This document shows, piece by piece, positions 1 to 64,000 of a DNA stretch of 64,000 nt (its first letter is position 1; the number at the start of each line of letters is the position of its first letter). The notes under the pieces are model-generated. The model saw only the letters and a program-made list of their open reading frames with translations. It was not told where the DNA came from and did not search any database. This DNA is from Blastococcus sp. CT_GayMR19. GTDB lineage: Bacteria > Actinomycetota > Actinomycetes > Mycobacteriales > Geodermatophilaceae. Position numbers and translations under genes: made by a program. The stretch covers positions 372,001 to 436,000 of the forward strand of contig NZ_SPQL01000002.1 in the NCBI RefSeq assembly GCF_004570385.1. Reading direction: 5' to 3'.

Positions 1-1
1 G

Positions 2-2062
2 GCCAACGTGCTCGGCGGCTGCGCCATCGGTCTGGTCATCGCGGTGCACGACGGCCGCCTGCGCCCGCGGGCGCTGCTGGAGGAAGCGTTCGGCGGCCAG
101 GCCGCGGTGCCGATGGTCGTCACGGTCGGCCTCGTCGCCGTCACCAGCCTGGACGCCTCGGCGGAGAGCGCGTGGCTGCTCGCCGGGTTCGGCCTGCTGC
201 TGCTGCTCGCCTACCGGGCCTACGCCTCGCTCGCGGACCGGCACCTCAACCTGGAGCGGCTCTACCGGTTCAGCCAGCTCGTGAGCACGTCACCCGAGAT
301 CGACCAGGTCATGAGCACCGTCCTCGGGGAGGCGCGTGAGCTGTTGCGGTCCGACCGCGCGTCGGCGGCGTTCGTCGGCCCCGACGGCGGGCTGATCGCC
401 CGCGTGCGCCTCGGTGCCAGCGGCCGGCTCGCACGCTCGGAGGAGCCCTCCACCCCCGAGGACGACTGGGTGCTCCAGCACGTCGTCGCGGGTGGGCAGC
501 CGCTGCTCATGCCGCGGACCACGCGTGACCCCGACGCCCGGCGCTGGCTCGCCACCTACGGCATGCGCGAGGCGGTGGCGGTCCCCCTCAAGGGCGGGAC
601 CGGCGTCGTCGGCGTGCTCGTCGTCGCCGACCGGCAGGGCGAGGTCCGGACGTTCGAGCAGAACGACGTCCTCCTGCTGGAGACCGTCGCCAACCAGGCC
701 GGTGTGGCACTGCGCAACGGCGAGCTGATCGGGCAGCTGCGTCACGAGGCCCTGCACGACGCCCTCACGGGGCTGCCGAACCGGACCAACCTGCAGCGGC
801 GCCTGGGCTCCGCGCTGGACGACGTCCGGACCGGTCGCACGACCGGCGCGGCGGTGATGATCCTCGACCTCGACGACTTCAAGGAGGTCAACGACACCCT
901 GGGGCACCAGCAGGGTGATCTGCTCCTGGTCGAGGTGGCCGCCCGCCTGACCGCGGCGGTCGGCGCGGCCGGCTCGGTCGCGCGGCTCGGCGGCGACGAG
1001 TTCGCGATCCTCGTGCCGGACAGCGCGGACGAGAACCGGGTGCTCCGCGTCGGCCGCCGGGTGCTCCGTGCCCTCGAGCAGCCGGTGTCGCTGGACGGTC
1101 TCGAGGTGGAGGTCGGCGGCTCCATGGGCATCGCCCTGGCCCCCGCCCACGCCGACGACCCGGCCGCCCTGCTCAAGCGGGCCGACATGGCGATGTACGA
1201 CGCCAAGACGTCCACCCGTGGCCTGCGGCTCTACGAGCCCGAGCTCGACACGAACAACCCCCGCCGGCTGACGCTCGTCTCGGAGCTGCGCACGGCACTG
1301 CAGAGCGGCGGGATCCAGGTCCACGTGCAGCCGCAGGGCCGGCTGTCCGGCGGCCAGGTCGTCCAGGTGGAGGCGCTGGCCCGCTGGCGCCACCCCGAGC
1401 TCGGCAACATCGCCCCCGACGAGTTCATCCCCATCGCCGAGCGCAGCGGTCTCATCGGCCCGCTGACGACCTACGTGCTCGACTCCTCGCTGGCCGCCTG
1501 CGCGCAGTGGCGCGCGAACGGTCACGACATCGGCGTGGCGGTCAACCTGTCCACGCGCAGCCTGCACGACGCCGACCTCGTCGAGGAGGTGGACCGGCTG
1601 CTCCGGCGGCACGGCGTGCCCGCGCACCGGCTGACGCTGGAGGTCACGGAGGGCTCGGTCATGGCCGACCCCGCCCGCGCGGTCGCGCTGCTGCACCGGC
1701 TGCGCGATCTCGGCGTCCGCCTCTCGGTGGACGACTTCGGCACCGGCTACTCCTCGCTGTCCTACCTCAAGCGCCTGCCGGTGCAGGAGGTCAAGATCGA
1801 CCGCAGCTTCATCACGTCGCTGCGCGAGGGCAGCGAGGACGTCGCGATCGTCCGGGCGATCGTCGACCTCGGCCGGCACCTGCAGCTGGAGGTCGTCGCC
1901 GAGGGCATCGAGGACCAGGAGACGTGGGACCTGCTCGCGTCGATGGGCTGCGACCTCGGGCAGGGCTGGCACCTCGGCCGGCCGATGCCCAGCGAGGAGC
2001 TGCAGCCCTGGCTCCGGACCCGGGACAGCGCACGGTCCCGCGGCGGCCTCCGCGCCGTCTGA
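2..2062 (+). CDS. GAF-GGDEF-EAL cyclic-di-GMP signalling protein (5' partial)
   Basis: Membrane-linked protein that makes and/or degrades cyclic-di-GMP. The reading frame is open to the window edge, so the true start probably lies upstream; the first start codon visible is GTG at 8. Counting from there, residues 1-75 contain the last hydrophobic segments of a membrane domain, about 85-240 a GAF domain, about 250-410 a GGDEF domain with an intact GGDEF near residue 328, and about 420-670 an EAL domain with EAL at 455-457, EVTEG, DDFGTGYSSL and a QGWHLGRP end. Both catalytic signatures look intact, so both activities are possible; which dominates cannot be told. It ends before a convergent-free gap and the next + strand gene. 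Confidence 0.93.
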   Translation, partial: ANVLGGCAIGLVIAVHDGRLRPRALLEEAFGGQAAVPMVVTVGLVAVTSLDASAESAWLLAGFGLLLLLAYRAYASLADRHLNLERLYRFSQLVSTSPEIDQVMSTVLGEARELLRSDRASAAFVGPDGGLIARVRLGASGRLARSEEPSTPEDDWVLQHVVAGGQPLLMPRTTRDPDARRWLATYGMREAVAVPLKGGTGVVGVLVVADRQGEVRTFEQNDVLLLETVANQAGVALRNGELIGQLRHEALHDALTGLPNRTNLQRRLGSALDDVRTGRTTGAAVMILDLDDFKEVNDTLGHQQGDLLLVEVAARLTAAVGAAGSVARLGGDEFAILVPDSADENRVLRVGRRVLRALEQPVSLDGLEVEVGGSMGIALAPAHADDPAALLKRADMAMYDAKTSTRGLRLYEPELDTNNPRRLTLVSELRTALQSGGIQVHVQPQGRLSGGQVVQVEALARWRHPELGNIAPDEFIPIAERSGLIGPLTTYVLDSSLAACAQWRANGHDIGVAVNLSTRSLHDADLVEEVDRLLRRHGVPAHRLTLEVTEGSVMADPARAVALLHRLRDLGVRLSVDDFGTGYSSLSYLKRLPVQEVKIDRSFITSLREGSEDVAIVRAIVDLGRHLQLEVVAEGIEDQETWDLLASMGCDLGQGWHLGRPMPSEELQPWLRTRDSARSRGGLRAV

Positions 2063-2162
2063 TCCCCGCGGCGGCCCCCGCGCCGGCTGGGCCCCGCGGC
2101 GACCCCGCGCCGTGGTACGACGAGCCCGGCGGACGACGGTTCCGAGGAAGGGAACTCGGGCG

Positions 2163-2552
2163 ATGGCGACCTGGGACGACGTGGCGCGCATCTGCCTGGC
2201 CCTGCCGGCGGCCACCGAGGGGACCTCGCGGGGCTGGCGCCAGTGGCAGGTCCGCGACAAGGCGTTCGTCTGGGAGCGCCCGCTGGGCAAGAAGGACGTG
2301 ACCGAGCTCGGCGACGCGGCGCCCACCGGTCCGGTCGTCGCGGCCCACGTCCCCGACGAGGGTGCGAAGCACGCGCTGATCGCCGAGGAGCCCGACGTCT
2401 ACTTCACGACGTCGCACTTCGACGGCTACCCCGCGGTGCTGTGCCGACTGGAGGAGATCGACGAGCAGTCGCTCACCGAGCTGGCCGCCGAGGCGTGGGC
2501 CTGCCGCGCACCCCGGCGGCTGCTCGCGGAGCATCCCGTCCGGCCCGACTAG
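2163..2552 (+). CDS. MmcQ/YjbR family protein
   Basis: Small soluble protein of 129 residues resembling the MmcQ/YjbR (DUF419-like, CyaY-fold) family, whose members are thought to bind DNA but have no agreed biochemical role. The start ATG is preceded by a purine-rich GAGGAAGGGAAC. Family-like features are the opening helix (WDDVARICLALPAA), a central basic and aromatic strand (KAFVWERP) and a late FDGYPAVL turn. Its stop overlaps the 3' end of the convergent DUF1028 gene by 4 bases. Family membership is fairly clear; function is unknown. Confidence 0.8.
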   Translation: MATWDDVARICLALPAATEGTSRGWRQWQVRDKAFVWERPLGKKDVTELGDAAPTGPVVAAHVPDEGAKHALIAEEPDVYFTTSHFDGYPAVLCRLEEIDEQSLTELAAEAWACRAPRRLLAEHPVRPD

Positions 2553-3445
2553 GGAGCGGGCACGATCCGCTCGATGACGTCCGCGGGCATCAGGCCGGCC
2601 TTGCCGAAGCGGCGGGCCGCCTCCAGGAACTGCGGGGCGCTGGCCGCGAGCTCCCCGAGCATCTCGCGGGCGGCGTCCTCCCGTCCGGCCAGCGCCGCGA
2701 CGACCGCGCGCCACATCAGCTGATCGGGCTCCGTCACCGGGTCCATCGGCCGCAGCAGCTCGAGCTCCCGGTCGGCGGTGACCGGGTCGCCGTCGATGGC
2801 CTGCTGGAAGGCGCGCACGACGTCCTGGTACCGGGCGCGGGTGACGAGCAGGGCGGCGAGGGCGGCCACCGGATCGGGCGAGTCGTCGACCCGGAGGTCC
2901 ACGACGGTGTCGTGCCACGGTCGGCCCGTGGTGGAGGACCGGATCACCAGGATGGCCGCGGACCGCCGTCCCCGGAAGTCGCCGCCGGCCTCCTCCGCCG
3001 CCAGCAGAGCGTTGAGCAGCCGCTGTGCCAGCGGGCCGCCCGAGCCCTCGAATCGCTCGACCATCGACTCCCACACCGCCGGGGAGGCGGCCATGTTGGC
3101 CAGGGCGACGGAGGTGTCCCCGACGAGGTGGCCGGCGGACTCGACGCACTGGTCCCCGGTGTACGCGGCCAGGTCGCCGTTCACCCCCAGGACGGCGACC
3201 TGCCGCCGTTGCGGCTGCGGGTCGACGCTGCTCAGTGCCGTCAGCACCTCCTGCGCGGTGAACCCTCCCTGCAGCAGCTCGAGCCCGACGGAGCCGTACA
3301 TCGGCTCGGCCATCGACTGGGTGGCGATGACGCCGTGGCCGGGCAGGGCGAAGGGCACGCTGCTGCCGACGGCGAACGCCTGGGACTGGGTGGCGACCCC
3401 CATCTCCCCGGTCGCGGCGTCGCGGGCGACGATCGAGTAGGTCAC
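2549..3445 (-). CDS. DUF1028 domain protein (Ntn-hydrolase-like)
   Basis: A 298-residue protein of the DUF1028 family, which has an Ntn-hydrolase-like fold and is predicted to be an amidohydrolase or peptidase of unknown substrate. The N-terminus MTYSIVARDAATGEMGVATQ and the following SQAFAVGSSVP are typical: family members begin with a threonine or serine strand and a G-V-x-TQS segment. About residues 230-298 form an alanine-rich helical tail resembling the peptidoglycan-binding-like or TPR-like C-terminal part seen in longer members. It runs convergent to the MmcQ/YjbR gene with a 4-base overlap. No operon partner is visible on this strand. Confidence 0.85.
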   Translation of the reverse strand: MTYSIVARDAATGEMGVATQSQAFAVGSSVPFALPGHGVIATQSMAEPMYGSVGLELLQGGFTAQEVLTALSSVDPQPQRRQVAVLGVNGDLAAYTGDQCVESAGHLVGDTSVALANMAASPAVWESMVERFEGSGGPLAQRLLNALLAAEEAGGDFRGRRSAAILVIRSSTTGRPWHDTVVDLRVDDSPDPVAALAALLVTRARYQDVVRAFQQAIDGDPVTADRELELLRPMDPVTEPDQLMWRAVVAALAGREDAAREMLGELAASAPQFLEAARRFGKAGLMPADVIERIVPAP

Positions 3446-3606
3446 CCGGCAGGCCTACCTGCCCCTCCTCCCGGGCACAAGCCTGCTTGCTGTCCGCAAC
3501 ATCAGTTCCACCGTCGGTAAAGCCCTGGTCCCCGAAGGCCACGCGGTGTACAACCTCCAGCGTCATCGGGTCACGGCGGCCCGGAAGAGCAGTGGGAGGT
3601 ACCCCC

Positions 3607-4095
3607 TTGAAGCAGACCTACCGTGTCCTGGCCGGACTGATCGCGCTGGGGGTGCTCGTGCAGGCGGGGTCCGTCGCCTACGGCTGGTTCGACGCCATCT
3701 CCGCCGTCGACGCGGGCACGGTCATCGACGGGAACTACGAGGGCAACGCCGGCCACATGCTGCACGGCATGATCGGCATGATGGTCATGCCGCTGCTCGG
3801 GCTGATCCTCCTGATCCTGTCCTTCGTGGCCGCGAAGTCCATCCCGCAGGCCCGGAAGTGGGCCGGGATCGTGTTCGGCCTCATCGTGCTCCAGGTGGCC
3901 CTGGCGTTCGCCGCCTTCAGCGCGCCGATCATCGGGGCGCTCCACGGGATCAACGCCCTGGTCCTCTTCGGCGCCGCGGCGCGGGCGGGCGCCCTGACGC
4001 GGGCCGCCGGTGCCGGCGGTCACGGCGCCCCCGCGGGTGCCGTCCCGAGCCAGCGGACCGGGACGAGTGCGACGGGATCCTCCCTCCCTGCCTGA
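3607..4095 (+). CDS. small multi-spanning membrane protein (DUF6220-like)
   Basis: Predicted inner-membrane protein of 162 residues with about four hydrophobic helices (residues roughly 5-25, 55-75, 83-105, 108-128) and a hydrophilic Gly/Ala/Ser tail. It resembles the DUF6220 group by its opening KQTYRVLAGLIALGVLVQAG; no function is known. A TTG start at 3607 is chosen because GTGGGAGGT lies just upstream and the hydrophobic start follows directly; the open frame extends to 3487 without a better site. Its last codons overlap the multicopper oxidase start by 29 bases, suggesting cotranscription and possibly a shared role at the cell surface. Confidence 0.7.
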   Translation: MKQTYRVLAGLIALGVLVQAGSVAYGWFDAISAVDAGTVIDGNYEGNAGHMLHGMIGMMVMPLLGLILLILSFVAAKSIPQARKWAGIVFGLIVLQVALAFAAFSAPIIGALHGINALVLFGAAARAGALTRAAGAGGHGAPAGAVPSQRTGTSATGSSLPA

Positions 4096-5536
4096 CCGGA
4101 TCCGTCGCCGCTGGCGGCTTCTCACCTCGCTCCTCCTGCTCGTCGTGGGCCTGGGTCTCGCCGGCTGGTACTGGTCGGCGAGCCTGGTGCCATCGACGTA
4201 CTCCGTCATGGACATGGGCCACATGGACTACGGCGGGGGCCCCACGCACGCGCACGGGGCGGGCCGCAGCGTCGCCGAGCTGACCGGCCCGGCGAGCGGC
4301 GAGCCGGACGTCGCCGTGGAGCTGGCCGCCCGCCAGGAGTCCGTCGAGCTGGCCGGCGGGGAGCGGATCGAGGGCTACACGCTCAACGGCACCTCGCCCG
4401 GGCCCGCGATCGAGGCCCGGCAGGGTGACCTGGTGCAGGTCACCCTCACCAACGTCGACGTGCCGGACGGCGTCACCCTGCACTGGCACGGGGTCGACGT
4501 GCCGAACGCCGAGGACGGCGTCGCCGGGGTGACCCAGGACGCGGTCCAGCCCGGCGAGGACCACGTCTACCGCTTCCTCGCCGAGGACGCCGGGACGTAC
4601 TGGTACCACTCCCACCAGGTGTCGCACGTCCAGGTGCGCGGCGGACTGTTCGGCACGCTGGTGGTGCGGCCGCCCCGTGTGCCCGACGAGCAGGACGTCG
4701 TCGCGGCGGTGCACACCTACGACGGCCGGCGCACGATCGGCGGGCGCACCGGCGTCAGCCAGGTGGACGCCGAGGCCGGGGAACCGGTCCGCGTGCGCGT
4801 GGTCAACACCGACAACAGCCCGCTGCGGGCCTGGGTCAGTGGCTCGCCGTTCCGGGTCGTCGCCGTGGACGGCACCGACGTCACCGGGCCGGCCGAGCTC
4901 CGCGAGGAGGGTGTCGTCGTGACCGCCGGCGGCCGCGTGGACCTCCTGGTCACCGCGCCGGCGCGGATCGACACCGGCGGGGGGTCGGCGCTGGTGGTGG
5001 GCCCCGAGGGCTCTGAGGTACCGGCCCGTCCGGCCCCCGACCGCCAGGTCGACCTGCTGGAGTACGGCAGCCCGGTGGCGCTCCCCTTCGACCCCGCGTC
5101 CGCGGACCGCCGGTTCGGCTACGAGATCGGGCGCCGGATCGGCCTCCTGGACGGCAAGCCCGGCTTCTGGTGGACGGTCAACGGCCGCCTCTACCCCGAC
5201 ATCCCGATGTTCCACGTCGAGGAGGGCGACGTCGTGCGGATGACGATCACGAACGACAGCGGCGACGTGCACCCGATGCACCTGCACGGCCATCACGCCG
5301 TCGTCCTGTCCCGCGACGGGGTTCCGGCCTCCGGCAGCCAGTGGTGGGTCGACTCGCTGAACGTCGAGGACGGCGAGAGCTACGAGATCGCCTTCGTCGC
5401 CGACAACCCGGGCATCTGGATGGACCACTGCCACCATCTCGACCACGCCCGCGACGGCCTGATCGCCCACCTGGCCTACGCCGGGGTCACCGAGCCCTTC
5501 CGCATCGGCGGAGCAGCGCACAACGAGCCGGAGTAG
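4067..5536 (+). CDS. multicopper oxidase (laccase-like)
   Basis: Secreted or membrane-anchored multicopper oxidase of 489 residues that would oxidise metal ions or phenolic substrates and reduce oxygen to water. The N-terminus has an arginine-rich stretch then one hydrophobic helix (LLTSLLLLVVGLGLAGWYW), a signal anchor. All four copper motifs are present in order: LHWHG, WYHSHQ, HPMHLHGHH and HCHHLDH. The residue four after the last motif His is Leu, not Met, as in high-potential laccases. A Met/His-rich stretch after the anchor (MDMGHMDYGG) could bind copper. GTG codons at 4010, 4037 and 4067 are all in frame; 4067 gives the smallest overlap with the preceding gene and has a weak GGGA upstream, so the start is uncertain. 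Confidence 0.9.
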   Translation: MRRDPPSLPDRIRRRWRLLTSLLLLVVGLGLAGWYWSASLVPSTYSVMDMGHMDYGGGPTHAHGAGRSVAELTGPASGEPDVAVELAARQESVELAGGERIEGYTLNGTSPGPAIEARQGDLVQVTLTNVDVPDGVTLHWHGVDVPNAEDGVAGVTQDAVQPGEDHVYRFLAEDAGTYWYHSHQVSHVQVRGGLFGTLVVRPPRVPDEQDVVAAVHTYDGRRTIGGRTGVSQVDAEAGEPVRVRVVNTDNSPLRAWVSGSPFRVVAVDGTDVTGPAELREEGVVVTAGGRVDLLVTAPARIDTGGGSALVVGPEGSEVPARPAPDRQVDLLEYGSPVALPFDPASADRRFGYEIGRRIGLLDGKPGFWWTVNGRLYPDIPMFHVEEGDVVRMTITNDSGDVHPMHLHGHHAVVLSRDGVPASGSQWWVDSLNVEDGESYEIAFVADNPGIWMDHCHHLDHARDGLIAHLAYAGVTEPFRIGGAAHNEPE

Positions 5537-5555
5537 CCGGGCCCGGCCGCGGACG

Positions 5556-6608
5556 TCAGGCGGGGGCACCCGCGGCGGCCGCGACCGCCTTGAGATGGCG
5601 CTGCTTCTCGGCCTCGGGCAGGAAGCTCGCCCGGAAGCTGTTCTCCGCCAGGGTGCGCCGCTGCCCGGCGGTCAGCCCGAGCGCGCGGGTCACCGCCGTC
5701 ACGTTGTCGTGCAGGTACCCGCCGAAGTACGCCGGGTCGTCGGAGTGGACCGACACGAGGAGGCCGGCGTCGAGCATGCGGCGCAACGGGTGGTCCGCCA
5801 TCCGGTCCACGCAGCGCAGCGCCACGTTCGACAGCGGGCACACCGTCAGCGGCACCTGCTCCTCCCGCAGCCGGGCGACGAGCGAGGCGTCCTCCAGGCT
5901 GCGGATGCCGTGGTCGATCCGCTCCGCGCCGAGCCCGTCGAGGGCCGACTCCACGTAGGCGGGCGGCCCCTCCTCCCCCGCGTGCGCCACCCGGTGCAGC
6001 CCCGCGTCGGCGGCGAGGGCGTAGGCGCGCTCGAACAGCTCCGGCGGCCGGCCGACCTCGGCGCTGTCCAGGCCCACGCCGACGATCACGTCGCGGTACG
6101 GCAGCAGTTGCGGGACCAGCGCCTCGGCCTCGGCGGGGTCGCGGTCGCGCAGGAAGCAGACGATCGCGCGCGCCGTGAGCCCGTGCCGCTGCTCCGCCGT
6201 CCGGAACGCCTCGCCCAGACCCGCCATGACGACCTCGAGCGGCACCCCCCGGCTGGTGTGCGCCTGCGGGTCGACGAAGACCTCGGCGTGCCGGACGCCC
6301 TGCGCCGCCGCCCGCGCGAAGTAGGCGTGCGCCAGGTCGGCGAAGTCCTCCGGCGTCCGGAGCACGGCGCTCAGCTCGTAGTACAGGTCGAGGAAGGACT
6401 GCAGGTCGGAGAACGCGTAGGCCTGCCGCAGCTCGTCGAGACCGGCGTATCGGAGCGGAGTCCGGTTGCGGGCAGCCAGGGCCACGGCGAGTTCCGGCTC
6501 CAGCGTGCCCTCGAGGTGCACGTGCAGTTCGGCAGTCGGCAACGCCGGGACGCCGTCTCCCTGACCGTCGAGCGCACCCCGCTCGTCGGGTCCGTAGGGC
6601 GGGGCCAT
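5556..6608 (-). CDS. adenosine/adenine deaminase family protein, probably adenine deaminase
   Basis: Zinc-dependent purine deaminase of 350 residues in the amidohydrolase superfamily, acting in cytosolic purine salvage. Zinc and catalytic motifs are visible: ELHVHLEG near residue 28, VAHAGEEGP in the middle, a following IDHGIRSLED, and SVHSDDPAYFGGYL near the end. The segments DPQAHTSRGVP, GLDSAEVG and HAGEEGPP match the bacterial adenine deaminase (Aah1-like) branch better than classical adenosine deaminase, which lacks the EEGPP context; this specificity is inference. It is divergent from the ice-binding protein gene across about 200 bases. Confidence 0.88.
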   Translation of the reverse strand: MAPPYGPDERGALDGQGDGVPALPTAELHVHLEGTLEPELAVALAARNRTPLRYAGLDELRQAYAFSDLQSFLDLYYELSAVLRTPEDFADLAHAYFARAAAQGVRHAEVFVDPQAHTSRGVPLEVVMAGLGEAFRTAEQRHGLTARAIVCFLRDRDPAEAEALVPQLLPYRDVIVGVGLDSAEVGRPPELFERAYALAADAGLHRVAHAGEEGPPAYVESALDGLGAERIDHGIRSLEDASLVARLREEQVPLTVCPLSNVALRCVDRMADHPLRRMLDAGLLVSVHSDDPAYFGGYLHDNVTAVTRALGLTAGQRRTLAENSFRASFLPEAEKQRHLKAVAAAAGAPA

Positions 6609-6696
6609 GGCTGACGAGGCTAGTGGCGGGCGCGTCGGTTGCGGTGCCTGTGATGAAAGTTAGCCGGTGTGGACCAGTACGGGTCGCACATGCATC

Positions 6697-6711
6697 ATCA
6701 CTCAAAGTGAT
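6697..6711. promoter_or_regulatory. short palindrome in the deaminase/ice-binding divergent region
   Basis: ATCACT-CAA-AGTGAT is a perfect inverted repeat with 6-base arms in the gap between two divergent genes. Its size and place fit a regulator binding site, but no known box is matched; the half-site order is opposite to the BldD consensus. Confidence 0.25.
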
Positions 6712-6817
6712 AGATTCGTCCCACCGAGGGCACCTCGTGCACCGGCACTCACGCCGGCGTCGTCTTCAGCGCACCACCACATCCGACCAGTCGAGTGTCG
6801 GAGACGGGAGCGCCGAC

Positions 6818-7741
6818 GTGACGTCGGTTCGCTACAACCACCGCAGCCCCACCGCCCGACCACGCGGCCGAGCCGCTGCGCGCCACGGCGCGGCCGGAAC
6901 CGCGGTCCTGCTCGCCCTCTCCGCCGGCCTCCTGGCCACCGCGGGCAGCGCCCAGGCGGTCGCGACATCGGTCCCGCTGGGCACCGCCGAGCCCTTCGCC
7001 GTGCTGTCCGGGCTGGGGATCACCAGCACCGGACCGACCACTGTGAACGGCGACATCGGGACCTACCCGAACCCCGCGATGGTGGTATCCGGACCGCTCA
7101 TCCTCAACGGCACCGACCACGCGGGCGACGGCGTCACCCAGACCGCCAAGAGCGATCTCACCGCCGCGTACCTCGCTGCGGCCGGGCAGTCACCCGACAC
7201 CACCGTCAGCGCCGACCTCGCGGGCCAGACGCTGACACCCGGGGTCTATTTCAAGAGCGACGGGCTGGAGATCAACGGCCCGTTGCCGCTGACGCTGGAC
7301 GCCAACGGAGACGCGAGCGCAGTGTGGGTCTTCCAGTCCGGCTCGCATCTCACCACGATGCCGAACACCCGGGTCGAGCTGGTGGATGGCGCCCTGGCGT
7401 GCAACGTCTTCTGGCAGGTCACCAGCTCCGCCACACTGGGCGTGAACTCCGCCTTCGTGGGCACCATCCTGACGCTGACGAACAGCTCGCTCAACACCGG
7501 CGCGACCCTTGAAGGCTCGGTGTTCTCCCGCAACGGCGCCGTGACGCTGGACCAGAACACCATCGTGCGGCCGGAGTGCGCGTCAGACGTGACGGCGACA
7601 TACAGCGGCGGAGGCACGGGCGGCACCGGCGGCACCGGCGGCACCGGCGGCCAGGTCACCCGGGTACCGGTCGGCTCGGTCGACGCCGGAGGCGGTCTCG
7701 CGGCCGTCGCCCCCCGGTTCCGTCCGGTCACAGCACGCTGA
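6818..7741 (+). CDS. secreted ice-binding family protein (DUF3494-like)
   Basis: Exported protein of 307 residues with the ice-binding protein (DUF3494) beta-helix domain, found in bacteria that attach to ice or to surfaces. A GTG start at 6818 follows a GGGAG site; a signal peptide with arginines, a hydrophobic core and a SAQAVA cleavage region fills residues 1-47. The body has family landmarks such as PFAVLSGLGITSTGPTTVNG, GDIGTYP, GVYFKS, WVFQSGS and GSVFSRNGAVTLDQNT. The C-terminus is a Gly-Thr-Gly repeat encoded by 9-base units and then VPVGSVDAGGG, with no classical LPxTG. The stop overlaps the class F sortase frame, so the two are probably translated together. Ice binding itself is not shown. 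Confidence 0.88.
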   Translation: MTSVRYNHRSPTARPRGRAAARHGAAGTAVLLALSAGLLATAGSAQAVATSVPLGTAEPFAVLSGLGITSTGPTTVNGDIGTYPNPAMVVSGPLILNGTDHAGDGVTQTAKSDLTAAYLAAAGQSPDTTVSADLAGQTLTPGVYFKSDGLEINGPLPLTLDANGDASAVWVFQSGSHLTTMPNTRVELVDGALACNVFWQVTSSATLGVNSAFVGTILTLTNSSLNTGATLEGSVFSRNGAVTLDQNTIVRPECASDVTATYSGGGTGGTGGTGGTGGQVTRVPVGSVDAGGGLAAVAPRFRPVTAR

Positions 7742-8403
7742 CCACCTTCCCTCCGGCGCCCGCTTCCCGGCGCTGGAGGACACTCCAGGCTTCCCACCCT
7801 CGATGGACGGCGGGCATCGCCGCGCTGGCCGTCGCGCTGGTCGTTGTCACGGCCGGTTGTTCCAGCGAGCCGGCTGCCGAAGCGACGCCCGTCGCTGCGG
7901 GCACCACCGCCGGTTCGCCAGAGGCGGAGCCGGCCGTTCCCGACCCTGTGGTGATGGGGGCGTCCCCGCCGGTCCGCATCCGGATCCCGGCGATCGGCGT
8001 GGACTCCGGGCTCATGGCGCTCGGGTTGCAGTCCGACGGTTCGCTCGAGGTGCCCCCGGAGGGCTTCCCGGCCGGCTGGTACACCGAGGCGCCGACGCCG
8101 GGCGAGCTCGGCCCGGCAATCATCGCAGGGCACGTCGACTGGGACGGCTCCCCCGGGGTCTTCTTCGCACTCCGCGACCTGACCCCGGGGTCGGAGATCG
8201 CCGTCGAGCGGGAGGACGGCAGCACGGCGGTGTTCCGGGTGGAGTCGGTGGCGCAGTTCCCGAAGGGCGACTTCCCCACCGACGCGGTCTATGCCGACCT
8301 CGACCACGCCGGCCTTCGATTGATCACCTGCGGCGGATCCTTCGACCGACAGGCGCGCAGCTACAGCGACAACATCGTCGTCTTCGCCGCACTGAGCAGC
8401 TGA
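7738..8403 (+). CDS. class F sortase
   Basis: Membrane-associated cysteine transpeptidase of about 221 residues that would attach secreted proteins to the wall. Sortase landmarks are IIAGHVDW (catalytic His), LITCGG (catalytic Cys) and RSYSDNIVVFA (Arg). The N-terminus carries a hydrophobic stretch ending VVVTAGC, a lipobox-like site, unusual for a sortase. No ATG, GTG or TTG lies in frame between 7576 and the hydrophobic segment; a CTG at 7738 that overlaps the TGA of the ice-binding gene is the most economical start, the alternative being GTG at 7576 with an improbable Arg-rich leader. The ice-binding protein is the obvious candidate substrate. Confidence 0.83.
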   Translation: MTTFPPAPASRRWRTLQASHPRWTAGIAALAVALVVVTAGCSSEPAAEATPVAAGTTAGSPEAEPAVPDPVVMGASPPVRIRIPAIGVDSGLMALGLQSDGSLEVPPEGFPAGWYTEAPTPGELGPAIIAGHVDWDGSPGVFFALRDLTPGSEIAVEREDGSTAVFRVESVAQFPKGDFPTDAVYADLDHAGLRLITCGGSFDRQARSYSDNIVVFAALSS

Positions 8404-8596
8404 CGGGCGCCTGTCCACACCGACCTCCCGCGCCGAAAATGGTCACCCCCAGTCACGACGAACGGCCTGCGCCCTCGGCCTGCGGATCGCTGAACGGCCG
8501 CTTCACCCCTCCGGGTTGAGGAGGCTACGCCCGAGCCCCCGCGCCGATTACCGTGCGTGATGACCGCAGGCGCGGTCAGACCATGGGGGAAGCACT

Positions 8597-11464
8597 GTGA
8601 CGAAGCTGTACTGGCCTGGCCGGACGTCCGACCGCACCACGATGACCGAGCGACCGGAAGGCCGCCTCGCGCGGGTGGTCCGATCCGCCACCGCCGTCGC
8701 CGTCCTCACCGTCCTGGGTGTCGCCGCCGGCGCCGGCCTGACGGCCACACCCGCCTCGGCGGCTGCGGGCTGCACCGTGAACGTCGTCGCGCACCCGGAC
8801 GACGACCTCTTCTTCCAGAACCCGGCGGTGCGCAACGACATCGTCGCCCGCAAGTGCGTGGGCACCGTCTACGTCACCTCGGGTGACGCCGGACAGGGCG
8901 CCGCGTACTCGCGGAACCGGGAGAAGGGCGTGCAGGCCGCCTACGCGAAGATGGCCGGCGTCTCCAACAAGTGGCAGACCAAGACGGTCGCCAGCAGCGG
9001 CCAGACCGTCACCACGAGCACGCTGCTCACGGCGCCGCAGATCAGCCTGACCTTCCTGCGCCTGCCGGACGGCAATCCGGACGGCAGCGGGACCAGCGCC
9101 TCGGCGTTCACCAGCCTCCAGCAGCTCCACCTGGGCGAGATCGCGTCCCTGAAGACCGTGGACTCGCCCGTCCAGACCTACACCTGGGCCGGCCTGGTCA
9201 AGACCGTGGGCAAGGTCCTCACCACGCTGAACGCCACCACGGTCCGCACGCTGGACCACCTCGGCGACTACGACGAGGGCGACCACAGCGACCACTACAC
9301 GGTGGCCCGGCTCGCCGCGCTCGCCCGTGCGACGTACATGCCCTCCGCGGCCCTGGTCGGGTACCTCGGTTACCCCGGGGAATCACTGAGCGCCAACGTC
9401 ACCGGAGCCGAGCACACGGCCAAGCTGGCGGCCCTCATGGCCTACGTGCCCTACGACCCGTCGACGTGCCAGACCCTGCAGGCGTGCACGGCCAACCCCT
9501 GGGTCGCCCGGCAGCACCTGGCCACCGCGCTGCACCCGGCCCGGCCGGTGACCCCCGGCAACGTCGCGCCGGTGGCGACCGTCAGCGCCTCGTCCCAGAA
9601 CACGGCCACCGGGCAGACGGCGAAGAAGGCCATCGACGGGATCGTCGACGGCTTCCCGGGCAAGGCGACCGCCGAGTGGGCGACCAACGGCGGCGGCGCC
9701 GGCAGCTGGCTGCAGCTCAACTGGCTGGAGCCGATCCAGATGGACAAGGTCGTTCTCTACGACCGGCCGAACACCAGCGACTGGGTGACCGGCGGGAAGC
9801 TCACCTTCTCGGACGGGTCGACCGTGGCCGTGCCCAAGCTGGACAACGCCGGCGGTCCCGTGACGGTGACGTTCAAGGCCCGGGTGGTCTCGAGCCTCCG
9901 CCTGACGATCACGACCGTGGGCCCGGCCACCGGCAGCGTGGGACTGGCCGAGTTCCAGGCCTGGACGTCCGGGTCGACCCCGACGTACTCCCCCGCCCCG
10001 GTGCCGCCGCCGATCACGCCGACCGCGCCCGTGCCGCCCCCGGTCGAGCCGGTCGTCTGCGGGACGCCGACGTCGCCGACCACCGCGACCGTGCCGACCC
10101 CCAGCACGATGCCGGCGGTCTCGACCGACCTCGCGGCCGCCGCCTCGGTCACCGCCTCCTCGGAGAACGCCGCCGACGGCCAGACCGCGGCCAAGGCCGT
10201 GGACGGCACCGTGGACGGCTACCCCGGCGACTGGACCGCCGAATGGGCGGCCCAGGGCTGCACCGCCGGCACCTGGCTGCAGCTGACCTGGCCCACCGCG
10301 GTCACCCTGGACCGGATCGTGCTGCACGACCGGCCCAACGCCAACGACCAGGTCACCGGCGGCACCCTCACCTTCGCCGACGGCACCACCGTCGCCGTGC
10401 CCGAGCTGGCCAACGACGGCTCGGCCACCACGGTGAGCTTCCCCGCCCGCTCGACGACCAGCGTCCGGCTCACGGTCACCGGCGTCAGCGCGACCACCAG
10501 CAACGTCGGCCTGGCGGAGGTCCAGGCCTGGACGGCGGTACCCGCCCCGGCGGCGCCGCCGGTCGTGCCGGTCGTCTGCGGGACGCCGACGTCGCCGACC
10601 ACCGCGACCGTGCCGACCCCCAGCACGATGCCGGCGGTCTCGACCGACCTCGCGGCCGCCGCCTCGGTCACCGCCTCCTCGGAGAACGCCGCCGACGGCC
10701 AGACCGCGGCCAAGGCCGTGGACGGCACCGTGGACGGCTACCCCGGCGACTGGACCGCCGAATGGGCGGCCCAGGGCTGCACCGCCGGCACCTGGCTGCA
10801 GCTGACCTGGCCCACCGCGGTCACCCTGGACCGGATCGTGCTGCACGACCGGCCCAACGCCAACGACCAGGTCACCGGCGGCACCCTCACCTTCGCCGAC
10901 GGCACCACCGTCGCCGTGCCCGAGCTGGCCAACGACGGCTCGGCCACCACGGTGAGCTTCCCCGCCCGCTCGACGACCAGCGTCCGGCTCACGGTCACCG
11001 GCGTCAGCCCGACCACCAGCAACGTCGGCCTGGCAGAGCTCCAGGCATGGACCGCGGTACCTGCCGCCCCCGTGACGGTGCAGGCGCCTGCGCCTGCGCC
11101 TGCGCCTGCGCCGACGACGACGGTCCCGTCGACCGTCGACCTGGCGCCGACGTCGACCTTGACGGGTGGCGTCGGCACCCAGTGGAACGGCGTGGGTTCC
11201 TGGATCCAGCTGAACTGGCGGCAGGCGGTGACCACCGGACGGATCGTCATCACCGACCCGACCGGCACCCTGGGGCTCACGGGGGCGACGGTCACCTTCT
11301 CCGACGGCACGACGGCGACCGTTCCGGTCCAGGCGATCGACGGGAAGACGCTGGCCCTGGTCTTCCCGCCCCGCTCGACGACCACGCTCCGGCTCACCGT
11401 GACCTCGATGAAGGGCACGCTGGCGAACGCGGACAAGGCCGGGCTGCAGGTCTTCGCGTCCTGA
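8597..11464 (+). CDS. secreted PIG-L family deacetylase with repeated galactose-binding-like domains
   Basis: Exported 955-residue protein. GTG start follows a GGGGGA site; a signal peptide ends near residue 55 (TATPASAAA). Residues about 58-310 form a PIG-L/LmbE zinc deacetylase domain with AHPDDDLFF and DHSDHYTVARL as metal-binding and catalytic motifs, related to N-acetylglucosaminyl-phosphatidylinositol or mycothiol-pathway deacetylases. After it come four discoidin-like (F5/8 type C-like) modules, of about 125, 130, 130 and 105 residues, joined by Pro/Thr linkers including a (AP)n run. Modules two and three are nearly identical at the DNA level; the fourth is shortened. Substrate is probably a surface or environmental amino sugar polymer, by inference. 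Confidence 0.88.
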   Translation: MTKLYWPGRTSDRTTMTERPEGRLARVVRSATAVAVLTVLGVAAGAGLTATPASAAAGCTVNVVAHPDDDLFFQNPAVRNDIVARKCVGTVYVTSGDAGQGAAYSRNREKGVQAAYAKMAGVSNKWQTKTVASSGQTVTTSTLLTAPQISLTFLRLPDGNPDGSGTSASAFTSLQQLHLGEIASLKTVDSPVQTYTWAGLVKTVGKVLTTLNATTVRTLDHLGDYDEGDHSDHYTVARLAALARATYMPSAALVGYLGYPGESLSANVTGAEHTAKLAALMAYVPYDPSTCQTLQACTANPWVARQHLATALHPARPVTPGNVAPVATVSASSQNTATGQTAKKAIDGIVDGFPGKATAEWATNGGGAGSWLQLNWLEPIQMDKVVLYDRPNTSDWVTGGKLTFSDGSTVAVPKLDNAGGPVTVTFKARVVSSLRLTITTVGPATGSVGLAEFQAWTSGSTPTYSPAPVPPPITPTAPVPPPVEPVVCGTPTSPTTATVPTPSTMPAVSTDLAAAASVTASSENAADGQTAAKAVDGTVDGYPGDWTAEWAAQGCTAGTWLQLTWPTAVTLDRIVLHDRPNANDQVTGGTLTFADGTTVAVPELANDGSATTVSFPARSTTSVRLTVTGVSATTSNVGLAEVQAWTAVPAPAAPPVVPVVCGTPTSPTTATVPTPSTMPAVSTDLAAAASVTASSENAADGQTAAKAVDGTVDGYPGDWTAEWAAQGCTAGTWLQLTWPTAVTLDRIVLHDRPNANDQVTGGTLTFADGTTVAVPELANDGSATTVSFPARSTTSVRLTVTGVSPTTSNVGLAELQAWTAVPAAPVTVQAPAPAPAPAPTTTVPSTVDLAPTSTLTGGVGTQWNGVGSWIQLNWRQAVTTGRIVITDPTGTLGLTGATVTFSDGTTATVPVQAIDGKTLALVFPPRSTTTLRLTVTSMKGTLANADKAGLQVFAS
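10052..10516 (+). repeat. tandem intragenic repeat, copy 1
   Basis: A 465-base stretch coding for a Pro/Thr linker plus one galactose-binding-like module. It recurs at an offset of 519 bases (173 codons) with almost no base differences until GTCAGC|GCG, including synonymous positions, which points to recent duplication or conversion. Confidence 0.9.
10571..11035 (+). repeat. tandem intragenic repeat, copy 2
   Basis: Second copy of the linker-plus-module unit. Differences from copy 1 are confined to the last few codons (SPTTS for SATTS, then LAEL for LAEV). The 519-base period keeps the reading frame. Confidence 0.9.
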
Positions 11465-11495
11465 CAGGTACCGGCGAGCAGTAGATCGCCCGATC

Positions 11496-11528
11496 CCGGC
11501 CCGTCCGCGCACTGCGCGGGCGGGCCGG
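11496..11528. terminator. bidirectional hairpin terminator between convergent genes
   Basis: Two 15-base arms (CCGGCCCGTCCGCGC and its partner) pair with one G-T mismatch around a 3-base loop, between the PIG-L gene stop and the stop of the convergent LURP-one gene. There is no U tract, as is common in actinobacteria. Confidence 0.7.
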
Positions 11529-11549
11529 AGTTCTGCCGGGGCCGGCGGG

Positions 11550-12284
11550 TCAGCGGCTCTGCAGCGCGTCCAGGGCGACGGCCATGGACGCCGCGACGCG
11601 GAAGTCCAGGCGCGGGTCGGGCACGGTCACGGTGTACCGGTCCCGGATGGCCTTCTGCCGTTCGCTGACCAGCACCACGGCTCCCGTGGCGGTGTCGACG
11701 AAGTCGAAGTGGAAGATGAACGGCACCCAGATGTCGCCCACCACGGGGAGGAAGTCCCAGACCCGGCGGAGGATCGCGATCACCGGGCGCCGCTCCTGAC
11801 CGACGGCGTTCAGTCCCGGCACCGACAGGTTCCAGGTCGAGCGCAGCAGGCTGGCGCCGAACTGCTTGCTGAACATGCCGAGCGCGGTGCCGTACTCGTC
11901 GTAGACGTCGTGCTGGGCGCCGACATCGAGCCGCTGGCGCGCCTTGAAGGAGAAGACCCGGCGGCTCTTGGACTCGTCGGCGTAGAAGATCACCTCCTCC
12001 TTGAGCTTCATCCGCTTCTGCTCGGCCAGTGCCAGCAACTGCCCCTCGGTGCCGTCCGGGTTCGCGGCGAGGACCTCGTACCGGTTGACCATCATCGTGA
12101 TCCGCTGCTTGACGAAGAAGGCGGGCACGACCATGGCGGCCGGCGGCTGGTAGCCGGGCGAGGGCTGCTGGCCGGGAGGAGGCGGCGGCTGCTGGCCGGG
12201 AGGAGGCGGCGGCTGGTATCCGGGAGGCGGCGGCGGCTGGTATCCGGGGGGTGGCGGTGGCTGGTATCCGGGGGGATCGGTCAC
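11550..12284 (-). CDS. LURP-one-related (scramblase-like fold) protein with proline-rich N-terminus
   Basis: A 244-residue protein. Residues 1-50 are repeats of GYQPPPPP and GQQPPPPP, a flexible low-complexity region. From about residue 52 the sequence matches the LURP-one/Tubby-like family (RITMMVNRYEV, FYADESKSRRVFSFKARQRLDVGAQHDVYDEYGTALG, then FHFDFVD and RDRYTV), which forms a 12-stranded beta barrel; bacterial members have no proven role and may bind lipids. ATG at 12284 is chosen because the repeats begin directly after it. It is divergent from the PepSY gene and convergent with the PIG-L gene. Confidence 0.8.
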   Translation of the reverse strand: MTDPPGYQPPPPPGYQPPPPPGYQPPPPPGQQPPPPPGQQPSPGYQPPAAMVVPAFFVKQRITMMVNRYEVLAANPDGTEGQLLALAEQKRMKLKEEVIFYADESKSRRVFSFKARQRLDVGAQHDVYDEYGTALGMFSKQFGASLLRSTWNLSVPGLNAVGQERRPVIAILRRVWDFLPVVGDIWVPFIFHFDFVDTATGAVVLVSERQKAIRDRYTVTVPDPRLDFRVAASMAVALDALQSR

Positions 12285-12466
12285 GGCTGGGCTCCCCTGG
12301 TCGTCGGCTGGAGACGCCCATCCTGGCCCATCGCAGGACCGGTCGCGGCGGTTCCGGGCGTGGCACCCACAGGACTCCCGGACGCCGGTCCCAGCCCCCT
12401 CCCAGCAGCCGCCCGAACAGTGGGCTGCACACGGCCCACCGCGGGCCCACGCCGAGGAGGTTCACG

Positions 12467-12991
12467 ATGACCAGCAGGAAGCCATGGCTGCGGTACGGGG
12501 GTGCGGCCGGCCTTGTCGCGAGCGGTCTGATCGCCGGGGGCGTCCTCGCCGGCACGCTCACCGCCAATGCGGCCGAGGACACGACCGCCGGGACCGGGAG
12601 CTCGACCAGCCAGGCGGCCGGCGAGGAACTGCTGACCGGCGACACGAAGACCCAGGTCGAGGACGCGGTGCTGGCCGAGTACCCGGACGCCACGATCGAG
12701 CGCACGGAGTCGGACTCCGGCGGCGTCTACGAGTCGCACATCGTGACCGCTGACGGCGAGCGGCTCACCGTGCTGGTCGACGAGGACTTCGCGGTCACCG
12801 GCACCGAGACCGGCGGGCGCGGCGGCCGGGGTCCCGGGGGTGGCGACTGCCCCGAGGACGACGCGTCCACGACAGAGGAGCGCGGCACGTCGGAGAGCCC
12901 CGGCACCGGGACCCCGTCCACCGGGACCCCGCCCACCGGGACCCCGTCCACCGAGGCCCCGGACAGCACCGACGGGTCCGGCGGCAGCTGA
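12467..12991 (+). CDS. PepSY-like exported protein
   Basis: A 174-residue protein with a clear GAGGAGG site upstream of ATG 12467. Residues 1-38 are a signal peptide or membrane anchor (GGAAGLVASGLIAGGVLAGT, cleavage near ANA-AE). Residues about 55-110 resemble a single PepSY-type unit (DAVLAEYPDATIERTESD then a strand ending LTVLVDEDFAVTG), a fold thought to inhibit or chaperone extracytoplasmic proteins. The C-terminal third is a Gly-rich patch followed by a STGTP/TGTP repeat of wall-spanning character. It lies 64 bases upstream of the P-type ATPase on the same strand. Confidence 0.75.
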   Translation: MTSRKPWLRYGGAAGLVASGLIAGGVLAGTLTANAAEDTTAGTGSSTSQAAGEELLTGDTKTQVEDAVLAEYPDATIERTESDSGGVYESHIVTADGERLTVLVDEDFAVTGTETGGRGGRGPGGGDCPEDDASTTEERGTSESPGTGTPSTGTPPTGTPSTEAPDSTDGSGGS

Positions 12992-13055
12992 TGGGTGCGG
13001 TCCGGTCCCGTTCGCGGACGAGCGGGACCGGACCGGGCCGGACAGACTGCGGGAC

Positions 13056-15602
13056 GTGGCACCAGACGCGGTCGTGCAGGCCACCGGCCCGGAACCGCTG
13101 ACCGAGGGCCTGACCGACGCCGAGGCCGCCGCCCGTAAGCGGCGTGGCGAGGCCAACGTCGCCGTCACCGGCACCTCGCGCACGTACGCGACGATCCTCC
13201 GGACCAACGTCTTCTCGTTCTACAACACGATCCTCTTCGTCATCGGCGCGGCCCTGCTCGCGCTCGGCCGGTACAACGACGCGATCGTCAGCGTCGGGCT
13301 CGGCCTGGTCAACGCCGCGATCAGCGCGATCCAGGAGATCCGCGCGAAACGACAGCTGGACCGGCTGCAGCTGCTCAGCCGCACCGTCGTCCACGTGGTG
13401 CGGGACGGCCGCGAGATGCCGGTCGCACCCGAGGACGTCGTCCGCGGTGACGTCGTGCGCGTCCGGCCGGGCGAGCAGATCGTCGTCGACGGGCCGGTGC
13501 TGGACGGCGGCCGGCTCGAGGTCGACGAGTCGCTGCTCACCGGCGAGGCCGATCCCCTGGTCAAGGGCCCGGGGGACGACCTCCTGTCGGGCAGCTTCTG
13601 CGTCGGCGGGGACGGCCGGCAGCTGGCCCGCGACGTCGGCGCGTCGAGCTACGCCAACCGGCTCACCGCCGAGGCCCGACTGGACTCGACCGACGTCACG
13701 CCGCTGCAGCGACGGATAGCGTTCGTCGTCCGGCTGGTGATGGTGCTGGTGGCGCTGATGAGCGGGGCGATCCTGCTCCAGGCTGCGCTCGAGGGCTTCT
13801 CCCTGCTCCGGGTGGTGCAGACGTCCGCGGTGCTGTCGGGGCTGGTGCCGTACGGACTGTTCCTGCTGATCGCGGTCGCCTACACCGTCGGTGCCGTGAA
13901 GTGCGCCGGCCGGGGCGCGCTGGTCCAGCGGGTCAATGCCGTCGAATCGGTCAGCAACGTCGACGTCGTCTGCACGGACAAGACCGGCACCCTGACCACC
14001 GGCCGGCTGGCCCTGGCGGAGGTACGACCCGCGGACGGCGCCGAGGCGGCGACCGTCGAGGAGCAGCTCGGCTCCATGGCCCGCAGCGCGGCCGCCCCGA
14101 ACCTGACCACGACCGCGCTGGCTGCGGCACTGCCCGGGCAGCCGTGGACGGTGCACGAGGAGATCCCTTTCAGCTCGGCGCTCCGCTGGAGCGCGCTGCG
14201 CACCGACGGGGGCGTGTGGGTGCTCGGCGCACCGGAGGCGCTCGCACCCCGGCTGACCGGCGCGTCCCTGGCCGACGCGGTGGCCGACCGGACGAGGCGC
14301 GGCCTGCGGGTCCTCGTCCTGGCCCGCGCCGTCGACGCGTCCGCCCCCCTGCGGAACGGCGACGGCCGGGCGCAGCTGCCCGCTCTCGAGCCGCTGGCCG
14401 TGGTCGCGCTCGCCGACGAGCTGCGTCCGCAGGTGCCGGAGACCGTCGAGCGGCTGGCTCGCGAGGGTGTGGCGCTCAAGGTGCTCTCCGGCGACGACCC
14501 CGGCACCGTCGCCGCGCTGGCCCGGCAGGCCGGACTCGACGGCGGGCCACCCGTGCACGGCGCCGACCTCGACGCGCTGTCCGACGCGGAGCTGGACGAG
14601 GTGGTGGACGGCGCCTCCGTCTTCGGCCGCATCGCGCCCGAGCAGAAGGAACGCATCGTCGGCTCGCTGCGCCGGCAGGGCCGCTACGTCGCGATGATCG
14701 GCGACGGCGTCAACGACGCGCGCGCCCTCAAGACCGCCCAGGTCGGGGTGGCGATGCGCAGCGGGAGCGCGGTGACCCGCGACGTCGCGGACATCATCCT
14801 GACCGACGACTCGTTCGCCGCGCTGCTGCCGGCGCAGCAGGAGGGCCGGCGGATCATCAACGGCATCGCGACGTCGATGCAGGTCTTCCTGGTCCGGGTC
14901 GCGACGCAGGGCCTGGTCATCCTCACGGTCACCATGCTCGGACTGGGCTTCCCCTACTCCCCCACGCAGGTCGGCCTCACGCTGCTCACGGTCGGCGTCC
15001 CCACGCTCTTCCTGACCGCGTGGGCCCGGCCGTCCCCGCCGGATCCGCACCTGCTCGCGTCGCTGGCCCGGTTCGTCGTTCCCGCTGCCCTGGTGACCGC
15101 CGCGGGCGGGGTCGGGGTGTACGCCTACCTGTACACGCTGGTGTCCTCGGGTCTGAGCGCCTCCGACATCCCTGCCGGTGTCATCGCGGACTTCGAGGGC
15201 TACACGGGGATCTCCTCGGCGGACGCCGGCTTCACCGAGGCGGCCGCCACGATCGGCGCCCAGACCGGGCTGTCCACGTTCGTCTCGCTCGCCTCGTTCG
15301 TGCTGGTCCTGTTCCTCGAGCCGCCCACCCGGTTCTTCGCCTCCTGGACCCGGCCGAGCCCGGACAAGCGCCCCGCCATCCTGGTCGGCGTCCTGGTTCT
15401 CGTCTTCGCGGCGGTGCTGTTCACGCCGGCCCTGTCGGACTACTTCGGCCTCACCGGGCCGGCGCCGCCGGTGTTCACGACCGTGCTCCCGGCGCTGGTC
15501 CTGTGGTTCGGGGCGCTGAGTGCCGCCTACCGCCTCCGGCTGCTGGATCGCGTCCTCGGGATCGACAGCCTGCCGGCCACGACCGGTCCGACGGCTCGCT
15601 GA
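13056..15602 (+). CDS. CtpE-like P-type cation ATPase
   Basis: Integral membrane ATPase of 848 residues. P-type motifs are present in order: TGEAD in the actuator domain (around residue 168), DKTGTLTTG phosphorylation site (around 308) and MIGDGVND hinge (around 546), with about eight to ten membrane helices. The segment QEIRAKRQLDRL and overall order resemble mycobacterial CtpE, a calcium-importing or exporting ATPase. The expected PEGL of membrane helix 4 reads PYGL (LVPYGLFLL), so a key ion-binding Glu is replaced by Tyr; ion specificity is therefore doubtful. The GTG start at 13056 has only a weak ribosome site but is the sole in-frame candidate before the conserved region. Confidence 0.88.
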   Translation: MAPDAVVQATGPEPLTEGLTDAEAAARKRRGEANVAVTGTSRTYATILRTNVFSFYNTILFVIGAALLALGRYNDAIVSVGLGLVNAAISAIQEIRAKRQLDRLQLLSRTVVHVVRDGREMPVAPEDVVRGDVVRVRPGEQIVVDGPVLDGGRLEVDESLLTGEADPLVKGPGDDLLSGSFCVGGDGRQLARDVGASSYANRLTAEARLDSTDVTPLQRRIAFVVRLVMVLVALMSGAILLQAALEGFSLLRVVQTSAVLSGLVPYGLFLLIAVAYTVGAVKCAGRGALVQRVNAVESVSNVDVVCTDKTGTLTTGRLALAEVRPADGAEAATVEEQLGSMARSAAAPNLTTTALAAALPGQPWTVHEEIPFSSALRWSALRTDGGVWVLGAPEALAPRLTGASLADAVADRTRRGLRVLVLARAVDASAPLRNGDGRAQLPALEPLAVVALADELRPQVPETVERLAREGVALKVLSGDDPGTVAALARQAGLDGGPPVHGADLDALSDAELDEVVDGASVFGRIAPEQKERIVGSLRRQGRYVAMIGDGVNDARALKTAQVGVAMRSGSAVTRDVADIILTDDSFAALLPAQQEGRRIINGIATSMQVFLVRVATQGLVILTVTMLGLGFPYSPTQVGLTLLTVGVPTLFLTAWARPSPPDPHLLASLARFVVPAALVTAAGGVGVYAYLYTLVSSGLSASDIPAGVIADFEGYTGISSADAGFTEAAATIGAQTGLSTFVSLASFVLVLFLEPPTRFFASWTRPSPDKRPAILVGVLVLVFAAVLFTPALSDYFGLTGPAPPVFTTVLPALVLWFGALSAAYRLRLLDRVLGIDSLPATTGPTAR

Positions 15603-15632
15603 TCGCAACGGCGCGGACCCGCGGCCACGGCG

Positions 15633-15665
15633 CCGGTGTGCGGTTGACACGCATCCACACACCGG
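15633..15665. terminator. possible terminator between ATPase and nrdB
   Basis: CCGGTGTG pairs with CACACCGG across a 17-base loop in the 80-base gap between two convergent genes. Moderate stem, no U tract. Confidence 0.4.
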
Positions 15666-15682
15666 AGCCGCGGGCGCCGCGA

Positions 15683-16741
15683 CTAGAAGTCGTCGTCGTC
15701 GAAGGAGACCTGCCCACTCACCCCCAGCTGATAGGCCGACACGCGTCGTTCGAAGAAGTTCGACAGCTCCTGCACGTCCTGCAGCTCCATGAAGGCGAAC
15801 GGATTGGCCGAGCCGTACCGGGCGGGAATGCCGAGCAGTTCCAGACGCCGGTCCGCCACGTGCTCCAGATAGGCGCGCATGTCGGTCAGGCTCATGCCGG
15901 ACACGCCACCCCCGAGCAGGTCCTCGGCGAACTGGACCTCGCACTCGACCGCTTCGGCGACCATGTCGCTGACCTGGCCGGCGAGCTCGTCGTCCCAGAG
16001 CTCCGGTTCCTCGCGCCGGACGGTGTCGACCACGTCGAACGCGAAGGCCATGTGCATGGACTCGTCCCGGAACACCCAGTTGGTACCGCTGGCCAGCCCG
16101 TTGAGCAGGCCCCGCGAACGTAGGAAATACACGTAGGCGAAGGCGCCGTAGAAGAACAATCCCTCGATGCAGGCGGCGAAGCAGATGAGGTTGAGCAGGA
16201 AGGCCCGCCTGTCCTGACGCGTGCGCAACTGGTCGAGCTCGCCGAGCGAGTCGATCCAGCGGAAGCAGAAGTCAGCTTTCCGCTTGATGGACGGAATGCT
16301 GTCGACCGCCGTGAAGGCCTCGGCCCGCTCGGCCTCATCGGGTACGTACGTGTCGAGCAGCGTCAGATAGAACTGGACGTGCACCGCCTCCTCGAACAGT
16401 TGCCGGGAGAGATAGAGCCGTCCCTCTGGTGAGTTCACGTGCTCGTAGAGGTTGAGCACCAGATTGTTCGCGACGATGGTGTCGCCGGTCGCGAAGAAGG
16501 CCACCAGTCGGCCGACCAGATGCCGCTCGGCCGGGGTCAGCCGTTGCAGGTCGGCGAGATCCGAGTGCAGGTCCACCTCCTCCACGGTCCAGGTGTTCTT
16601 GATCGCGTCGCGGAAACGGTCGTAGAAGTGCGGGTAGCGCATCGGCCGGAGGGTCAGCTCCATGCCTGGGTCGAGCAGCATCGGGTTCTCCTGGGCGGTG
16701 GGGACGTCGATGGAAGGCTTCGGGACGGCGGTCACTGGCAC
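15683..16741 (-). CDS. nrdB: class I ribonucleotide reductase, small (R2) subunit
   Basis: A 352-residue R2 protein that holds the di-metal centre and generates the radical used by NrdA for making deoxyribonucleotides. Metal-ligand segments are visible: FEEAVHVQFY (Glu, His, and a Tyr at the radical position), CIEGLFFY (Glu) and FRDESMHM (Glu, His). The tail SFDDDDF is the typical acidic-aromatic peptide that docks on R1. The GTG start overlaps the nrdA stop by 10 bases, so the two are translationally coupled. Radical-site Tyr argues for class Ia/Ib-like chemistry rather than Ic. Confidence 0.95.
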   Translation of the reverse strand: MPVTAVPKPSIDVPTAQENPMLLDPGMELTLRPMRYPHFYDRFRDAIKNTWTVEEVDLHSDLADLQRLTPAERHLVGRLVAFFATGDTIVANNLVLNLYEHVNSPEGRLYLSRQLFEEAVHVQFYLTLLDTYVPDEAERAEAFTAVDSIPSIKRKADFCFRWIDSLGELDQLRTRQDRRAFLLNLICFAACIEGLFFYGAFAYVYFLRSRGLLNGLASGTNWVFRDESMHMAFAFDVVDTVRREEPELWDDELAGQVSDMVAEAVECEVQFAEDLLGGGVSGMSLTDMRAYLEHVADRRLELLGIPARYGSANPFAFMELQDVQELSNFFERRVSAYQLGVSGQVSFDDDDF

Positions 16742-19110
16742 GCCTCGCAGCTCTCGGGGTTCTCCAGGGAGCAGGCGACGGCGTCGTCGTCAGCAGGTCG
16801 TGCCGTGATCCCGACGGTGGCCTGCTGGATGCGCGTGGCCGGCCGCGACCGCAGGTAGTAGGTGCTCTTCAGTCCGCTGGCCCAGGCGTAGCGGTACATC
16901 GAGCTCAGCTTCCCGATCGTCGGGCTGGCCAGGAACAGGTTGAGCGACTGGCTCTGGTCGACGTAGGGCGCCCGCGCGGCGGCCAGGTCGATGAGCGCCT
17001 TCTGCGGCAGTTCCCAGGCCGTGCGGAACAGCCGGCGGGTCTCCTCCGGTAGGCCGTCGATCCCCTGCACGGAGCCCTCGGCCCGCTTGAGCGCCTGCCG
17101 GACGTCGTCGTCCCACCTGCCCAGCCGCTTCAGCTCAGCCACCAGCGCGCCGTTGACCTGGAGGAACTCGCCGGAGAGCGTCTCGCGCTTGAACAGGTTG
17201 GACACCTGCGGCTCGATGCACTCGTAGCAGCCGGCGATCGAGGCGATGGTGGCCGTCGGCGCGATCGCGACCAGCAGGGAATTGCGCAGCCCGTGCTCGG
17301 CCACAGCCGCACGGAGGCGGTCCCAGCGTGCGGTCTGGGTGGGGGTCACGTCCCACAGATCGGGCTGCAACTGCCCGCTCGCCGCCCGGGTCTCCGGGAA
17401 CGCCGGATGGGCACCGTGCTCAGCGGCCAGACCGGCCGAGACCTCCAGGGCGGTCAGGTACATCTCCTCCGAGATGCGGGTGGAGAGCTCCTGAGCCTCG
17501 GCGCTGTCGAAGGGCAAGCCCAGGGCGAAGAAGACGTCCTGCAGGCCCATCAGCCCGAGGCCCACCGGACGCCACCGGGGGTTGCTCGCGGCGGACTGCG
17601 CGCTCGGGTAGTAGTTGATGTCGATCACGCGGTCCAGGAACCGGACCGCGGTACGGACGGTGGCCCGCAGCCGCGTCCAGTCCATCCCCGAGGCCTGGCC
17701 GTCCGGGGTCCGCAACAGGTGGGCGGCGAGATTCACCGAACCGAGGTTGCAGACCGCCGTCTCGCCGTCGCCGGACACCTCGATGATCTCGGTGCACAGG
17801 TTCGACAGATGCACGACGTTGCCCGGTCGGCCGGTCTGGTTGCAGGTTCGGTTGGCGGCGTCCTTGAACGTCATCCAGCCGTTGCCGGTCTGGGCGAGCG
17901 TCCGCATCATCCGCCCGTAGAGCTCCCGCGCCGGCACCTGGCGGACGTAGCGTCCCGCCGCCTCGGCCGCCCGGTAGGCGGCGTCGAAGTCCTCGCCCCA
18001 CAGGTCGGGCAACTCCGGGACCTCGTCGGGGTCGATGAGCGACCACTGTTCGTCGGCTTCGACCCGCCGCATGAACTCATCCGGGATCCAGTTGGCCAGG
18101 TTCAGATCGTGGGTACGGCGGGCGTCCTCACCTGTGTTGTCCCGCAGCTCCAGGAATTCCTCGATGTCGGGATGCCACGGCTCGAGGTAGACACAGGCCG
18201 CCCCCTTGCGCCGGCCACCCTGGTTCACCGCGGCGACCGACGCGTTGAGCGTCCGGAGCCACGGGACGATCCCGTTCGACCGGCCGTTCGTGCCGCGGAT
18301 GAGTGCGCCCCGGGAACGCACACGGGACCACGAGATGCCGATGCCACCGGCGAACTTGGACAGGGCTGCGACCTGCGCGTACCGCTCGTAGATCGAGCCG
18401 AGCTCGTCACGCGGCGAGTCGACCAGGTAGCAGGAGCTCATCTGGGTGTGCCGCGTGCCCGAGTTGAAGAGCGTCGGCGAGCTCGGCAGATAGGCCAGGG
18501 AGCTCATCAGCCGGTAGAAGCCGATCGCCTCGGCCGGTGTCCGTGACAGGCCGCAGGCCACGCGGAGCAACCAGTACTGCGGCGTCTCCACCACGAGTCG
18601 GGTCGCCGGATGCCGAAGGAGGTACCGATCGGCGACCGTGCGCAGCCCGAAGTACTCGAACCGCCGGTCGGCGGCCGGGTCGATCGCGTCGTCGAGCTTG
18701 CGGGCGTGCCGGGCCACGAAGGCCGCGGTCTCGTCACCGATCAGTCCTTCCGCATGGCCGAGCGCGACGCTCTGACTGAAGGACGCGATCCCCTGACCGG
18801 TGACCTCCTTGCGCACGTAGTTGGCCAGGAGCCGGGCGGCGAGCCGGGAGTACTCCGGCTCCTCTCCGGTCATCTCGGCCGCGGTCTGGATCGACAGGCG
18901 GTCCAGCTCGGCGCTGGTGGCGCCGTCGTAGAGACCGCTGATCGTGCGTGTGGCGACCCGCAGGGGGTCCACCGACGAGAGGTCGTCGCACCAGCGATCG
19001 ACGGCTCGGACGATCTTGTTGACGTCGACGGGCTCCAGATCGCCGCTGCGCTTGCGCACCTGCATGGTGGCGCGGCCGACGGCCGGTGGGGCGTGTTCGG
19101 TGAGGGTCAT
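16732..19110 (-). CDS. nrdA: class Ia ribonucleotide reductase, large (R1) subunit
   Basis: A 792-residue catalytic subunit that reduces ribonucleoside diphosphates. It starts with an ATP-cone allosteric domain (MQVRKRSGDLEPVDVNKIVRA follows MTLTEHAPPAVGRAT), then the ten-stranded barrel with SSCYLVD, SNLCTEI (catalytic Cys and Glu) and VCNLGSVNL, and finishes with a redox CEACQ tail. ATG at 19110 is supported by GAGGAG 8 bases upstream and by the ATP-cone beginning soon after. It lies directly behind a cobalamin riboswitch, an arrangement known from Streptomyces, where B12 shuts off class Ia nrdAB in favour of a B12-dependent class II enzyme. Confidence 0.96.
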   Translation of the reverse strand: MTLTEHAPPAVGRATMQVRKRSGDLEPVDVNKIVRAVDRWCDDLSSVDPLRVATRTISGLYDGATSAELDRLSIQTAAEMTGEEPEYSRLAARLLANYVRKEVTGQGIASFSQSVALGHAEGLIGDETAAFVARHARKLDDAIDPAADRRFEYFGLRTVADRYLLRHPATRLVVETPQYWLLRVACGLSRTPAEAIGFYRLMSSLAYLPSSPTLFNSGTRHTQMSSCYLVDSPRDELGSIYERYAQVAALSKFAGGIGISWSRVRSRGALIRGTNGRSNGIVPWLRTLNASVAAVNQGGRRKGAACVYLEPWHPDIEEFLELRDNTGEDARRTHDLNLANWIPDEFMRRVEADEQWSLIDPDEVPELPDLWGEDFDAAYRAAEAAGRYVRQVPARELYGRMMRTLAQTGNGWMTFKDAANRTCNQTGRPGNVVHLSNLCTEIIEVSGDGETAVCNLGSVNLAAHLLRTPDGQASGMDWTRLRATVRTAVRFLDRVIDINYYPSAQSAASNPRWRPVGLGLMGLQDVFFALGLPFDSAEAQELSTRISEEMYLTALEVSAGLAAEHGAHPAFPETRAASGQLQPDLWDVTPTQTARWDRLRAAVAEHGLRNSLLVAIAPTATIASIAGCYECIEPQVSNLFKRETLSGEFLQVNGALVAELKRLGRWDDDVRQALKRAEGSVQGIDGLPEETRRLFRTAWELPQKALIDLAAARAPYVDQSQSLNLFLASPTIGKLSSMYRYAWASGLKSTYYLRSRPATRIQQATVGITARPADDDAVACSLENPESCEACQ

Positions 19111-19229
19111 CTGCTCGCTCCTCGTGAGCCGGACTCCGAGGTCCGGGCGAGGACGAGCCGCCAGCCCCGGGAAGCCCGGAGCTGTCCGACGGACCCGATC
19201 CCCGAGGTCCCGGACGACCGCGCACGGGC

Positions 19230-19410
19230 GTGCGCGGTGCGGCTGGCAGGTCTTCGGACTCGTGGGCACGCCGACCGGGTCGGCTCCTACTGGCCGTCGC
19301 TTCCCGGGTGCCGGTGACACCCAGTGCGTGATGACGGCGGTCGTTCCCACTCACCGCTGCGGGACAGTCCCGGATTCGCACCGGGTTCCCTCTTGCCCCG
19401 GGCCGCTCGT
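19230..19410 (-). ncRNA. cobalamin (AdoCbl) riboswitch in the nrdAB leader
   Basis: Read on the minus strand, the leader holds the riboswitch landmarks in order: GGGAACCCGGTGCGAATCC, GGGACTGTCCCGCAGCGGTG, a GTGGGAA/CACTGGG-type core, and the B12 box AGTCCGAAGACCTGCCAG (19243-19260). This matches the family consensus very closely. The 120 bases between it and the nrdA start contain GC-rich arms able to form alternative hairpins, which would be the expression platform. Expected effect: cobalamin lowers nrdAB expression. Confidence 0.93.
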
Positions 19411-19436
19411 GCAGAGCGACCCGGACCAGCTGCGGG

Positions 19437-19483
19437 ACCACCATATGTGGCAACGCTCTCGTGACGTGGCACAACATGTGGCG
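19437..19483 (-). promoter_or_regulatory. two tandem NrdR-box-like sites upstream of nrdAB
   Basis: ACCACCATATGTGGCA (19438 onward) and GGCACAACATGTGGCG (to 19483) are two similar near-palindromes whose centres are 32 bases apart, the about three-helical-turn spacing typical of paired NrdR boxes. They sit immediately upstream of the riboswitch, where the promoter should be, and also 40-85 bases from the divergent MFS gene start. Confidence 0.65.
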
Positions 19484-19521
19484 CGGCGTGTCGCCGAACC
19501 GCGAGCGGGCAGAGTGCTCTC

Positions 19522-20766
19522 GTGGCGCCCACGGACCGTGATGCCCGCCTAATACCGGGGGGCGGACTGCCGGAGGGACACCGGGCCGGTGCCCGCGAAT
19601 CGCGACGGGCCTCCCTGGCGATCTTCCTCGCCGGCGTCGCCGTCTTCGCCATGTTGTACGAGCCGCAGGCGCTGCTGCCCGAGCTGACCCGCGCCTTCGG
19701 CGTCTCCCCGGTCGCCTCCACCCTCGCCATCTCCGTGTCCACCGCCGGCCTCGCCCTGGGCCTGCTCGTGCTCGGCCCGCTGTCGGACCGGCGCGGGCGG
19801 ACGGCGATCGTGCACGCCGGGCTGGTCGTCTCGGCCGCGCTGGCCGTCGCGGTCCCCCTCTCCCCCAGCTGGGAGTTCCTGCTCGTGGTGCGCGCCCTGC
19901 AGGGGGTCGCCCTCGCGGGCCTCCCGGCCGTGGGGGTCGCCTACCTGCGCGAGGAGCTGCACCCGTCGATCAGCGGTCGCGCCATCGGACTGTTCATCGG
20001 GGGCAACGCCATCGGCGGGCTGACCGGACGGTTGCTGGGCGGGCTCCTCGTCGACGTCGGCGGCTGGCGGACGGCGTGCGCCGCGATCGCCGTCCTGGGG
20101 GTGGCCTGCACCGTGGCGGTGCGCCTGCTGCTGCCGCCCTCGCGCCGGTTCGTCCCCGTCCCGCGCGGCGCGCCGCTGCTCCGGCAGCTGTCGCAGGCGG
20201 TGACCGACCCGGTCCTGCTGGGCATCTACGGTCTCGCGGCCCTGCTGATGGGCAGTTTCGTGGCGGTGTACAACGCGGCCACGTTCCGGCTCGAGGGACC
20301 GTACGGACTGCCGACCTCGCTGGCGAGCCTGGTCTTCCTCAGCTACCTGCTCGGCTCGGGCGCCTCCCCCGCCGCGGGCTGGCTGGCCGGCCGCAGCAGT
20401 CCGCGGGTCGTCGTCCCGGTCTCCGTGGCCGTCATGGGGGCCGGGCTGGCGCTCACCCTCGCCGCATCGCTGGGTCTGTTCGTGGCGGGGGTCGCCGTGG
20501 TCACCGTCGGCTTCTTCGCCGCCCACGGCGTCGCCAGCGGCTGGGTCGCGACCCGGGCGGCGCTCGGGGGCCGCCCCGTCGGTCAGGCCGCGTCGCTCTA
20601 CTCGTTCTGGTACTACGCCGGCTCCTCGGTCGGCGGGACCGTCGCCGGCCGGGCGTGGGACGCCGGGGGCTGGCCTGCGGTGGTGCTGCTGACCGGCTCG
20701 ATGACCGCCGGTGCGCTGGTGCTGACCCTCGTGCTCGGCCGGACACGGAGCCTGGCGGCCGACTGA
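19522..20766 (+). CDS. MFS transporter
   Basis: Twelve-helix major facilitator protein of 414 residues, probably a drug or metabolite exporter of the YnfM/arabinose-efflux-like group. The loop motif GPLSDRRGRTAIV between helices 2 and 3 is the classical MFS motif A, and helices alternate regularly. The GTG at 19522 gives a short hydrophilic leader before the first helix; a start slightly downstream cannot be excluded. It is divergent from nrdAB, and the NrdR-like boxes fall near its likely promoter. Substrate cannot be told. Confidence 0.88.
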   Translation: MAPTDRDARLIPGGGLPEGHRAGARESRRASLAIFLAGVAVFAMLYEPQALLPELTRAFGVSPVASTLAISVSTAGLALGLLVLGPLSDRRGRTAIVHAGLVVSAALAVAVPLSPSWEFLLVVRALQGVALAGLPAVGVAYLREELHPSISGRAIGLFIGGNAIGGLTGRLLGGLLVDVGGWRTACAAIAVLGVACTVAVRLLLPPSRRFVPVPRGAPLLRQLSQAVTDPVLLGIYGLAALLMGSFVAVYNAATFRLEGPYGLPTSLASLVFLSYLLGSGASPAAGWLAGRSSPRVVVPVSVAVMGAGLALTLAASLGLFVAGVAVVTVGFFAAHGVASGWVATRAALGGRPVGQAASLYSFWYYAGSSVGGTVAGRAWDAGGWPAVVLLTGSMTAGALVLTLVLGRTRSLAAD

Positions 20767-20900
20767 CCGCGGGCCGGGGAGCGCACGCCGTGTGACCCGC
20801 CGCACAGAAACGCCGTCCAGGCTCTTTCCCTCCGGCCGATCTCCGTGATCGACTGCGCTCCTCCGCCGCGCCGACGGCGTCGCAGCATCTGGAGGCAGGG

Positions 20901-20966
20901 ATGTCGTTGGGTCAGGACGGGGCGACCGACGAGAGCAAGCGCGTGCCGCGCGGGATTGCGCGGTGA
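20901..20966 (+). CDS. putative 21-residue leader peptide coupled to sdhC
   Basis: A short frame beginning ATG 20901 behind a good GGAGGCAGGG site encodes MSLGQDGATDESKRVPRGIA plus Arg and ends with TGA that overlaps the GTG start of sdhC (GTGA). The sdhC GTG itself has no ribosome site, so translation probably reaches it by coupling through this peptide. Conservation is not known from sequence alone; a control role is inference. Confidence 0.5.
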   Translation: MSLGQDGATDESKRVPRGIAR

Positions 20967-21793
20967 CCGCCACCGCGCCACGCGGGACCGGGGCGGTCTC
21001 CCCCGGGCACGGGAACGGGATGCCGGCGCCGCGCCGCGCGACCATCACCGAGCGAACGCTGCGCACCGACAGGTGGTGGGTCCAGCCGCTGATCACCGTC
21101 GTCGTGCTGGTGCTGTTCATCATCTACGCGACGTTCCGGGCGTTCCAGAACGCCCACTACCTCTCCGAGCCCTACATCTCGCCCTTCTACTCGCCGTGCA
21201 TCACGACGCAGTGCGAGGGCGACACCTTCCCGGAGCTGTTCACCGGCCCGGCCTGGATCTCCCCGGCCCTGTACATCCTGATCTTCCCGCTGGGCATCCG
21301 GCTGACCTGCTACTACTACCGCAAGGCCTACTACCGGTCGTTCTGGCTGTCGCCTCCGGCGTGCGCGGTGGCCGAGCCGCACAAGCGCTACACCGGTGAG
21401 ACCCGGCTGCCGCTGATCGGCCAGAACATCCACCGGTACGCGCTCTACGCGGCGCTGGTCATCAACGTCATCCTCTTCTACGACGTCGTCCTGGCGTTCC
21501 GCGACGAGACCGGCGAGTGGGGCCACATGGGCCTCGGCACCGTAGTACTGCTCGTCAACGCGGTGCTGCTCTTCCTCTACTCGCTGTCGTGCCACTCGTG
21601 CCGGCACATCGTCGGCGGCCGCATCAACAACTTCTCGAAGCACCCGCTGCGCTACAAGGCGTGGGGGCTGGTGTCGCAGCTCAACGGCCGGCACATGCAG
21701 TTCGCCTGGGCCTCGCTGTTCAGCGTCGCCTTCGCCGACTTCTACGTCCTCCTCCTCGCCACGGACACGATCACGGACCTGAGGTTCTTCTGA
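20963..21793 (+). CDS. sdhC: succinate dehydrogenase membrane anchor subunit
   Basis: A 276-residue membrane protein with about five helices, matching the actinobacterial single-anchor type found in mycobacterial Sdh1 (Rv0249c-like). Helices lie around residues 42-62, 92-115, 155-178, 190-210 and 240-265; histidines in FLYSLSCHSCRHIVGG and QNIHRYAL are candidate haem or quinone ligands. It passes electrons from SdhAB to the quinone pool. Its GTG start overlaps a short upstream peptide and its TGA overlaps the sdhA ATG (TGATG), so all three are tightly coupled. Confidence 0.85.
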   Translation: MTATAPRGTGAVSPGHGNGMPAPRRATITERTLRTDRWWVQPLITVVVLVLFIIYATFRAFQNAHYLSEPYISPFYSPCITTQCEGDTFPELFTGPAWISPALYILIFPLGIRLTCYYYRKAYYRSFWLSPPACAVAEPHKRYTGETRLPLIGQNIHRYALYAALVINVILFYDVVLAFRDETGEWGHMGLGTVVLLVNAVLLFLYSLSCHSCRHIVGGRINNFSKHPLRYKAWGLVSQLNGRHMQFAWASLFSVAFADFYVLLLATDTITDLRFF

Positions 21794-23586
21794 TGGAGCT
21801 GGAGCGGCACACCTACGACGTCGTCGTTGTCGGGGCGGGGGGTGCGGGCCTGCGGGCCGCGATCGAAGCCCACGAGTCCGGCGCGCGCACCGCCGTCGTC
21901 TGCAAGTCCCTGCTGGGCAAGGCGCACACGGTGATGGCCGAGGGCGGCATCGCCGCGGCGATGGCGAACCTCTATCCCGAGGACAACTGGCGGGTGCACT
22001 TCCGCGACACCATGCGCGGCGGGAAGATGCTCAACCACTGGCGGATGGCCCAGCTCCACGCGCAGGAGGCGCCGGACCGGGTCCGCGAGCTCGAGGACTG
22101 GGGTGCGCTGTTCGACCGCACCCCCGACGGCCTGATCAGCCAGCGCGACTTCGGCGGGCACCGCTACGCGCGGCTCGCCCACGTCGGTGACCGCACCGGC
22201 CTCGAGCTGATCCGGACCCTGCAGCAGCGCACCGTCGCCCTCGGCATCGACGTCTACATGGAGTGCACGGTCACCCGCCTGCTGACCGACGAGGGCGGGA
22301 TCACCGGCGCGTTCGGCTACTGGCGCGAGTCGGGGCGCTTCGTCGCCTGGCAGGCGCCGTCGGTCGTGCTGGCCACCGGCGGCATCGGGAAGTCCTACAA
22401 GGTCACGTCGAACTCGTGGGAGTACACCGGCGACGGGCACTCGCTGGCGCTGCAGGCGGGCGCCTCGCTGGTGAACATGGAGTTCGTCCAGTTCCACCCG
22501 ACCGGCATGGTCTGGCCGCCCTCGGTCCGCGGGATCCTCGTCACGGAGAGCGTGCGCGGCGACGGCGGCATCCTGAAGAACTCGGCCGGCAACCGGTTCA
22601 TGTTCGACTACATCCCCGACTTCTTCCGCAAGGAGACGGCGGAGACCGAGGCCGAGGCCGACCGCTGGTACGACGACAAGAAGAACAACCGGCGGCCGCC
22701 CGAGCTGCTCCCCCGCGACGAGGTCGCCCGGGCGATCAACAGCGAGGTGAAGGCCGGCCGCGGGACGCCGCACGGCGGCGTCTTCCTGGACATCGCCTCG
22801 CGCCGCTCGGCGGAGTACATCCGCAAGCGGCTGCCGTCGATGTACCACCAGTTCAAGGAGCTGGCCGAGGTCGACATCACCGCCGAGCCGATGGAGGTCG
22901 GGCCCACCTGTCACTACGTGATGGGCGGGGTGGAGGTCGATCCCGACACCGAGGCCGCGCGGGTGTCCGGCCTGTTCGCGGCCGGTGAGGTCGCCGGCGG
23001 CATGCACGGCTCCAACCGGCTGGGCGGCAACTCCCTGTCGGACCTGCTGGTGTTCGGCCGGCGCGCCGGGGCGGCCGCGGCGGAGCACGCACGCGGCCGG
23101 CACGGGCTCGAGCTTCCGGACGAGGCACTGGCCGACGCCGCCCGGGCGGCGCTGGCGCCGTTCGACCGGGAGGGCGGCGAGAACCCGTACACCGTGCAGC
23201 ACGACCTGCAGCAGACGATGCACGACCTGGTCGGGATCATCCGCACCGCGCCGGAGATGGAACAGGCGCTGGAGCGGATCGCCGCGCTGAAGGAGCGGGT
23301 GGCCAACCTGTCGGTGGAGGGGCACCGGCAGTACAACCCCGGCTGGCATCTGGCCCTCGACCTGCCGCACATGCTCGTGGTCAGCGAGTGCATCGCCCGC
23401 GCCGCGCTGGAGCGGCAGGAGAGCCGCGGCGGGCACACCCGCGACGACTTCCCGGCGACCGACGCCGAGTGGGCGAAGACCAATCTGATCTGCACGCAGG
23501 CCGCCGACGGCTCGGTGGCGCTGACCCGGCAACCGCTGCCGCAGATGCCGTCGGACCTCGCCGGGATCTTCGAGGAGACAGCGTGA
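21793..23586 (+). CDS. sdhA: succinate dehydrogenase flavoprotein subunit
   Basis: A 597-residue FAD subunit oxidising succinate to fumarate in the TCA cycle and respiratory chain, facing the cytosol. The N-terminal dinucleotide fold reads VVVVGAGGAGLRAA; the His of KAHTVMAEGG is in the place of the covalent FAD attachment site; FHPTGM and the GMHGSNRLGGNSL loop hold substrate and catalytic residues. Length is normal. ATG 21793 overlaps the sdhC stop. The sequence type fits actinobacterial Sdh1 rather than the E. coli enzyme. Confidence 0.96.
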   Translation: MELERHTYDVVVVGAGGAGLRAAIEAHESGARTAVVCKSLLGKAHTVMAEGGIAAAMANLYPEDNWRVHFRDTMRGGKMLNHWRMAQLHAQEAPDRVRELEDWGALFDRTPDGLISQRDFGGHRYARLAHVGDRTGLELIRTLQQRTVALGIDVYMECTVTRLLTDEGGITGAFGYWRESGRFVAWQAPSVVLATGGIGKSYKVTSNSWEYTGDGHSLALQAGASLVNMEFVQFHPTGMVWPPSVRGILVTESVRGDGGILKNSAGNRFMFDYIPDFFRKETAETEAEADRWYDDKKNNRRPPELLPRDEVARAINSEVKAGRGTPHGGVFLDIASRRSAEYIRKRLPSMYHQFKELAEVDITAEPMEVGPTCHYVMGGVEVDPDTEAARVSGLFAAGEVAGGMHGSNRLGGNSLSDLLVFGRRAGAAAAEHARGRHGLELPDEALADAARAALAPFDREGGENPYTVQHDLQQTMHDLVGIIRTAPEMEQALERIAALKERVANLSVEGHRQYNPGWHLALDLPHMLVVSECIARAALERQESRGGHTRDDFPATDAEWAKTNLICTQAADGSVALTRQPLPQMPSDLAGIFEETA

Positions 23587-23659
23587 CCGAGCCGGCGAGG
23601 TCACGAATGGACAGAGCAGTCCCGCGGACGCGGCCGACGAGCGCCGGGAAGGAGGACGC

Positions 23660-24415
23660 GTGAGCTACGACGCGACGTTCCGGGTGTGGCGCGGGAACGC
23701 CGACGGCGGTGACCTGCAGACCTTCACCGTCGAGGTGAACGAGGGCGAGGTGGTCCTCGACGTCATCCACCGGTTGCAGGCGACCCAGGCCGGCGACCTC
23801 GCCGTCCGGTGGAACTGCAAGGCGGGCAAGTGCGGATCCTGCAGCGCCGAGATCAACGGCCGTCCGCGGCTGATGTGCATGACGCGGATGAGCACGTTCG
23901 GCGAGGACGAGACGGTGACCGTGACGCCGATGCGCGCGTTCCCCGTGGTCCGGGACCTGGTCACCGACGTGTCCTACAACTACGACAAGGCCGCGCAGAT
24001 CCCCGCGTTCAATCCCCGGCAGCGGGACGCGGACGGCAACCACCGGATGCAGCAGATCGACGTCGAGCGCTCGCAGGAGTTCCGCAAGTGCATCGAGTGC
24101 TTCCTCTGCCAGGACACCTGCCACGTCATCCGTGACCACGAGGAGAACAAGAAGGCCTTCGCCGGGCCGCGGTTCCTGATCCGGCTGGCGGAGCTGGACA
24201 TGCATCCGCTCGACGTGACCGACCGCAAGGACGCGGCGCAGGACGAGTTCGGCCTCGGCTACTGCAACATCACCAAGTGCTGCAGCGAGGTCTGTCCCGA
24301 GGGCATCCACCTGACCGACAACGGGATCATCCCGCTGAAGGAGCGCGTGGTGGACCGCAAGTTCGACCCGCTCACGTTCCTCGGGTCGAAGATCCGCCGC
24401 CGCCCCAAGGACTGA
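23660..24415 (+). CDS. sdhB: succinate dehydrogenase iron-sulfur subunit
   Basis: A 251-residue subunit relaying electrons from SdhA to the membrane anchor. Cysteine clusters are complete: CKAGKCGSCSAEIN plus a later Cys for [2Fe-2S], CIECFLCQDTCHV for [4Fe-4S], and CNITKCCSEVCPEG for the third centre. The GTG start follows GGAAGGAGGACGC. A 73-base gap separates it from sdhA; a strong hairpin after the stop closes the operon. Confidence 0.95.
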   Translation: MSYDATFRVWRGNADGGDLQTFTVEVNEGEVVLDVIHRLQATQAGDLAVRWNCKAGKCGSCSAEINGRPRLMCMTRMSTFGEDETVTVTPMRAFPVVRDLVTDVSYNYDKAAQIPAFNPRQRDADGNHRMQQIDVERSQEFRKCIECFLCQDTCHVIRDHEENKKAFAGPRFLIRLAELDMHPLDVTDRKDAAQDEFGLGYCNITKCCSEVCPEGIHLTDNGIIPLKERVVDRKFDPLTFLGSKIRRRPKD

Positions 24416-24471
24416 CGGACGGCGTCCCACCGGGGCCGCCCCGGACGCTCCGCCCGGATGCCCACGTCACG

Positions 24472-24517
24472 AGCCGACGGGCCCGCTCTCGCACCAGCGA
24501 GAACGGGCCCGTCGGCT
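24472..24517. terminator. strong bidirectional hairpin after sdhB
   Basis: Two 21-base arms (from AGCCGACGGGCCCG to its mirror ending CGTCGGCT) pair with a single mismatch around a four-base loop, between the sdhB stop and the stop of the convergent DUF4234 gene. It should end transcription from both sides. Confidence 0.85.
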
Positions 24518-24525
24518 GAGAGCGG

Positions 24526-25017
24526 TCAGGCGGCGCCGAGGCTCCGCCAGTAGGCGTTCAGCGCGCCGTTGGTCTTGATCAGCCACACCAGGGGGCCGAT
24601 CAGGATGATCGAGCCCAGGAGGACCCAGAGGCCGGTCGTCGCGGTGACCGGACGGGGACGGCCCTGGCGCGCGTACAGGTTGCCGACCTCGTTCGGGAGC
24701 AGGAAGGGCGTGACCAGTCCGAAGGTGAAGATCGCGAGGACCAGCCCGAGCGCTCCGCCGACGCCCTCGCCCGAGTGCCGCTTCATCTCCTCGTGCGTGG
24801 CGAAGTAGTAGTACAGGGAGTAGATGCCGAAGGTGATGATGCTGAGGCCGATGACGGCCCAGGTGCTCCGGACCTTGCCCACCGGGCCCAGAGGGCGGCC
24901 GTGGTGCGCCGGCGACATCGGCTGCCCGTAGCCGACCGGGACGTGCTGTGCGTACTGCGCCTGAGCGTGCGGGCCGGGCGCGTACGCCTGGCCGGCCGGC
25001 TGGTCCAGAGTGGACAT
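24526..25017 (-). CDS. DUF4234 membrane protein
   Basis: A 163-residue protein with a Gln/Pro/His-rich cytosolic N-terminus (residues 1-45) and three or four hydrophobic helices. The WAVIGLSIITFGIYSLYYYF helix followed by THEEMKRHSGEG is the signature of the DUF4234 family, of unknown function. ATG 25017 has GGGGG upstream and is the only start that does not pull in an Arg-rich out-of-character leader. It converges on sdhB across the shared hairpin. Confidence 0.83.
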   Translation of the reverse strand: MSTLDQPAGQAYAPGPHAQAQYAQHVPVGYGQPMSPAHHGRPLGPVGKVRSTWAVIGLSIITFGIYSLYYYFATHEEMKRHSGEGVGGALGLVLAIFTFGLVTPFLLPNEVGNLYARQGRPRPVTATTGLWVLLGSIILIGPLVWLIKTNGALNAYWRSLGAA

Positions 25018-25213
25018 GGAGACCCCCGATCGAATGCGCCGGTCTGTCCGGCGGCACGGGCGAAGGTAGGCGAGCGGAACCACGCAGATCCGTTGTTCCG
25101 CACCCCGCGGCCGCGTGGCGACCACCACAGTCGCTGGCGCCACACGGAGCCCGCGCGCACCACCCGGAGGCGTCGGGCGGCGTCCCGCGCCGGGCGTATC
25201 GAGGAGGAACTCC

Positions 25214-25441
25214 TCAGTCGTCCCGCTGGGCGGCCGCGCGTCGTTCGGCGCCGGTCTCCCCCGCGTATCCGACGTCCTGGCCGGCGACCCGGCCGACGAA
25301 CGCCTCGGACTCGCCCGTGCCGGTCGTGCTCCCCGCGTCCGGCTCGTCGCTCGGGCCGCCACCGGTGGCGCGGGACAGCGCCTGGGCGTCGTCGGGGTCG
25401 ACGTCGGCCTCCTGGGGTCTCGGATCAGGCTCCGTGCTCAT
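25214..25441 (-). CDS. small acidic conserved-type hypothetical protein
   Basis: A 75-residue, very acidic and probably disordered protein (MSTEPDPRPQEADVDPDD at the start) ending in GRVAGQDVGYAGETGAERRA, a tail I recognise as recurrent in actinobacterial small proteins without function. Composition differs from the opposite-strand frames, which are Arg-rich shadows. It is divergent from the lipoprotein gene at 25541. No further role can be given. Confidence 0.55.
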   Translation of the reverse strand: MSTEPDPRPQEADVDPDDAQALSRATGGGPSDEPDAGSTTGTGESEAFVGRVAGQDVGYAGETGAERRAAAQRDD

Positions 25442-25520
25442 CGGGCCAGGGTGTGCGCTGATGCGCGGTTCCGCGACCCGAGCTGCCGATCGGCGCACAC
25501 TGTTCGGCGAGGAGGCGTCC

Positions 25521-25544
25521 GTGACGAGACCGGCGAACCGATGA
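25521..25544 (+). CDS. putative 7-residue leader peptide overlapping a lipoprotein start
   Basis: GAGGAGG at 25509-25515 is placed ideally for GTG 25521, which encodes VTRPANR and stops in an ATGA overlap with the lipoprotein ATG 25541. From the lipoprotein ATG the same ribosome site is 25 bases away, too far. The lipoprotein may therefore depend on coupling through this mini-frame. Confidence 0.35.
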   Translation: MTRPANR

Positions 25545-26065
25545 CGGGCAGGGCCAGAGCCACCGCCGTCGCCGCAGTGCTGATCACGACAGCCTGCGGC
25601 GGGCCCTCGGACACCGGCGGGGACGCCGCATCGCGGCCGGCGACGTCGTCCGAGGCGACCTCCACCGCGCCCAGCGCGACCGCTCCGTCGTCCAGTCCCA
25701 CGCCCGTCGCCGGCACCGCCATCACGACGGCGGACAGCGAGTTCGGCGAGATGCTGTTCGACCAGCCGGGGCAGGCCATCTACCTGTTCGACAAGGAGTC
25801 GTCCGGCCGCCCCGACTGCTACGGGGAGTGTGCGACCGCCTGGCCGCCCGTCCTCACGACCGGGACGCCGCAGCCGATGGGTGCAGTGCGGGCCGAGCTG
25901 CTGGGGACGGTCGCACGGGACGACGGCTCGATGCAGGTCACCTACGCCGGCCATCCGCTCTACTACTACGCGCACGAGGGCCCCGGCCAGGTCCTCTGCC
26001 ATGACGTCGTGGACTTCGGCGGGCGCTGGCTGGTGGTCACGCCGGAAGGCACCGCCGCCCCGTGA
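25541..26065 (+). CDS. lipoprotein with secreted-repeat (Lipoprotein_15) domain
   Basis: A 174-residue lipoprotein: residues 1-19 form a signal ending in ITTACGG (lipobox), followed by a Ser/Thr/Pro linker to about residue 60. The rest carries two copies of the family repeat, MLFDQPGQAIYLFDKES...CYGECATAWPPVLT and VTYAGHPLYYYAHEGPGQVLCHD, typical of the 'secreted repeat of unknown function' family. The start and its ribosome site are discussed with the 7-residue frame just upstream. Function unknown; related proteins have been proposed as redox or electron-transfer surface proteins. Confidence 0.85.
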   Translation: MTGRARATAVAAVLITTACGGPSDTGGDAASRPATSSEATSTAPSATAPSSSPTPVAGTAITTADSEFGEMLFDQPGQAIYLFDKESSGRPDCYGECATAWPPVLTTGTPQPMGAVRAELLGTVARDDGSMQVTYAGHPLYYYAHEGPGQVLCHDVVDFGGRWLVVTPEGTAAP

Positions 26066-26087
26066 GCCCGAACGGGACGTCCACCCC

Positions 26088-26501
26088 TCAGCTCGAGATC
26101 GCCTCGACGAGGTCGCCGACCTTCTCCTCGGGCACGTTGCGTGCGACGTCGCCCTGGCTGACGACGCCGACGAGGTCGTGCCCGTCGATGACCGGCAGCC
26201 GGCGCACCTTGTACTGGGTCATGGTCCGGAGGATCTCCTCGACCGGGTCGTCGGCCCCGATCGTGACCGGCTCGCCCTGTGCCAGCGCCCCCGCCTTCGT
26301 GGAGGACGGGTCGCCGCCGTCGGCCAGGCACTTCACCACGATGTCGCGGTCGGTGAGCATGCCCTTGAGGCGGTTGTCCTCGCCGCAGATCGGCAGTGAT
26401 CCGACGTCCAGGTCCCGCATCTTGCGGGCCGCATCGACCAGCGTCTCGTTCTCACCTACGCACTCGGCGCCGCCGGTCATGATGTCGCGTGCTGTGGCCA
26501 T
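26088..26501 (-). CDS. two-CBS-domain protein
   Basis: A 137-residue cytosolic protein made only of a CBS pair: residues about 6-62 (ARDIMTGGAECVGENETLVDAARKM..GSLPICGED) and 72-130 (GEPVTIGADDPVEEILRTM..VRRLPVIDG..GVVSQGDVA). Such stand-alone pairs bind adenosine nucleotides and often respond to energy state or stress. ATG 26501 is preceded by AGGAGAGTGGG. It is convergent with the lipoprotein gene. Confidence 0.88.
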   Translation of the reverse strand: MATARDIMTGGAECVGENETLVDAARKMRDLDVGSLPICGEDNRLKGMLTDRDIVVKCLADGGDPSSTKAGALAQGEPVTIGADDPVEEILRTMTQYKVRRLPVIDGHDLVGVVSQGDVARNVPEEKVGDLVEAISS

Positions 26502-26620
26502 CCCACTCTCCTGAGAACCGGCCCTGGCCGCGGCCGATCCGGGCAGGTACGCCGGTTCCCAGAATTTGCTCCGGCTCGTCGGCGCGCGCAACGGGTTCCC
26601 GCACCGAGAGCGAACCGCCC

Positions 26621-27067
26621 TCAGTCGCGGCGTTCGACGACGAAGACCGGGATCTCCCGGTCGGTGCGCCGCTGGTGATCGGCGTAGCGGGGAAAGGCGG
26701 CGACGGCCCGCTCCCACCACAGCGCCCGCTCCGCACCGACGAGCTCCCGGGCGACGCCGTCCCAGGGTTCTGGGCCGTCCTGCACGGTGACCTGACCGGG
26801 ATGGGCCTTGAGGTTGTAGTACCAGGTGGGGTGCTCGTCGGCCCCGCCGTGGGAGGCGACCACGGCGTAGACCCCGTCGCGCTCGACGCGCACGAGCGGG
26901 TTCTTGCGGACCTTGCCGGTCCGGGAACCCCGCGTGCTGAGGACGACGACCGGGAACGGTCCGGTGTTGCTGGTGTTGCCCTCCCGACCTCCGGTGCGCT
27001 CGTAGAGGGCCACCTGGTTGCGGACCTTCTCCAGCGGACTGGGCTCGTACTCACCGTCGAGGGGCAC
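26621..27067 (-). CDS. F420-dependent (Ddn-like) nitroreductase/quinone reductase family
   Basis: A 148-residue protein of the deazaflavin-dependent nitroreductase family, split-barrel enzymes that use reduced F420 to reduce quinones or nitro compounds. Recognisable segments are GPFPVVVLSTRGSRTGKVRKNPLV (F420 phosphate binding), VASHGGADEHPTWYYNLKAHP and the closing PRYADHQRRTDREIPVFVVER. The GTG at 27067 begins a protein of standard length. It is divergent from the pyrophosphatase gene. Confidence 0.88.
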   Translation of the reverse strand: MPLDGEYEPSPLEKVRNQVALYERTGGREGNTSNTGPFPVVVLSTRGSRTGKVRKNPLVRVERDGVYAVVASHGGADEHPTWYYNLKAHPGQVTVQDGPEPWDGVARELVGAERALWWERAVAAFPRYADHQRRTDREIPVFVVERRD

Positions 27068-27217
27068 GCCTCGGGACCCTAGGCGAACGGGCTGCTCCGC
27101 ACCCCGCCGAGCCGGATCCGCACCGTCCGGGTCCGTGGCGGCGCCGCGGAGCCGATCCTTCGGCTTGACGCGGGGCCGGGCACCGGGCGAAGGTCGCCTG
27201 GCCGGTGCAGAGGGAGC

Positions 27218-27736
27218 GTGTCCGTGGACGTCGACGTGATCATCGAGATCCCCAAGGGGTCGCGGAACAAGTACGAGTACGACCACAAGCTGGACCGGAT
27301 CCGGCTGGACCGGATGCTGTTCACCTCGACCGGCTACCCGGGCGACTACGGGTTCGTGCCGGACACGCTCGCCGAGGACGGCGACCCGATCGACGTCGTC
27401 GTGCTGCTCGACGAGCCGACCTTCCCCGGCTGCATCATCCGCGCGCGGGTCATCGCCGTGTTCTGGATGCGCGACGAGGAGAAGGCCGACGCCAAGCTGC
27501 TGTGCGTCTCGGCCAACGACCCGCGGAAGGCGCACCTGCAGGACCTGGGCGACGTGCCGATGCACCTGATCGCCGAGATCTGGCACTTCTTCGAGATCTA
27601 CGAGGCGCTCGAGCCCGGCAAGTCGTTGGCCGGCACCCGCGGGTGGGAGCGCCGGAAGGAAGGGATCCAGGCGCTGGAGGACGCCCAGCGCAGGTTCGCC
27701 GAGCACAGCGCCGTCGTCTCCCGCTCCCCTTCCTGA
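27218..27736 (+). CDS. ppa: inorganic pyrophosphatase
   Basis: Family I soluble pyrophosphatase of 172 residues, hydrolysing PPi to drive biosynthetic reactions. Motifs: IEIPKGSRNKYEYD, the GYPGDYGFVPDTLAEDGDPID signature with its three metal-binding aspartates, and KADAKLLCV. GTG codons at 27218 and 27224 both fit; AGAGGGAGC sits better for the second, so the N-terminus may be two residues shorter. Confidence 0.96.
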   Translation: MSVDVDVIIEIPKGSRNKYEYDHKLDRIRLDRMLFTSTGYPGDYGFVPDTLAEDGDPIDVVVLLDEPTFPGCIIRARVIAVFWMRDEEKADAKLLCVSANDPRKAHLQDLGDVPMHLIAEIWHFFEIYEALEPGKSLAGTRGWERRKEGIQALEDAQRRFAEHSAVVSRSPS

Positions 27737-27866
27737 AGCAGCCCCGTCGCGGTTCGTCGGACGCCGATAACCGAGGTGGACCGACCACGCGTCGGGCTCA
27801 GCCGTGCGAGCGCGTGGCGCTCGCCGCCTGCTGCCGTGCTGCCGGACACGACGACATGAGGACTCC

Positions 27867-28262
27867 ATGCGCACGCTCGCCACCACCCTGGCTCTTGCCG
27901 CAGTCCTGACGGCCGGCTGCTCGTCGGGCTCCGCGGTCGAGTACCCGCCGTCATCTGCGGACGACGTCGACGTCACCGAGGACCTGCAGGCGGCGGCCGG
28001 GGGCGAGCCGTGGGCACAGCTGATCACCGAGGCCACCCGGACCGAGGACGATCGACTCGAGGTCCGGACGACCGTCGTCGACCCGCGCGCGGCCGGCTCA
28101 CCCGAGATGGGCCAACCGGCGATCGACATCTGCAGCGCTGCCGTGCAGTGGCTGCAGGCCCAGGGGGCCGGCGATCCCGACGTCAGCGTGATGGAGGCCG
28201 ACGGCTCCACGTACGTCGTCTTCGGGCACCCGTCGTACCCGGGCGGCTGCACCGAGGTCTGA
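27867..28262 (+). CDS. small lipoprotein, unknown function
   Basis: A 131-residue exported protein. The signal MRTLATTLALAAVLTAGCSS has a clear LTAGC lipobox. The mature part has a Ser/Asp linker and then a compact domain with ICSAAVQWLQAQG and a final PSYPGGCTEV; two cysteines could form a disulfide. GAGGA precedes ATG 27867. I do not recognise the family. It lies between ppa and the PilZ gene on the same strand, but spacing does not suggest one operon. Confidence 0.7.
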   Translation: MRTLATTLALAAVLTAGCSSGSAVEYPPSSADDVDVTEDLQAAAGGEPWAQLITEATRTEDDRLEVRTTVVDPRAAGSPEMGQPAIDICSAAVQWLQAQGAGDPDVSVMEADGSTYVVFGHPSYPGGCTEV

Positions 28263-28392
28263 GCCCGGGTCTCCCGCGGCGATTTGCGCCGGACACGCCG
28301 TCGGTTGTCCCTCCTTCCGCTCGGCGTGCCTTACCTTGCGCCGGGCGGCGGGAAGCCGACGCTGAATGGCGACACACAGCGAAGGGCACCTC

Positions 28393-29040
28393 ATGACCGA
28401 CCCCGATCTCGATCAATTCGTCGACCGCCCCGAGGAGAGCGCCTCGGCCGACGTCACGCTGATCTCGCGCGGGGTCACCCTCACGGCGCACGTCGAGGTG
28501 TCGGACACCTACGTCGTCGTGGTCCGGCCGACCGGTGGCGGGCCCGGCTGGGAGAGCGCCGAGATCCAGGTGGGTGATCCCGTCGAGCTGTACTGGATCG
28601 GCGGTCAGGAGGAGCGGACGCTGGCCGGCACGGTCTCGCAGGTCGAGGGCGGTGAGGCGCGGTGGCACGTCGCGGTCTCGGGGCAGGCCGAACGCAGTCA
28701 GCGGCGGAAGGCGGTCCGGGCGCGGGTCGAGCTCGAGGTGCTGATCCCGTGGGCCGGCGCGCAGATGTCCGGCACGACCGTGGACCTCAGCGAGGGCGGG
28801 ATGCGGGCGCTGATGGACGGCTGGGGGCTTCCGCCCGACTCCGGAACCCTCTCCCAGGTCAGCCTCATGCTGGACGACGTCCCCCTGCTCCTGCACGGCG
28901 AGATCGTCTGGACGTCGATCCGCGGAGCCCAGTGGCTGCTGGCCATGAAGTTCCACGACGTGTCGGAGAAGGCCGGCGACCTGCTCCGCCGCAGGGTGTT
29001 CCAGGCCCTTCGCGACGAGCGGGCGGCATCGGCCGGCTGA
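28393..29040 (+). CDS. PilZ-domain cyclic-di-GMP receptor
   Basis: A 215-residue protein with an N-terminal YcgR-like beta domain (residues about 15-100) and a C-terminal PilZ domain. The cyclic-di-GMP motifs are present: RRKAVRAR (RxxxR) near residue 103 and DLSEGGM (DxSxxG) near 133. An in-frame ATG at 28366 would add nine residues, but GAAGGG is positioned for 28393. It is a likely receiver for the cyclic-di-GMP enzymes encoded at both ends of the window, by inference. Confidence 0.87.
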   Translation: MTDPDLDQFVDRPEESASADVTLISRGVTLTAHVEVSDTYVVVVRPTGGGPGWESAEIQVGDPVELYWIGGQEERTLAGTVSQVEGGEARWHVAVSGQAERSQRRKAVRARVELEVLIPWAGAQMSGTTVDLSEGGMRALMDGWGLPPDSGTLSQVSLMLDDVPLLLHGEIVWTSIRGAQWLLAMKFHDVSEKAGDLLRRRVFQALRDERAASAG

Positions 29041-29053
29041 CGTCGGGCCTCCC

Positions 29054-30955
29054 TCAGCGACGGTCCTCGCTGAAGTTGGCGTAGATGTCGCGCTCGTTGA
29101 ACTCACGGCCGAACTGTCGCCGGAAGAAGGCGCTGGTCGAGTACCGGGTCGAGGAGAGGAAGAAGCGTTCCTCGTTCCGCTTGACCATCGCGAAGAAGGT
29201 GTCCGCCGCGTCCGGGCCCAGGTCGAAGTTGTCGTAGTTGACGACGACGTGCACCCGCTGACCGAGTTCGGCGAACCGGCGGTCGAGCTCGGCGGCCAGG
29301 TCGACGGCGTCCTGCGCGGTGACCAGCCGCAGGCCCTCGAAGTTGACGTAGACCGTGTCGGTGGCCCGATCGAACCGGAAGCGCTCGTCCATGCCGACCG
29401 GTGGCCGGTCACGCAGTCCCATCGGCCGGTCGCGGAAGATGACCGCCTCCATCGTGCACAGGTCGTCGCTGACGGCGGGACGGACCGCCATGTGCGCCAG
29501 CACGTCCCGTTCCACGTCGATGCCCGGAGCGACCTCGACCAGTGCGAGACCGTGGTCGGTGAGCCGCAGGACGCAGCGCTCCGTGACGTAGTGGACGGAC
29601 TGCCCGCGTTCGACGGCCAGGCGCCCGTTGAAGGTCACCTGCCCGACCTGGTCGCGGAACTTCGGTATCGCGCCGGTGTCGTCGACGACCAGCGCGCCGT
29701 CGCGCACCGCCACCCGCGAGCGCGCCGTGAACGTGCCGAGGAAGAAGACCGCCTTGGCGTTCTGGCTGATGTTGATGAAGCCGCCCGCACCGGCGACCCG
29801 GCGTCCGAACCGGCTGACGTTGACGTTGCCCTCGGCGTCGGCTTCGGCCATGCCCAGGAACGCCTGGTCGAGGCCGCCGCCGTCGTAGAAGTCGAACTGG
29901 TACTGCTGGTCGATGATCGCCTGAGGATTGGTGACGGCGCCGAAGCTCAGCCCGCCGGCCGGGATGCCGCCGACACCGCCGGGCTCGACGGTCAGGGTGA
30001 TCAGGTCGAGGATCCGCTCCTCGGCGGCCACCGCCGCGACCCCCTCGGGGATCCCGATCCCGAGGTTCACCACCGCGTTGGGCGACAGGAACATCGCGGC
30101 GCGGCGGGCGATCACCTTGCGCGCATCCAGGGGCATCGGCGCCAGTCCGGTGCTGGGCGCGGTGATCTCGCCGGTGTAGGCGGGGTTGTAGGCCTCGGCG
30201 AACGTCTGGCCGTGATTCGCGGGCTCCGCGACGACGACCGCGTCGACCAGGATGCCGGGGATCTTCACCTCGCGCGGGCTCAGCGTCCGGCGCTCGGTCA
30301 CCCGCTCGACCTGCACGATGACCACGCCACCGGAGTTCTTCGCGGCCTGCGCCATCGACAGCACCTCGAGGGTGAGCGCCTCCCGCTCCATCGTGATGTT
30401 GCCCTCGGGGTCGGCGGTCGTCCCGCGCAGCAGGGCCACGTGCACCGGCTGCGCGGGGAAGAACAGGTGCTCCTCCCCGCGCAGCGTCACCAGTTCGACC
30501 AACTCCTCCGTGGTGCACTCGTTCATCCGGCCGCCCCCGTGGCGCGGATCGACGAACGTGCCGAGCCCGACCTTCGTCACCACGCCGGGGCGGCCGCCGG
30601 CGATCTCCCGGAACAGGTGGCTGATGACCCCCTGCGGCCAGCAGTACGCCTCGATCCGGTCGTCGAGCGCGAGCACGCCGAGGCTCGGCACGAGCCCCCA
30701 GTGCCCGCCGATGACGCGGCGCACCATGCCGTCGGCCCCGAAGTGGTTCAGCCCCCGCGTGCCGCCGTCGCCCTGGCCCGCCGCGTAGACCAGGGTCAGG
30801 TCCCGCGGCGAGCCAGTGGCCTCGAACCGCCGTTCCAGCGCGAGCGCCAGCTCCTCGGCGAACCCGACGCCGACGAAACCTCCGGTCGCGACGGTGTCGC
30901 CGTCGTGGACGATCTGCGCCGCGGCGTCGGCCGAGATGACCTTGTTGCGCTGCAC
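29054..30955 (-). CDS. class I acyl-CoA:acetate/3-ketoacid CoA-transferase (fused subunits)
   Basis: A 633-residue CoA-transferase with alpha and beta halves fused, similar to YdiF. The first half opens with [25 protein letters not shown]; the second has [13 protein letters not shown], whose Glu is the predicted covalent CoA-thioester residue, and [15 protein letters not shown]. About 110 extra residues follow the standard fold (from [17 protein letters not shown]), with an alternating-strand pattern of unknown role. It would exchange CoA between short-chain acids. The neighbouring MHS permease, 13 bases away, could import the acid. Confidence 0.88.
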
Positions 30956-30968
30956 GGGACGACGGGAC

Positions 30969-32333
30969 TCAGCGCCGGCCGGCGCCGGCCGTGGCCCGAT
31001 CGGCGGCGGGATCCCGCGTCAGGTCGCTGTGCGCCGTCTCCCGGCTGAGCACGACGGCGAGCACGGTGAGCACCGCGGCGCCGGCGAGGTACAGCGAGAT
31101 CGGGAGGGAGTTGCCGTACTCCAGCAGCAGCGCCGTGGCGATGATCGGGGCCAGGCTGCCCGCCACGATCGAGGACACCTGACCGGCCACCGACAGACCG
31201 CTGTACCGCACCTGGGTGGAGAACATCTCGGAGAAGAAGGCCGCCTGGGGCCCGTACATCGCTCCGTGGAGGACCAGTCCGATCGTGCCGGCGAGCGCCA
31301 GCAGCAGGAACGACCCCGAGTCGTACATGGTGAAGAAGACGAAGCCCCACACCCCGACGCCCACGGCGCCGACCAGGTAGACCGGCCGTCGGCCGAACTT
31401 GTCGGACAGGGCGCCCATCGCGGGGATGGCCACGAAGTGGATCGCCGACGCGATGAGCGCCGCGTTGAGCGCCGTCCCCCGCGAGATACCCACCTCGGTG
31501 GTGGCGTAGGCCAGCGCGAACGCGGTGAAGATGTAGTAGCCGATGTTCTCGCCCAGGCGGGCGCCGATGGCCAGGATGATCTCCCGCGGGTACTCGCGCA
31601 GCACCTGGACGACGGGCAGCTTGGGCGCTTCCTCCGCCGTGGCGGCGTGCTCCTTGGCGGCGCGGAAGACCGGCGACTCCTCGATCGAGACCCGGATCCA
31701 GAGACCCACGCCCACGAGCACCGCGCTCAGCAGGAACGGGATGCGCCAGCCCCAGGACTCGAACTGCTGGTCGTCGGTCATCGCCGAGACCACCGCGAGG
31801 ACGGCGACGGCGAGCAGGTTGCCCGCCGGCGCGCCGGCCTGCGGCCAGGAGGCCCAGTACCCGCGTCGCTCCGGCGTGCCGTACTCGGCGGCCATCAGGA
31901 CGGCGCCGCCCCACTCGCCTCCGAGGGCGAAGCCCTGCACCAGGCGGAGCACGATCAGCAGGATCGGTGCCCAGACGCCGATCGCCCCGTACGTCGGCAG
32001 CAGGCCGATCAGGAACGTCGCGCCGCCCATCAGCATCAGCGTGATGACCAGCATCTGCTTGCGGCCGATCTTGTCGCCGAAGTGCCCGAAGATCACGCCA
32101 CCGATCGGCCGGGCCGCGAAGCCCACCGCGTACGTGGCGAACGCGAGCAGCGTGCCGACGAGCGGGTCGAAGTCGGGGAAGAACAGCTTGTTGAAGACCA
32201 GCGCGGCGGCCGAGCCGTAGAGGAAGAAGTCGTACCACTCCACGGTGGTCCCGACGAGGCTGGCACCGACGACCTTGACGATGGACGTGCGCGACTCGGG
32301 CGGCACGGCGGCTTCCTGGTGGGACCTGGACAA
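30969..32333 (-). CDS. MHS-family (ProP/ShiA-like) MFS symporter
   Basis: A 454-residue, twelve-helix metabolite:proton symporter. Family marks are [20 protein letters not shown] in helix 1, [15 protein letters not shown] (motif A), [18 protein letters not shown] in helix 4 and [17 protein letters not shown] start at 32333 is chosen because AAAGGGA lies 8-10 bases upstream, whereas the ATG at 32340 is in another frame. It heads a two-gene unit with the CoA-transferase, suggesting uptake and activation of a small carboxylate. Confidence 0.88.
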
Positions 32334-32938
32334 GGCTCATTCCCTTTCACGTGTGCAGGGCGGTCGACGATTCCTGTGTCTTCGGCAGAAGGCTCTAAAC
32401 CCATTGGCGATGCTCGCCCGGCGACCGTCGGCCGCCTCCGTCGATCCGGGCTCGGTTCGACGCGCCCCGCGCTGGTGCGGTGTGGCGCGGCAGCGACGAA
32501 ACGACCGGATGAGAGGCGAGCGGTCCGGCGCCGGAGGGGCACCCGGTCAGCCGGAGGCCGTCCCTCGGGCAGCGGCTGATGGTGCGTGCCTCACCGGCGC
32601 GTTCGGCGGCGATCGGGAACCGGCGGCGTCCACGGAGGACCGTGCCAGCGCCATCGTGTCCCGCCTCTCCGTCGGTGCCCGGCCACAGCATGCCCAAGGT
32701 CCCGGGTTCTCGCTCATCGGAAGGCCGCACGGGGAAGGGAGCCCATCTCCCCACGCCGGACGCAGAGCAACGAGGCCAGGAAGACGGCTCTTGAGGACTG
32801 CGACGGCCGGCCCAGCCGCAGCGCGGCCGTCCGCGCGCTGCGGTGGCTCGAGCCTTCGCCCGGCGGAACGCGTCGCGGTGTCACGTCCGGCTCGTGGCCG
32901 GTGTCTCCATGTCGACGGGAGCAGACACAGGAGGAGAC
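32334..32938. other. 605-base gap between MHS permease and ECF41 unit
   Basis: No convincing protein gene on either strand; frames here are short, Arg-rich and without ribosome sites. The right end holds an ECF41-type promoter, described separately. Nothing else recognised. Confidence 0.6.
32879..32905 (+). promoter_or_regulatory. ECF41-type promoter of the decarboxylase-sigma unit
   Basis: TGTCACG at 32879-32885 is followed after exactly 16 bases by TGTC at 32902-32905. The published ECF41 consensus is TGTCACA, 16 bases, CGTC, so only two positions differ. It lies 34 bases before the decarboxylase ATG and would make the unit autoregulated. Confidence 0.65.
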
Positions 32939-33532
32939 ATGACGAGCACCACCCGGATCCCCGCGACCGAGATCACCGGCATCTACGGGGCTCTGATCAA
33001 GACGATCAGCCGCAGGATGCTCGGCCAGGTGCCGGACGCCGTCGGCGTGATGTGGCACTACCCGGCCCTGCTGAAGGACCAGATGAAGTTCGGTCGCCGG
33101 ACCGAGTCGTGGAACCGGCTCGATCCGAACCTGGCGTCGCTCGCGACCATGGCCGCGGCCGCATCGATCGGCTGCAGCTTCTGCCTCGACCTCCACTACT
33201 TCATGACGCACAACCGCGGCCTCGACGAGACGAAGGCGCGGGAGGTGCCGCGCTGGCGGGAGTCCACTGCCTTCGCTCCCCTGGAGCGGCGGGTCATGGA
33301 GTACGCCGAGGCGATGTGCCGGACGCCGCTCACCGTCACCGACGAGATGTCGGCCGCGTTGCTCGACGACCTGGGGGCGGCCGCGCTCCTGGAGCTGACT
33401 GCCCGGATCGGCGTGATGAACATGACCGCCCGGGGCAACGTCGCACTGGGGATCCGCTCGGCGGAGTTCTCGGCGTCCTGCGGGCTGCCGCCCATGGCGG
33501 TCCCGTCGGCGGACGGCGTCGCCTCGGCATGA
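32939..33532 (+). CDS. carboxymuconolactone decarboxylase family protein (ECF41 partner)
   Basis: A 197-residue AhpD-like/carboxymuconolactone decarboxylase family protein. It contains the redox motif GCSFCLDLH (CxxC followed by His) near residue 80, and a second helix EYAEAMCRTPLTVTDEM. AGGAGGA precedes ATG 32939. Its stop overlaps the sigma-factor ATG (ATGA). Genes of this family are one of the three hallmark neighbours of ECF41 sigma factors, which is strong context. Actual substrate unknown. Confidence 0.88.
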   Translation: MTSTTRIPATEITGIYGALIKTISRRMLGQVPDAVGVMWHYPALLKDQMKFGRRTESWNRLDPNLASLATMAAAASIGCSFCLDLHYFMTHNRGLDETKAREVPRWRESTAFAPLERRVMEYAEAMCRTPLTVTDEMSAALLDDLGAAALLELTARIGVMNMTARGNVALGIRSAEFSASCGLPPMAVPSADGVASA

Positions 33533-34398
33533 CCGACGACCCCTTCATCGCCCACCGCAGCCTGCTGTTCACCGTCGCCTACGAGATGCTCGGCTCTGCC
33601 GCCGACGCCGACGACGTGGTGCAGGAGACCTGGCTGCGGTGGGCGGAGGTGGACCGGACGACGGTGCGCGACCCGCGGGCCTACCTGGTGCGGATCGTCA
33701 CCCGTCAGGCGCTCAACCGGCTGCGCACCGTGTCCCGCCGCCGCGAGGACTACGTCGGCGAGTGGCTGCCCGAGCCGCTGCTGACCAGCCCCGACGTCGC
33801 CGAGGACGTCGAGCTGGCCGAGAGCGTCTCGATCGCGATGCTCACCGTGCTGGAGACGCTCGGGCCGACCGAGCGCGCGGTCCTGGTGCTGCACGAGGTG
33901 TTCGACGTGCCCTACGACGAGATCGCCGAGGCCGTCGGCAAGACGAGCGCCGCGGTCCGGCAGATCGCGCACCGGGCACGTGAGCACGTGGCCGCCCGGC
34001 GCCCGCGGATGGCGGTGAGCCGTGCCGAGCAGCAGCAGGTGGTGGAGCGGTTCCTCGCCGCGGTCACCGCGGGTGACCTGGAGGGGCTTCTGGACGTGCT
34101 GGCACCCGACGTCGTCGCGGTCGCCGACAGCGGGGGCCTGGCGCCCGCCGCCCGGCGCCCGGTCGTGGGCCGGGAGCGGGTGGCCAACGCGCTGTCGCGC
34201 TTCGCGGAGTTCGCGCCCCGGGTGGAGATCACCACGCCGCTGGTCAACGGCACGGTCGGCGCGCGGATCGACCCGGGCGGCGAGTACGACACGGCGATCA
34301 CCTTCGTCGTCGAGGACGGCCGGATCACCCGCATGTACGCGATGCGCAACCCGCACAAGCTGGGCCGGCTCGACGAGGTGGCCGAGCTCCGGCGGTGA
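33529..34398 (+). CDS. ECF41-group (SigJ-like) RNA polymerase sigma factor with SnoaL-like tail
   Basis: A 289-residue extracytoplasmic-function sigma factor. Region 2 covers residues about 5-70 (AYEMLGSAADADDVVQETWLRW), region 4 about 105-160 (LGPTERAVLVLHEVFDVPYDEIAEAVGKTSAAVRQIAHRA). A C-terminal SnoaL/NTF2-like domain of about 110 residues (QQVVERFLAAVTAGDLEGLL) replaces a separate anti-sigma factor, as is known for ECF41. It overlaps the upstream decarboxylase gene by four bases and shares its ECF41-type promoter. Confidence 0.92.
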   Translation: MTDDPFIAHRSLLFTVAYEMLGSAADADDVVQETWLRWAEVDRTTVRDPRAYLVRIVTRQALNRLRTVSRRREDYVGEWLPEPLLTSPDVAEDVELAESVSIAMLTVLETLGPTERAVLVLHEVFDVPYDEIAEAVGKTSAAVRQIAHRAREHVAARRPRMAVSRAEQQQVVERFLAAVTAGDLEGLLDVLAPDVVAVADSGGLAPAARRPVVGRERVANALSRFAEFAPRVEITTPLVNGTVGARIDPGGEYDTAITFVVEDGRITRMYAMRNPHKLGRLDEVAELRR

Positions 34399-34402
34399 CC
34401 GG

Positions 34403-35455
34403 TCAGACGCGCGGCAGGTAGTGGTCGAAGAACAGCCGACCGGTCAGCTCGCCGCGGCTCCGGACACCCGTCTTCTCGAAGACGTTCTTGACGTGGTCGG
34501 CGACCGTGTACGGCGACAGCCACAGGGCCCGGGCGATCTCGGCGTTGCTGTGCCCGCGGACGACGAGCCCGACGACCTCGACCTCCCGCTCGGTCAACCG
34601 GTAGGCGTCGGTCAGCAGCGCCGCGATGTCGGCCGGCCGCGAGGGCTCGACGACCAGGCTCACCGTCGACCCGGCCAACCGCTCGGCGTGCAGGGTGAGC
34701 CAGCGGCCGGTCCGGGTGCGCAGCCGGCAGCGGGAGCTGCCCCGCCGGCTGTGCGCGGACCGGACGAGCGAGGTGACGGCGAAGGGCAGTCCGTCGACGT
34801 CGCTGTCCTCGACCTCGGCCAGCCGCTCCAGCGCGGTCGGCGATCCGGTGAGGACGGCGACGCCGAGATCGGTCACGTCCACCAGGACGACGCCGGGCCC
34901 GTCCGCGGTCTGCTCGGCCGCGCGCGCCGCGAGCTGCACGCGGCGCAGCGCGTCGGCGACCCGCGCGCTCAGCGTGCCGAGGAGCGCGGCCTCCACCGTC
35001 GTGAAGTCGGGGACGTCGGTGCCGCGGAAAAGGATCATGGCGCCCCAGGGGGTCCGGCCCTCGCGGTGGACGGCCCGGACCTCGTGCGGGAGTCCGGCCG
35101 GCTGCAGCACCTCGCGGAACCGTGCGCTGCGGAACGGGTGGCGGCCGGTCTCCTCCGACAGCCGGGACACCGGCGGGTCGGCCCGGGCGATGTCTGCCAG
35201 GCGGCCCACGTCGGCCTCGTCCCCGTACTCGAGTTCGAGCAGGCGCGGGACCAGGGACATGGGCAGGCCCTCGACGTGGAAGCCACCGGTCGGCAGCGCC
35301 GTCGACGGGTCGAAGCTCATCGCGCACCAGCGGTCGAACGGCACCGCGGTGGCCACCGCCCCGGCGACCGCCCGGTGCAGTTCGGTGGCGTCGGTCGCCG
35401 TCCGGCAGGAGCGCTCGACCTCCGCCGTCACCTGGCGAACCCGTCGCTGGTCCAT
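34403..35455 (-). CDS. LuxR-family transcriptional regulator with GAF-like sensor
   Basis: A 350-residue regulator. The N-terminal half (about residues 20-180) is GAF-like and the C-terminus has a LuxR helix-turn-helix (YRLTEREVEVVGLVVRGHSNAEIARALWLSPYTVADHVKNVF), about residues 280-335. No receiver domain. It converges with the sigma-factor gene, five bases apart. Its upstream region is cut by the IS481-family element only 45 bases before the ATG, which removed it from the flavin oxidoreductase it probably faced divergently. Confidence 0.87.
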   Translation of the reverse strand: MDQRRVRQVTAEVERSCRTATDATELHRAVAGAVATAVPFDRWCAMSFDPSTALPTGGFHVEGLPMSLVPRLLELEYGDEADVGRLADIARADPPVSRLSEETGRHPFRSARFREVLQPAGLPHEVRAVHREGRTPWGAMILFRGTDVPDFTTVEAALLGTLSARVADALRRVQLAARAAEQTADGPGVVLVDVTDLGVAVLTGSPTALERLAEVEDSDVDGLPFAVTSLVRSAHSRRGSSRCRLRTRTGRWLTLHAERLAGSTVSLVVEPSRPADIAALLTDAYRLTEREVEVVGLVVRGHSNAEIARALWLSPYTVADHVKNVFEKTGVRSRGELTGRLFFDHYLPRV

Positions 35456-35500
35456 GGCAGGAAGTGTCCGGCCGGACGTGCCCCTGACGGAACCCCTAGC

Positions 35501-36584
35501 TGTCGTGACCTGACACGTTGTTCACGCGGCGAGTCGGCTGATCGGTGATCGGCCTCCGAGTGCTGAGTGGCTGCGGGCAGTGTTATAGAGGTGGAGCCAG
35601 GCGTCCAGCGCCAGGGTGCGTGCGTCGTTGCTGGTCCAGGGCCGGGCGTAGGCCCATTCGGTCTGCAGGGTGCGGTTGAACCGCTCGGCCTTTCCGTTCG
35701 TCCAGGGCCGGCCGGGCCGGATGAACCGGCGGCCGATGCCGAGCTCGTCGCAGGCGGAGATCCAGGCCGCACCGACCCGGTAGCAGCGGGCGTTGTCGGT
35801 GAGGACTCGCCGCACGGTGACGCCGTGGGCGGCGAGCCAGGCGACCGCGCGGCGCAGAAACGCCGCGCAGCTGCCGACTCGCTCGTCGGGCAGCACTTCT
35901 GCGTAGGCCAGCCGGGTGTGGTCGTCGACGGCGACGTGGACGTAGTCCCAGCCGTTGCCCCGGCCGCGCACCTGCTCGCTGCGGCCGTGGATCCGCCAGC
36001 CGCCGCCGTCGGGCACCCGCCCCAGCTTCTTCACGTCCACGTGCAGCAGGTCCCCGGCGCAGGGGTGCTCGTAGCGGCGGTCGCTGTGCCGCCGGCCGCG
36101 CAGCAGCTCGCCGGTGAGCCGGTCGACCTCGGTCAGCCGGGGCAGCCCGGCGCGGGTGATCACCGCCCCGATCGTGGAGGCCGGCAGGTCCAGCAGCGCG
36201 GCCAGGCGCACAGGGCCGGCGTGCTCCGCCACCCGCGCGGCCACGATCGCCGCGGTGGTCTCCGCCGAGGTCAGGCGGGCCAGCCGGTGCGGTCGGGAGG
36301 ACCGGTCAGCCAGCCCAGCCAGACCCTCGGCTCGGTAGCGGCGCACCCACTTGTAGACCGTCTGGCGGCTGACGCCCAGCTGCTTGGCGACCTCGCCGGG
36401 CCGGTGACCGGCCAGGACACGATCGACGAGCAGCCTGCGGGCATAGACCGTTGTGCGGGCATTAGCGTGACCCACTAAGACCTCCGGTTTGGAACGGCGA
36501 CGTCAAGCACCGCCACTCCTTCCGGAGGTCTCCTACGTGATCAAGCCGCCACGCCGACCGTCAACAACGTCCCTGGTCACGACA
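35501..36584 (-). mobile_element. complete IS481-family insertion sequence, 1084 bp
   Basis: Ends are inverted repeats: left TGTCGTGACCTGACACGTTG at 35501, right the complement at 36560-36584; 21 of 25 positions match. The element is flanked by a direct 6-base target duplication CCTAGC (35495-35500 and 36585-36590), which fits the NCTAGN target known for IS481. One intact transposase lies inside. The intact ends and duplication suggest recent insertion. Confidence 0.93.
35522..36475 (-). CDS. IS481-family transposase
   Basis: A 317-residue DDE transposase. The N-terminus is a helix-turn-helix (HRPGEVAKQLGVSRQTVYKWV, residues about 25-45); the catalytic core shows DLLHVDVKKLG (first Asp), VLTDNARCY (second Asp) and NGKAERFNRTLQTEW (Glu). 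Full length, no frameshift, so probably active. The stop codon lies inside the left inverted repeat. Confidence 0.93.
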   Translation of the reverse strand: MGHANARTTVYARRLLVDRVLAGHRPGEVAKQLGVSRQTVYKWVRRYRAEGLAGLADRSSRPHRLARLTSAETTAAIVAARVAEHAGPVRLAALLDLPASTIGAVITRAGLPRLTEVDRLTGELLRGRRHSDRRYEHPCAGDLLHVDVKKLGRVPDGGGWRIHGRSEQVRGRGNGWDYVHVAVDDHTRLAYAEVLPDERVGSCAAFLRRAVAWLAAHGVTVRRVLTDNARCYRVGAAWISACDELGIGRRFIRPGRPWTNGKAERFNRTLQTEWAYARPWTSNDARTLALDAWLHLYNTARSHSALGGRSPISRLAA

Positions 36585-36660
36585 CCTAGCGCTAGGGATG
36601 GTTCGCCGCCCCTGCCCTCCTCGACGGTCGGTTCCACACACCGATGCCGAGGAGACCGCG

Positions 36661-38031
36661 ATGACCACCACTCGCATGCCGACGTTCACCGGCACCCTGC
36701 TCACGCCCGGGGCGCCCGGCTACGACGACGCCCGCCGGGTCTGGAACGGTGCGATCGACCGCCGTCCCGCCTTCATCGCCCGCTGCCGGCACGCCGACGA
36801 CGTCGCCGCCGCGCTCGGGTTCGCCCGCCGGCACGACCTCGCCGTCGCCGTGCGGGGCGGCGGGCACAGCATCCCCGGCTGGTCGGTCTGCGACGGCGGG
36901 CTGGTCGTGGACCTGACGGCCATGAAGGAGGTCCGCGTCGACCCGTCGTCCCGGACCGCGGTGGTGCAGCCCGGCGTGAACTGGGGCGAGTTCGACGCGG
37001 CCGCCCAGCAGCACGGCCTGGCCACCCCCGGCGGGGAGATCTCGCACACCGGGATCGCGGGGCTGACCCTCGGCGGCGGCATCGGCTGGCTCAGCCGCAT
37101 GCACGGCCTGGCCTGCGACAACCTGATCGCCGCCGAGGTCGTCACCGCCGACGGCGAGATCGTCGGCGTCGACGACGCCACGGACCCGGACCTGATGTGG
37201 GGCCTGCGGGGCGGGGGCGGCAACTTCGGCGTCGTCACCTCGTTCACCTACCGGCTGCACGAGGTCGGTCCCGTACCCGGCGGAGTGGTGTTCTTCCCCG
37301 GCGAGCGGGCGCCCGAGGTGCTGCGCCTCTACCGGGACCTCGGCGCCGTCGCGCCCCGGGAGCTGTCCCTGGTCGCGGTTCAGGTGACCGCGCCGCCGGC
37401 GCCGTTCGTGCCGGAGGACCTGCGCGGACGGCCGGTGGCCGGACTGTCCGCGGCGTGGTTCGGCGACCCCGACGAGGGCGAGCGGGTGCTGTCCCCGCTC
37501 CGGGCCGCCCTCGGTCGGCCGGCGATCGACCTGCTCGGGGTGCTGCCGTACTGCGCCCTGCAGCAGTCGGTCGACGCCAGCGCGCCGTGGGGCATGGCCG
37601 CCCACGTGAAGAGCGACTTCCTCGACGAGCTCGACGACGCCGCCCTCGACACGCTCGCCGAGCACGCCGCGCAGCGCAGCCACCCGGCGTCCCACGTACT
37701 GGTCCGTCGGCTGGGCGGGGCGATCGCCGACGTGTCCTCCGATGCCACGGCCTTCGCGCACCGGCGGGCCGCGCACATGACGACGATCGTGGGCGTGTGG
37801 GACCCGGGCAGCGACCCGGCGTCCGAGATCGACTGGGCGCGGCGGACCTGGGCCTCGACCCGGCGGCTCGCGTGCGGCACGTACGTCAACCACCTGGAGG
37901 ACGAGGGCGCCGCGCGGGTACGGGAGGCCTACCCGGTCGCCACGTTCGAGCGGCTGACGGCGCTGAAGACCCGGCTCGACCCGGCCAACGTCTTCCGGCA
38001 CAACCAGAACATCCCGCCGTCCGCCGGCTGA
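36661..38031 (+). CDS. BBE-like FAD-linked oxidoreductase
   Basis: A 456-residue oxidoreductase of the VAO/berberine bridge enzyme type. The FAD domain has RGGGHSIPGWS, whose His is the 8-alpha FAD attachment site, and GWLSRMHGLACDN, whose Cys is the second covalent site, so bicovalent FAD is expected. The C-terminal BBE segment ends LDPANVFRHNQNIPP. Such enzymes oxidise sugars or secondary metabolites; the substrate here is unknown. GAGGAGA precedes ATG 36661. The insertion sequence ends 76 bases upstream and probably altered its promoter. Confidence 0.9.
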   Translation: MTTTRMPTFTGTLLTPGAPGYDDARRVWNGAIDRRPAFIARCRHADDVAAALGFARRHDLAVAVRGGGHSIPGWSVCDGGLVVDLTAMKEVRVDPSSRTAVVQPGVNWGEFDAAAQQHGLATPGGEISHTGIAGLTLGGGIGWLSRMHGLACDNLIAAEVVTADGEIVGVDDATDPDLMWGLRGGGGNFGVVTSFTYRLHEVGPVPGGVVFFPGERAPEVLRLYRDLGAVAPRELSLVAVQVTAPPAPFVPEDLRGRPVAGLSAAWFGDPDEGERVLSPLRAALGRPAIDLLGVLPYCALQQSVDASAPWGMAAHVKSDFLDELDDAALDTLAEHAAQRSHPASHVLVRRLGGAIADVSSDATAFAHRRAAHMTTIVGVWDPGSDPASEIDWARRTWASTRRLACGTYVNHLEDEGAARVREAYPVATFERLTALKTRLDPANVFRHNQNIPPSAG

Positions 38032-38106
38032 CGGGAGGGCGACGCGCGAGACACCTCGGCGACGGGAGCCGAGGCCTTCTCCCGGGGTTGGCCGGGTTCT
38101 CGGATC

Positions 38107-38553
38107 TCAGCCCGGTGGGGCCTCCGTCCACCGCAGCCGCTTCTGCAGCAGGACGTCGAGGTCGAAGACCTCGCCGTCCCCTGCGCCCTTCCCGACCACG
38201 AGGGGCGGAGGGGCCGGGTCGACCCGGACGGTGCGCCACCTGCCGAACCGCACCGGCGGCACGGTGAGGACGTAGAAGCGGCCGTCGACGTCCACGCCGA
38301 CCGATCGGTTGGTGCGCAGGTACCACCCGACGACGCCGGTGCGGTAGCGACCGGACCCGGACCAGGGCCGAGCCGTCAGCTCCTCGGTCGGCACGCCCTG
38401 CTGCTTCGCCTGCGCGACGAACCGATCGAGAAGGACCTGCGCCTTCGCCGACTCCGCCTCGCTCCGCCGACGCTGCACCTCCACGTGGTACGCGGCGCGT
38501 TCGGTCAGCTCGCGCCGGCGCTCTTCCGCGTCGTTGCCCATCGGGACCTCCAT
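38107..38553 (-). CDS. hypothetical protein with helical N-terminus
   Basis: A 148-residue cytosolic protein I do not recognise. Residues 5-55 are charged and helical, possibly a coiled coil (EERRRELTERAAYHVEVQRR); the rest is beta-rich with WYLRTNRSVGVDVDGRFYVL and a final PPPLVVGKGAGDGEVFDLD. Composition and codon use match the chromosome. It stands alone between the oxidoreductase and a divergent membrane-protein gene. Confidence 0.6.
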   Translation of the reverse strand: MEVPMGNDAEERRRELTERAAYHVEVQRRRSEAESAKAQVLLDRFVAQAKQQGVPTEELTARPWSGSGRYRTGVVGWYLRTNRSVGVDVDGRFYVLTVPPVRFGRWRTVRVDPAPPPLVVGKGAGDGEVFDLDVLLQKRLRWTEAPPG

Positions 38554-38794
38554 CCGGTCGCGAGGTCCATTGGACGACGTCGTCGACGGCGCCGCGATGC
38601 GGGCGGGGTGGGACGTCGGGGCGGAACGCCGACACGTCGTCGTCCTGCACGTGGCCGGTCCCGGGGTCCGCGCTCCCCGTCAGGCCGCGCCAACAGCCAT
38701 GATGCAGCGCGCACGTCGACGAGGGACCCCACACGGGCGACGTCGGTGAGGGGATCACCGACGTCCCGTCCAGGCCGGACACCGGGAGCGAGAC

Positions 38795-39418
38795 ATGGCG
38801 ATCATCCTCGGCATCTTCGACCTGCTCGCGTATGCGGTACCGGGATCGCTCTACCTGACCACGTTCGCGTACGTGTCCCACCGAGCCGGCTGGATCGACG
38901 TCCCGAGCCTGCTGGGGCTTCCCTCGCTGCTGCTGGTCATCGCCATGGCCGTCGCGGCGTTCCTGACCGGGCAGGCGTCTCACCCGCTCGGAAACCTGGT
39001 CGATCGATTCAACCCGTTCGGTTCGATGCGGCTGTCGGAGGAGGCGAGGGAGGAATTCCTTCGCCGCAATGCCATCGCCACCCCGCGAAAGTTCCTGCAG
39101 CTGGATCCGTTCACACTGCTCGCCGCTCTCGCGGTGGACGACAAGGAAGCCGCTGCCGACGTCTTCCGCCTGAGATCCGTCGGCCTGATGCTCAGTCGTT
39201 CGGTCCCCGCGCTCGCCCTGGGCGCCGCGATCGCTCTCGCGGAGATCTTCACCGGCACGCTTCCACTGTTCGCGGGACTGACCGGCCTCTTCCTCGTACT
39301 CGTCGCTGCGGGATGCCTCTACCAGTCGGCGACGTTCCGCAAGTGGGCGATCATCCGGACGTACGAACTGTCCTTCTGGAACGACGACATGGACGCACGA
39401 CTCCCCGACGAGGAGTAG
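38795..39418 (+). CDS. hypothetical membrane protein
   Basis: A 207-residue protein with four hydrophobic helices in two pairs (residues about 5-25 and 38-60, then 132-150 and 155-172) separated by a charged cytosolic stretch (RLSEEAREEFLRRN...). GGAGCGAGAC precedes ATG 38795. I do not recognise the family. It is the last chromosomal gene before the left attachment site of the integrative element, 36 bases away. Confidence 0.62.
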   Translation: MAIILGIFDLLAYAVPGSLYLTTFAYVSHRAGWIDVPSLLGLPSLLLVIAMAVAAFLTGQASHPLGNLVDRFNPFGSMRLSEEAREEFLRRNAIATPRKFLQLDPFTLLAALAVDDKEAAADVFRLRSVGLMLSRSVPALALGAAIALAEIFTGTLPLFAGLTGLFLVLVAAGCLYQSATFRKWAIIRTYELSFWNDDMDARLPDEE

Positions 39419-39453
39419 CAGGAGATGGGCGGCCGCTCGTCGTGCGTCATCAG

Positions 39454-39468
39454 ACGTTGAAGCGGAAC
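39454..39468. other. attL core of the ychF element
   Basis: 15-base repeat ACGTTGAAGCGGAAC. Read on the minus strand with its left neighbour bases it gives ...TTC AAC GTC TGA, i.e. the displaced original end of ychF. Confidence 0.85.
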
Positions 39469-39573
39469 GTTCTGAGCGTGCTCGACAGTCGTTGACAGCC
39501 GTGGAGACTCGCGGTTGACCAGCGCATTCGTTGTTGGACGGCGTTGGTCGACAGCAGCCTCGAATGGAAGTCT

Positions 39574-39593
39574 TGTTGACTGGTTGTTGACTG
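39574..39593 (+). repeat. left arm-type repeat of the integrative element
   Basis: TGTTGACTGGTTGTTGACTG, a doubled TGTTGACTG word, 106 bases inside attL. Further GTTGAC words stand at 39491 and 39514. It matches the right copy at 19 of 20 bases in the same orientation; probable integrase arm-binding sites. Confidence 0.7.
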
Positions 39594-39733
39594 ACGTCTA
39601 CGCGGTCGGGCGCGTCGCCAGCTCCGGTTGCCGCTCGGTCGAACCAAGATCGGACACCGATTGAGTGCGCAGAGTTCAGGTGGGGCGGCGAGCCGGCCAG
39701 GCAGCCCCACCGGTGGGTGTTCCAGTGAGGACG

Positions 39734-39780
39734 CACGACAGCCCCGCCTCCCGGTGACCCCAGGGGGCGGGGCTGTCGTG
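39734..39780 (-). terminator. hairpin terminator after the TIR gene
   Basis: CACGACAGCCCCGCC at 39734 pairs perfectly with GGCGGGGCTGTCGTG ending at 39780, loop 17 bases, starting 10 bases after the TIR gene stop on the minus strand. Confidence 0.8.
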
Positions 39781-39789
39781 TTGGTGGGC

Positions 39790-40506
39790 TCAGTTCTCCC
39801 AGGCGGGGGGCAGGGCAGCGGCAGCCGCAGCGATCTTGGCGGCCACGGCGTCCAGCGAGGACTCGGCGGTGCTCAGACCCGCGTGCGAGGCGAGCATGGG
39901 GCTGACGTCGTAGAGCTGGTCGAAGGTGACCCCGTGCGTCACCGGGATGACGCGGTTGCTGCCGAGCAGCACGGCGAGTTCCTTCTCGGCGATGCCCTCG
40001 TTCTTAATGCTCTCCAGCAGCGCGGGCGTCACCAACACGATGCCGACGCGGGAGTTGCGGAGCCCCTTGTCGATCTCGCGGGTCATCAGCGACCCGAGGG
40101 GGATGTCCTCCTCGGAGAACCACACCGTCGCGCCGTTCGTCTTCAGGTGGCCGTGGAGCTCGGCCGCGCTGCCCTGCCGGTCGGGCCATGCGTGGCAGAG
40201 GAAGAGGTCCCGACGGTCCGGATTGACGCGGGCCTGCTCCGCCGCCTTCTCGGCGAAGGGCTGAAACTTCTGCCACTCCGTCGGGGTGTACGAGACCACC
40301 CGGCCAGCTCTGGTCCGGCGCGAGCCTCCACCGCCAGACGACCCGCCGGACGAGCTGCGGTAGCTCGACCCGCCGTAGCCGTAGGACGACCGAGGCGGGT
40401 AGGGCGAGTAGGACGAGCGGCGCGACCGCCCGTACCTACACACCGGGCAGTTCGCCGCCCCACTCGCGGTGCGGTGGCCTTCACGCGGAGCTGTGCATTG
40501 CGCCAT
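39790..40506 (-). CDS. TIR-domain protein with N-terminal zinc-ribbon-like segment
   Basis: A 238-residue protein. Residues 1-25 have a Cys-4, His-11, CPVC-20/23 pattern like a half zinc ribbon; 26-70 are a Ser/Gly/Tyr/Arg-rich flexible linker; from about 97 to 215 there is a TIR domain, beginning RRDLFLCHAWPDRQG, with TVWFSEEDIPLGSLMTREID (the Glu-rich catalytic helix region) and RVGIVLVTPALLES. Many bacterial TIR domains cleave NAD in anti-phage defence. The start ATG 40506 has GGAG upstream; an open frame further upstream lacks conserved features. Role in defence is inferred from domain and location. Confidence 0.83.
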   Translation of the reverse strand: MAQCTAPREGHRTASGAANCPVCRYGRSRRSSYSPYPPRSSYGYGGSSYRSSSGGSSGGGGSRRTRAGRVVSYTPTEWQKFQPFAEKAAEQARVNPDRRDLFLCHAWPDRQGSAAELHGHLKTNGATVWFSEEDIPLGSLMTREIDKGLRNSRVGIVLVTPALLESIKNEGIAEKELAVLLGSNRVIPVTHGVTFDQLYDVSPMLASHAGLSTAESSLDAVAAKIAAAAAALPPAWEN

Positions 40507-40889
40507 CTGGGTGTGTTCTCCTTCGTCCGGGTAACCCCCGGCATGGTGGAGAGCGGCACATGTTGCTAGCGTTCGGCGATCTACCCCACGTAGACGCACC
40601 CCGGTTCGCGGCCCCCGGCCATACGGACCGGGGTGTGACGTATCTCCGGGTGAATCTTGACATGCCGCGTGGACAACTCCGGGGGGTCCGACCGGCGTGT
40701 CATGTCCGCCGAACGACGAAGTCCCAGGTCAGCGGCTCGAGAACTGATACCCCAAAAGTAGACAAAGGCCCCGATCGGGGTGCTCAGGAGCCCGCCGGGA
40801 GCTCAGTCCTCCCAGGTGAAGTCGAGACGGGCCCGCAGCGTGCGCGCCGAGGTGGCGATGGCGCTGCCACCCTTGCGGCCCAGGGGGAC
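40507..40889. other. 383-base gap with an in-frame remnant
   Basis: No full gene recognised. On the minus strand, 40803-40889 continues in frame after the TAG of the next gene and would encode GGSAIATSARTLRARLDFTW-like sequence to a TGA, so it may be a severed tail of that gene. The rest shows nothing. Confidence 0.4.
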
Positions 40890-41297
40890 CTAGCGTCGCC
40901 GACCGAGTTCAGGGAGTCCGCCGCTGACGGCTCGTACCGACGAGCTTGGCTGCCTGCTGCCCTTGTCGGCTTCTTCGGCGGCACGGCGCTGCTCCCGGAT
41001 ACGACGCTCAGCTGCCATTGCCGTTCGGTATTCGTCGCGAGGTGAGGTCGCCGCAGATGGTCGCCGAGCCTGTGGGCTAGGAACTTGGTGCTCTGCGGCC
41101 TTTTCGCAGCGGCCGCAGACGCTTGTGCGATTCGAAGCGATGTCCGAAAGCACGCCATCCCTCGTCGACCAGCCCGCCCCAATGGGTCGCCCACCGCAAA
41201 GTGTATTCTGGCCGTCTTCACGGAGCCGGTGCCAGGCAAGGCGACCGTGCCAGGGTGCCTGCATTTGAACCCAACGATCACTTCCAGTCGACCCCAC
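40890..41297 (-). CDS. small Cys-containing hypothetical protein, possibly truncated
   Basis: A 135-residue frame with the pattern WHRL..NTLCGGRPIGAGWST....SVCGRCEKA, which looks like a two-part zinc-binding site seen in actinobacterial accessory proteins, then a charged helix (EYRTAMAAERRIREQRRAAEE). ATG 41297 or 41264 could start it; neither has a good ribosome site. It stops at a TAG and the same frame stays open for 28 more codons, suggesting a nonsense change. No function assigned. Confidence 0.42.
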   Translation of the reverse strand: MGSTGSDRWVQMQAPWHGRLAWHRLREDGQNTLCGGRPIGAGWSTRDGVLSDIASNRTSVCGRCEKAAEHQVPSPQARRPSAATSPRDEYRTAMAAERRIREQRRAAEEADKGSRQPSSSVRAVSGGLPELGRRR

Positions 41298-41619
41298 GTC
41301 GCCAGGCTATTCGCGGCCAAGCCGAACCGTCGTCCAAGGCGCTACGTATGGGTAAGCACCCGGGCCCCTCCTCTTGGCAGTACTGACGTCTCTCAGCGGC
41401 CCGCCTTGGGACAGCCCGGCGTCTAGCTCGCAAGCGCCAATCAGACCAGCCGGCGGCTTTGACGAGACCCGTCACGGCACAACGGTTTCGCCCTCGTACG
41501 TCGCCGAACCTCTTCCCGTTCCTGGGGGTGATCCCGACTGGGTCCACCGGCCGGCCAACTTCTGTCGGTGGTCTCGGTTACGGTCCTGCCTCGGCCGGAA
41601 ACCGGAAGGGACTACGCCC
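41298..41619. other. 322-base gap with one hairpin repeat copy
   Basis: No gene supported; an open frame upstream of 41620 belongs to the nuclease gene but lacks a ribosome site and conserved look. Contains the hairpin repeat at 41388-41414. Confidence 0.5.
41388..41414 (+). repeat. element-specific hairpin repeat, copy 1
   Basis: Divergent copy: GTCTCTCAGCGGCCCGCC then TTGGGACAG; the outer bases pair as GTCTC/GGGAC. Confidence 0.5.
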
Positions 41620-42447
41620 ATGTGGGACGACGACCCCGACCGTCAGGAGTCGGTGGAGTACGTGCTCGGCGCAACCGCCCACCTGCTTGCCCAGATGGGC
41701 GATCAGCAGGCAGCTCTGCTCCTTGAGGACGTAGAACGACTCGACATCGAGTTCGAGCAACGCGGGTTGATGGAGAAGAACCCGTGGGCCGGAGATGACT
41801 CTTTGTCGCCAAAAAGCTCCAGCGTCTACTACTTCGACGTCGAGCCGTACCTCAAGCCTCGGTTCACCCCGCAAGTGCTGGAGCGCATCTTTCCCGTGAT
41901 GCGGAGCCTCGCCAAGCGGACGTACCTCCCCGAGCCCGAGTTCCTCGATACCCGCCTCGCGCTGCCCAGCATCGACACCAAGACCTGGCGAGAGTCGCTG
42001 CGCCACCAGTACGCCAGCGCGGACGTCACCAACTCGGCGCGCAAAGAGAGGCTGGACCCTCAGTCGCCAGTTGCCGATGGCCTCACTTTCACCAACGCCG
42101 AGGAATTGGCGGTCTACGACGCGCTGGTCCGCTTGCAGGCTGCGACGCTCGAGGACCGAACGTTCGCAATCTCGCCGCTACCCGGCACCCGTATCCGGGC
42201 GGGCAACGTCTGGACGCCGGACTTCCTTTTGATTGGGAACGGGCGAGCCATGCTGATCGAGGTCGACGGACCGCACCACTCCCAGGCGCAACGCAGAGCC
42301 GACGACGACATGCGAGACGCGCAATGGCGACGTTGCGGAGTCCAAGTTCGTCGGGTCCCGGTGGAGTACACCCGAGCAGAGCGCGCCAGCGAGCTGAGGG
42401 CGTGGCTCAAGGTGGAGGTAAAGGACGGTCTCGGATTCGGGCGCTGA
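41620..42447 (+). CDS. hypothetical protein with C-terminal PD-(D/E)XK-like endonuclease domain
   Basis: A 275-residue protein. The N-terminal 140 residues are acidic and helical and not recognised. From about residue 155 (FTNAEELAVYDALVRLQ) it resembles DUF559/VSR-type restriction-fold nucleases: VWTPDFLLIGNGRAMLIEVDG gives the Asp...Glu-x-Asp active-site triad and GPHHSQAQRRADDDMRDAQWRRCGVQV the following helix with basic residues. ATG 41620 has GAAGGG upstream. In this element, next to a TIR gene, it is a plausible second defence effector; that is inference. Confidence 0.68.
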   Translation: MWDDDPDRQESVEYVLGATAHLLAQMGDQQAALLLEDVERLDIEFEQRGLMEKNPWAGDDSLSPKSSSVYYFDVEPYLKPRFTPQVLERIFPVMRSLAKRTYLPEPEFLDTRLALPSIDTKTWRESLRHQYASADVTNSARKERLDPQSPVADGLTFTNAEELAVYDALVRLQAATLEDRTFAISPLPGTRIRAGNVWTPDFLLIGNGRAMLIEVDGPHHSQAQRRADDDMRDAQWRRCGVQVRRVPVEYTRAERASELRAWLKVEVKDGLGFGR

Positions 42448-42596
42448 AGCCTCGAGCCCTCCCTCCCGCAGGGACGGACGATGGTGTTGCTTGAGCGTGC
42501 GAGCCACCGCTTTGGTGAGGTCTCCCGGAGATCCGACAGTGTGGGCTCCTGGCGTCCAGGGCCATGGCTTTCGCCCGTGCCTCGTAAAGCCGCCCC

Positions 42597-42625
42597 GTCT
42601 CCCAGAGCGGCCCACTTAGGGACAG
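42597..42625 (+). repeat. element-specific hairpin repeat, copy 2
   Basis: GTCTCCCAGAGCGGCCCAC then TTAGGGACAG. It overlaps the stop codon of the minus-strand gene ending at 42616. Confidence 0.6.
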
Positions 42626-43230
42626 TCCGGTCGCTTTGGAAAGGGGCCGGTTTCGGGGGTCAGTCCCCATACAAGCGGCCACTGGATCGGCATGGCGTCA
42701 AGGACACTGTCAGTCGGTCCGTCAAGCGAGCGGATTGGGCCGATACCGAAGGCTGCAGGGATCTCGATACCGACCAAGAACGCGCCGATCGGTGATACCA
42801 CGGGCACAATGCCCCGGCGGTCCGGTCCGCGGTAGCCGACCGCTGTCACGTCCCGCCCGACCCGACCACCGACGAGTCCGTAGCAGCCACCAGTCGACGG
42901 GGATCGCAGCTCACTGGTGAGGCCCATGATTGCCACAACACCGGAGGGGATCGGGGCGTCCAGGTCTCCCAGCCACGAGCCACCCCCGGAGCTCGCGAGC
43001 TGCCAGCGACCCGCGTTGACGAACGTGTCGACCCGCGCGTCCACCTCGTCACTGTTCCGTTCGCGTTCGACCCACAGCACCGCAGCCACATCTCCCTGCT
43101 GCCAGACCGCCAGCGGGACCTCGACGATCTCGTCGACAGCGACCGGCATCCGGGGAGGCGGGGCCGGCATCCCCTCGGCGAGAAAGCGCTCGAGACGGGC
43201 CACCCATGGGTCGGCAGGCGGGAACGTCAT
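42616..43230 (-). CDS. hypothetical protein (204 aa)
   Basis: A soluble protein I do not recognise. It has an acidic amphipathic N-terminal helix (PWVARLERFLAEGM), a Pro-rich turn, then a beta-rich body with VLWVERERNSDEVDARVDTF and GGRVGRDVTAVGYRGPDR, and a final PLVWGLTPETGPFPKRP. Its ATG directly follows the TAG of the upstream gene (TAGATG), so the two are translated together. Its stop lies inside a hairpin repeat copy, which may serve as terminator. Confidence 0.55.
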   Translation of the reverse strand: MTFPPADPWVARLERFLAEGMPAPPPRMPVAVDEIVEVPLAVWQQGDVAAVLWVERERNSDEVDARVDTFVNAGRWQLASSGGGSWLGDLDAPIPSGVVAIMGLTSELRSPSTGGCYGLVGGRVGRDVTAVGYRGPDRRGIVPVVSPIGAFLVGIEIPAAFGIGPIRSLDGPTDSVLDAMPIQWPLVWGLTPETGPFPKRPDCP

Positions 43231-43515
43231 CTACGGGGCACCTCCGTGATCGCGCTCCCAATGCCAGTCAGTTAGCCGCTCATGTACCGGCACGGTGTTG
43301 ATGTAGAGGTCGCGCCACCCCTCCGACTCCAGCCTCGTGATGCATGCCGCAGCTTCTCCTTCGGTCATGAACGCGCCCAGCTGGTAGGAGCTACCGTCCT
43401 GCTCGTTGATTTTCTCCACCATGTGGACGACGAACGGATCCTTGTACCCCGAGGGCAGCCACATGACATGGGAGCGATAGCTGCGTAGCACCAGGCGGCC
43501 AAGGCGGATGCGCAC
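43231..43515 (-). CDS. hypothetical protein (94 aa)
   Basis: A small protein, basic at the N-terminus (MRIRLGRLVLRSYRSHVMW), with EGEAAACITRLESEGWRDLYINTVPVH reminiscent of a ferredoxin-like or 'data entry' fold with a central helix. No known family recognised. It heads a two-gene unit with the 204-residue gene, no gap between them. Confidence 0.55.
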   Translation of the reverse strand: MRIRLGRLVLRSYRSHVMWLPSGYKDPFVVHMVEKINEQDGSSYQLGAFMTEGEAAACITRLESEGWRDLYINTVPVHERLTDWHWERDHGGAP

Positions 43516-43655
43516 GCCGGAACCCTAGTTCGGCGGTGGTGCCAATCGATCTGGCCTCAGTGGACACGCGGGCCGCCTCGAGCGGCCTGACTTCCCCCAG
43601 TCGGCGACTGGCAGAGTCGGGTCCAAGTATGGGGACGTGCTGCTGTGCCGCGCGA

Positions 43656-44147
43656 TCAGCTGACCATCTCGCAGGCGTCGCGGTTGAAATCCACTTCGCT
43701 GACGACAACGTTGACGTCCCCGGAGGCGTCATTGTCGCCGGCCCAGTAGACGACCCGGCCCGGCTCGACGGTCGCAAGTTCCGCCAGGGTGAAGGTGACG
43801 GAGTTCGCGGACCAGGAGTTGTCGCTGGTCCACCCGTAGAGCGTGTAGTCGATACCAGGCTGCAACTCACCGAGAGGCGGTGCTGCCTCCCAGTCGGATG
43901 GCGGATCAGCCAGCGACCACTTGGCGAACTGCGTTACCGGATCCGAAGCCGTCCAAGAGCCCAAGTCGTCGTTCTCGTCGTGGTAAATCGTCGCCCCGTG
44001 GATGCTGTCGTGGCAGACACGCAGATACCCGACGAGCCGACCCAGCTTGTCAACGCCTACTCCTGCGACGGCTGCGCCGGGTACTGAGCAGGCAGAGGTC
44101 AGCATTGGCGCGATAAGCGTCGCGACGATCAGTAGCAGTCGGCGCAC
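43656..44147 (-). CDS. lipoprotein, unknown function
   Basis: A 163-residue exported protein. MRRLLLIVATLIAPMLTSAC is a textbook signal with lipobox LTSAC. The mature part is beta-rich, acidic and aromatic (YGWTSDNSWSANSVTFTLAEL, RVVYWAGDNDASGDVNV), with two more cysteines. I recognise no family. Being surface-located cargo of a mobile element, it could act in exclusion or attachment; that is speculation. Confidence 0.65.
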   Translation of the reverse strand: MRRLLLIVATLIAPMLTSACSVPGAAVAGVGVDKLGRLVGYLRVCHDSIHGATIYHDENDDLGSWTASDPVTQFAKWSLADPPSDWEAAPPLGELQPGIDYTLYGWTSDNSWSANSVTFTLAELATVEPGRVVYWAGDNDASGDVNVVVSEVDFNRDACEMVS

Positions 44148-44256
44148 GCGCGGAGCCTATGGGTTGCGTGGCGTCACCTACTGGACCTTGATCGGACTGT
44201 TGCGCAGCAAACACAACATGCCTAGACAGGTCGGGTTCCTGGGCTATGCCGGCCCT

Positions 44257-44285
44257 GTGTCCCAGAGCGGCCCACCTAGGGACAC
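44257..44285 (+). repeat. element-specific hairpin repeat, copy 3
   Basis: GTGTCCCAGAGCGGCCCACC then TAGGGACAC. The outer GTGTCCC/GGGACAC arms pair perfectly around a 15-base loop. Confidence 0.65.
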
Positions 44286-44341
44286 CTGTTGACGCCGGAC
44301 CGGCCCTCCACCCCGGCGGACCGTGAGATGGTCAGCGAGCC

Positions 44342-44623
44342 ATGCTGACGCCAGAATCGCGCGAGCTGCTTCGGTCCGTCTACGAGGACCTGTCGCAGCC
44401 GGATCCATACCCGGAAACCGCCAGCGACGCAGACCAAGATGCCTGGATGGACCGAAAGGAGGCGGAGTCGGCACTCGCCGGCCTGATCAGCACTGCACTT
44501 GCGCCCGGCCGTGTGGACAAACAGGCTCTGAACGAGACGCGTGCCCTCGTGGAGAAGGGTGGCACTGGCGCCGACGCTGCGCGGGTAGCCGCGGCGCTCC
44601 GCGTCCTGGCTCAAGCGACTTAG
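44342..44623 (+). CDS. hypothetical helical protein (93 aa)
   Basis: Acidic, all-helical small protein (LTPESRELLRSVYEDLSQPDPY and an Ala-rich C-terminal helix DAARVAAALRVLAQAT). Not recognised. The ATG at 44342 lacks a strong ribosome site. A hairpin repeat copy stands on each side of it (44257 and 44652). Confidence 0.5.
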   Translation: MLTPESRELLRSVYEDLSQPDPYPETASDADQDAWMDRKEAESALAGLISTALAPGRVDKQALNETRALVEKGGTGADAARVAAALRVLAQAT

Positions 44624-44651
44624 GCAGCCGGGTGTCTCTAGGGCGACTGCG

Positions 44652-44680
44652 CTGTCTCTGAGCGGCCCACGTAGGGACAG
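44652..44680 (+). repeat. element-specific hairpin repeat, copy 4
   Basis: CTGTCTCTGAGCGGCCCACG then TAGGGACAG; CTGTCTC/GGGACAG pair with one G-T. Confidence 0.6.
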
Positions 44681-44699
44681 CTGCGCGTGAAGCGGGGGC

Positions 44700-45089
44700 G
44701 TGTCCAAGGTCGTCAAAGGCAGGGCGTGCGATCTTGAGGTCATGTGGCGAGGGGACGATGGACGGTTTCACACGGTCGCTCTGCCTGATCCCGGCGAGGT
44801 GTTCACAGAGCCAGCCTTGGCGGCCATCGAGCAGGTGCTAGCTCAAGCGAAGTCGGAGGACATCGCCGAGCTGGTGGAGCGCCGTGAGCTGGCCGTTGTT
44901 GAGTACTGGGACGACCAACCGGTCGATGGAGAAGCCGAAGCGCCGTTCGTTGACTCGACCCCGCCCATCGGCTTGTTCGATCGCGTCGTCGGGAGTCTCT
45001 CGGAGCTTGAGGCCGCCCTGGCTGAAGTCGACCCCCGCTGGGGACTGGACGTCGTTACAGCTCTTGACGACCTCGTAGAAGCAGACTGA
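44700..45089 (+). CDS. hypothetical acidic protein (129 aa)
   Basis: A soluble, acidic protein (pI low) beginning at GTG 44700; KGRACDLEVMWRGDDGRFHTVALPDPG suggests a small beta-sheet domain, followed by helices EPALAAIEQVLAQAKSED and ELEAALAEVDP. No family recognised. It follows the 93-residue gene on the same strand with one hairpin repeat between them. Confidence 0.5.
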   Translation: MSKVVKGRACDLEVMWRGDDGRFHTVALPDPGEVFTEPALAAIEQVLAQAKSEDIAELVERRELAVVEYWDDQPVDGEAEAPFVDSTPPIGLFDRVVGSLSELEAALAEVDPRWGLDVVTALDDLVEAD

Positions 45090-45160
45090 GCGGGAACTCC
45101 GCCCTGTCCCTGAAGTCCCGTTGGCCCCTGTTGGGGAGCGCCGTTCCGGGCTGAAAATGG

Positions 45161-45333
45161 TGTGCGGCCGCCCGTTGACGTCGTAGTCGCCTGGTCGTTC
45201 GAGGCCGTTCTGAAGTCGGGCGCCGGGAGCTGTGCTGTGGGCCGTTTCGTGTGCTTCGAGCACGAGGATTAGATTCGCCGATCCCTGCAGCTCCTACGGG
45301 TGACCGCCTCCAGATCAGCTCGGAGGAGGCGAG
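45161..45333 (+). ncRNA. candidate bridge-RNA region of the IS110 element
   Basis: In the IS110 group the non-coding left end upstream of the transposase encodes the bridge RNA that pairs with donor and target DNA. This 173-base stretch is non-coding, in the right place and GC-rich with several short inverted repeats (for example GAGCTGTGCTG/CAGCTC-like pairs). The loops cannot be assigned by eye. Confidence 0.35.
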
Positions 45334-46587
45334 ATGCAGGTCGAGACCGACGAGCCCGAGATCATCGAACGGGTCGCCGCGCTGGATGTGAGCAAGGCCG
45401 AGGTGGTGTGCTGCGCCCGGGTGCCCGGCCCCGGCCGGCAGCGGATGCAGGAGGTCCGCACCGTCTCCACGATGACGGCGGCGCTGCTGGGTCTGGGTGA
45501 CTGGTTGGCCGGCCTCGGAGTGACCCGGGTGGTGATGGAGGCGACCAGCGACTACTGGCGCGCGCCGTTCTATCTACTGGAGGACCGCTTCGAGACGTGG
45601 CTGGTCAACGCCCACGACGTCAAGCACCTGCCCGGCCGGCCCAAGACCGACCGGCTGGACGCGGTGTGGCTGTGCAAGGTGGCCGAGCGGCAGATGCTGC
45701 GGCCCAGCTTCGTGCCCCCGCCGGCAATCCGGCAGCTGCGCGATCTGACCCGCTACCGGGTGGACCTGCTGGCCGTGCGCACCGCGGAGAAGCAGCGGGT
45801 GGAGAAGCTGCTCGAGGACGCGCTAATCAAACTCTCGGTCGTGGTCAGCGACCCGTTCGGGATCTCCGGGCGGGCCATGATGGCCGCGCTGATCGCCGGC
45901 GAGCGTGACCCGGCCGTGCTCGCCGAGATGGCCCGCGGCAGCATGCGCTCCAAAACCGCCCGGCTCACCGAATCGCTGACCGGGCGGTTCACCGAGCATC
46001 ACGCCTTTCTGCTGACCCAGATGCTGCAGCGGGTGGACGCGGCCACCGCCGACATCGCCACCGTGCAGGCCCGGATCGAGGCCCGGATCGGCGAGCTGGG
46101 GCCGGCGGTCGCCCGCCTCGACGCCATTCCCGGGATCGGGCCGGTCGCCGCGCAGATGATCCTCGCCGAGATCGGCACCGACATGGGCCGGTTTCCCACG
46201 CCGGGGCACCTGACCTCGTGGGCGCGTTTCGCGCCCGGAGTAAGTGAGTCCGCCGGCCGTCCGACGGGCAACTCCGGCACCGGAAAGGGCAACCGCTACC
46301 TGGCCCGGGTGGTCGGCGAAGCCGCGGTCAGCGCCGCCCGCACCGACACCTTCCTCGGCGAGCGATATCGACGGATCGCCCGACGACGCGGCAAGAAGCG
46401 AGCGATCGTCGCGGTCGGCCGCTCCATTCTGGTCATCGTCTGGGCGCTGCTCTCCGACGACGAGGCCCAGTTCGTCGACCTCGGCCCAGACTTCTACACC
46501 GCCCGCACCAACCCCGAGCGCAAGGTGCGCCAGCACATCCGTGAGCTTCAGGCCTTGGGCTACGCGGTGACGCTCAACCCCGCCTGA
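45334..46587 (+). CDS. IS110-family transposase (DEDD recombinase)
   Basis: A 417-residue transposase. The N-terminal RuvC-like DEDD domain shows ALDVSKAEVV (Asp), VVMEATSDYW (Glu) and KTDRLDAVWL (two Asp); the C-terminal Tnp_20-type domain has IPGIGPVAAQMILAEIG and the Ser-containing GVSESAGRPTGNSGTGKG segment. GAGGAGGCGAG precedes ATG 45334. Full length and apparently intact. Inserted inside the integrative element. Confidence 0.92.
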   Translation: MQVETDEPEIIERVAALDVSKAEVVCCARVPGPGRQRMQEVRTVSTMTAALLGLGDWLAGLGVTRVVMEATSDYWRAPFYLLEDRFETWLVNAHDVKHLPGRPKTDRLDAVWLCKVAERQMLRPSFVPPPAIRQLRDLTRYRVDLLAVRTAEKQRVEKLLEDALIKLSVVVSDPFGISGRAMMAALIAGERDPAVLAEMARGSMRSKTARLTESLTGRFTEHHAFLLTQMLQRVDAATADIATVQARIEARIGELGPAVARLDAIPGIGPVAAQMILAEIGTDMGRFPTPGHLTSWARFAPGVSESAGRPTGNSGTGKGNRYLARVVGEAAVSAARTDTFLGERYRRIARRRGKKRAIVAVGRSILVIVWALLSDDEAQFVDLGPDFYTARTNPERKVRQHIRELQALGYAVTLNPA

Positions 46588-46824
46588 TTAACCTCGGCAG
46601 AACTCCCCCCGCTCTGCTGGGAGGCCGCCCCCTGCCCTGGTCACGTTCATTTTCGGATTAGCCGCCTTCAGAGACACCGCGCCCACCACGCCCCACTCGC
46701 CGTCACGCCTGATTCGCGGTGTCTCATCACGCAGGAACGGGCCGCCTCCCGACACTGGAGAACTGCAAGATCACGAGGCCACACAGACCCGTGAATAACG
46801 GTGTTGCAGGCGCGCGTCAGCGCG

Positions 46825-46843
46825 GGACGGGCGAAGCCCGTCC
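46825..46843 (-). terminator. hairpin after the second IS110 transposase
   Basis: GGACGGGC-GAA-GCCCGTCC, an 8-base perfect stem with a 3-base loop, 21 bases past the stop of the minus-strand transposase. Confidence 0.6.
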
Positions 46844-46863
46844 TCCAGTTCTTCTGCAGTTGG

Positions 46864-48096
46864 TCAGGCGACCGGGTCGAGGACCACGGTGTGGCCGAGG
46901 CGCTCCAGCTCGGCGATCAGTCGACGGGCATGGCCCTCGTCGTTGCGGCGGGCCAGCCATTCCGGGCCGAGGTCGCGGTAGGGCTCGTCACGGGTCAGCA
47001 TCCAGTAGGCCGAGACCAGGATCGAATGGCCGACCGCCACCTGGGCCCGGGCCATGCCCCGGCGGCTAGTCAGCCTCGCGTGCTGGGCGGCGAGGTAGTT
47101 CGCGCCCTTCATCCGCCCCACCGAGCCGGCGGCCTCAACCAGCATCGCGGCCAGCCACTTGTTGCCGTGTGGCGGCCGCACCGGATAGCGCTTGCCGGCC
47201 GACTCCCGGGTGCCGGGCGAGACCCCCGCCCACGAGGCCAGATGGTCCGGAGTCGGGAAGCGGGACATGTCCCCGCCGGTCTCGGCGATGATCACCTGGG
47301 CGACCTTCTCCCCCACCCCCGGGATGGTCTGCAGCAGCTCGAGCTGGTGCGCGAATGGCGCGAACGCCTGGGCGAGGACGACATTCAGCTCGGCCAGCGC
47401 CGCCTCGACCGAGGAGATGCGGGACAGCATGCTGCGCGCCAGCTGGGCGTGCCCGGCGTCGAAGTGACCGGTCAACGCCTCGGTCAGGGCCGGGATCTTG
47501 CGGCGCATCTTGCCCTTGGCCAGCTCCGCCAGCACCCGCGGATCGTCCTCCCCACTGATGAGCGCAGCGAGCATGGCCCGGGCGGAGACGCTGGTCAGGC
47601 TCGCCGCGACGGAGGAGACCTTGATCGAGGCGTCCTCCAGCATCAGCTCCAGCCGGGTGATCTCCCGCGTCCGGTCGGCCATCAACTGCACCCGGTAGCG
47701 GGTCAGCATCCGCAGCCGCCGGATGTCCGGCGGCGGCACGAACGACGGTCGCAGCAGCCCGCACTCCAGCAGCTGGGCGATCCACTCGGAGTCCTTGACG
47801 TCGGTCTTGCGCCGCGAGATCGCCTTAATGTGCGCGGCGTTGATCAGCCAGACCTCCAGGACCTCCTCGAGGCAGTAGAACGCGCCCTTCCAGTAGGTCG
47901 AGGTCGACTCCATCGCCGCGTTCGTCACCCCCGACTCCAGCAGCCAGTCCCGCATCACCTGAAGTGAGCGGGTCATCGTCGAGAACGTCCGCGTCTGCGT
48001 CCGCCGCCCACCGCCCGGCGCGGGTGTGCGCACACAGACCGTCAGCGTCTTCTTGCCGATGTCCAGCCCGGCGACGCGTTCGTACAGAACTTCCAT
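46864..48096 (-). CDS. second IS110-family transposase
   Basis: A 410-residue DEDD transposase only distantly like its neighbour: GLDIGKKTLTV, AAMESTSTYW, KTDVKDSEWI carry the acidic residues, and TIPGVGEKVAQVIIAETG and GVSPGTRESAGKR the C-terminal domain. Intact frame; GGAGGAGGGATCGG precedes ATG 48096. It faces the first IS110 element tail to tail. Element ends were not found. Confidence 0.92.
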   Translation of the reverse strand: MEVLYERVAGLDIGKKTLTVCVRTPAPGGGRRTQTRTFSTMTRSLQVMRDWLLESGVTNAAMESTSTYWKGAFYCLEEVLEVWLINAAHIKAISRRKTDVKDSEWIAQLLECGLLRPSFVPPPDIRRLRMLTRYRVQLMADRTREITRLELMLEDASIKVSSVAASLTSVSARAMLAALISGEDDPRVLAELAKGKMRRKIPALTEALTGHFDAGHAQLARSMLSRISSVEAALAELNVVLAQAFAPFAHQLELLQTIPGVGEKVAQVIIAETGGDMSRFPTPDHLASWAGVSPGTRESAGKRYPVRPPHGNKWLAAMLVEAAGSVGRMKGANYLAAQHARLTSRRGMARAQVAVGHSILVSAYWMLTRDEPYRDLGPEWLARRNDEGHARRLIAELERLGHTVVLDPVA

Positions 48097-48385
48097 CTCC
48101 GATCCCTCCTCCGGTCGACGACCTGCAGGGCGTCGTCCGGAGGGTCCTCAACCCAAGGACACAGACCCGCGCGCTCACGGCAGCAATCAGAGGCACCCGA
48201 GGACCCCGCGCCATACACCTAGGCGGGCTCTCCCGCACCAGTGTGTGCCGACGTCGCCGGACGACAGGACCATTCTCATCGCCAGAGACTGCGATCAAGA
48301 TCGCAAAGGGATACACCTCTTGCATCTCGGGGTCGGACAATTCGTGGTGGCGAGTAACTGGAGGCTTGTCAGCACCCTCAGCGAC
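48097..48385 (-). other. 289-base non-coding leader of the second IS110 element
   Basis: No gene. As the region upstream of an IS110 transposase it is the expected place for that element's bridge RNA and left end. It includes TGCGAT-CAAG-ATCGCA (48287-48302) and GC-rich paired stretches near 48110-48145. Confidence 0.35.
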
Positions 48386-48925
48386 ATGGGCAGCAAGGGG
48401 ACGGCGGACTACCGAAGGCGGCGCGTGGAGGCCGAGCGCCGACGTCGAGTGAAGGCTGACCGGACGGCGTTCGAGCCCACGCTTTCAACGGCCGTCGATA
48501 GCGAAGGGCGCTCACCGGAACGACGAGCCGCCGCGGCCACCGACTGCGCTTGGTGCGGCGGGCCGATCACCCGACGCAGCCGTGGCCCGATCCCGAAATG
48601 GTGTTCGGCCACCTGCCGGCACCGCGCGTGGGAGCAGACCAGGGCCGCAGCGTCGGGCCGGTCCGCCGTGGAGGTAGTCGAGCGGCGCGTCAAGGTTGCC
48701 GTCCCTGTCTCACCGGCACGCCGCGACTGGCCGGGCCTGCTCGAGGAGCTCGCTCGCCAGATCGAGGACGGCCGGGTCTACAACCGCGACCTATTGGACC
48801 TGTCCGATGCCCTCAGCACCGTCCTCGAGGCATACCGCCGCCACCCATATGTGCGCAGTGGATCTGTCGACCACCAGCGCCAGGCGCAGGCGCGACAGCG
48901 AGCCCGTCGCAACCGAAACGGCTGA
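48386..48925 (+). CDS. zinc-ribbon-like hypothetical protein of the integration module
   Basis: A 179-residue, strongly basic protein. N-terminal 35 residues are Arg/Lys-rich; residues about 52-80 have CAWCGGPITRRSRGPIPKWC followed by SATCRHRAWEQ, a four-cysteine finger common in actinobacterial element-borne proteins; the C-terminal half is helical (LLEELARQIEDGRVYNRDLL). Likely DNA-binding. It sits upstream of the excisionase and integrase genes and may control them, by position only. Confidence 0.65.
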   Translation: MGSKGTADYRRRRVEAERRRRVKADRTAFEPTLSTAVDSEGRSPERRAAAATDCAWCGGPITRRSRGPIPKWCSATCRHRAWEQTRAAASGRSAVEVVERRVKVAVPVSPARRDWPGLLEELARQIEDGRVYNRDLLDLSDALSTVLEAYRRHPYVRSGSVDHQRQAQARQRARRNRNG

Positions 48926-49067
48926 GCGACGACCGCGCTCCTGGGACTGCAGGACAACTGGAGAAGCGCCCGCACGCTGACTGATGCGTGAGGTGGTCGA
49001 CCGGTGCTGACAGCAGTTGCGGCCACTCCGCCAGCCACCAGCCAACATCCAGCCCCCGGAGAGCCGC

Positions 49068-49277
49068 GTGACTCACATCAACCCGTCGACCAGCACAACC
49101 GACCTCATGACCCTCGCCGAGACCGCCGCCTATCTACGGACACCCGTCGCCACACTCCGGTACTGGAGACATCTCGGCGAAGGACCGGCCGGCTTCCGCC
49201 TCGGACGCCGAGTCGTGTACCGACGCGAAGACGTCGACCGGTGGATCGGTGAACGCCAACGGTCTGACGCGTCCTGA
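49068..49277 (+). CDS. excisionase-like helix-turn-helix protein
   Basis: A 69-residue MerR-like/excisionase DNA-binding protein: LMTLAETAAYLRTPVATLRY then WRHLGEGPAGFRLGRRVVYRREDVDRWI, the typical winged-helix excisionase layout. GTG 49068 follows GGAGAG. It lies 69 bases upstream of the integrase, the normal order for actinobacterial integrative elements, and should direct excision. Confidence 0.87.
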   Translation: MTHINPSTSTTDLMTLAETAAYLRTPVATLRYWRHLGEGPAGFRLGRRVVYRREDVDRWIGERQRSDAS

Positions 49278-49346
49278 GGGGTCGGGGCCTCGGTCTACGT
49301 TGGCCAGGCATCTGCACGTCACAGCGCGATTGACCTGGAGGTCACC

Positions 49347-50465
49347 GTGGCGAGCATTCAGGACCGGTGGCGACGCAAGGACCCGATCACGGGCCGGCTG
49401 GTGCCAACAGCCCAGGACGGGCAAGGCCTGCGCTACCGACCTCAGTTCCGCGATCCGTCGGGACGTCAGGTGGCGAAGTCCTTTGCCCTGAAGCGGGACG
49501 CCCAGCGCTGGCTCGACGACCAGACGGCGCACGTCACGCGGGGCACCTACGTCGACCCGGGCGCAGGACGCATCACCTTCCGCGAGTTCTACGTCGACTG
49601 GTCCAGCCGGCAGGTGTGGGCGCCCGGGACGGTTCTGGCGATGAAGCTGGCCGCCGGTTCGGTGCCGTTCGCGGACGTTCCGCTGCGCTCACTGCGCCGC
49701 TCGCACATCGAGGGCTGGATCAAGGGCATGGTCAACCGCGGACTCGCCCCCGGCACTGTCCACACCCGGACCAACAACGTGCGCGCTGTCCTGCGCGGCG
49801 CCGTCGCGGACCGGCTCATCTCCAGCGACCCGAGCATCGGGGTCACACTCCCCCGGCGCCGGCGCGCGCAAGCAGCGATGACGCTGCCTACTGCAGCGCA
49901 GGTCGGGGCCGTTCTGACGGCGGCCGACGAACGCTTCCGACCGTTCGTCGCGCTGTGTGCGTTCGCCGGCCTCCGGCTCGGCGAGGCCGCCGGCCTTCGG
50001 GTCGAGGACATCGACTTCCTCCGTCGCACTCTCACCGTTACCCGGCAGGTCCAGCGGGCCGGACGAGGTCAGGTCGAGATCCGAGCCCCCAAGTACGGCA
50101 GCGAGCGGGTCGTCTTCCTGGCGCCAGGGCTCGTCGACATGCTTGCCGCGCACATCGCTGCTCACCGACTGGAGAACGACTGGATCTTCACCGGAGAAGG
50201 CGACCAGCCACCGCACCAGAACACCGTCGGCCACCGCTGGCGCACCGCCACGGCGGCTGCCGGGGTCCCCGGTCTGCGGATGCACGACCTCCGGCACTTC
50301 TACGCCTCGGGCCTGATCGCTTCCGGATGCGACGTCGTCACCGTGCAGCGCGCCCTCGGGCACGCCTCGGCCACCACGACTCTCTCGACCTACTCACACC
50401 TGTGGCCGACCGCCGAGGACCGCACGCGGGCGGCCGCTCAGGCCTTGCTCGCAGAATCCTGTTGA
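49347..50465 (+). CDS. int: tyrosine-type site-specific integrase
   Basis: A 372-residue integrase. Residues about 1-60 contain an AP2-like arm-binding domain, 75-165 the SAM-like core-binding domain, and 175-365 the catalytic domain with AGLRLGEAAGL (Arg I), MHDLRHFYASG (His-x-x-Arg II), LGHASATTTLSTYSHLW (His III and the nucleophile Tyr). All catalytic residues are present. GGAGG precedes GTG 49347. It ends 60 bases from attR, and its stop overlaps an arm-type repeat. Confidence 0.95.
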   Translation: MASIQDRWRRKDPITGRLVPTAQDGQGLRYRPQFRDPSGRQVAKSFALKRDAQRWLDDQTAHVTRGTYVDPGAGRITFREFYVDWSSRQVWAPGTVLAMKLAAGSVPFADVPLRSLRRSHIEGWIKGMVNRGLAPGTVHTRTNNVRAVLRGAVADRLISSDPSIGVTLPRRRRAQAAMTLPTAAQVGAVLTAADERFRPFVALCAFAGLRLGEAAGLRVEDIDFLRRTLTVTRQVQRAGRGQVEIRAPKYGSERVVFLAPGLVDMLAAHIAAHRLENDWIFTGEGDQPPHQNTVGHRWRTATAAAGVPGLRMHDLRHFYASGLIASGCDVVTVQRALGHASATTTLSTYSHLWPTAEDRTRAAAQALLAESC

Positions 50466-50479
50466 CTGGGTGTTGACTG
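50460..50479 (+). repeat. right arm-type repeat of the integrative element
   Basis: TGTTGACTGGGTGTTGACTG, overlapping the stop of the integrase gene and 46 bases from attR. Partner of the left copy at 39574. Confidence 0.7.
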
Positions 50480-50520
50480 GAGACATAATGCAGGCCGCTG
50501 ACCTGCGCAAACAGGGCCGC

Positions 50521-51594
<1,074 letters not shown>

Positions 51595-51719
51595 GGGTAC
51601 TCAGGCTACGTGGGCGGTGACGCCCGCCTTGGCGCGACGGACAGCAGCAGTGTGCGCTGGTCGGCACGAATCTGGCGCAGGACTGCCGATCGGCGCACAC
51701 CCTCGCGCGAGACGGTGAG

Positions 51720-52358
51720 CTACGTGCCGGGGTTCGGCAGCAGTCCGCGCTCGACGGCGACCATCACGGCTCGGGTCCGGTCATCGACGCCGAGCTTGGC
51801 GAAGACCCGCAGCAGGTGGGTCTTCACCGTCGCCTCCCCGATGAACAGCTCCCGGCCGATCTCGGCGTTGGTCAGCCCCCGCGCCACTCCCGCGAGCACC
51901 TCCAGCTCCCGCGGCGTGGGCGCCTCGATCGCCGGCGCCCGCATCCGGGACACCAGCCGTGCCGCCACCGGAGGCGCCAGCACCGTCTCCCCGCGCGCCG
52001 CCGCGCGCACCGCGTCGGCGAGCTGGGGCAGCGGGGTGTCCTTCAGCAGGTAGCCGGTCGCACCCGCCTCCACCGCCCGCACGATGTCGGCATCGGTGTC
52101 GTAGGTCGTCAGCACCAGCACCCGGACGGCGGGGTGCGCCGCCGCGATCCGCTCGGTCGCCGCGACGCCGTCCATGCGCGGCATCCGCAGATCCATGAGG
52201 ACGACGTCCGGCGCGTGCTCGGCCACCGCCGCGAGCGCCTCGAGCCCGTCGGCGGCCTCCGCCACGACGTCGATGTCGGGCTGCGCGGCCAGCCACCCGA
52301 CGACCCCGCCCCGCACCACCGGATGGTCGTCCACCACCAGCACCCGCACGCTGCTCAC
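51720..52358 (-). CDS. NarL/LuxR-type response regulator
   Basis: A 212-residue two-component regulator. Receiver residues: VVDDHP, phospho-acceptor Asp in VVLMDLRMPRMDG, Thr in VLVLTTYDTD and Lys in YLLKDTP. The C-terminal LuxR helix-turn-helix (TPRELEVLAGVARGLTNAEI) covers residues about 145-200. GTG 52358 overlaps the kinase stop by four bases. It is the last gene of the ABC-kinase-regulator chain and probably controls that operon. Confidence 0.93.
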   Translation of the reverse strand: MSSVRVLVVDDHPVVRGGVVGWLAAQPDIDVVAEAADGLEALAAVAEHAPDVVLMDLRMPRMDGVAATERIAAAHPAVRVLVLTTYDTDADIVRAVEAGATGYLLKDTPLPQLADAVRAAARGETVLAPPVAARLVSRMRAPAIEAPTPRELEVLAGVARGLTNAEIGRELFIGEATVKTHLLRVFAKLGVDDRTRAVMVAVERGLLPNPGT

Positions 52359-53596
52359 CGCGCCGGCACCCGCACGGTCACCCGCGTGCCCTGACCCGGG
52401 GCGGAGACGACGTCCAGCGCCCCGCCCACCTCCTCGGCCCGGTCCCGCAGGCCCGCCAGCCCGACGCCGGGCGCGCCGGCCGGGTCGAAGCCGATCCCGT
52501 CGTCCTCCACGTGCACCGACACCTGTGCCGACTCCCCCGCCCCCACCCGGCTGACCCGCAGCACCACCGCGGTCGCCGACGCGTGCCGGCGCACGTTGGT
52601 CAGGGCTTCCTGCGCCCCGCGCAGCAGCACGACCTCCTCGCTGCGGCTCAGGTCGACGCCGTCCCCGAGCGCCGCCGTGTCCAGCCGTGTATCCAGGCCG
52701 GTCTCCCGTCCGAACCGCTCGACCAACCGGCCCAGGGCCTCCACGAGGGTGGACGAGTCGAGTGCGACCGGCGAGAACGCGGCCACCATCGCGCGGGCCT
52801 CCGCCAGGTTCTCCCGCGCGACCTCCTCGATCAGCGCGAGTCGCTCCGCCGCGGCCTCCGCGCCGGCCGGCAGGCCGGCCGCCGCCGTCTGCGCCAGGAC
52901 GACGATGCTCGTGTAGCCCTGCGCGAGGGTGTCGTGCACCTCGCGGGCGAGCCGCTCCCGCTCCGCGACGATGCCCTGCGCGTGGTGTGCGGCGGCGAGC
53001 TCGGCCCGGGTCCTCTCCAGCTCCTGGATCAGCTCCGCCCGCTGATGACTCTGCTCGAGCACCCGGAACACCCAGATGCCCATCGCGATGCTGAAGGTGA
53101 GCCCGACGAGGGTTCCCCCCGGCCCGGACAGCGGCTCCTCCCCCTGGGTCCAGTCGATCACCGGCCCGAGCGTGCTGGCGAGCGCCAGCGCCACCGTCCA
53201 GAGCACCCCCCGCCGCAGGGACTCGGCCAGGAACCAGACGTGCGTGTAGCCCAGGAAGAGCAGGAACAGCAGCGACGGCTCCTCCCAGGCGAGCACGCCG
53301 AACACGAGGACCAGGACGACCAGGTAGGCGTTCGCCCGCCGGCCGTCCCGGCTGCTGAGAGCCGGGGCACCGAGGAGGAGATAGGCCAGCGCGAGCACGC
53401 CTGACGCCGTCAGGAGGAGCGCCCGGGAGCCGTCGACCGGGGCGAGCACGATGGTCGCCACCGCGATGCCCATGAGCACGACGAAGACGACGTGCAGTCC
53501 GACGACGGTGACGCGCCAGCCGCGCGCGGACAGCGGCCGACCGCCGCCGACGTCCTCGCACGAGGGGTCGACGGCGGCGGCAGGGGTCACGGTCAC
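52355..53596 (-). CDS. DesK/LiaS-type sensor histidine kinase
   Basis: A 413-residue membrane kinase. About six hydrophobic helices fill residues 30-185; a dimerisation helix with LAREVHDTLAQGYTSIV holds the phospho-accepting His (HisKA_3 type), and an ATPase domain ends with VHVEDDGIGFDPAG and GVGLAGLRDRAEEVGG. GTG 53596 overlaps the permease stop (GTGA). Signal unknown; kinases of this type often sense membrane state or cell-envelope drugs. Confidence 0.92.
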   Translation of the reverse strand: MTVTPAAAVDPSCEDVGGGRPLSARGWRVTVVGLHVVFVVLMGIAVATIVLAPVDGSRALLLTASGVLALAYLLLGAPALSSRDGRRANAYLVVLVLVFGVLAWEEPSLLFLLFLGYTHVWFLAESLRRGVLWTVALALASTLGPVIDWTQGEEPLSGPGGTLVGLTFSIAMGIWVFRVLEQSHQRAELIQELERTRAELAAAHHAQGIVAERERLAREVHDTLAQGYTSIVVLAQTAAAGLPAGAEAAAERLALIEEVARENLAEARAMVAAFSPVALDSSTLVEALGRLVERFGRETGLDTRLDTAALGDGVDLSRSEEVVLLRGAQEALTNVRRHASATAVVLRVSRVGAGESAQVSVHVEDDGIGFDPAGAPGVGLAGLRDRAEEVGGALDVVSAPGQGTRVTVRVPAR

Positions 53597-54413
53597 CCGT
53601 CGGCCCGACGCCAGCGGAACGTCCGCACGCACACCACGGCACCGATGATCACCCATGCGGCAAGGACCAGGGCCGTCCTGCCGTGTTCCCATCCCCCGGC
53701 GATCTCGAAGGCACCGGCCTGATCGGGAAGGAACGCTGAGCGCATCCCCTGGGTCAGCCACTTCAGCGGGAAGAGGGCAGCGAACTGCTGCATCCAGCCC
53801 GGCAGCTCGAGGAAGCCGAAGAAGACCCCCGAGAAGAACTGCAGCACGAGCGCGAACGCGGACACCCCGGTGCCGACGGACGCGGCGCTGCCGGGCAGCG
53901 CCGAGACCGCGACACCGAGCACCGTGCCGGCCAGCGCCCCCAGCGCCGCCACCCATCCGAACGTGACCCAGTGGGAGAGATCGACCGGCAGCGGGACGTC
54001 GTAGCCGTAGCGGGCCACGGGCAGCAGCAGCGCGAGCTGCGCGGCGGTGGTGACCAGCACCTGGCCGGCCTTGCCCGCGAAGTAGGCCACTGCCGGCGTA
54101 CCGAGCAGCTGCAGCCGCTCCAGCTGGCCGGTCTCGCGCTCCTCGGCGATCGAGATCCCGACCGCCTGGAAGCTGGTGAGCATCATGCCCGTGGCCGCGA
54201 TCCCGGCCAGGAAGTACTGGGTGAACGGGATGTCGCCGGGCCGCTCGTCGCCGCCCAGGATGGCCGCGAAGATCACCAGCATGACCACCGGATAGGCGAA
54301 GGAGAACACCACCTGCTGCCGCGCCCGGAAGAAGAGCCGCAGCTCCAGCCGCACCCGGGCGAGCGCGATCCGGGCGGCGGACGGCGGGGCGGGACGGTCG
54401 GTCAGGACGGCGG

Positions 54414-54417
<4 letters not shown>
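53593..54417 (-). CDS. ABC-2 type transporter permease
   Basis: A 274-residue permease with six helices (FSFAYPVVMLVIFAAILGG, then LAGIAATGMMLTSFQAVG and a long C-terminal set). The YFLAGIAATG and ERETGQLERLQLLGTP loop are typical of ABC-2 drug or lipid exporters. ATG 54417 overlaps the ATPase stop by four bases and its own stop overlaps the kinase start. Confidence 0.9.
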
Positions 54418-55328
<911 letters not shown>

Positions 55329-55383
55329 GGGACGACCCTGCTGCGCCGACAGCACTCTCCGGGACCACCGACCCGTTGGTCCG

Positions 55384-55405
55384 CCGTCCACCGACCGGTG
55401 GACGG
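55384..55405. promoter_or_regulatory. 22-base palindrome upstream of the ABC operon
   Basis: CCGTCCACCG-AC-CGGTGGACGG lies 56 bases upstream of the ABC ATPase start and 30 bases after the stop of the preceding GAF-ANTAR gene. It may be the response-regulator operator, a terminator, or both. Confidence 0.45.
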
Positions 55406-55434
55406 TGGATCACCTGCCCTGGGGTGAGCGATGC

Positions 55435-56184
55435 TCAGCGGTTGCTGGTGCCCCCGGACCGCTCGAGCACGAGGCCGGCGGACAGCCGACGGGCCACGAC
55501 CGCCTCGGCCACGGCGGTGAGACGCAGGTTGTGATCACGGGCGTAGCGCCGGAGGGCCGCGAAGGCGTCCTCCATCGGCAGCAAACCCTGCTGCGCAAGG
55601 ACACCCTTGGCCTGTTCCAAGACGATCCGGCTGGTCAGGGCGGTCTGGAGCTGTTCGTTCACACTTCTCTGGTCCGTCGTCGCCTTGTCCTGAACGAGTG
55701 CGACGCTCGCGACGTCGGCGAGCGCCTGCCCCAGCGACAGGTCATCGGGATCCAGGGGGCCGGCGCTCGTCCCGAACAGACCCAATGCGCCGAGCACCGT
55801 GTCGCGCAGGCGCATCGGCACGGCGTGAACACTGACGAAGCCGGCCTCCAGCGCCGCAGGCGTGAACAGCGGCCAGCGATCGATCTCCTCGCGCAGGTCC
55901 GGCGCACTCACGGGTGCCCCGTCGAGGTAGCAGTCCCGACAAGGGCCGTCGGACCGCTGCACCTGGAACAGCTCCAGCTGCCTGGTGCGCTCCGACGACG
56001 CGGCCATCACGTGCAGCACCCCACGGCCGTCGGCGAGCAGCAGCCCGGCCGAGGCGACGTCGAGCAGGAGCGCACAGTCCGCAGTCAGGTTGCTGAGCAG
56101 ATCGACGACGTCGTAACCATTGACGAGACTGCTGGCGAGGTCGACGAACGCCCGGGTGACGTCGCGCTCGCGTGACACGCTCAT
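55435..56184 (-). CDS. GAF and ANTAR domain RNA-binding regulator
   Basis: A 249-residue regulator. Residues about 10-165 form a GAF domain (LADGRGVLHVMAASSERT ... SVHAVPMRLRDTVLGALGLF). Residues about 175-235 form an ANTAR domain (QLQTALTSRIVLEQAKGVLAQQ..MEDAFAALRRYARDHNLRL), which binds tandem hairpins in RNA to prevent termination. ATG 56184 overlaps the stop of the upstream GAF-ANTAR gene by four bases. Confidence 0.9.
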   Translation of the reverse strand: MSVSRERDVTRAFVDLASSLVNGYDVVDLLSNLTADCALLLDVASAGLLLADGRGVLHVMAASSERTRQLELFQVQRSDGPCRDCYLDGAPVSAPDLREEIDRWPLFTPAALEAGFVSVHAVPMRLRDTVLGALGLFGTSAGPLDPDDLSLGQALADVASVALVQDKATTDQRSVNEQLQTALTSRIVLEQAKGVLAQQGLLPMEDAFAALRRYARDHNLRLTAVAEAVVARRLSAGLVLERSGGTSNR

Positions 56185-56981
56185 CGGGATCGTTCCGTCC
56201 TACCGTCCGGTCCCAGCCAGTCGCCGGGTTCCAGGGATACGCGGCCCTCCACGATCCCCCAGGCCGTTTCGGCTGCGGTCATGCCGTGCGAGAACGCGTA
56301 CGCCCGCAGCCGCACGAGTGCCTCCGCCGGGCCGATGTCCAACGCGCCGATCAGCATCCCCGTCGCCTGGTAGACCTCCACCCGGGAGAGCGACGCGAGC
56401 TGCTCCCATCCGTCGCCGCCTCGGGCTGCGACGTCCCACTCGAGATCGGAACCCATCAGGTCCAGCAGCGGCAGCGCCGCGAGCTCGGCAGCGAGCAGCC
56501 CGCCGGTCAGTGCGGCAGCGCTGAGCTGACCCCGGCGCCGCCGGAAGAGGTCCAGTGCCCCGATCTGCTGCGAGGCGATCGTCACCGGCAGCGCGAACAC
56601 GGCATTCACGCCCGACTTCAGGAGCGCTCCGGTGAACGCCGGCCAACGGTCCTCGGAAGGATCGTCCAGATCCGCGACCAGCACAGGGCCTCCTTGCCGG
56701 ACCGCATCCAGGCACGGTCCCTCGCCGAAGGTGAACTGCAGCTCATCCAGCTGTCGGCTCATCGCCCCGCTGGAGCCGAACGTCCCCTGGGTGCTCCCGT
56801 CATGGGCGAGCGAGACCGACGCCCCGTCCACCTCGAGCAGCTCGACGCAGGCAGTACAGAGCCGATCCGCGGCCCCGAGCGCGTTCTCGGCACCGGACAT
56901 GGCCTCGGCCAGCGTCGCCCGCAGTCGTTCGTCGTCCCCGATCGCTGCCTCCCTGCCCTGCGGAGCACTGTCCCACGACAC
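56181..56981 (-). CDS. GAF and ANTAR domain regulator
   Basis: A 266-residue paralogue-like protein: GAF around residues 30-170 (DGASVSLAHDGSTQGTFGSS, GVNAVFALPVTIASQQIGAL) and ANTAR around 200-250 (EVYQATGMLIGALDIGPAEALVRLRAYAF). It heads the pair, being translated together with the following gene. The start at 56981 is the only one that includes the full GAF helix; it lies 20 bases past the stop of the upstream STAS gene. Confidence 0.88.
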   Translation of the reverse strand: MSWDSAPQGREAAIGDDERLRATLAEAMSGAENALGAADRLCTACVELLEVDGASVSLAHDGSTQGTFGSSGAMSRQLDELQFTFGEGPCLDAVRQGGPVLVADLDDPSEDRWPAFTGALLKSGVNAVFALPVTIASQQIGALDLFRRRRGQLSAAALTGGLLAAELAALPLLDLMGSDLEWDVAARGGDGWEQLASLSRVEVYQATGMLIGALDIGPAEALVRLRAYAFSHGMTAAETAWGIVEGRVSLEPGDWLGPDGRTERSR

Positions 56982-57001
56982 TCATGCGGACGACGAACCT
57001 C

Positions 57002-57394
57002 TCACGGCGTCCGAGCACGCCCGCAGCCAGGACGTCCCGGACGGGGGCCGATCGACATGGCCGCCGCGCCGCGGCGTGTCGTCAATCTGCTGTGCAGGCG
57101 GGAGAGCAGCGGCGACATCCCGCGCATCTCCACTTGTACACCTGCCTGCAACGCGACGTCGACAGCCGCGAGCAGCGCACGAACGCCGGCCGAGTTGCAG
57201 AACTCCAGGTCGGTGAGATCCAGGATCAGCAATCGGGGACCGTAGGCGAGGGCCGCGGTCAGCTGTTCCCGCAACCGCGGAGCCGTCACCCAATCAGCCT
57301 CACCGGCCACGACCACGACCAGACGTGGCCCAGCGGCGACGGGTGACACGCACAGCTCCGGGGTCCGGCGTTCGAGCGGCGGGCTGCTGACCAT
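57002..57394 (-). CDS. STAS-domain anti-sigma-factor antagonist-like protein
   Basis: A 130-residue STAS protein: VVVVAGEADWVTAPRLREQL, LLILDLTDLEFCNSAGVRALL with the Ser that is normally phosphorylated, and a final helix. Such proteins release sigma factors from anti-sigma kinases. ATG 57394 is chosen because AAGGAG lies six bases upstream; a GTG at 57418 would add eight residues. It opens the GAF/ANTAR gene group, 20 bases before the next gene. No partner kinase is visible here. Confidence 0.85.
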   Translation of the reverse strand: MVSSPPLERRTPELCVSPVAAGPRLVVVVAGEADWVTAPRLREQLTAALAYGPRLLILDLTDLEFCNSAGVRALLAAVDVALQAGVQVEMRGMSPLLSRLHSRLTTRRGAAAMSIGPRPGRPGCGRARTP

Positions 57395-57580
57395 GACCGG
57401 CTCCTTCAGGGACACCACACGAGGTGGACGTCACCAGGGTCCGGAGCGACAGCGCCGACGATGCGGCGGTGATTCGAGGCTACGACGATGCCACGGATCT
57501 GTCGCCGTACCTCGGCCTACCCATTTCTGTCCGGTCCGGCGACCGCGGAGTGCGACGGGGCTGCTCCGCACCGCGGGCGT

Positions 57581-59500
57581 TCAGGCCGCACCCAGGTCTT
57601 CCTCGACAGCTGCGCGCTGCTGCCCGGTGCCCTGCGGCGCATGCTCGCCCGTCAGCCCCGGACGAGGCACCGAGAAGTCGAGGCCGGTGCGAAGGAGCGC
57701 CAGGATGCTCGAAGCCGGCACCGGGTGGCTGTAGAGGAATCCCTGGGCGTGCTCGCAGCCGATGCCGGCGACCGCGTCGTGCTGCTGCTCGGTCTCGATG
57801 CCCTCCGCGGTGACCGTCAGGCCCAGGACGTGTGCGAGGTTGCTGACCGCCGCCACGATGGCCGCCCCCGAGGGGTCGTGCCCGATGTCGGCGACGAAAC
57901 CCTGGTCGATCTTGATCGTGTCCACGGGGAAGCGCCGCAGGTAGCCCAGGGAGCAGTAGCCCGACCCGAAATCGTCCAACGCCAGCCGCACACCCATCCC
58001 CTTCAGGTCGGCCAGGACGCTGGTGGCCCGGTTGCCGTCCTCGATGAAGACGCCCTCCGTCAGCTCCAGCACCAGGGCGGCCGGATCCATCCGGGTCGCA
58101 TCGAGGATCTTCGCCACGGTCGTGGCGAAACCTGCACTCATGAGCTGGCGGACCGAGATGTTCACCGACACGTCGAGCGGCTGACCGGGATGCGCGGCCA
58201 GCCAGCGGCCCCGGTCGCGACAGCTGCGCTCCAGGACCCAGGCGCCGATGCCGCTGATCAGGCCGTTCTGCTCAGCGATGCTGACGGTGGTCAGGGCCGG
58301 GACCGCACCGTGTGTCGGGTGGGTCCAGCGCAGCAGTGCCTCGGCACCGACCAGAGCACCGTCGGCAGTGCGCACGATGGGCTGGTATGCCAGGTCCAGA
58401 TGACCACCGGCCATTGCCGAGCGCAGGTCCCGGTCGAGGCGGTTGCGGTCGCCGGCACTGCTCGCGCCGCGCAGGTCGATCACGTGATGAGTGGCCCCGC
58501 CGAGGCGCTTGGCCTGGTACATCGCGAGATCGGCATGGGTGATCAGCTGGTCGGTGACGGTCTCACCCGGACCCGAGTAGGCGATGCCCACGCTCACGGT
58601 CATCGCCACCTGGGTGCCGGCCAGGTCGAACGGCTGCGCGAACGCCTCGTCCACCCGCCTCGCCAGGCTGACGACGTCGCTGACGTGCGCCAGGTCCTCG
58701 CACAGGATGACGAACTCGTCTCCCGACACCCGGGCCAGGGTGTCGCCCGGACGGACGACGGCGGACAGGCGGCGGGCCACCGCGATCAGCAACTCGTCAC
58801 CGAACGGATGGCCGTAGGTGTCATTGACCCACTTGAACCGGTCGAGGTCGGCAAAGAGCACCGCAGCCTGGCTGTGCGATCGGTGGGCCCGCTGGGCAGC
58901 GTGCTCGAGCCGCTGCTGCAGCAGCACGCGATTCGGCAATCCGGTCAGCGCGTCGTGCAGCGCGCTGGTCCGGAACCGGTCGGAGATCTCCAGGGCTTCC
59001 TGGCGCGCCTGCGCGTTGAGCAGGTACGCCGCCGCGACGTCGGCAAGGGTCTGCGCCGCCGCCATGTCCCTCGGATCCAGCACCCCAGGGGTGTCGCGGT
59101 ACAGATCCAGCGCGCCGAGCCGGCCGTCACCGTGCCGCAGCGGGAACGCGAAGACCGCACCCATGCCCGCCGCCAACGCCGCTGGAGCGAACTCGGGAAA
59201 GCGGTCGTCGCGCCGCATGTCGGGCACCGACACCGCCTCCCCCGTCTGGTAAGCGACCAGGCAGGGCCCCTGTCCGAGTTGGGTCTGCAGCCGCTCGAAA
59301 TCCAGAGCGTCGGCGTCCGACGCCGCGACGTAATGCGGAGCCATCCCCGGCGAGATCAGCGTCACGCCCGCCGCGGTCACCGCCAGGACGTCGACGATCC
59401 GTTCCACGAGGTGATCGAGGATCCCCTGGATCGGGAAGTCGGTGATCAGGGTGCGGGCGAAATCGCTCAGCACCGACGACAGCGTGTCTTCGTCAACCAC
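57581..59500 (-). CDS. GAF-GGDEF-EAL cyclic-di-GMP protein
   Basis: A 639-residue soluble signalling protein. GAF about residues 10-165 (FPIQGILDHLVERIVDVLAV), GGDEF about 175-335 with a degenerate RVSGDEFVIL, and EAL about 345-595 with VGAEALLRW, LELTEGVF, DDFGSGYCSL and TAEGIET. The EAL residues look intact, so phosphodiesterase activity is likely; synthase activity is uncertain because the first Gly of GGDEF is Ser. GTG 59500 has GGAG upstream; a TTG at 59569 would add 23 residues without a ribosome site. Confidence 0.9.
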   Translation of the reverse strand: MVDEDTLSSVLSDFARTLITDFPIQGILDHLVERIVDVLAVTAAGVTLISPGMAPHYVAASDADALDFERLQTQLGQGPCLVAYQTGEAVSVPDMRRDDRFPEFAPAALAAGMGAVFAFPLRHGDGRLGALDLYRDTPGVLDPRDMAAAQTLADVAAAYLLNAQARQEALEISDRFRTSALHDALTGLPNRVLLQQRLEHAAQRAHRSHSQAAVLFADLDRFKWVNDTYGHPFGDELLIAVARRLSAVVRPGDTLARVSGDEFVILCEDLAHVSDVVSLARRVDEAFAQPFDLAGTQVAMTVSVGIAYSGPGETVTDQLITHADLAMYQAKRLGGATHHVIDLRGASSAGDRNRLDRDLRSAMAGGHLDLAYQPIVRTADGALVGAEALLRWTHPTHGAVPALTTVSIAEQNGLISGIGAWVLERSCRDRGRWLAAHPGQPLDVSVNISVRQLMSAGFATTVAKILDATRMDPAALVLELTEGVFIEDGNRATSVLADLKGMGVRLALDDFGSGYCSLGYLRRFPVDTIKIDQGFVADIGHDPSGAAIVAAVSNLAHVLGLTVTAEGIETEQQHDAVAGIGCEHAQGFLYSHPVPASSILALLRTGLDFSVPRPGLTGEHAPQGTGQQRAAVEEDLGAA

Positions 59501-59648
59501 GGTCGCTCCAGCCCACGGGAAGAAGGCCCGCGGGATCTGGACGGGGCACGCCAGCGGCGTGGTGACCAAACGGTACGACGCCGATCAGCCAGAAGCAGCG
59601 CGCCACGGACACCTGCGGCTCAGCGGAGTCCGGCCAGGACCGAGCGGC

Positions 59649-60467
59649 TCACCGGGACAGGCCCTGGAACCGGCGGACGCCGAGCACGGCGAACACGACC
59701 GTGAGCACCACGGGCCAGGCCACGGAGAGCAGCAGCGCGTGCTCGGTCGCCCAGCCACCTCCCGTGCCCACGGGAGCGCCGAGGAGCTCCCGGACGGCGG
59801 TCACCGTGCCCGCGACCGGGTTCCACTCGGCGACCGTCGCCAGCCACCCCGGCATGGAGGATGCGGCGACGAACGCGTTGGACAGGAACGCGAAGGGCCA
59901 GACCAGGATCTGGACGGCGGTGACCGTGGCCGGGTCGCGGGTGAGCAACCCCAGGTAGATCCCGATCCACAGGAACGCCAGGCGCAGCAGCAGGAGCAGG
60001 CCCACCGCGACGAGCGCCCGACCCACACCGGCCGGTCGCCAGCCGATGGCGAGGGCGGCTCCGACGAGGACGACCAGGCCCACGACGGAAGCGGCCATGT
60101 CGGCCAGGCAGCGGCCCGCGACGACCGCCGACGGCGCCATCGGCAGCGACCGGAACCGGTCGGTGATGCCGCGCGCGGTGTCCGTGACGACGGCGGTCAT
60201 CGTCGCCTCCACACCGAAGACCATGGCGAGCGCGAGCATCCCGGGGACGAGGAAGTCGCGGTAGTCGCCCCCGCCGGGAACCACCATGCCGCCACCCAGG
60301 AGGTAGACGAACATCAGCAGCAACAGCACCGGGAACAGCGCGCCCACGAGCACGGCGGCGGGCTGCCTGCGCCAGTGCGCGACGTCGCGGCCGGCCACCG
60401 TCCAGGCGTCCGTCACCGCCCAGCGGAGCCGCACGGCGGTCGACTCGTCGTCGGTCCGGGTGGTCAT
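59649..60467 (-). CDS. DrrB-like ABC-2 permease
   Basis: A 272-residue six-helix permease of the daunorubicin-resistance (DrrB) type, with GALFPVLLLLMFVYLLGGGM near the start, then DTARGITDRFRSLPMAPSAVV, the typical coupling loop, and NPVAGTVTAVRELLG near the end. ATG 60467 overlaps the ATPase stop by four bases, so the two form one exporter. Substrate probably hydrophobic and toxic. Confidence 0.92.
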   Translation of the reverse strand: MTTRTDDESTAVRLRWAVTDAWTVAGRDVAHWRRQPAAVLVGALFPVLLLLMFVYLLGGGMVVPGGGDYRDFLVPGMLALAMVFGVEATMTAVVTDTARGITDRFRSLPMAPSAVVAGRCLADMAASVVGLVVLVGAALAIGWRPAGVGRALVAVGLLLLLRLAFLWIGIYLGLLTRDPATVTAVQILVWPFAFLSNAFVAASSMPGWLATVAEWNPVAGTVTAVRELLGAPVGTGGGWATEHALLLSVAWPVVLTVVFAVLGVRRFQGLSR

Positions 60468-61459
60468 GCCGGCACCTCCGTCCGCGCGTCGTCCGCGCCG
60501 GTGATCTTCAGGTAGGCCTCGTCGAGGGTGGTCGGCCGGAGGACCACGTCGTCGACCGCGATGCCGGCCTCGTCCAGGGCGCGCACCACGTCCCCGACGA
60601 CGCCCCGCCGCCGGGCCAGTGGCACCACCACCCGCTCCCCGGAGCCGACGGCGTCCGCCACCGGCCCCGGGGCCGCGACCTGCTCGGCCAGCAGTGCCGC
60701 CTCCCGGGCGCGGGCGGGATCGGTGACGACGAGCTCCAGCCGGTCACCGCCGATCGCGGCGGTCAGCTCGCGAGGGGTGCCGCGGGCGACCACGCGCCCG
60801 CCGTCCAGCACGCACACGTCGTCGGCCAGCTGCTCGGCCTCCTCGAGGTACTGGGTGGTGAGCAGCACCGTGGTGCCCGAGGCGACCAGCGCCCGGATGG
60901 CCTCCCAGACGTCGCGCCGACCGGCCGGGTCGAGCCCGATCGTCGGCTCGTCGAGGAAGAGCACCTCCGGGGCGAGCACCAGGCCCGCCGCGATGTCCAG
61001 CCGTCGCCGCATGCCGCCCGAGAACTGCCGGACCGGCGTCGTCCCCGTGTCGGCCAGGCCCACCTGCTCGAGCAGGTCATCGGCCCGGATGCCCGCGGCC
61101 CGGCGGCCGAGGTGGTGCAGCCGGGCGAACAGCACGAGGTTCTGCCGGGCCCCGAGGACGTCGTCGACCGCCGGTTGCTGCCCGATCAGGCCGATCCGCC
61201 GGCGCACCTCCCGCGGCCGCCGGACGACGTCGATCCCGGCCACCTCCACCCGTCCGCCGTCCGGCCGGGTCAGCGTCGTCAGGATCCGTACCGCCGTCGT
61301 CTTGGCCGCTCCGTTGGGCCCGAGAAGGGCGCATACCGACCCGCGCGCCACCTGCAGGTCGACGCCGTCGAGCACCGCCTTGCCCCCATACCTCTTGATG
61401 AGTCCCGTCACCGAGATCGCACTTTCCACCGCCGCCTCCGTACGCTGTACGTAGTTCAC
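60464..61459 (-). CDS. DrrA-like ABC transporter ATP-binding protein
   Basis: A 331-residue drug-exporter ATPase with signature QFSGGMRRRLDIAAGL, Walker B VLFLDEPTIGLDP and the DrrA-type H-loop TTQYLEEAEQLADDV. The Walker A reads GPNGAAKTT where GPNGAGKTT is expected. The C-terminal 90 residues form the DUF4162-like tail. GTG 61459 gives an N-terminus (NYVQRTEAAVES) coded by the operator-like repeat, with no ribosome site; translation may be leaderless or start at a later GTG (61429 region). Divergent from the TetR gene. Confidence 0.9.
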   Translation of the reverse strand: MNYVQRTEAAVESAISVTGLIKRYGGKAVLDGVDLQVARGSVCALLGPNGAAKTTAVRILTTLTRPDGGRVEVAGIDVVRRPREVRRRIGLIGQQPAVDDVLGARQNLVLFARLHHLGRRAAGIRADDLLEQVGLADTGTTPVRQFSGGMRRRLDIAAGLVLAPEVLFLDEPTIGLDPAGRRDVWEAIRALVASGTTVLLTTQYLEEAEQLADDVCVLDGGRVVARGTPRELTAAIGGDRLELVVTDPARAREAALLAEQVAAPGPVADAVGSGERVVVPLARRRGVVGDVVRALDEAGIAVDDVVLRPTTLDEAYLKITGADDARTEVPA

Positions 61460-61486
61460 GCGAGCGTCAACGTACGCCGTACGGAG
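61436..61486. promoter_or_regulatory. inverted-repeat operator between drrA-like and TetR genes
   Basis: CTCCGTACGCTGTACGT (61436 onward) is mirrored by ACGTACGCCGTACGGAG (61470-61486), with 14 of 17 or so positions complementary. Each arm also contains the smaller GTACG-xx-GTACG duplication. It lies between divergent genes, the usual site of TetR control of both. Confidence 0.7.
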
Positions 61487-61527
61487 ATGTTCCGCCAGCG
61501 GCCAGCGAGATGCGGGAGAGTGAGGGC

Positions 61528-62304
61528 ATGGCCACCGAGTTCACGGGCACCGGCGACCCCGCGCGCAGCATGGCGCTGCTCTGGCGCACCTCGCCCACCG
61601 CGGACTCCCGGCCGGGGCCGAAGCCGTCGCTGGACGTCGACCGGATCGTGGCCGCGGCGGTGCGGCTCGCGGACGCCGAGGGTCTGTCGGCCGTCACCAT
61701 GCGCCGGGTCGCGGTGGAGGTCGGCGTGCCGCCGATGACCCTGTACGGCCACGTGCCCGGCAAGGGCGAGCTCGTCGACCTGATGCTCGACTCCGTCCTC
61801 GGCGAGCTCTACCCGGACGAGCGGGTGCCGACGTCCGGCACCTGGCGGGCGCGCGTGGAGTCCGTGGCGCGGGCCAACTGGGACTTCTTCGTGCGACACC
61901 AGTGGGCACTGCACGTCGCGACCGGCCGGCCGCCGCTGGGCCCGAACATCATGCGCAAGTACGAGCTCGAGCTCCGCGCCGTCGACGGGCTGGGCCTGTC
62001 GGAGGTGCAGATGGACCTGCTCGTCACCCTGGTGAACGGGTTCGTCCGCGGCACGGTCAGCGGCGTGCACGAGAAGGCGGCCGCCGAGCGGGCCACCGGC
62101 ATCACCGAGCAGCAGTGGTGGGAGGCCACCGCCCCCTACGTCGCGCAGGTCTTCGACCCCGAGCGCTTCCCCACCGCGGCCCGGGTCGGCCCCCTCGCCG
62201 GCGAGGAACTGCAGGGCGCCGTCGCCCCCGAGCGGTCCTTCGAGTTCGGCCTGGAGCGGCTGCTCGACGGGATCGGTGTCCTGATCCTCAACCCGTCCCG
62301 TTGA
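61528..62304 (+). CDS. TetR-family repressor (tetracycline-repressor-like C-terminus)
   Basis: A 258-residue regulator. Residues about 32-90 hold the helix-turn-helix (DRIVAAAVRLADAEGLSAVTMRRVAVEVGVPPMTLYGHV), and the long C-terminal ligand domain (from about 100) has a buried aromatic set (WDFFVRHQWALHVATGR, FVRGTVSGVH) typical of TetR_C drug-binding members. ATG 61528 is preferred to 61510 because GGGAG is then well spaced. It should repress the divergent drug exporter until a drug binds. Confidence 0.9.
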   Translation: MATEFTGTGDPARSMALLWRTSPTADSRPGPKPSLDVDRIVAAAVRLADAEGLSAVTMRRVAVEVGVPPMTLYGHVPGKGELVDLMLDSVLGELYPDERVPTSGTWRARVESVARANWDFFVRHQWALHVATGRPPLGPNIMRKYELELRAVDGLGLSEVQMDLLVTLVNGFVRGTVSGVHEKAAAERATGITEQQWWEATAPYVAQVFDPERFPTAARVGPLAGEELQGAVAPERSFEFGLERLLDGIGVLILNPSR

Positions 62305-62311
62305 CCCTCCG

Positions 62312-62335
62312 GGGACTTTCCGCGCGGAAAGTCCC
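62312..62335. repeat. 24-base perfect palindrome after the TetR gene
   Basis: GGGACTTTCCGC followed by its exact reverse complement. A related half-site, CGCCGAAAGTCCCC, stands at 62357-62370. It could terminate the TetR transcript or be a dispersed palindromic repeat; it also sits in the Ada/AlkA leader. Confidence 0.7.
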
Positions 62336-62416
62336 TCCGTCCGGCCGGACTCTCAGCGCCGAAAGTCCCCAACGGCGACGTCCGAAAACCGCCAGTCGGC
62401 GTCGGTCGCGGCTGGC

Positions 62417-63958
62417 ATGCTCGTCTCCGTGAGCGAATCCCTGGACGTCGAGCGGTGCTACCGGGCCGTCGCCGGACGGGACGCCCGCTTCGACGGCTGG
62501 TTCTTCACCGCCGTGCACACCACCGGCATCTACTGCCGCCCGTCCTGCCCGGCCCGCACTCCCCTGGCCCGCAACGTCTCCTTCTTCACGACCGCCGCCG
62601 CCGCCCAGGGCGCCGGCTTCCGCGCGTGCCGCCGCTGCCGGCCCGACGCGGCACCCGGGTCGCCGGAGTGGGACGTGCGGGCCGACGTCGTCGCCCGCGC
62701 CATGCGGCTGATCGCGGACGGCGAGGTGGAGCGGGCCGGCGTCCCCGGGCTGGCCGCCCGTCTCGGGTACTCCGAGCGGCAGCTGCACCGGCAGCTGGTC
62801 GGCGAGCTCGGCGTCGGCGCCCTGGCCCTCGCGCGGGCCCAGCGCGCCCAGACGGCGCGGCTGCTGGTCGAGACGACCGACCTGCCGATGGCCGACATCG
62901 CCTTCGCGGCCGGGTTCGCGAGCATCCGCCAGTTCAACGACACCGTCCGCGAGGTCTTCGCGACGACGCCGACCGGGCTGCGCCGAACCGGTTCGGGGGC
63001 GAATCAGGCCGCACCCGGCTGGCTGACGCTCCGGCTCGCCGCCCGCGCGCCCTACGAGGCGGCCGAGGTGCTCCTCTTCCTCGGCGCGCACGCGGTGCCC
63101 GGCCTCGAGGAGTGGGACGGGACGACGTTCTCCCGGGTCCTCGACCTGCCGCACGGTCCCGCCGTCGTCCAGCTCTCCCCCGCCCCCGGCGGCGGTACGG
63201 GCGTGACCGCGCGCCTCCGGCTGGCCGAGCTCCGCGATCTCGGCGCCGCGGTCACGCGCTGCCGGCGGATGCTCGACCTCGACGCCGACCCGGCCGCCGT
63301 CGACGACGTCCTCGGCACGGACCCCGCGCTCGCCCCTCTCGTCACCACCGCACCCGGCCGTCGCGTCCCGGCCTCGCCCGACGCCCCCGAGCTGGCGGTG
63401 CGGGCGGTGCTCGGCCAGCAGGTGTCCGTGGCCGGCGCGCGCACCCTCACCGCGCGGGTGCTCACCGCGGCCGGCACGCCCCTGCCGGAGCCGGTCGGCA
63501 CCCTGACCCACGCCTTCCCGCGGCCGGACGCCCTGGCCGACGCCGACCTCACCGCGGTCGGGCTGACCGGCGCCCGCCGCCGCACGGTGCACGCACTCAC
63601 GGCCGCGCTCGCCGGCGGGTCGATCCCCCTCGACCCGGGCGCCGACCGGGACGAGGCCCGGCGTGCACTGCTCGCCGTCCCCGGCATCGGCCCGTGGACG
63701 GCGGCGCTGGTCGGCCTGCGCGGGCTGGCCGACCCCGACGTCTGGCTGCCCGGCGACCTCGCCCTCCGGAAGTCGCTCGCCGCGCTCGGCAGCTCCGACA
63801 CCGACGCCGCGACCCGCTGGCGGCCGTGGCGGTCCTACGCCGTCCTGCACCTGTGGGCGCTCGCCGTGCCGTCGCTCTTCACCCGCCCGACCACACCCTC
63901 CACCCGCACGCACGCCACCCCGCTGACCCCAGCACCCGCCCTCCCGAGGAGCGCCTGA
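62417..63958 (+). CDS. AdaA-AlkA fusion: methyl-DNA sensor and 3-methyladenine glycosylase
   Basis: A 513-residue alkylation-response protein. Residues about 15-85 are the Ada metal-binding domain with Cys ligands GIYCRPSCPAR and ACRRCR; one Cys accepts methyl from phosphotriesters. About 95-195 is an AraC-type helix-turn-helix pair. From about 205 an AlkA N-terminal domain is followed by a helix-hairpin-helix glycosylase core with VPGIGPWTAALVGLRGLADP and the catalytic Asp of WLPGDLALR. ATG 62417 or GTG 62429 could start it. Its stop overlaps the next gene (TGATG). Confidence 0.93.
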   Translation: MLVSVSESLDVERCYRAVAGRDARFDGWFFTAVHTTGIYCRPSCPARTPLARNVSFFTTAAAAQGAGFRACRRCRPDAAPGSPEWDVRADVVARAMRLIADGEVERAGVPGLAARLGYSERQLHRQLVGELGVGALALARAQRAQTARLLVETTDLPMADIAFAAGFASIRQFNDTVREVFATTPTGLRRTGSGANQAAPGWLTLRLAARAPYEAAEVLLFLGAHAVPGLEEWDGTTFSRVLDLPHGPAVVQLSPAPGGGTGVTARLRLAELRDLGAAVTRCRRMLDLDADPAAVDDVLGTDPALAPLVTTAPGRRVPASPDAPELAVRAVLGQQVSVAGARTLTARVLTAAGTPLPEPVGTLTHAFPRPDALADADLTAVGLTGARRRTVHALTAALAGGSIPLDPGADRDEARRALLAVPGIGPWTAALVGLRGLADPDVWLPGDLALRKSLAALGSSDTDAATRWRPWRSYAVLHLWALAVPSLFTRPTTPSTRTHATPLTPAPALPRSA

Positions 63959-64000
63959 TGTCCCTGCCCACCCTCGCCCGCCATGCCACGATCCCGACGC
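63958..64000 (+). CDS. probable methylated-DNA-protein cysteine methyltransferase (3' partial)
   Basis: Only 14 codons are inside the window (MSLPTLARHATIPT). ATG 63958 overlaps the Ada/AlkA stop and has GAGGAG upstream. An ogt gene regularly follows this fusion in actinobacteria, and the start resembles such proteins, so the assignment is mainly by context. Confidence 0.5.
   Translation, partial: MSLPTLARHATIPT

Follow-up and report, generated by a model that had tools for sequence, protein, structure and literature searches.

The 64-kb window (the whole stretch of DNA analysed), from a soil actinobacterium, very probably carries an integrative element, or genomic island, of 11.07 kb (39454–50539) that was inserted by tyrosine-integrase recombination at the end of ychF. 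Its attachment site, attB, is confirmed as the last codons of that gene (..FRFNV). This reading draws on the junctions, the arm-type repeats and the reading frame in the sequence itself, on the site fidelity of relatives, and on empty sites found for some of them.

Junctions and recombination module of the element

The element is bounded by a 15-bp repeat, paired arm-type words, and a xis–int pair:

39454..39468: attL core, the 15-bp repeat of the ychF 3' end, with an alternative ychF end (GTC TGA) on its outer side
39574..39593: left arm-type pair, TGTTGACTGGTTGTTGACTG, 105 bp inside the core
49017..49277, plus strand: Xis, excisionase-type HTH_17 protein (PF12728, 4e-12; phrog_66)
49347..50465, plus strand: tyrosine integrase, 372 aa (PF00589, 5.3e-24; phrog_1)
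50460..50479: right arm-type pair, TGTTGACTGGGTGTTGACTG, 65 bp from the core
50499..50506: TGACCTGC motif, 26 bp from the core
50525..50539: attR core within the last ychF codons, located by repeat search
50521..51594, minus strand: ychF, intact, 357 aa, ending in FRFNV (GTG TAA)

As claimed in the initial annotation, ACGTTGAAGCGGAAC forms an exact 15-bp direct repeat at the end of ychF (50525–50539) and, on the same strand, 11 kb away (39454–39468). These copies are the only matches in the 64-kb window with up to two mismatches allowed, and none of 100 shuffles yielded two or more matches. Direct repeats equal to the target thus mark both borders, and a site-specific tyrosine integrase is present at one end, encoded approximately 60 bp from attR. 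The excisionase–integrase pair reported for the right end is borne out by the HTH_17 (49017–49277) and PF00589 (49347–50465) proteins.

The 20-base arm repeat had likewise been recognized correctly with regard to its identity (TGTTGACTGGTTGTTGACTG and TGTTGACTGGGTGTTGACTG share 19/20 positions) but not its location, which is not inside the core copies but within the element, 105 and 65 bp from the cores. The pattern of the arm pairs is absent from the rest of the 64 kb. Among related loci, no more than 17 of 31 right ends and 11 of 23 left ends contain arm pairs that fit the search pattern. The right-arm spacing is 65 bp in 17 of the 31 right ends, and the left-arm spacing is that of the window (105 bp) in eight of the 23 left ends and 114–115 bp in three more. 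Both ends fit the pattern in five elements, all of which have matching pair types (5/5), and a match to TGACCTGC is located 25–27 bp from the core in 25 of the 31 right ends.

Integration very probably occurred by recombination of an attP carrying GTTCCGCTTCAACGT with the identical codons at the end of ychF, catalysed by the tyrosine integrase, the C-terminal part of which would bind the core and the N-terminal part the doubled TGTTGACT words; the HTH protein would act as excisionase. As attP contains the C-terminal codons again and supplies its own stop, ychF stays whole, with its native 3' end displaced by 11 kb. The third base of the last ychF codon and the stop codon lie on the element side of the attR core, and FRFNV plus a stop is kept in all 31 right junctions examined (TGA in 18, TAG in 10, TAA in 3).

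Site fidelity among related integrases

The 112 genomes of the family contain 92 matches to the integrase, 28 of them with at least 60% identity. The initial annotation had proposed a check of whether the same integrase always sits beside ychF, and at this level of identity it nearly always does: 26 of the 28 are no more than 5 kb away from the ychF 3' end and are convergent with the gene. Because 15 of the 16 integrases with 54–59% identity are located elsewhere, the choice of site follows the integrase clade and is not universal in the wider clade. In the integrase tree, the ychF label requires 6 changes, compared with 20.5 in shuffles, and a value as low was reached in none of 500. Sister integrases adjoin a DUF520 gene and an exonuclease-type gene, and related integrases thus shift their site among the ends of conserved protein genes, including ychF.

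The notion that ychF is an unusual target does not hold here: among the 107 family genomes in which ychF was detected, 30 carry an integrase match no more than 10 kb from it. These data show the end of ychF to be a frequent docking site for mobile DNA in relatives. Within the stretches examined, the distal core is present in 19 of the 30 occupied genomes and at four further loci that have no strong integrase match; it is absent from the examined stretch, in several cases a short one, in the other 11, and the Nocardioides element L008 has no distal core near its ychF with up to three mismatches. A 5.3-kb element in G030 has the same att and int module but carries different cargo, with 94.5% identity over 3.3 kb including ychF, and its integrase is 98% identical to that of the window. 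For this integrase clade the attB is predictable and protein-coding, and its conservation extends far beyond the hosts. This should help to locate the borders of islands, and the clade and its ychF attB may provide an integration tool.

Empty sites and the left flank

Four of the 23 distal flanks (L142, L156, L134, L149) align with DNA running into ychF in a genome used as unoccupied. The alignments reach to 0 bp from both cores in three cases (one over only 80 bp) and to 6–12 bp in L149; the other 19 flanks have no counterpart among the 15 loci compared. The uninterrupted junction that the initial annotation had suggested seeking in relatives is therefore documented for these four flanks, but none was found in the family genomes for the junction of the window itself. 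Its description of the left neighbour as the last chromosomal gene is only partly tenable: the 207-aa gene at 38795–39418 adjoins the left end, but its chromosomal status is doubtful. Since none of the other 111 family genomes contains a match to it (E ≤ 1e-5), it may itself be accessory.

It is conceivable, with a probability not far below even, that the 11 kb are the most recent of several layers stacked at ychF and that the variable DNA between 34.4 and 39.45 kb belongs to older islands, a scenario compatible with the proposed integration. Such stacking would agree with the restriction of the 207-aa gene to this genome among 112, with the homologue of window positions 32879–34409 directly adjoining ychF in G029, and with the additional 0.3–1.4 kb that separate the conserved flank from attL at L150, L146, and L129. 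In G031, however, a homologue of the gene at 38107–38553 lies about 1 kb from ychF, much as in the window, and there is no additional core with up to two mismatches between 30 and 39.4 kb, where a single site with three mismatches occurs at 38613.

Cargo and class of the element

The following features lie between the left arm-type pair and xis:

39734..39780: strong inverted repeat beside the TIR gene, putatively terminator-like
39790..40599, minus strand: TIR protein of the ThsB type, 269 aa (PF13676, 5.3e-14; PADLOC ThsB, 1.9e-80)
41374..42447, plus strand: 357-aa protein with a C-terminal EVDGPHH motif, no Pfam or PADLOC family
42616..43230, minus strand: hypothetical protein, no Pfam family
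43656..44147, minus strand: hypothetical protein, lipoprotein-like N-terminus (read by eye)
44700..45089, plus strand: hypothetical protein, no Pfam family
45334..46587, plus strand: IS110-family transposase (PF01548, PF02371)
46864..48096, minus strand: second IS110-family transposase (Pfam), on the opposite strand to the first
48386..48925, plus strand: small protein with a paired-Cys motif, no Pfam or PHROGs family

No ThsA partner of the ThsB-type protein was recognized among the window proteins scanned. The EVDGPHH motif presumably marks the 357-aa protein as a candidate nuclease of the PD-(D/E)XK type. The paired-Cys protein belongs to a BLAST cluster of five members, including itself, among the elements compared. 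The cargo scan of relatives covered 20 selected proteins by Pfam (eight also by PADLOC) out of 210 called ORFs, in addition to the window proteins; the PHROGs comparison covered the integrase, Xis, and one small protein. IS110 was also considered as the origin of the 15-bp repeats and was rejected because 5.9 kb and 2.4 kb separate the cores from the IS genes.

Neither a relaxase of its own, as expected of an IME, nor a replication gene was recognized with Pfam among the window ORFs scanned. The window proteins scanned also lack Pfam domains of the replication initiators and FtsK-like transfer proteins of AICEs and those of the head, packaging, and tail genes of a prophage. The site is ychF, not trmE or dusA as in SGI1-like or dusA-like elements, and the 64-kb window contains no tRNA. 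Because no relaxase was recognized in this copy, transfer between cells would need help, and would depend on a relaxase-bearing relative, a plasmid, or a phage. Among the relatives, one TrwC relaxase/helicase was confirmed by Pfam (L142) and four more were assigned by similarity (a BLAST cluster of five).

Likewise compatible with integration at ychF is a fixed remnant, an element that inserted as proposed but is unable to leave and is kept for its cargo or by drift; we regard this as possible but do not favour it. The two internal IS110 copies and the lack of a recognized relaxase or replication gene would fit, as would the decay of related loci, with integrase fragments at ychF in L124, L129, L130, L132, L133, and L137. 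However, the frames of Int and Xis are open, the cores are identical, and the arm words agree in 19/20 positions. Moreover, the integrase is almost the same as that of G030 despite the different cargo, an indication that the module was active fairly recently. That the repeats represent a chance match or a duplicated ychF end and that the integrase acts elsewhere is extremely improbable, because the repeat, albeit only 15 bp long, is not reproduced by shuffling, recurs as a distal core in most of the occupied genomes, and is accompanied by exact empty-site junctions in some relatives and by a fixed arm spacing.

Repeat arrays and viral contigs with ychF ends

In other Actinomycetes, small genes, such as those of PIN toxins, are surrounded by additional copies of the ychF end, as many as five and on the same strand. 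The array site comprises approximately 40 bp, about GGTTGNTCGGYNACGGAAC-TCGGTGGA-GTTCCGCTTCAACGT, and the flanked genes include toxin and antitoxin genes. The sites were counted once without and once with L243, using a site matrix trained on half-sites from these same loci. An HMM built from the present integrase family detected no related integrase in the stretches around the arrays. None of 20 genomes, 19 of which have array-type sites, exceeds the TIGR02249 cut-off for IntI. Weaker matches occur in all 20 but also in 13 of 14 control genomes and are therefore no pointer to IntI.

One viral contig (L236) encodes an integrase of the same clade as that of the window and carries a ychF-end site together with terminase, portal, and head genes. 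Its integrase matches only its own contig among the viral contigs and has one match (E ≤ 1e-40) in 30 genomes, which is cut at the contig start. The integrases of the window and of L236 have a best identity of 34% among annotated phages and 33% among annotated plasmids (E ≤ 1e-30), and thus no close relative in either set. Of the ten relatives of the window integrase on viral contigs, the best (51%) is encoded on a contig that stops short of any site. Ten viral contigs contain the plain ychF end, and an exact match to the cassette-site pattern occurs on none of the viral contigs.

The ychF 3' end might be a general recombination platform of Actinomycetes, serving islands, perhaps phages, and recombinase-less cassette arrays mobilized in trans by integrases belonging to the wider clade, in an integron-like capture without IntI or attC. 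We consider this unlikely, the more so because the DNA comparison of the arrays revealed no shared DNA ending at the sites and because some ychF-end copies carry longer ychF fragments. If mobile, the same-strand arrays would constitute a gene-capture system distinct from integrons.

Comparison with known systems

Elements of this kind are already known from SGI1 at trmE and from the islands at dusA; the part that we did not find in print is the ychF 3' end as the site. Literature searches on ychF/EngD yielded no account of integration there, and the data of Integrase-On-Demand (PMC12884075) could contain the site.

The ychF arrays resemble the cassette arrays of integrons in having same-strand, recombination-like sites around small toxin and antitoxin genes. 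They differ in that their sites derive from ychF and not from attC, and in the integron integrase, for which no match exceeds the cut-off in the 20 genomes searched.

AICEs share with the window element the actinobacterial host and the combination of int and xis, and tandem integration is known; according to PMC3218068, those with tyrosine integrases are nearly all located at tRNA 3' ends, and the typical structure includes tra and rep. By contrast, the window element is located at ychF, and tra and rep were not recognized.

SGI1 and its relatives are integrative mobilizable islands with varied cargo that are inserted at the trmE 3' end (PMC8409611, PMC6531882). The window element is likewise an integrase island with varied cargo that occupies the 3' end of a conserved protein-coding gene but differs in target gene, integrase, and phylum, in its 15-bp core and doubled arm words, and in being without a known link to IncC plasmids or a recognized relaxase.

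The dusA integrases form a family with a single conserved protein gene as its target across many genomes (PMC4482086); their elements occupy the 5' end of the gene, whereas the window element occupies the 3' end of ychF. The pneumococcal prophages PPH005, phiBM6001.4, and the 19A prophage, which alters the expression of ychF, adjoin the same gene (PMC8637289, PMC10383233, PMC6375853). These prophages insert upstream of ychF, whereas the window element uses its coding 3' end.

An integrative element at the 3′ end of ychF

An exact 15-bp direct repeat is present on the same strand at 39454–39468 and 50525–50539, as the initial annotation had proposed, and delimits an integrative element of about 11 kb. 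A third copy of this core is absent from the 64-kb window even if two mismatches are allowed, and two matches occurred in 0 of 100 shuffles. The right core (attR) is the end of ychF (50521–51594, minus strand; YchF-GTPase_C domain, 2.4e-38), which reads FRFNV, then GTG TAA. The left core (attL) has the same codons but ends in GTC TGA, so that the left flank retains an alternative ychF end and the present end is supplied by the element. Only two copies of the doubled words TGTTGACT exist in the 64-kb window; their presence at both ends of the element had been recognized correctly, but they are located 105 bp and 65 bp inward of the left and right core, respectively, and not within the core copies. 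The G+C content of the element is 67.6% (vs. 71.5% in the window). Its genes are, from left to right:

TIR protein, leftmost in the element (PADLOC ThsB model, 1.9e-80)
357-aa protein without a family, right of the TIR protein
several small unknown proteins, between the 357-aa protein and the IS110 transposases
two IS110 transposases on opposite strands, right of the small unknown proteins
small paired-Cys protein, between the IS110 copies and Xis
Xis and Int, at the right end

Both the integrase and the excisionase-type protein were recognized at the right end, in agreement with the pair described there previously. The ORFs scanned in the element yielded no relaxase, replication, or conjugation domains, and the 64-kb window contains no tRNA genes. 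Close to the IS110 copies, GAGCGGCCCACNTAGGGACA is present in three exact same-strand copies (42605–42624, 44265–44284, and 44660–44679), which is beyond chance; a fourth copy with three mismatches lies at 41394.

Site fidelity and phylogeny of the integrase

Integrase matches (E ≤ 1e-50) are present in 55 of the 112 Geodermatophilaceae genomes (92 places in total); ychF was detected in 107 genomes, and in 30 of these an integrase match lies no more than 10 kb from the gene. At identities of at least 60%, 26 of 28 integrases lie no more than 5 kb from the 3′ end of ychF, in convergent orientation; the remaining two are 7 kb off on the same contig and a 146-residue fragment on another contig. 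Whether the integrase always sits beside ychF had been raised as a check; it does so in nearly all of these homologs, but at 54–59% identity, 1 of 16 places is at ychF; below 50% identity, it is 2 of 48 (genomes G020 and G072). Outside the family, the integrase of Nocardioides sp. zg-1308 (54%) is likewise located at ychF; no ychF was found within the 21-kb locus of the N. ganghwensis integrase (55%).

In a quick maximum-likelihood tree of 90 integrases, 23 of which were labelled by a ychF core no more than 700 bp away, the label changes 6 times, compared with 20.5 times in shuffles; none of the 500 shuffles reached a value this low. The integrase of the window falls within a set of 11 that are all at ychF (SH-aLRT 99), nested in a clade of 37 (SH-aLRT 100) with 21 labelled members; among the 16 unlabelled ones, that of G060 is also at ychF, with a 1.5-kb gap, and that of locus L260 ends with its contig. 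G020 and G072 represent two further lineages with separate use of ychF. Because several branches are long, the deeper placements (L236 and L008) are unsure. In a sister clade of nine, seven members (L081, L082, L083, L086, L170, L172, and L173) share one gene whose 3′ end is the site, judging from the downstream DNA; in L081, it encodes a DUF520 protein (PF04461, 1.3e-62), which we take to be YajQ-type. A four-member clade is located in a gene that probably resembles a CpaF-type ATPase and whose fragment has no Pfam match. The gene whose end is occupied by two relatives of the G020 integrase (L203 and L207) is of exonuclease type (PF03372 for L207). The integrases of this set seem to favor protein genes as sites.

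The IMGVR viral contig L236 encodes an integrase with 50.5% identity to that of the window, followed after 24 bp by a ychF-end core that continues into other DNA; beyond the core are a serine-type integrase and then terminase, portal, and head proteins. This ychF-end site may represent an attP, or two elements in tandem may meet there. On this phage contig, two integrases surround one site (1386–4007): the tyrosine integrase, which belongs to the window's clade, and the serine-type enzyme directly behind the ychF-end site.

Junctions, arm sites, and empty sites

In the 30 genomes with an integrase match near ychF, the sequence past ychF was read over at most about 20 kb (40 kb in two genomes; for the genome of the window, the window itself was used). 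A distal core on the same strand with at most two mismatches is present in 19 of them and was not found within the stretch read in the other 11, several of which had a short contig or stretch. Four further loci that lack a strong integrase match (L124, L129, L130, and L134) have paired cores as well. The shortest core-to-core size is 2.8 kb (G101), the longest about 35.7 kb (G062). FRFNV with an immediate stop (TGA 18, TAG 10, TAA 3) is retained at all 31 right junctions, which comprise the 30 genomes and the Nocardioides locus.

The right arm pair fits the pattern in 17 of 31 ends, invariably 65 bp from the core, the left arm pair in 11 of 23 ends, at a distance of 105 bp (8) or 114–115 bp (3). 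Both ends fit in five elements, and the letter type agrees between left and right in all five (TGTTGACT in the window, G049, and G063; TGCGGACT in G103 and G092). Of the 31 right ends, 25 have a TGACCTGC-like motif 25–27 bp away from the core. The G098 locus (L165, 2261–2746) has, past a second core, the end of an integrase and then another core, an arrangement that looks like tandem elements at one ychF. Two family loci (L135, 6190–8663; L122, 7474–8906) have a longer ychF-end repeat (>30 bp), with a distant integrase in between in L135, perhaps reflecting another integrase type on the same gene end.

The 23 distal flanks (22 of relatives and that of the window) were aligned with 15 loci that served as unoccupied or remnant sites. 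Empty sites, the search for which in close relatives had been proposed as a check, were found for four flanks of relatives but not for that of the window. Matches reach 0 bp from both cores in L142 (G009) against G050 (1329 bp), in L156 (G015) against G029 (1501 bp), and in L134 (G048) against G050, the last over only the 80 bp comparable; in L149 (G024), the match ends 6–12 bp from the cores. The other 19 flanks have no empty-site counterpart among the 15 loci. The sole match of the window's own flank is a 148-aa gene of G031, which is 899 bp from attL in the window and 1024 bp from ychF in G031; the 207-aa gene between it and attL has no match in the other 111 family genomes. Since the homolog of 32879–34409 abuts ychF in G029, the region from 34.4 to 39.4 kb may be older accreted DNA. 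This variable stretch (34410–39453) carries a berberine-bridge oxidase and a gene present in only this genome of the 112.

A modular family of islands

The element of G030 (5.3 kb) shares 3.3 kb with the right end of the window element, including ychF (94.5% identity), and about 245 bp with its left end (89%), but differs in cargo and flank. BLAST clustering of the 210 ORFs called across 23 elements gave few recurrent groups, namely the integrase (22 members, whole proteins and fragments together), HTH proteins (7), proteins of 1220–1226 aa (5), the paired-Cys protein (5), and two small clusters without a name (6 and 3). One of the long proteins, that of L142 (1225 aa), is a TrwC relaxase with helicase (PF08751, 7e-50), to which the other four were assigned through BLAST clustering only; all five are encoded near the left end (L142, L144, L145, L146, and G062). 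Some islands of the family could therefore be mobilizable, and the window copy, in which no relaxase was recognized, looks like a relaxase-less member. Selected cargo of relatives comprises an NB-ARC protein, an nSTAND1-WD40 protein, a LuxR-type regulator, a histidine kinase, transporters, and an aldehyde dehydrogenase.

Arrays of ychF ends in other Actinomycetes

The C-terminal 24-mer of YchF (at most three mismatches) was detected in 318 of 394 genomes of the class. In family f39, at least two same-strand matches lie within 20 kb of one contig in 13 of 90 genomes (counted from the listing) and an opposite-strand pair in one (G504); many pairs include a copy with 1–2 mismatches. From 35 genomes, 39 loci were fetched that had been picked for such multiple matches (G575 was left out). 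Outer copies tend toward a common half-site unlike that of native ychF, about GGTTGNTCGGYNACGGAACTCGGTG before GAGTTCCGCTTCAACGT. A matrix built from 16 outer-type sites detected at least two same-strand sites in 24 of 38 loci (22 of 34 genomes), with ychF's own end counted where it scored, among loci that were selected and in part trained the matrix. Without ychF-type sites, at least two remain in 12 of 39 loci (10 of 35 genomes), with a maximum of five. The matrix gave one opposite-strand hit and none in reversed sequences (about 1.0 Mb, both strands). Several loci (L218, L219, L220, L222, L241, L257, and others) carry up to five extra same-strand copies with the common half-site besides ychF.

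Single extra copies can be explained as decayed islands. Sites are spaced 0.3–7 kb apart, often near 1 kb, and the small genes between them encode PIN-domain proteins, an HTH protein, a RhuM/Fic protein, and a mycothiol-transferase-type protein. The same-strand arrays and the recurrence of small toxin-type genes make integron-like mobile cassettes possible, as a lead and not as a result. Two genomes of different families (G294 and G585) share a site-adjacent PIN protein at 67% identity, but the similar DNA (70% over the PIN region) continues at 87% past the far side of the site; an HTH protein is 68% identical between two genera, but similar DNA spans only 234 bp inside. In neither pair does it extend from site to site. 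Moreover, the extra copies in L211 and L227 carry 34 to 130 YchF codons, which exceeds an att site, and searches for the window's integrase family and for IntI found no recombinase; the fetched stretches of the array loci contain no related integrase. This lead merits a separate study.

Comparison with known integration sites

The initial annotation described both the element and its site correctly. Elements of this kind are already known; the ychF 3′ end as an integration site, and the breadth of its use, were not found under the gene's names in the open-licence PMC literature. According to the respective reports, the sites of AICEs are mostly tRNA 3′ ends (PMC3218068), SGI1 uses the 3′ end of trmE (PMC8409611), and dusA integrases form a family tied to one conserved protein gene (PMC4482086). 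Pneumococcal prophages are reported to insert upstream of ychF, and one of them alters ychF expression (PMC8637289, PMC10383233, PMC6375853), whereas the element in the window occupies the 3′ end of the gene.
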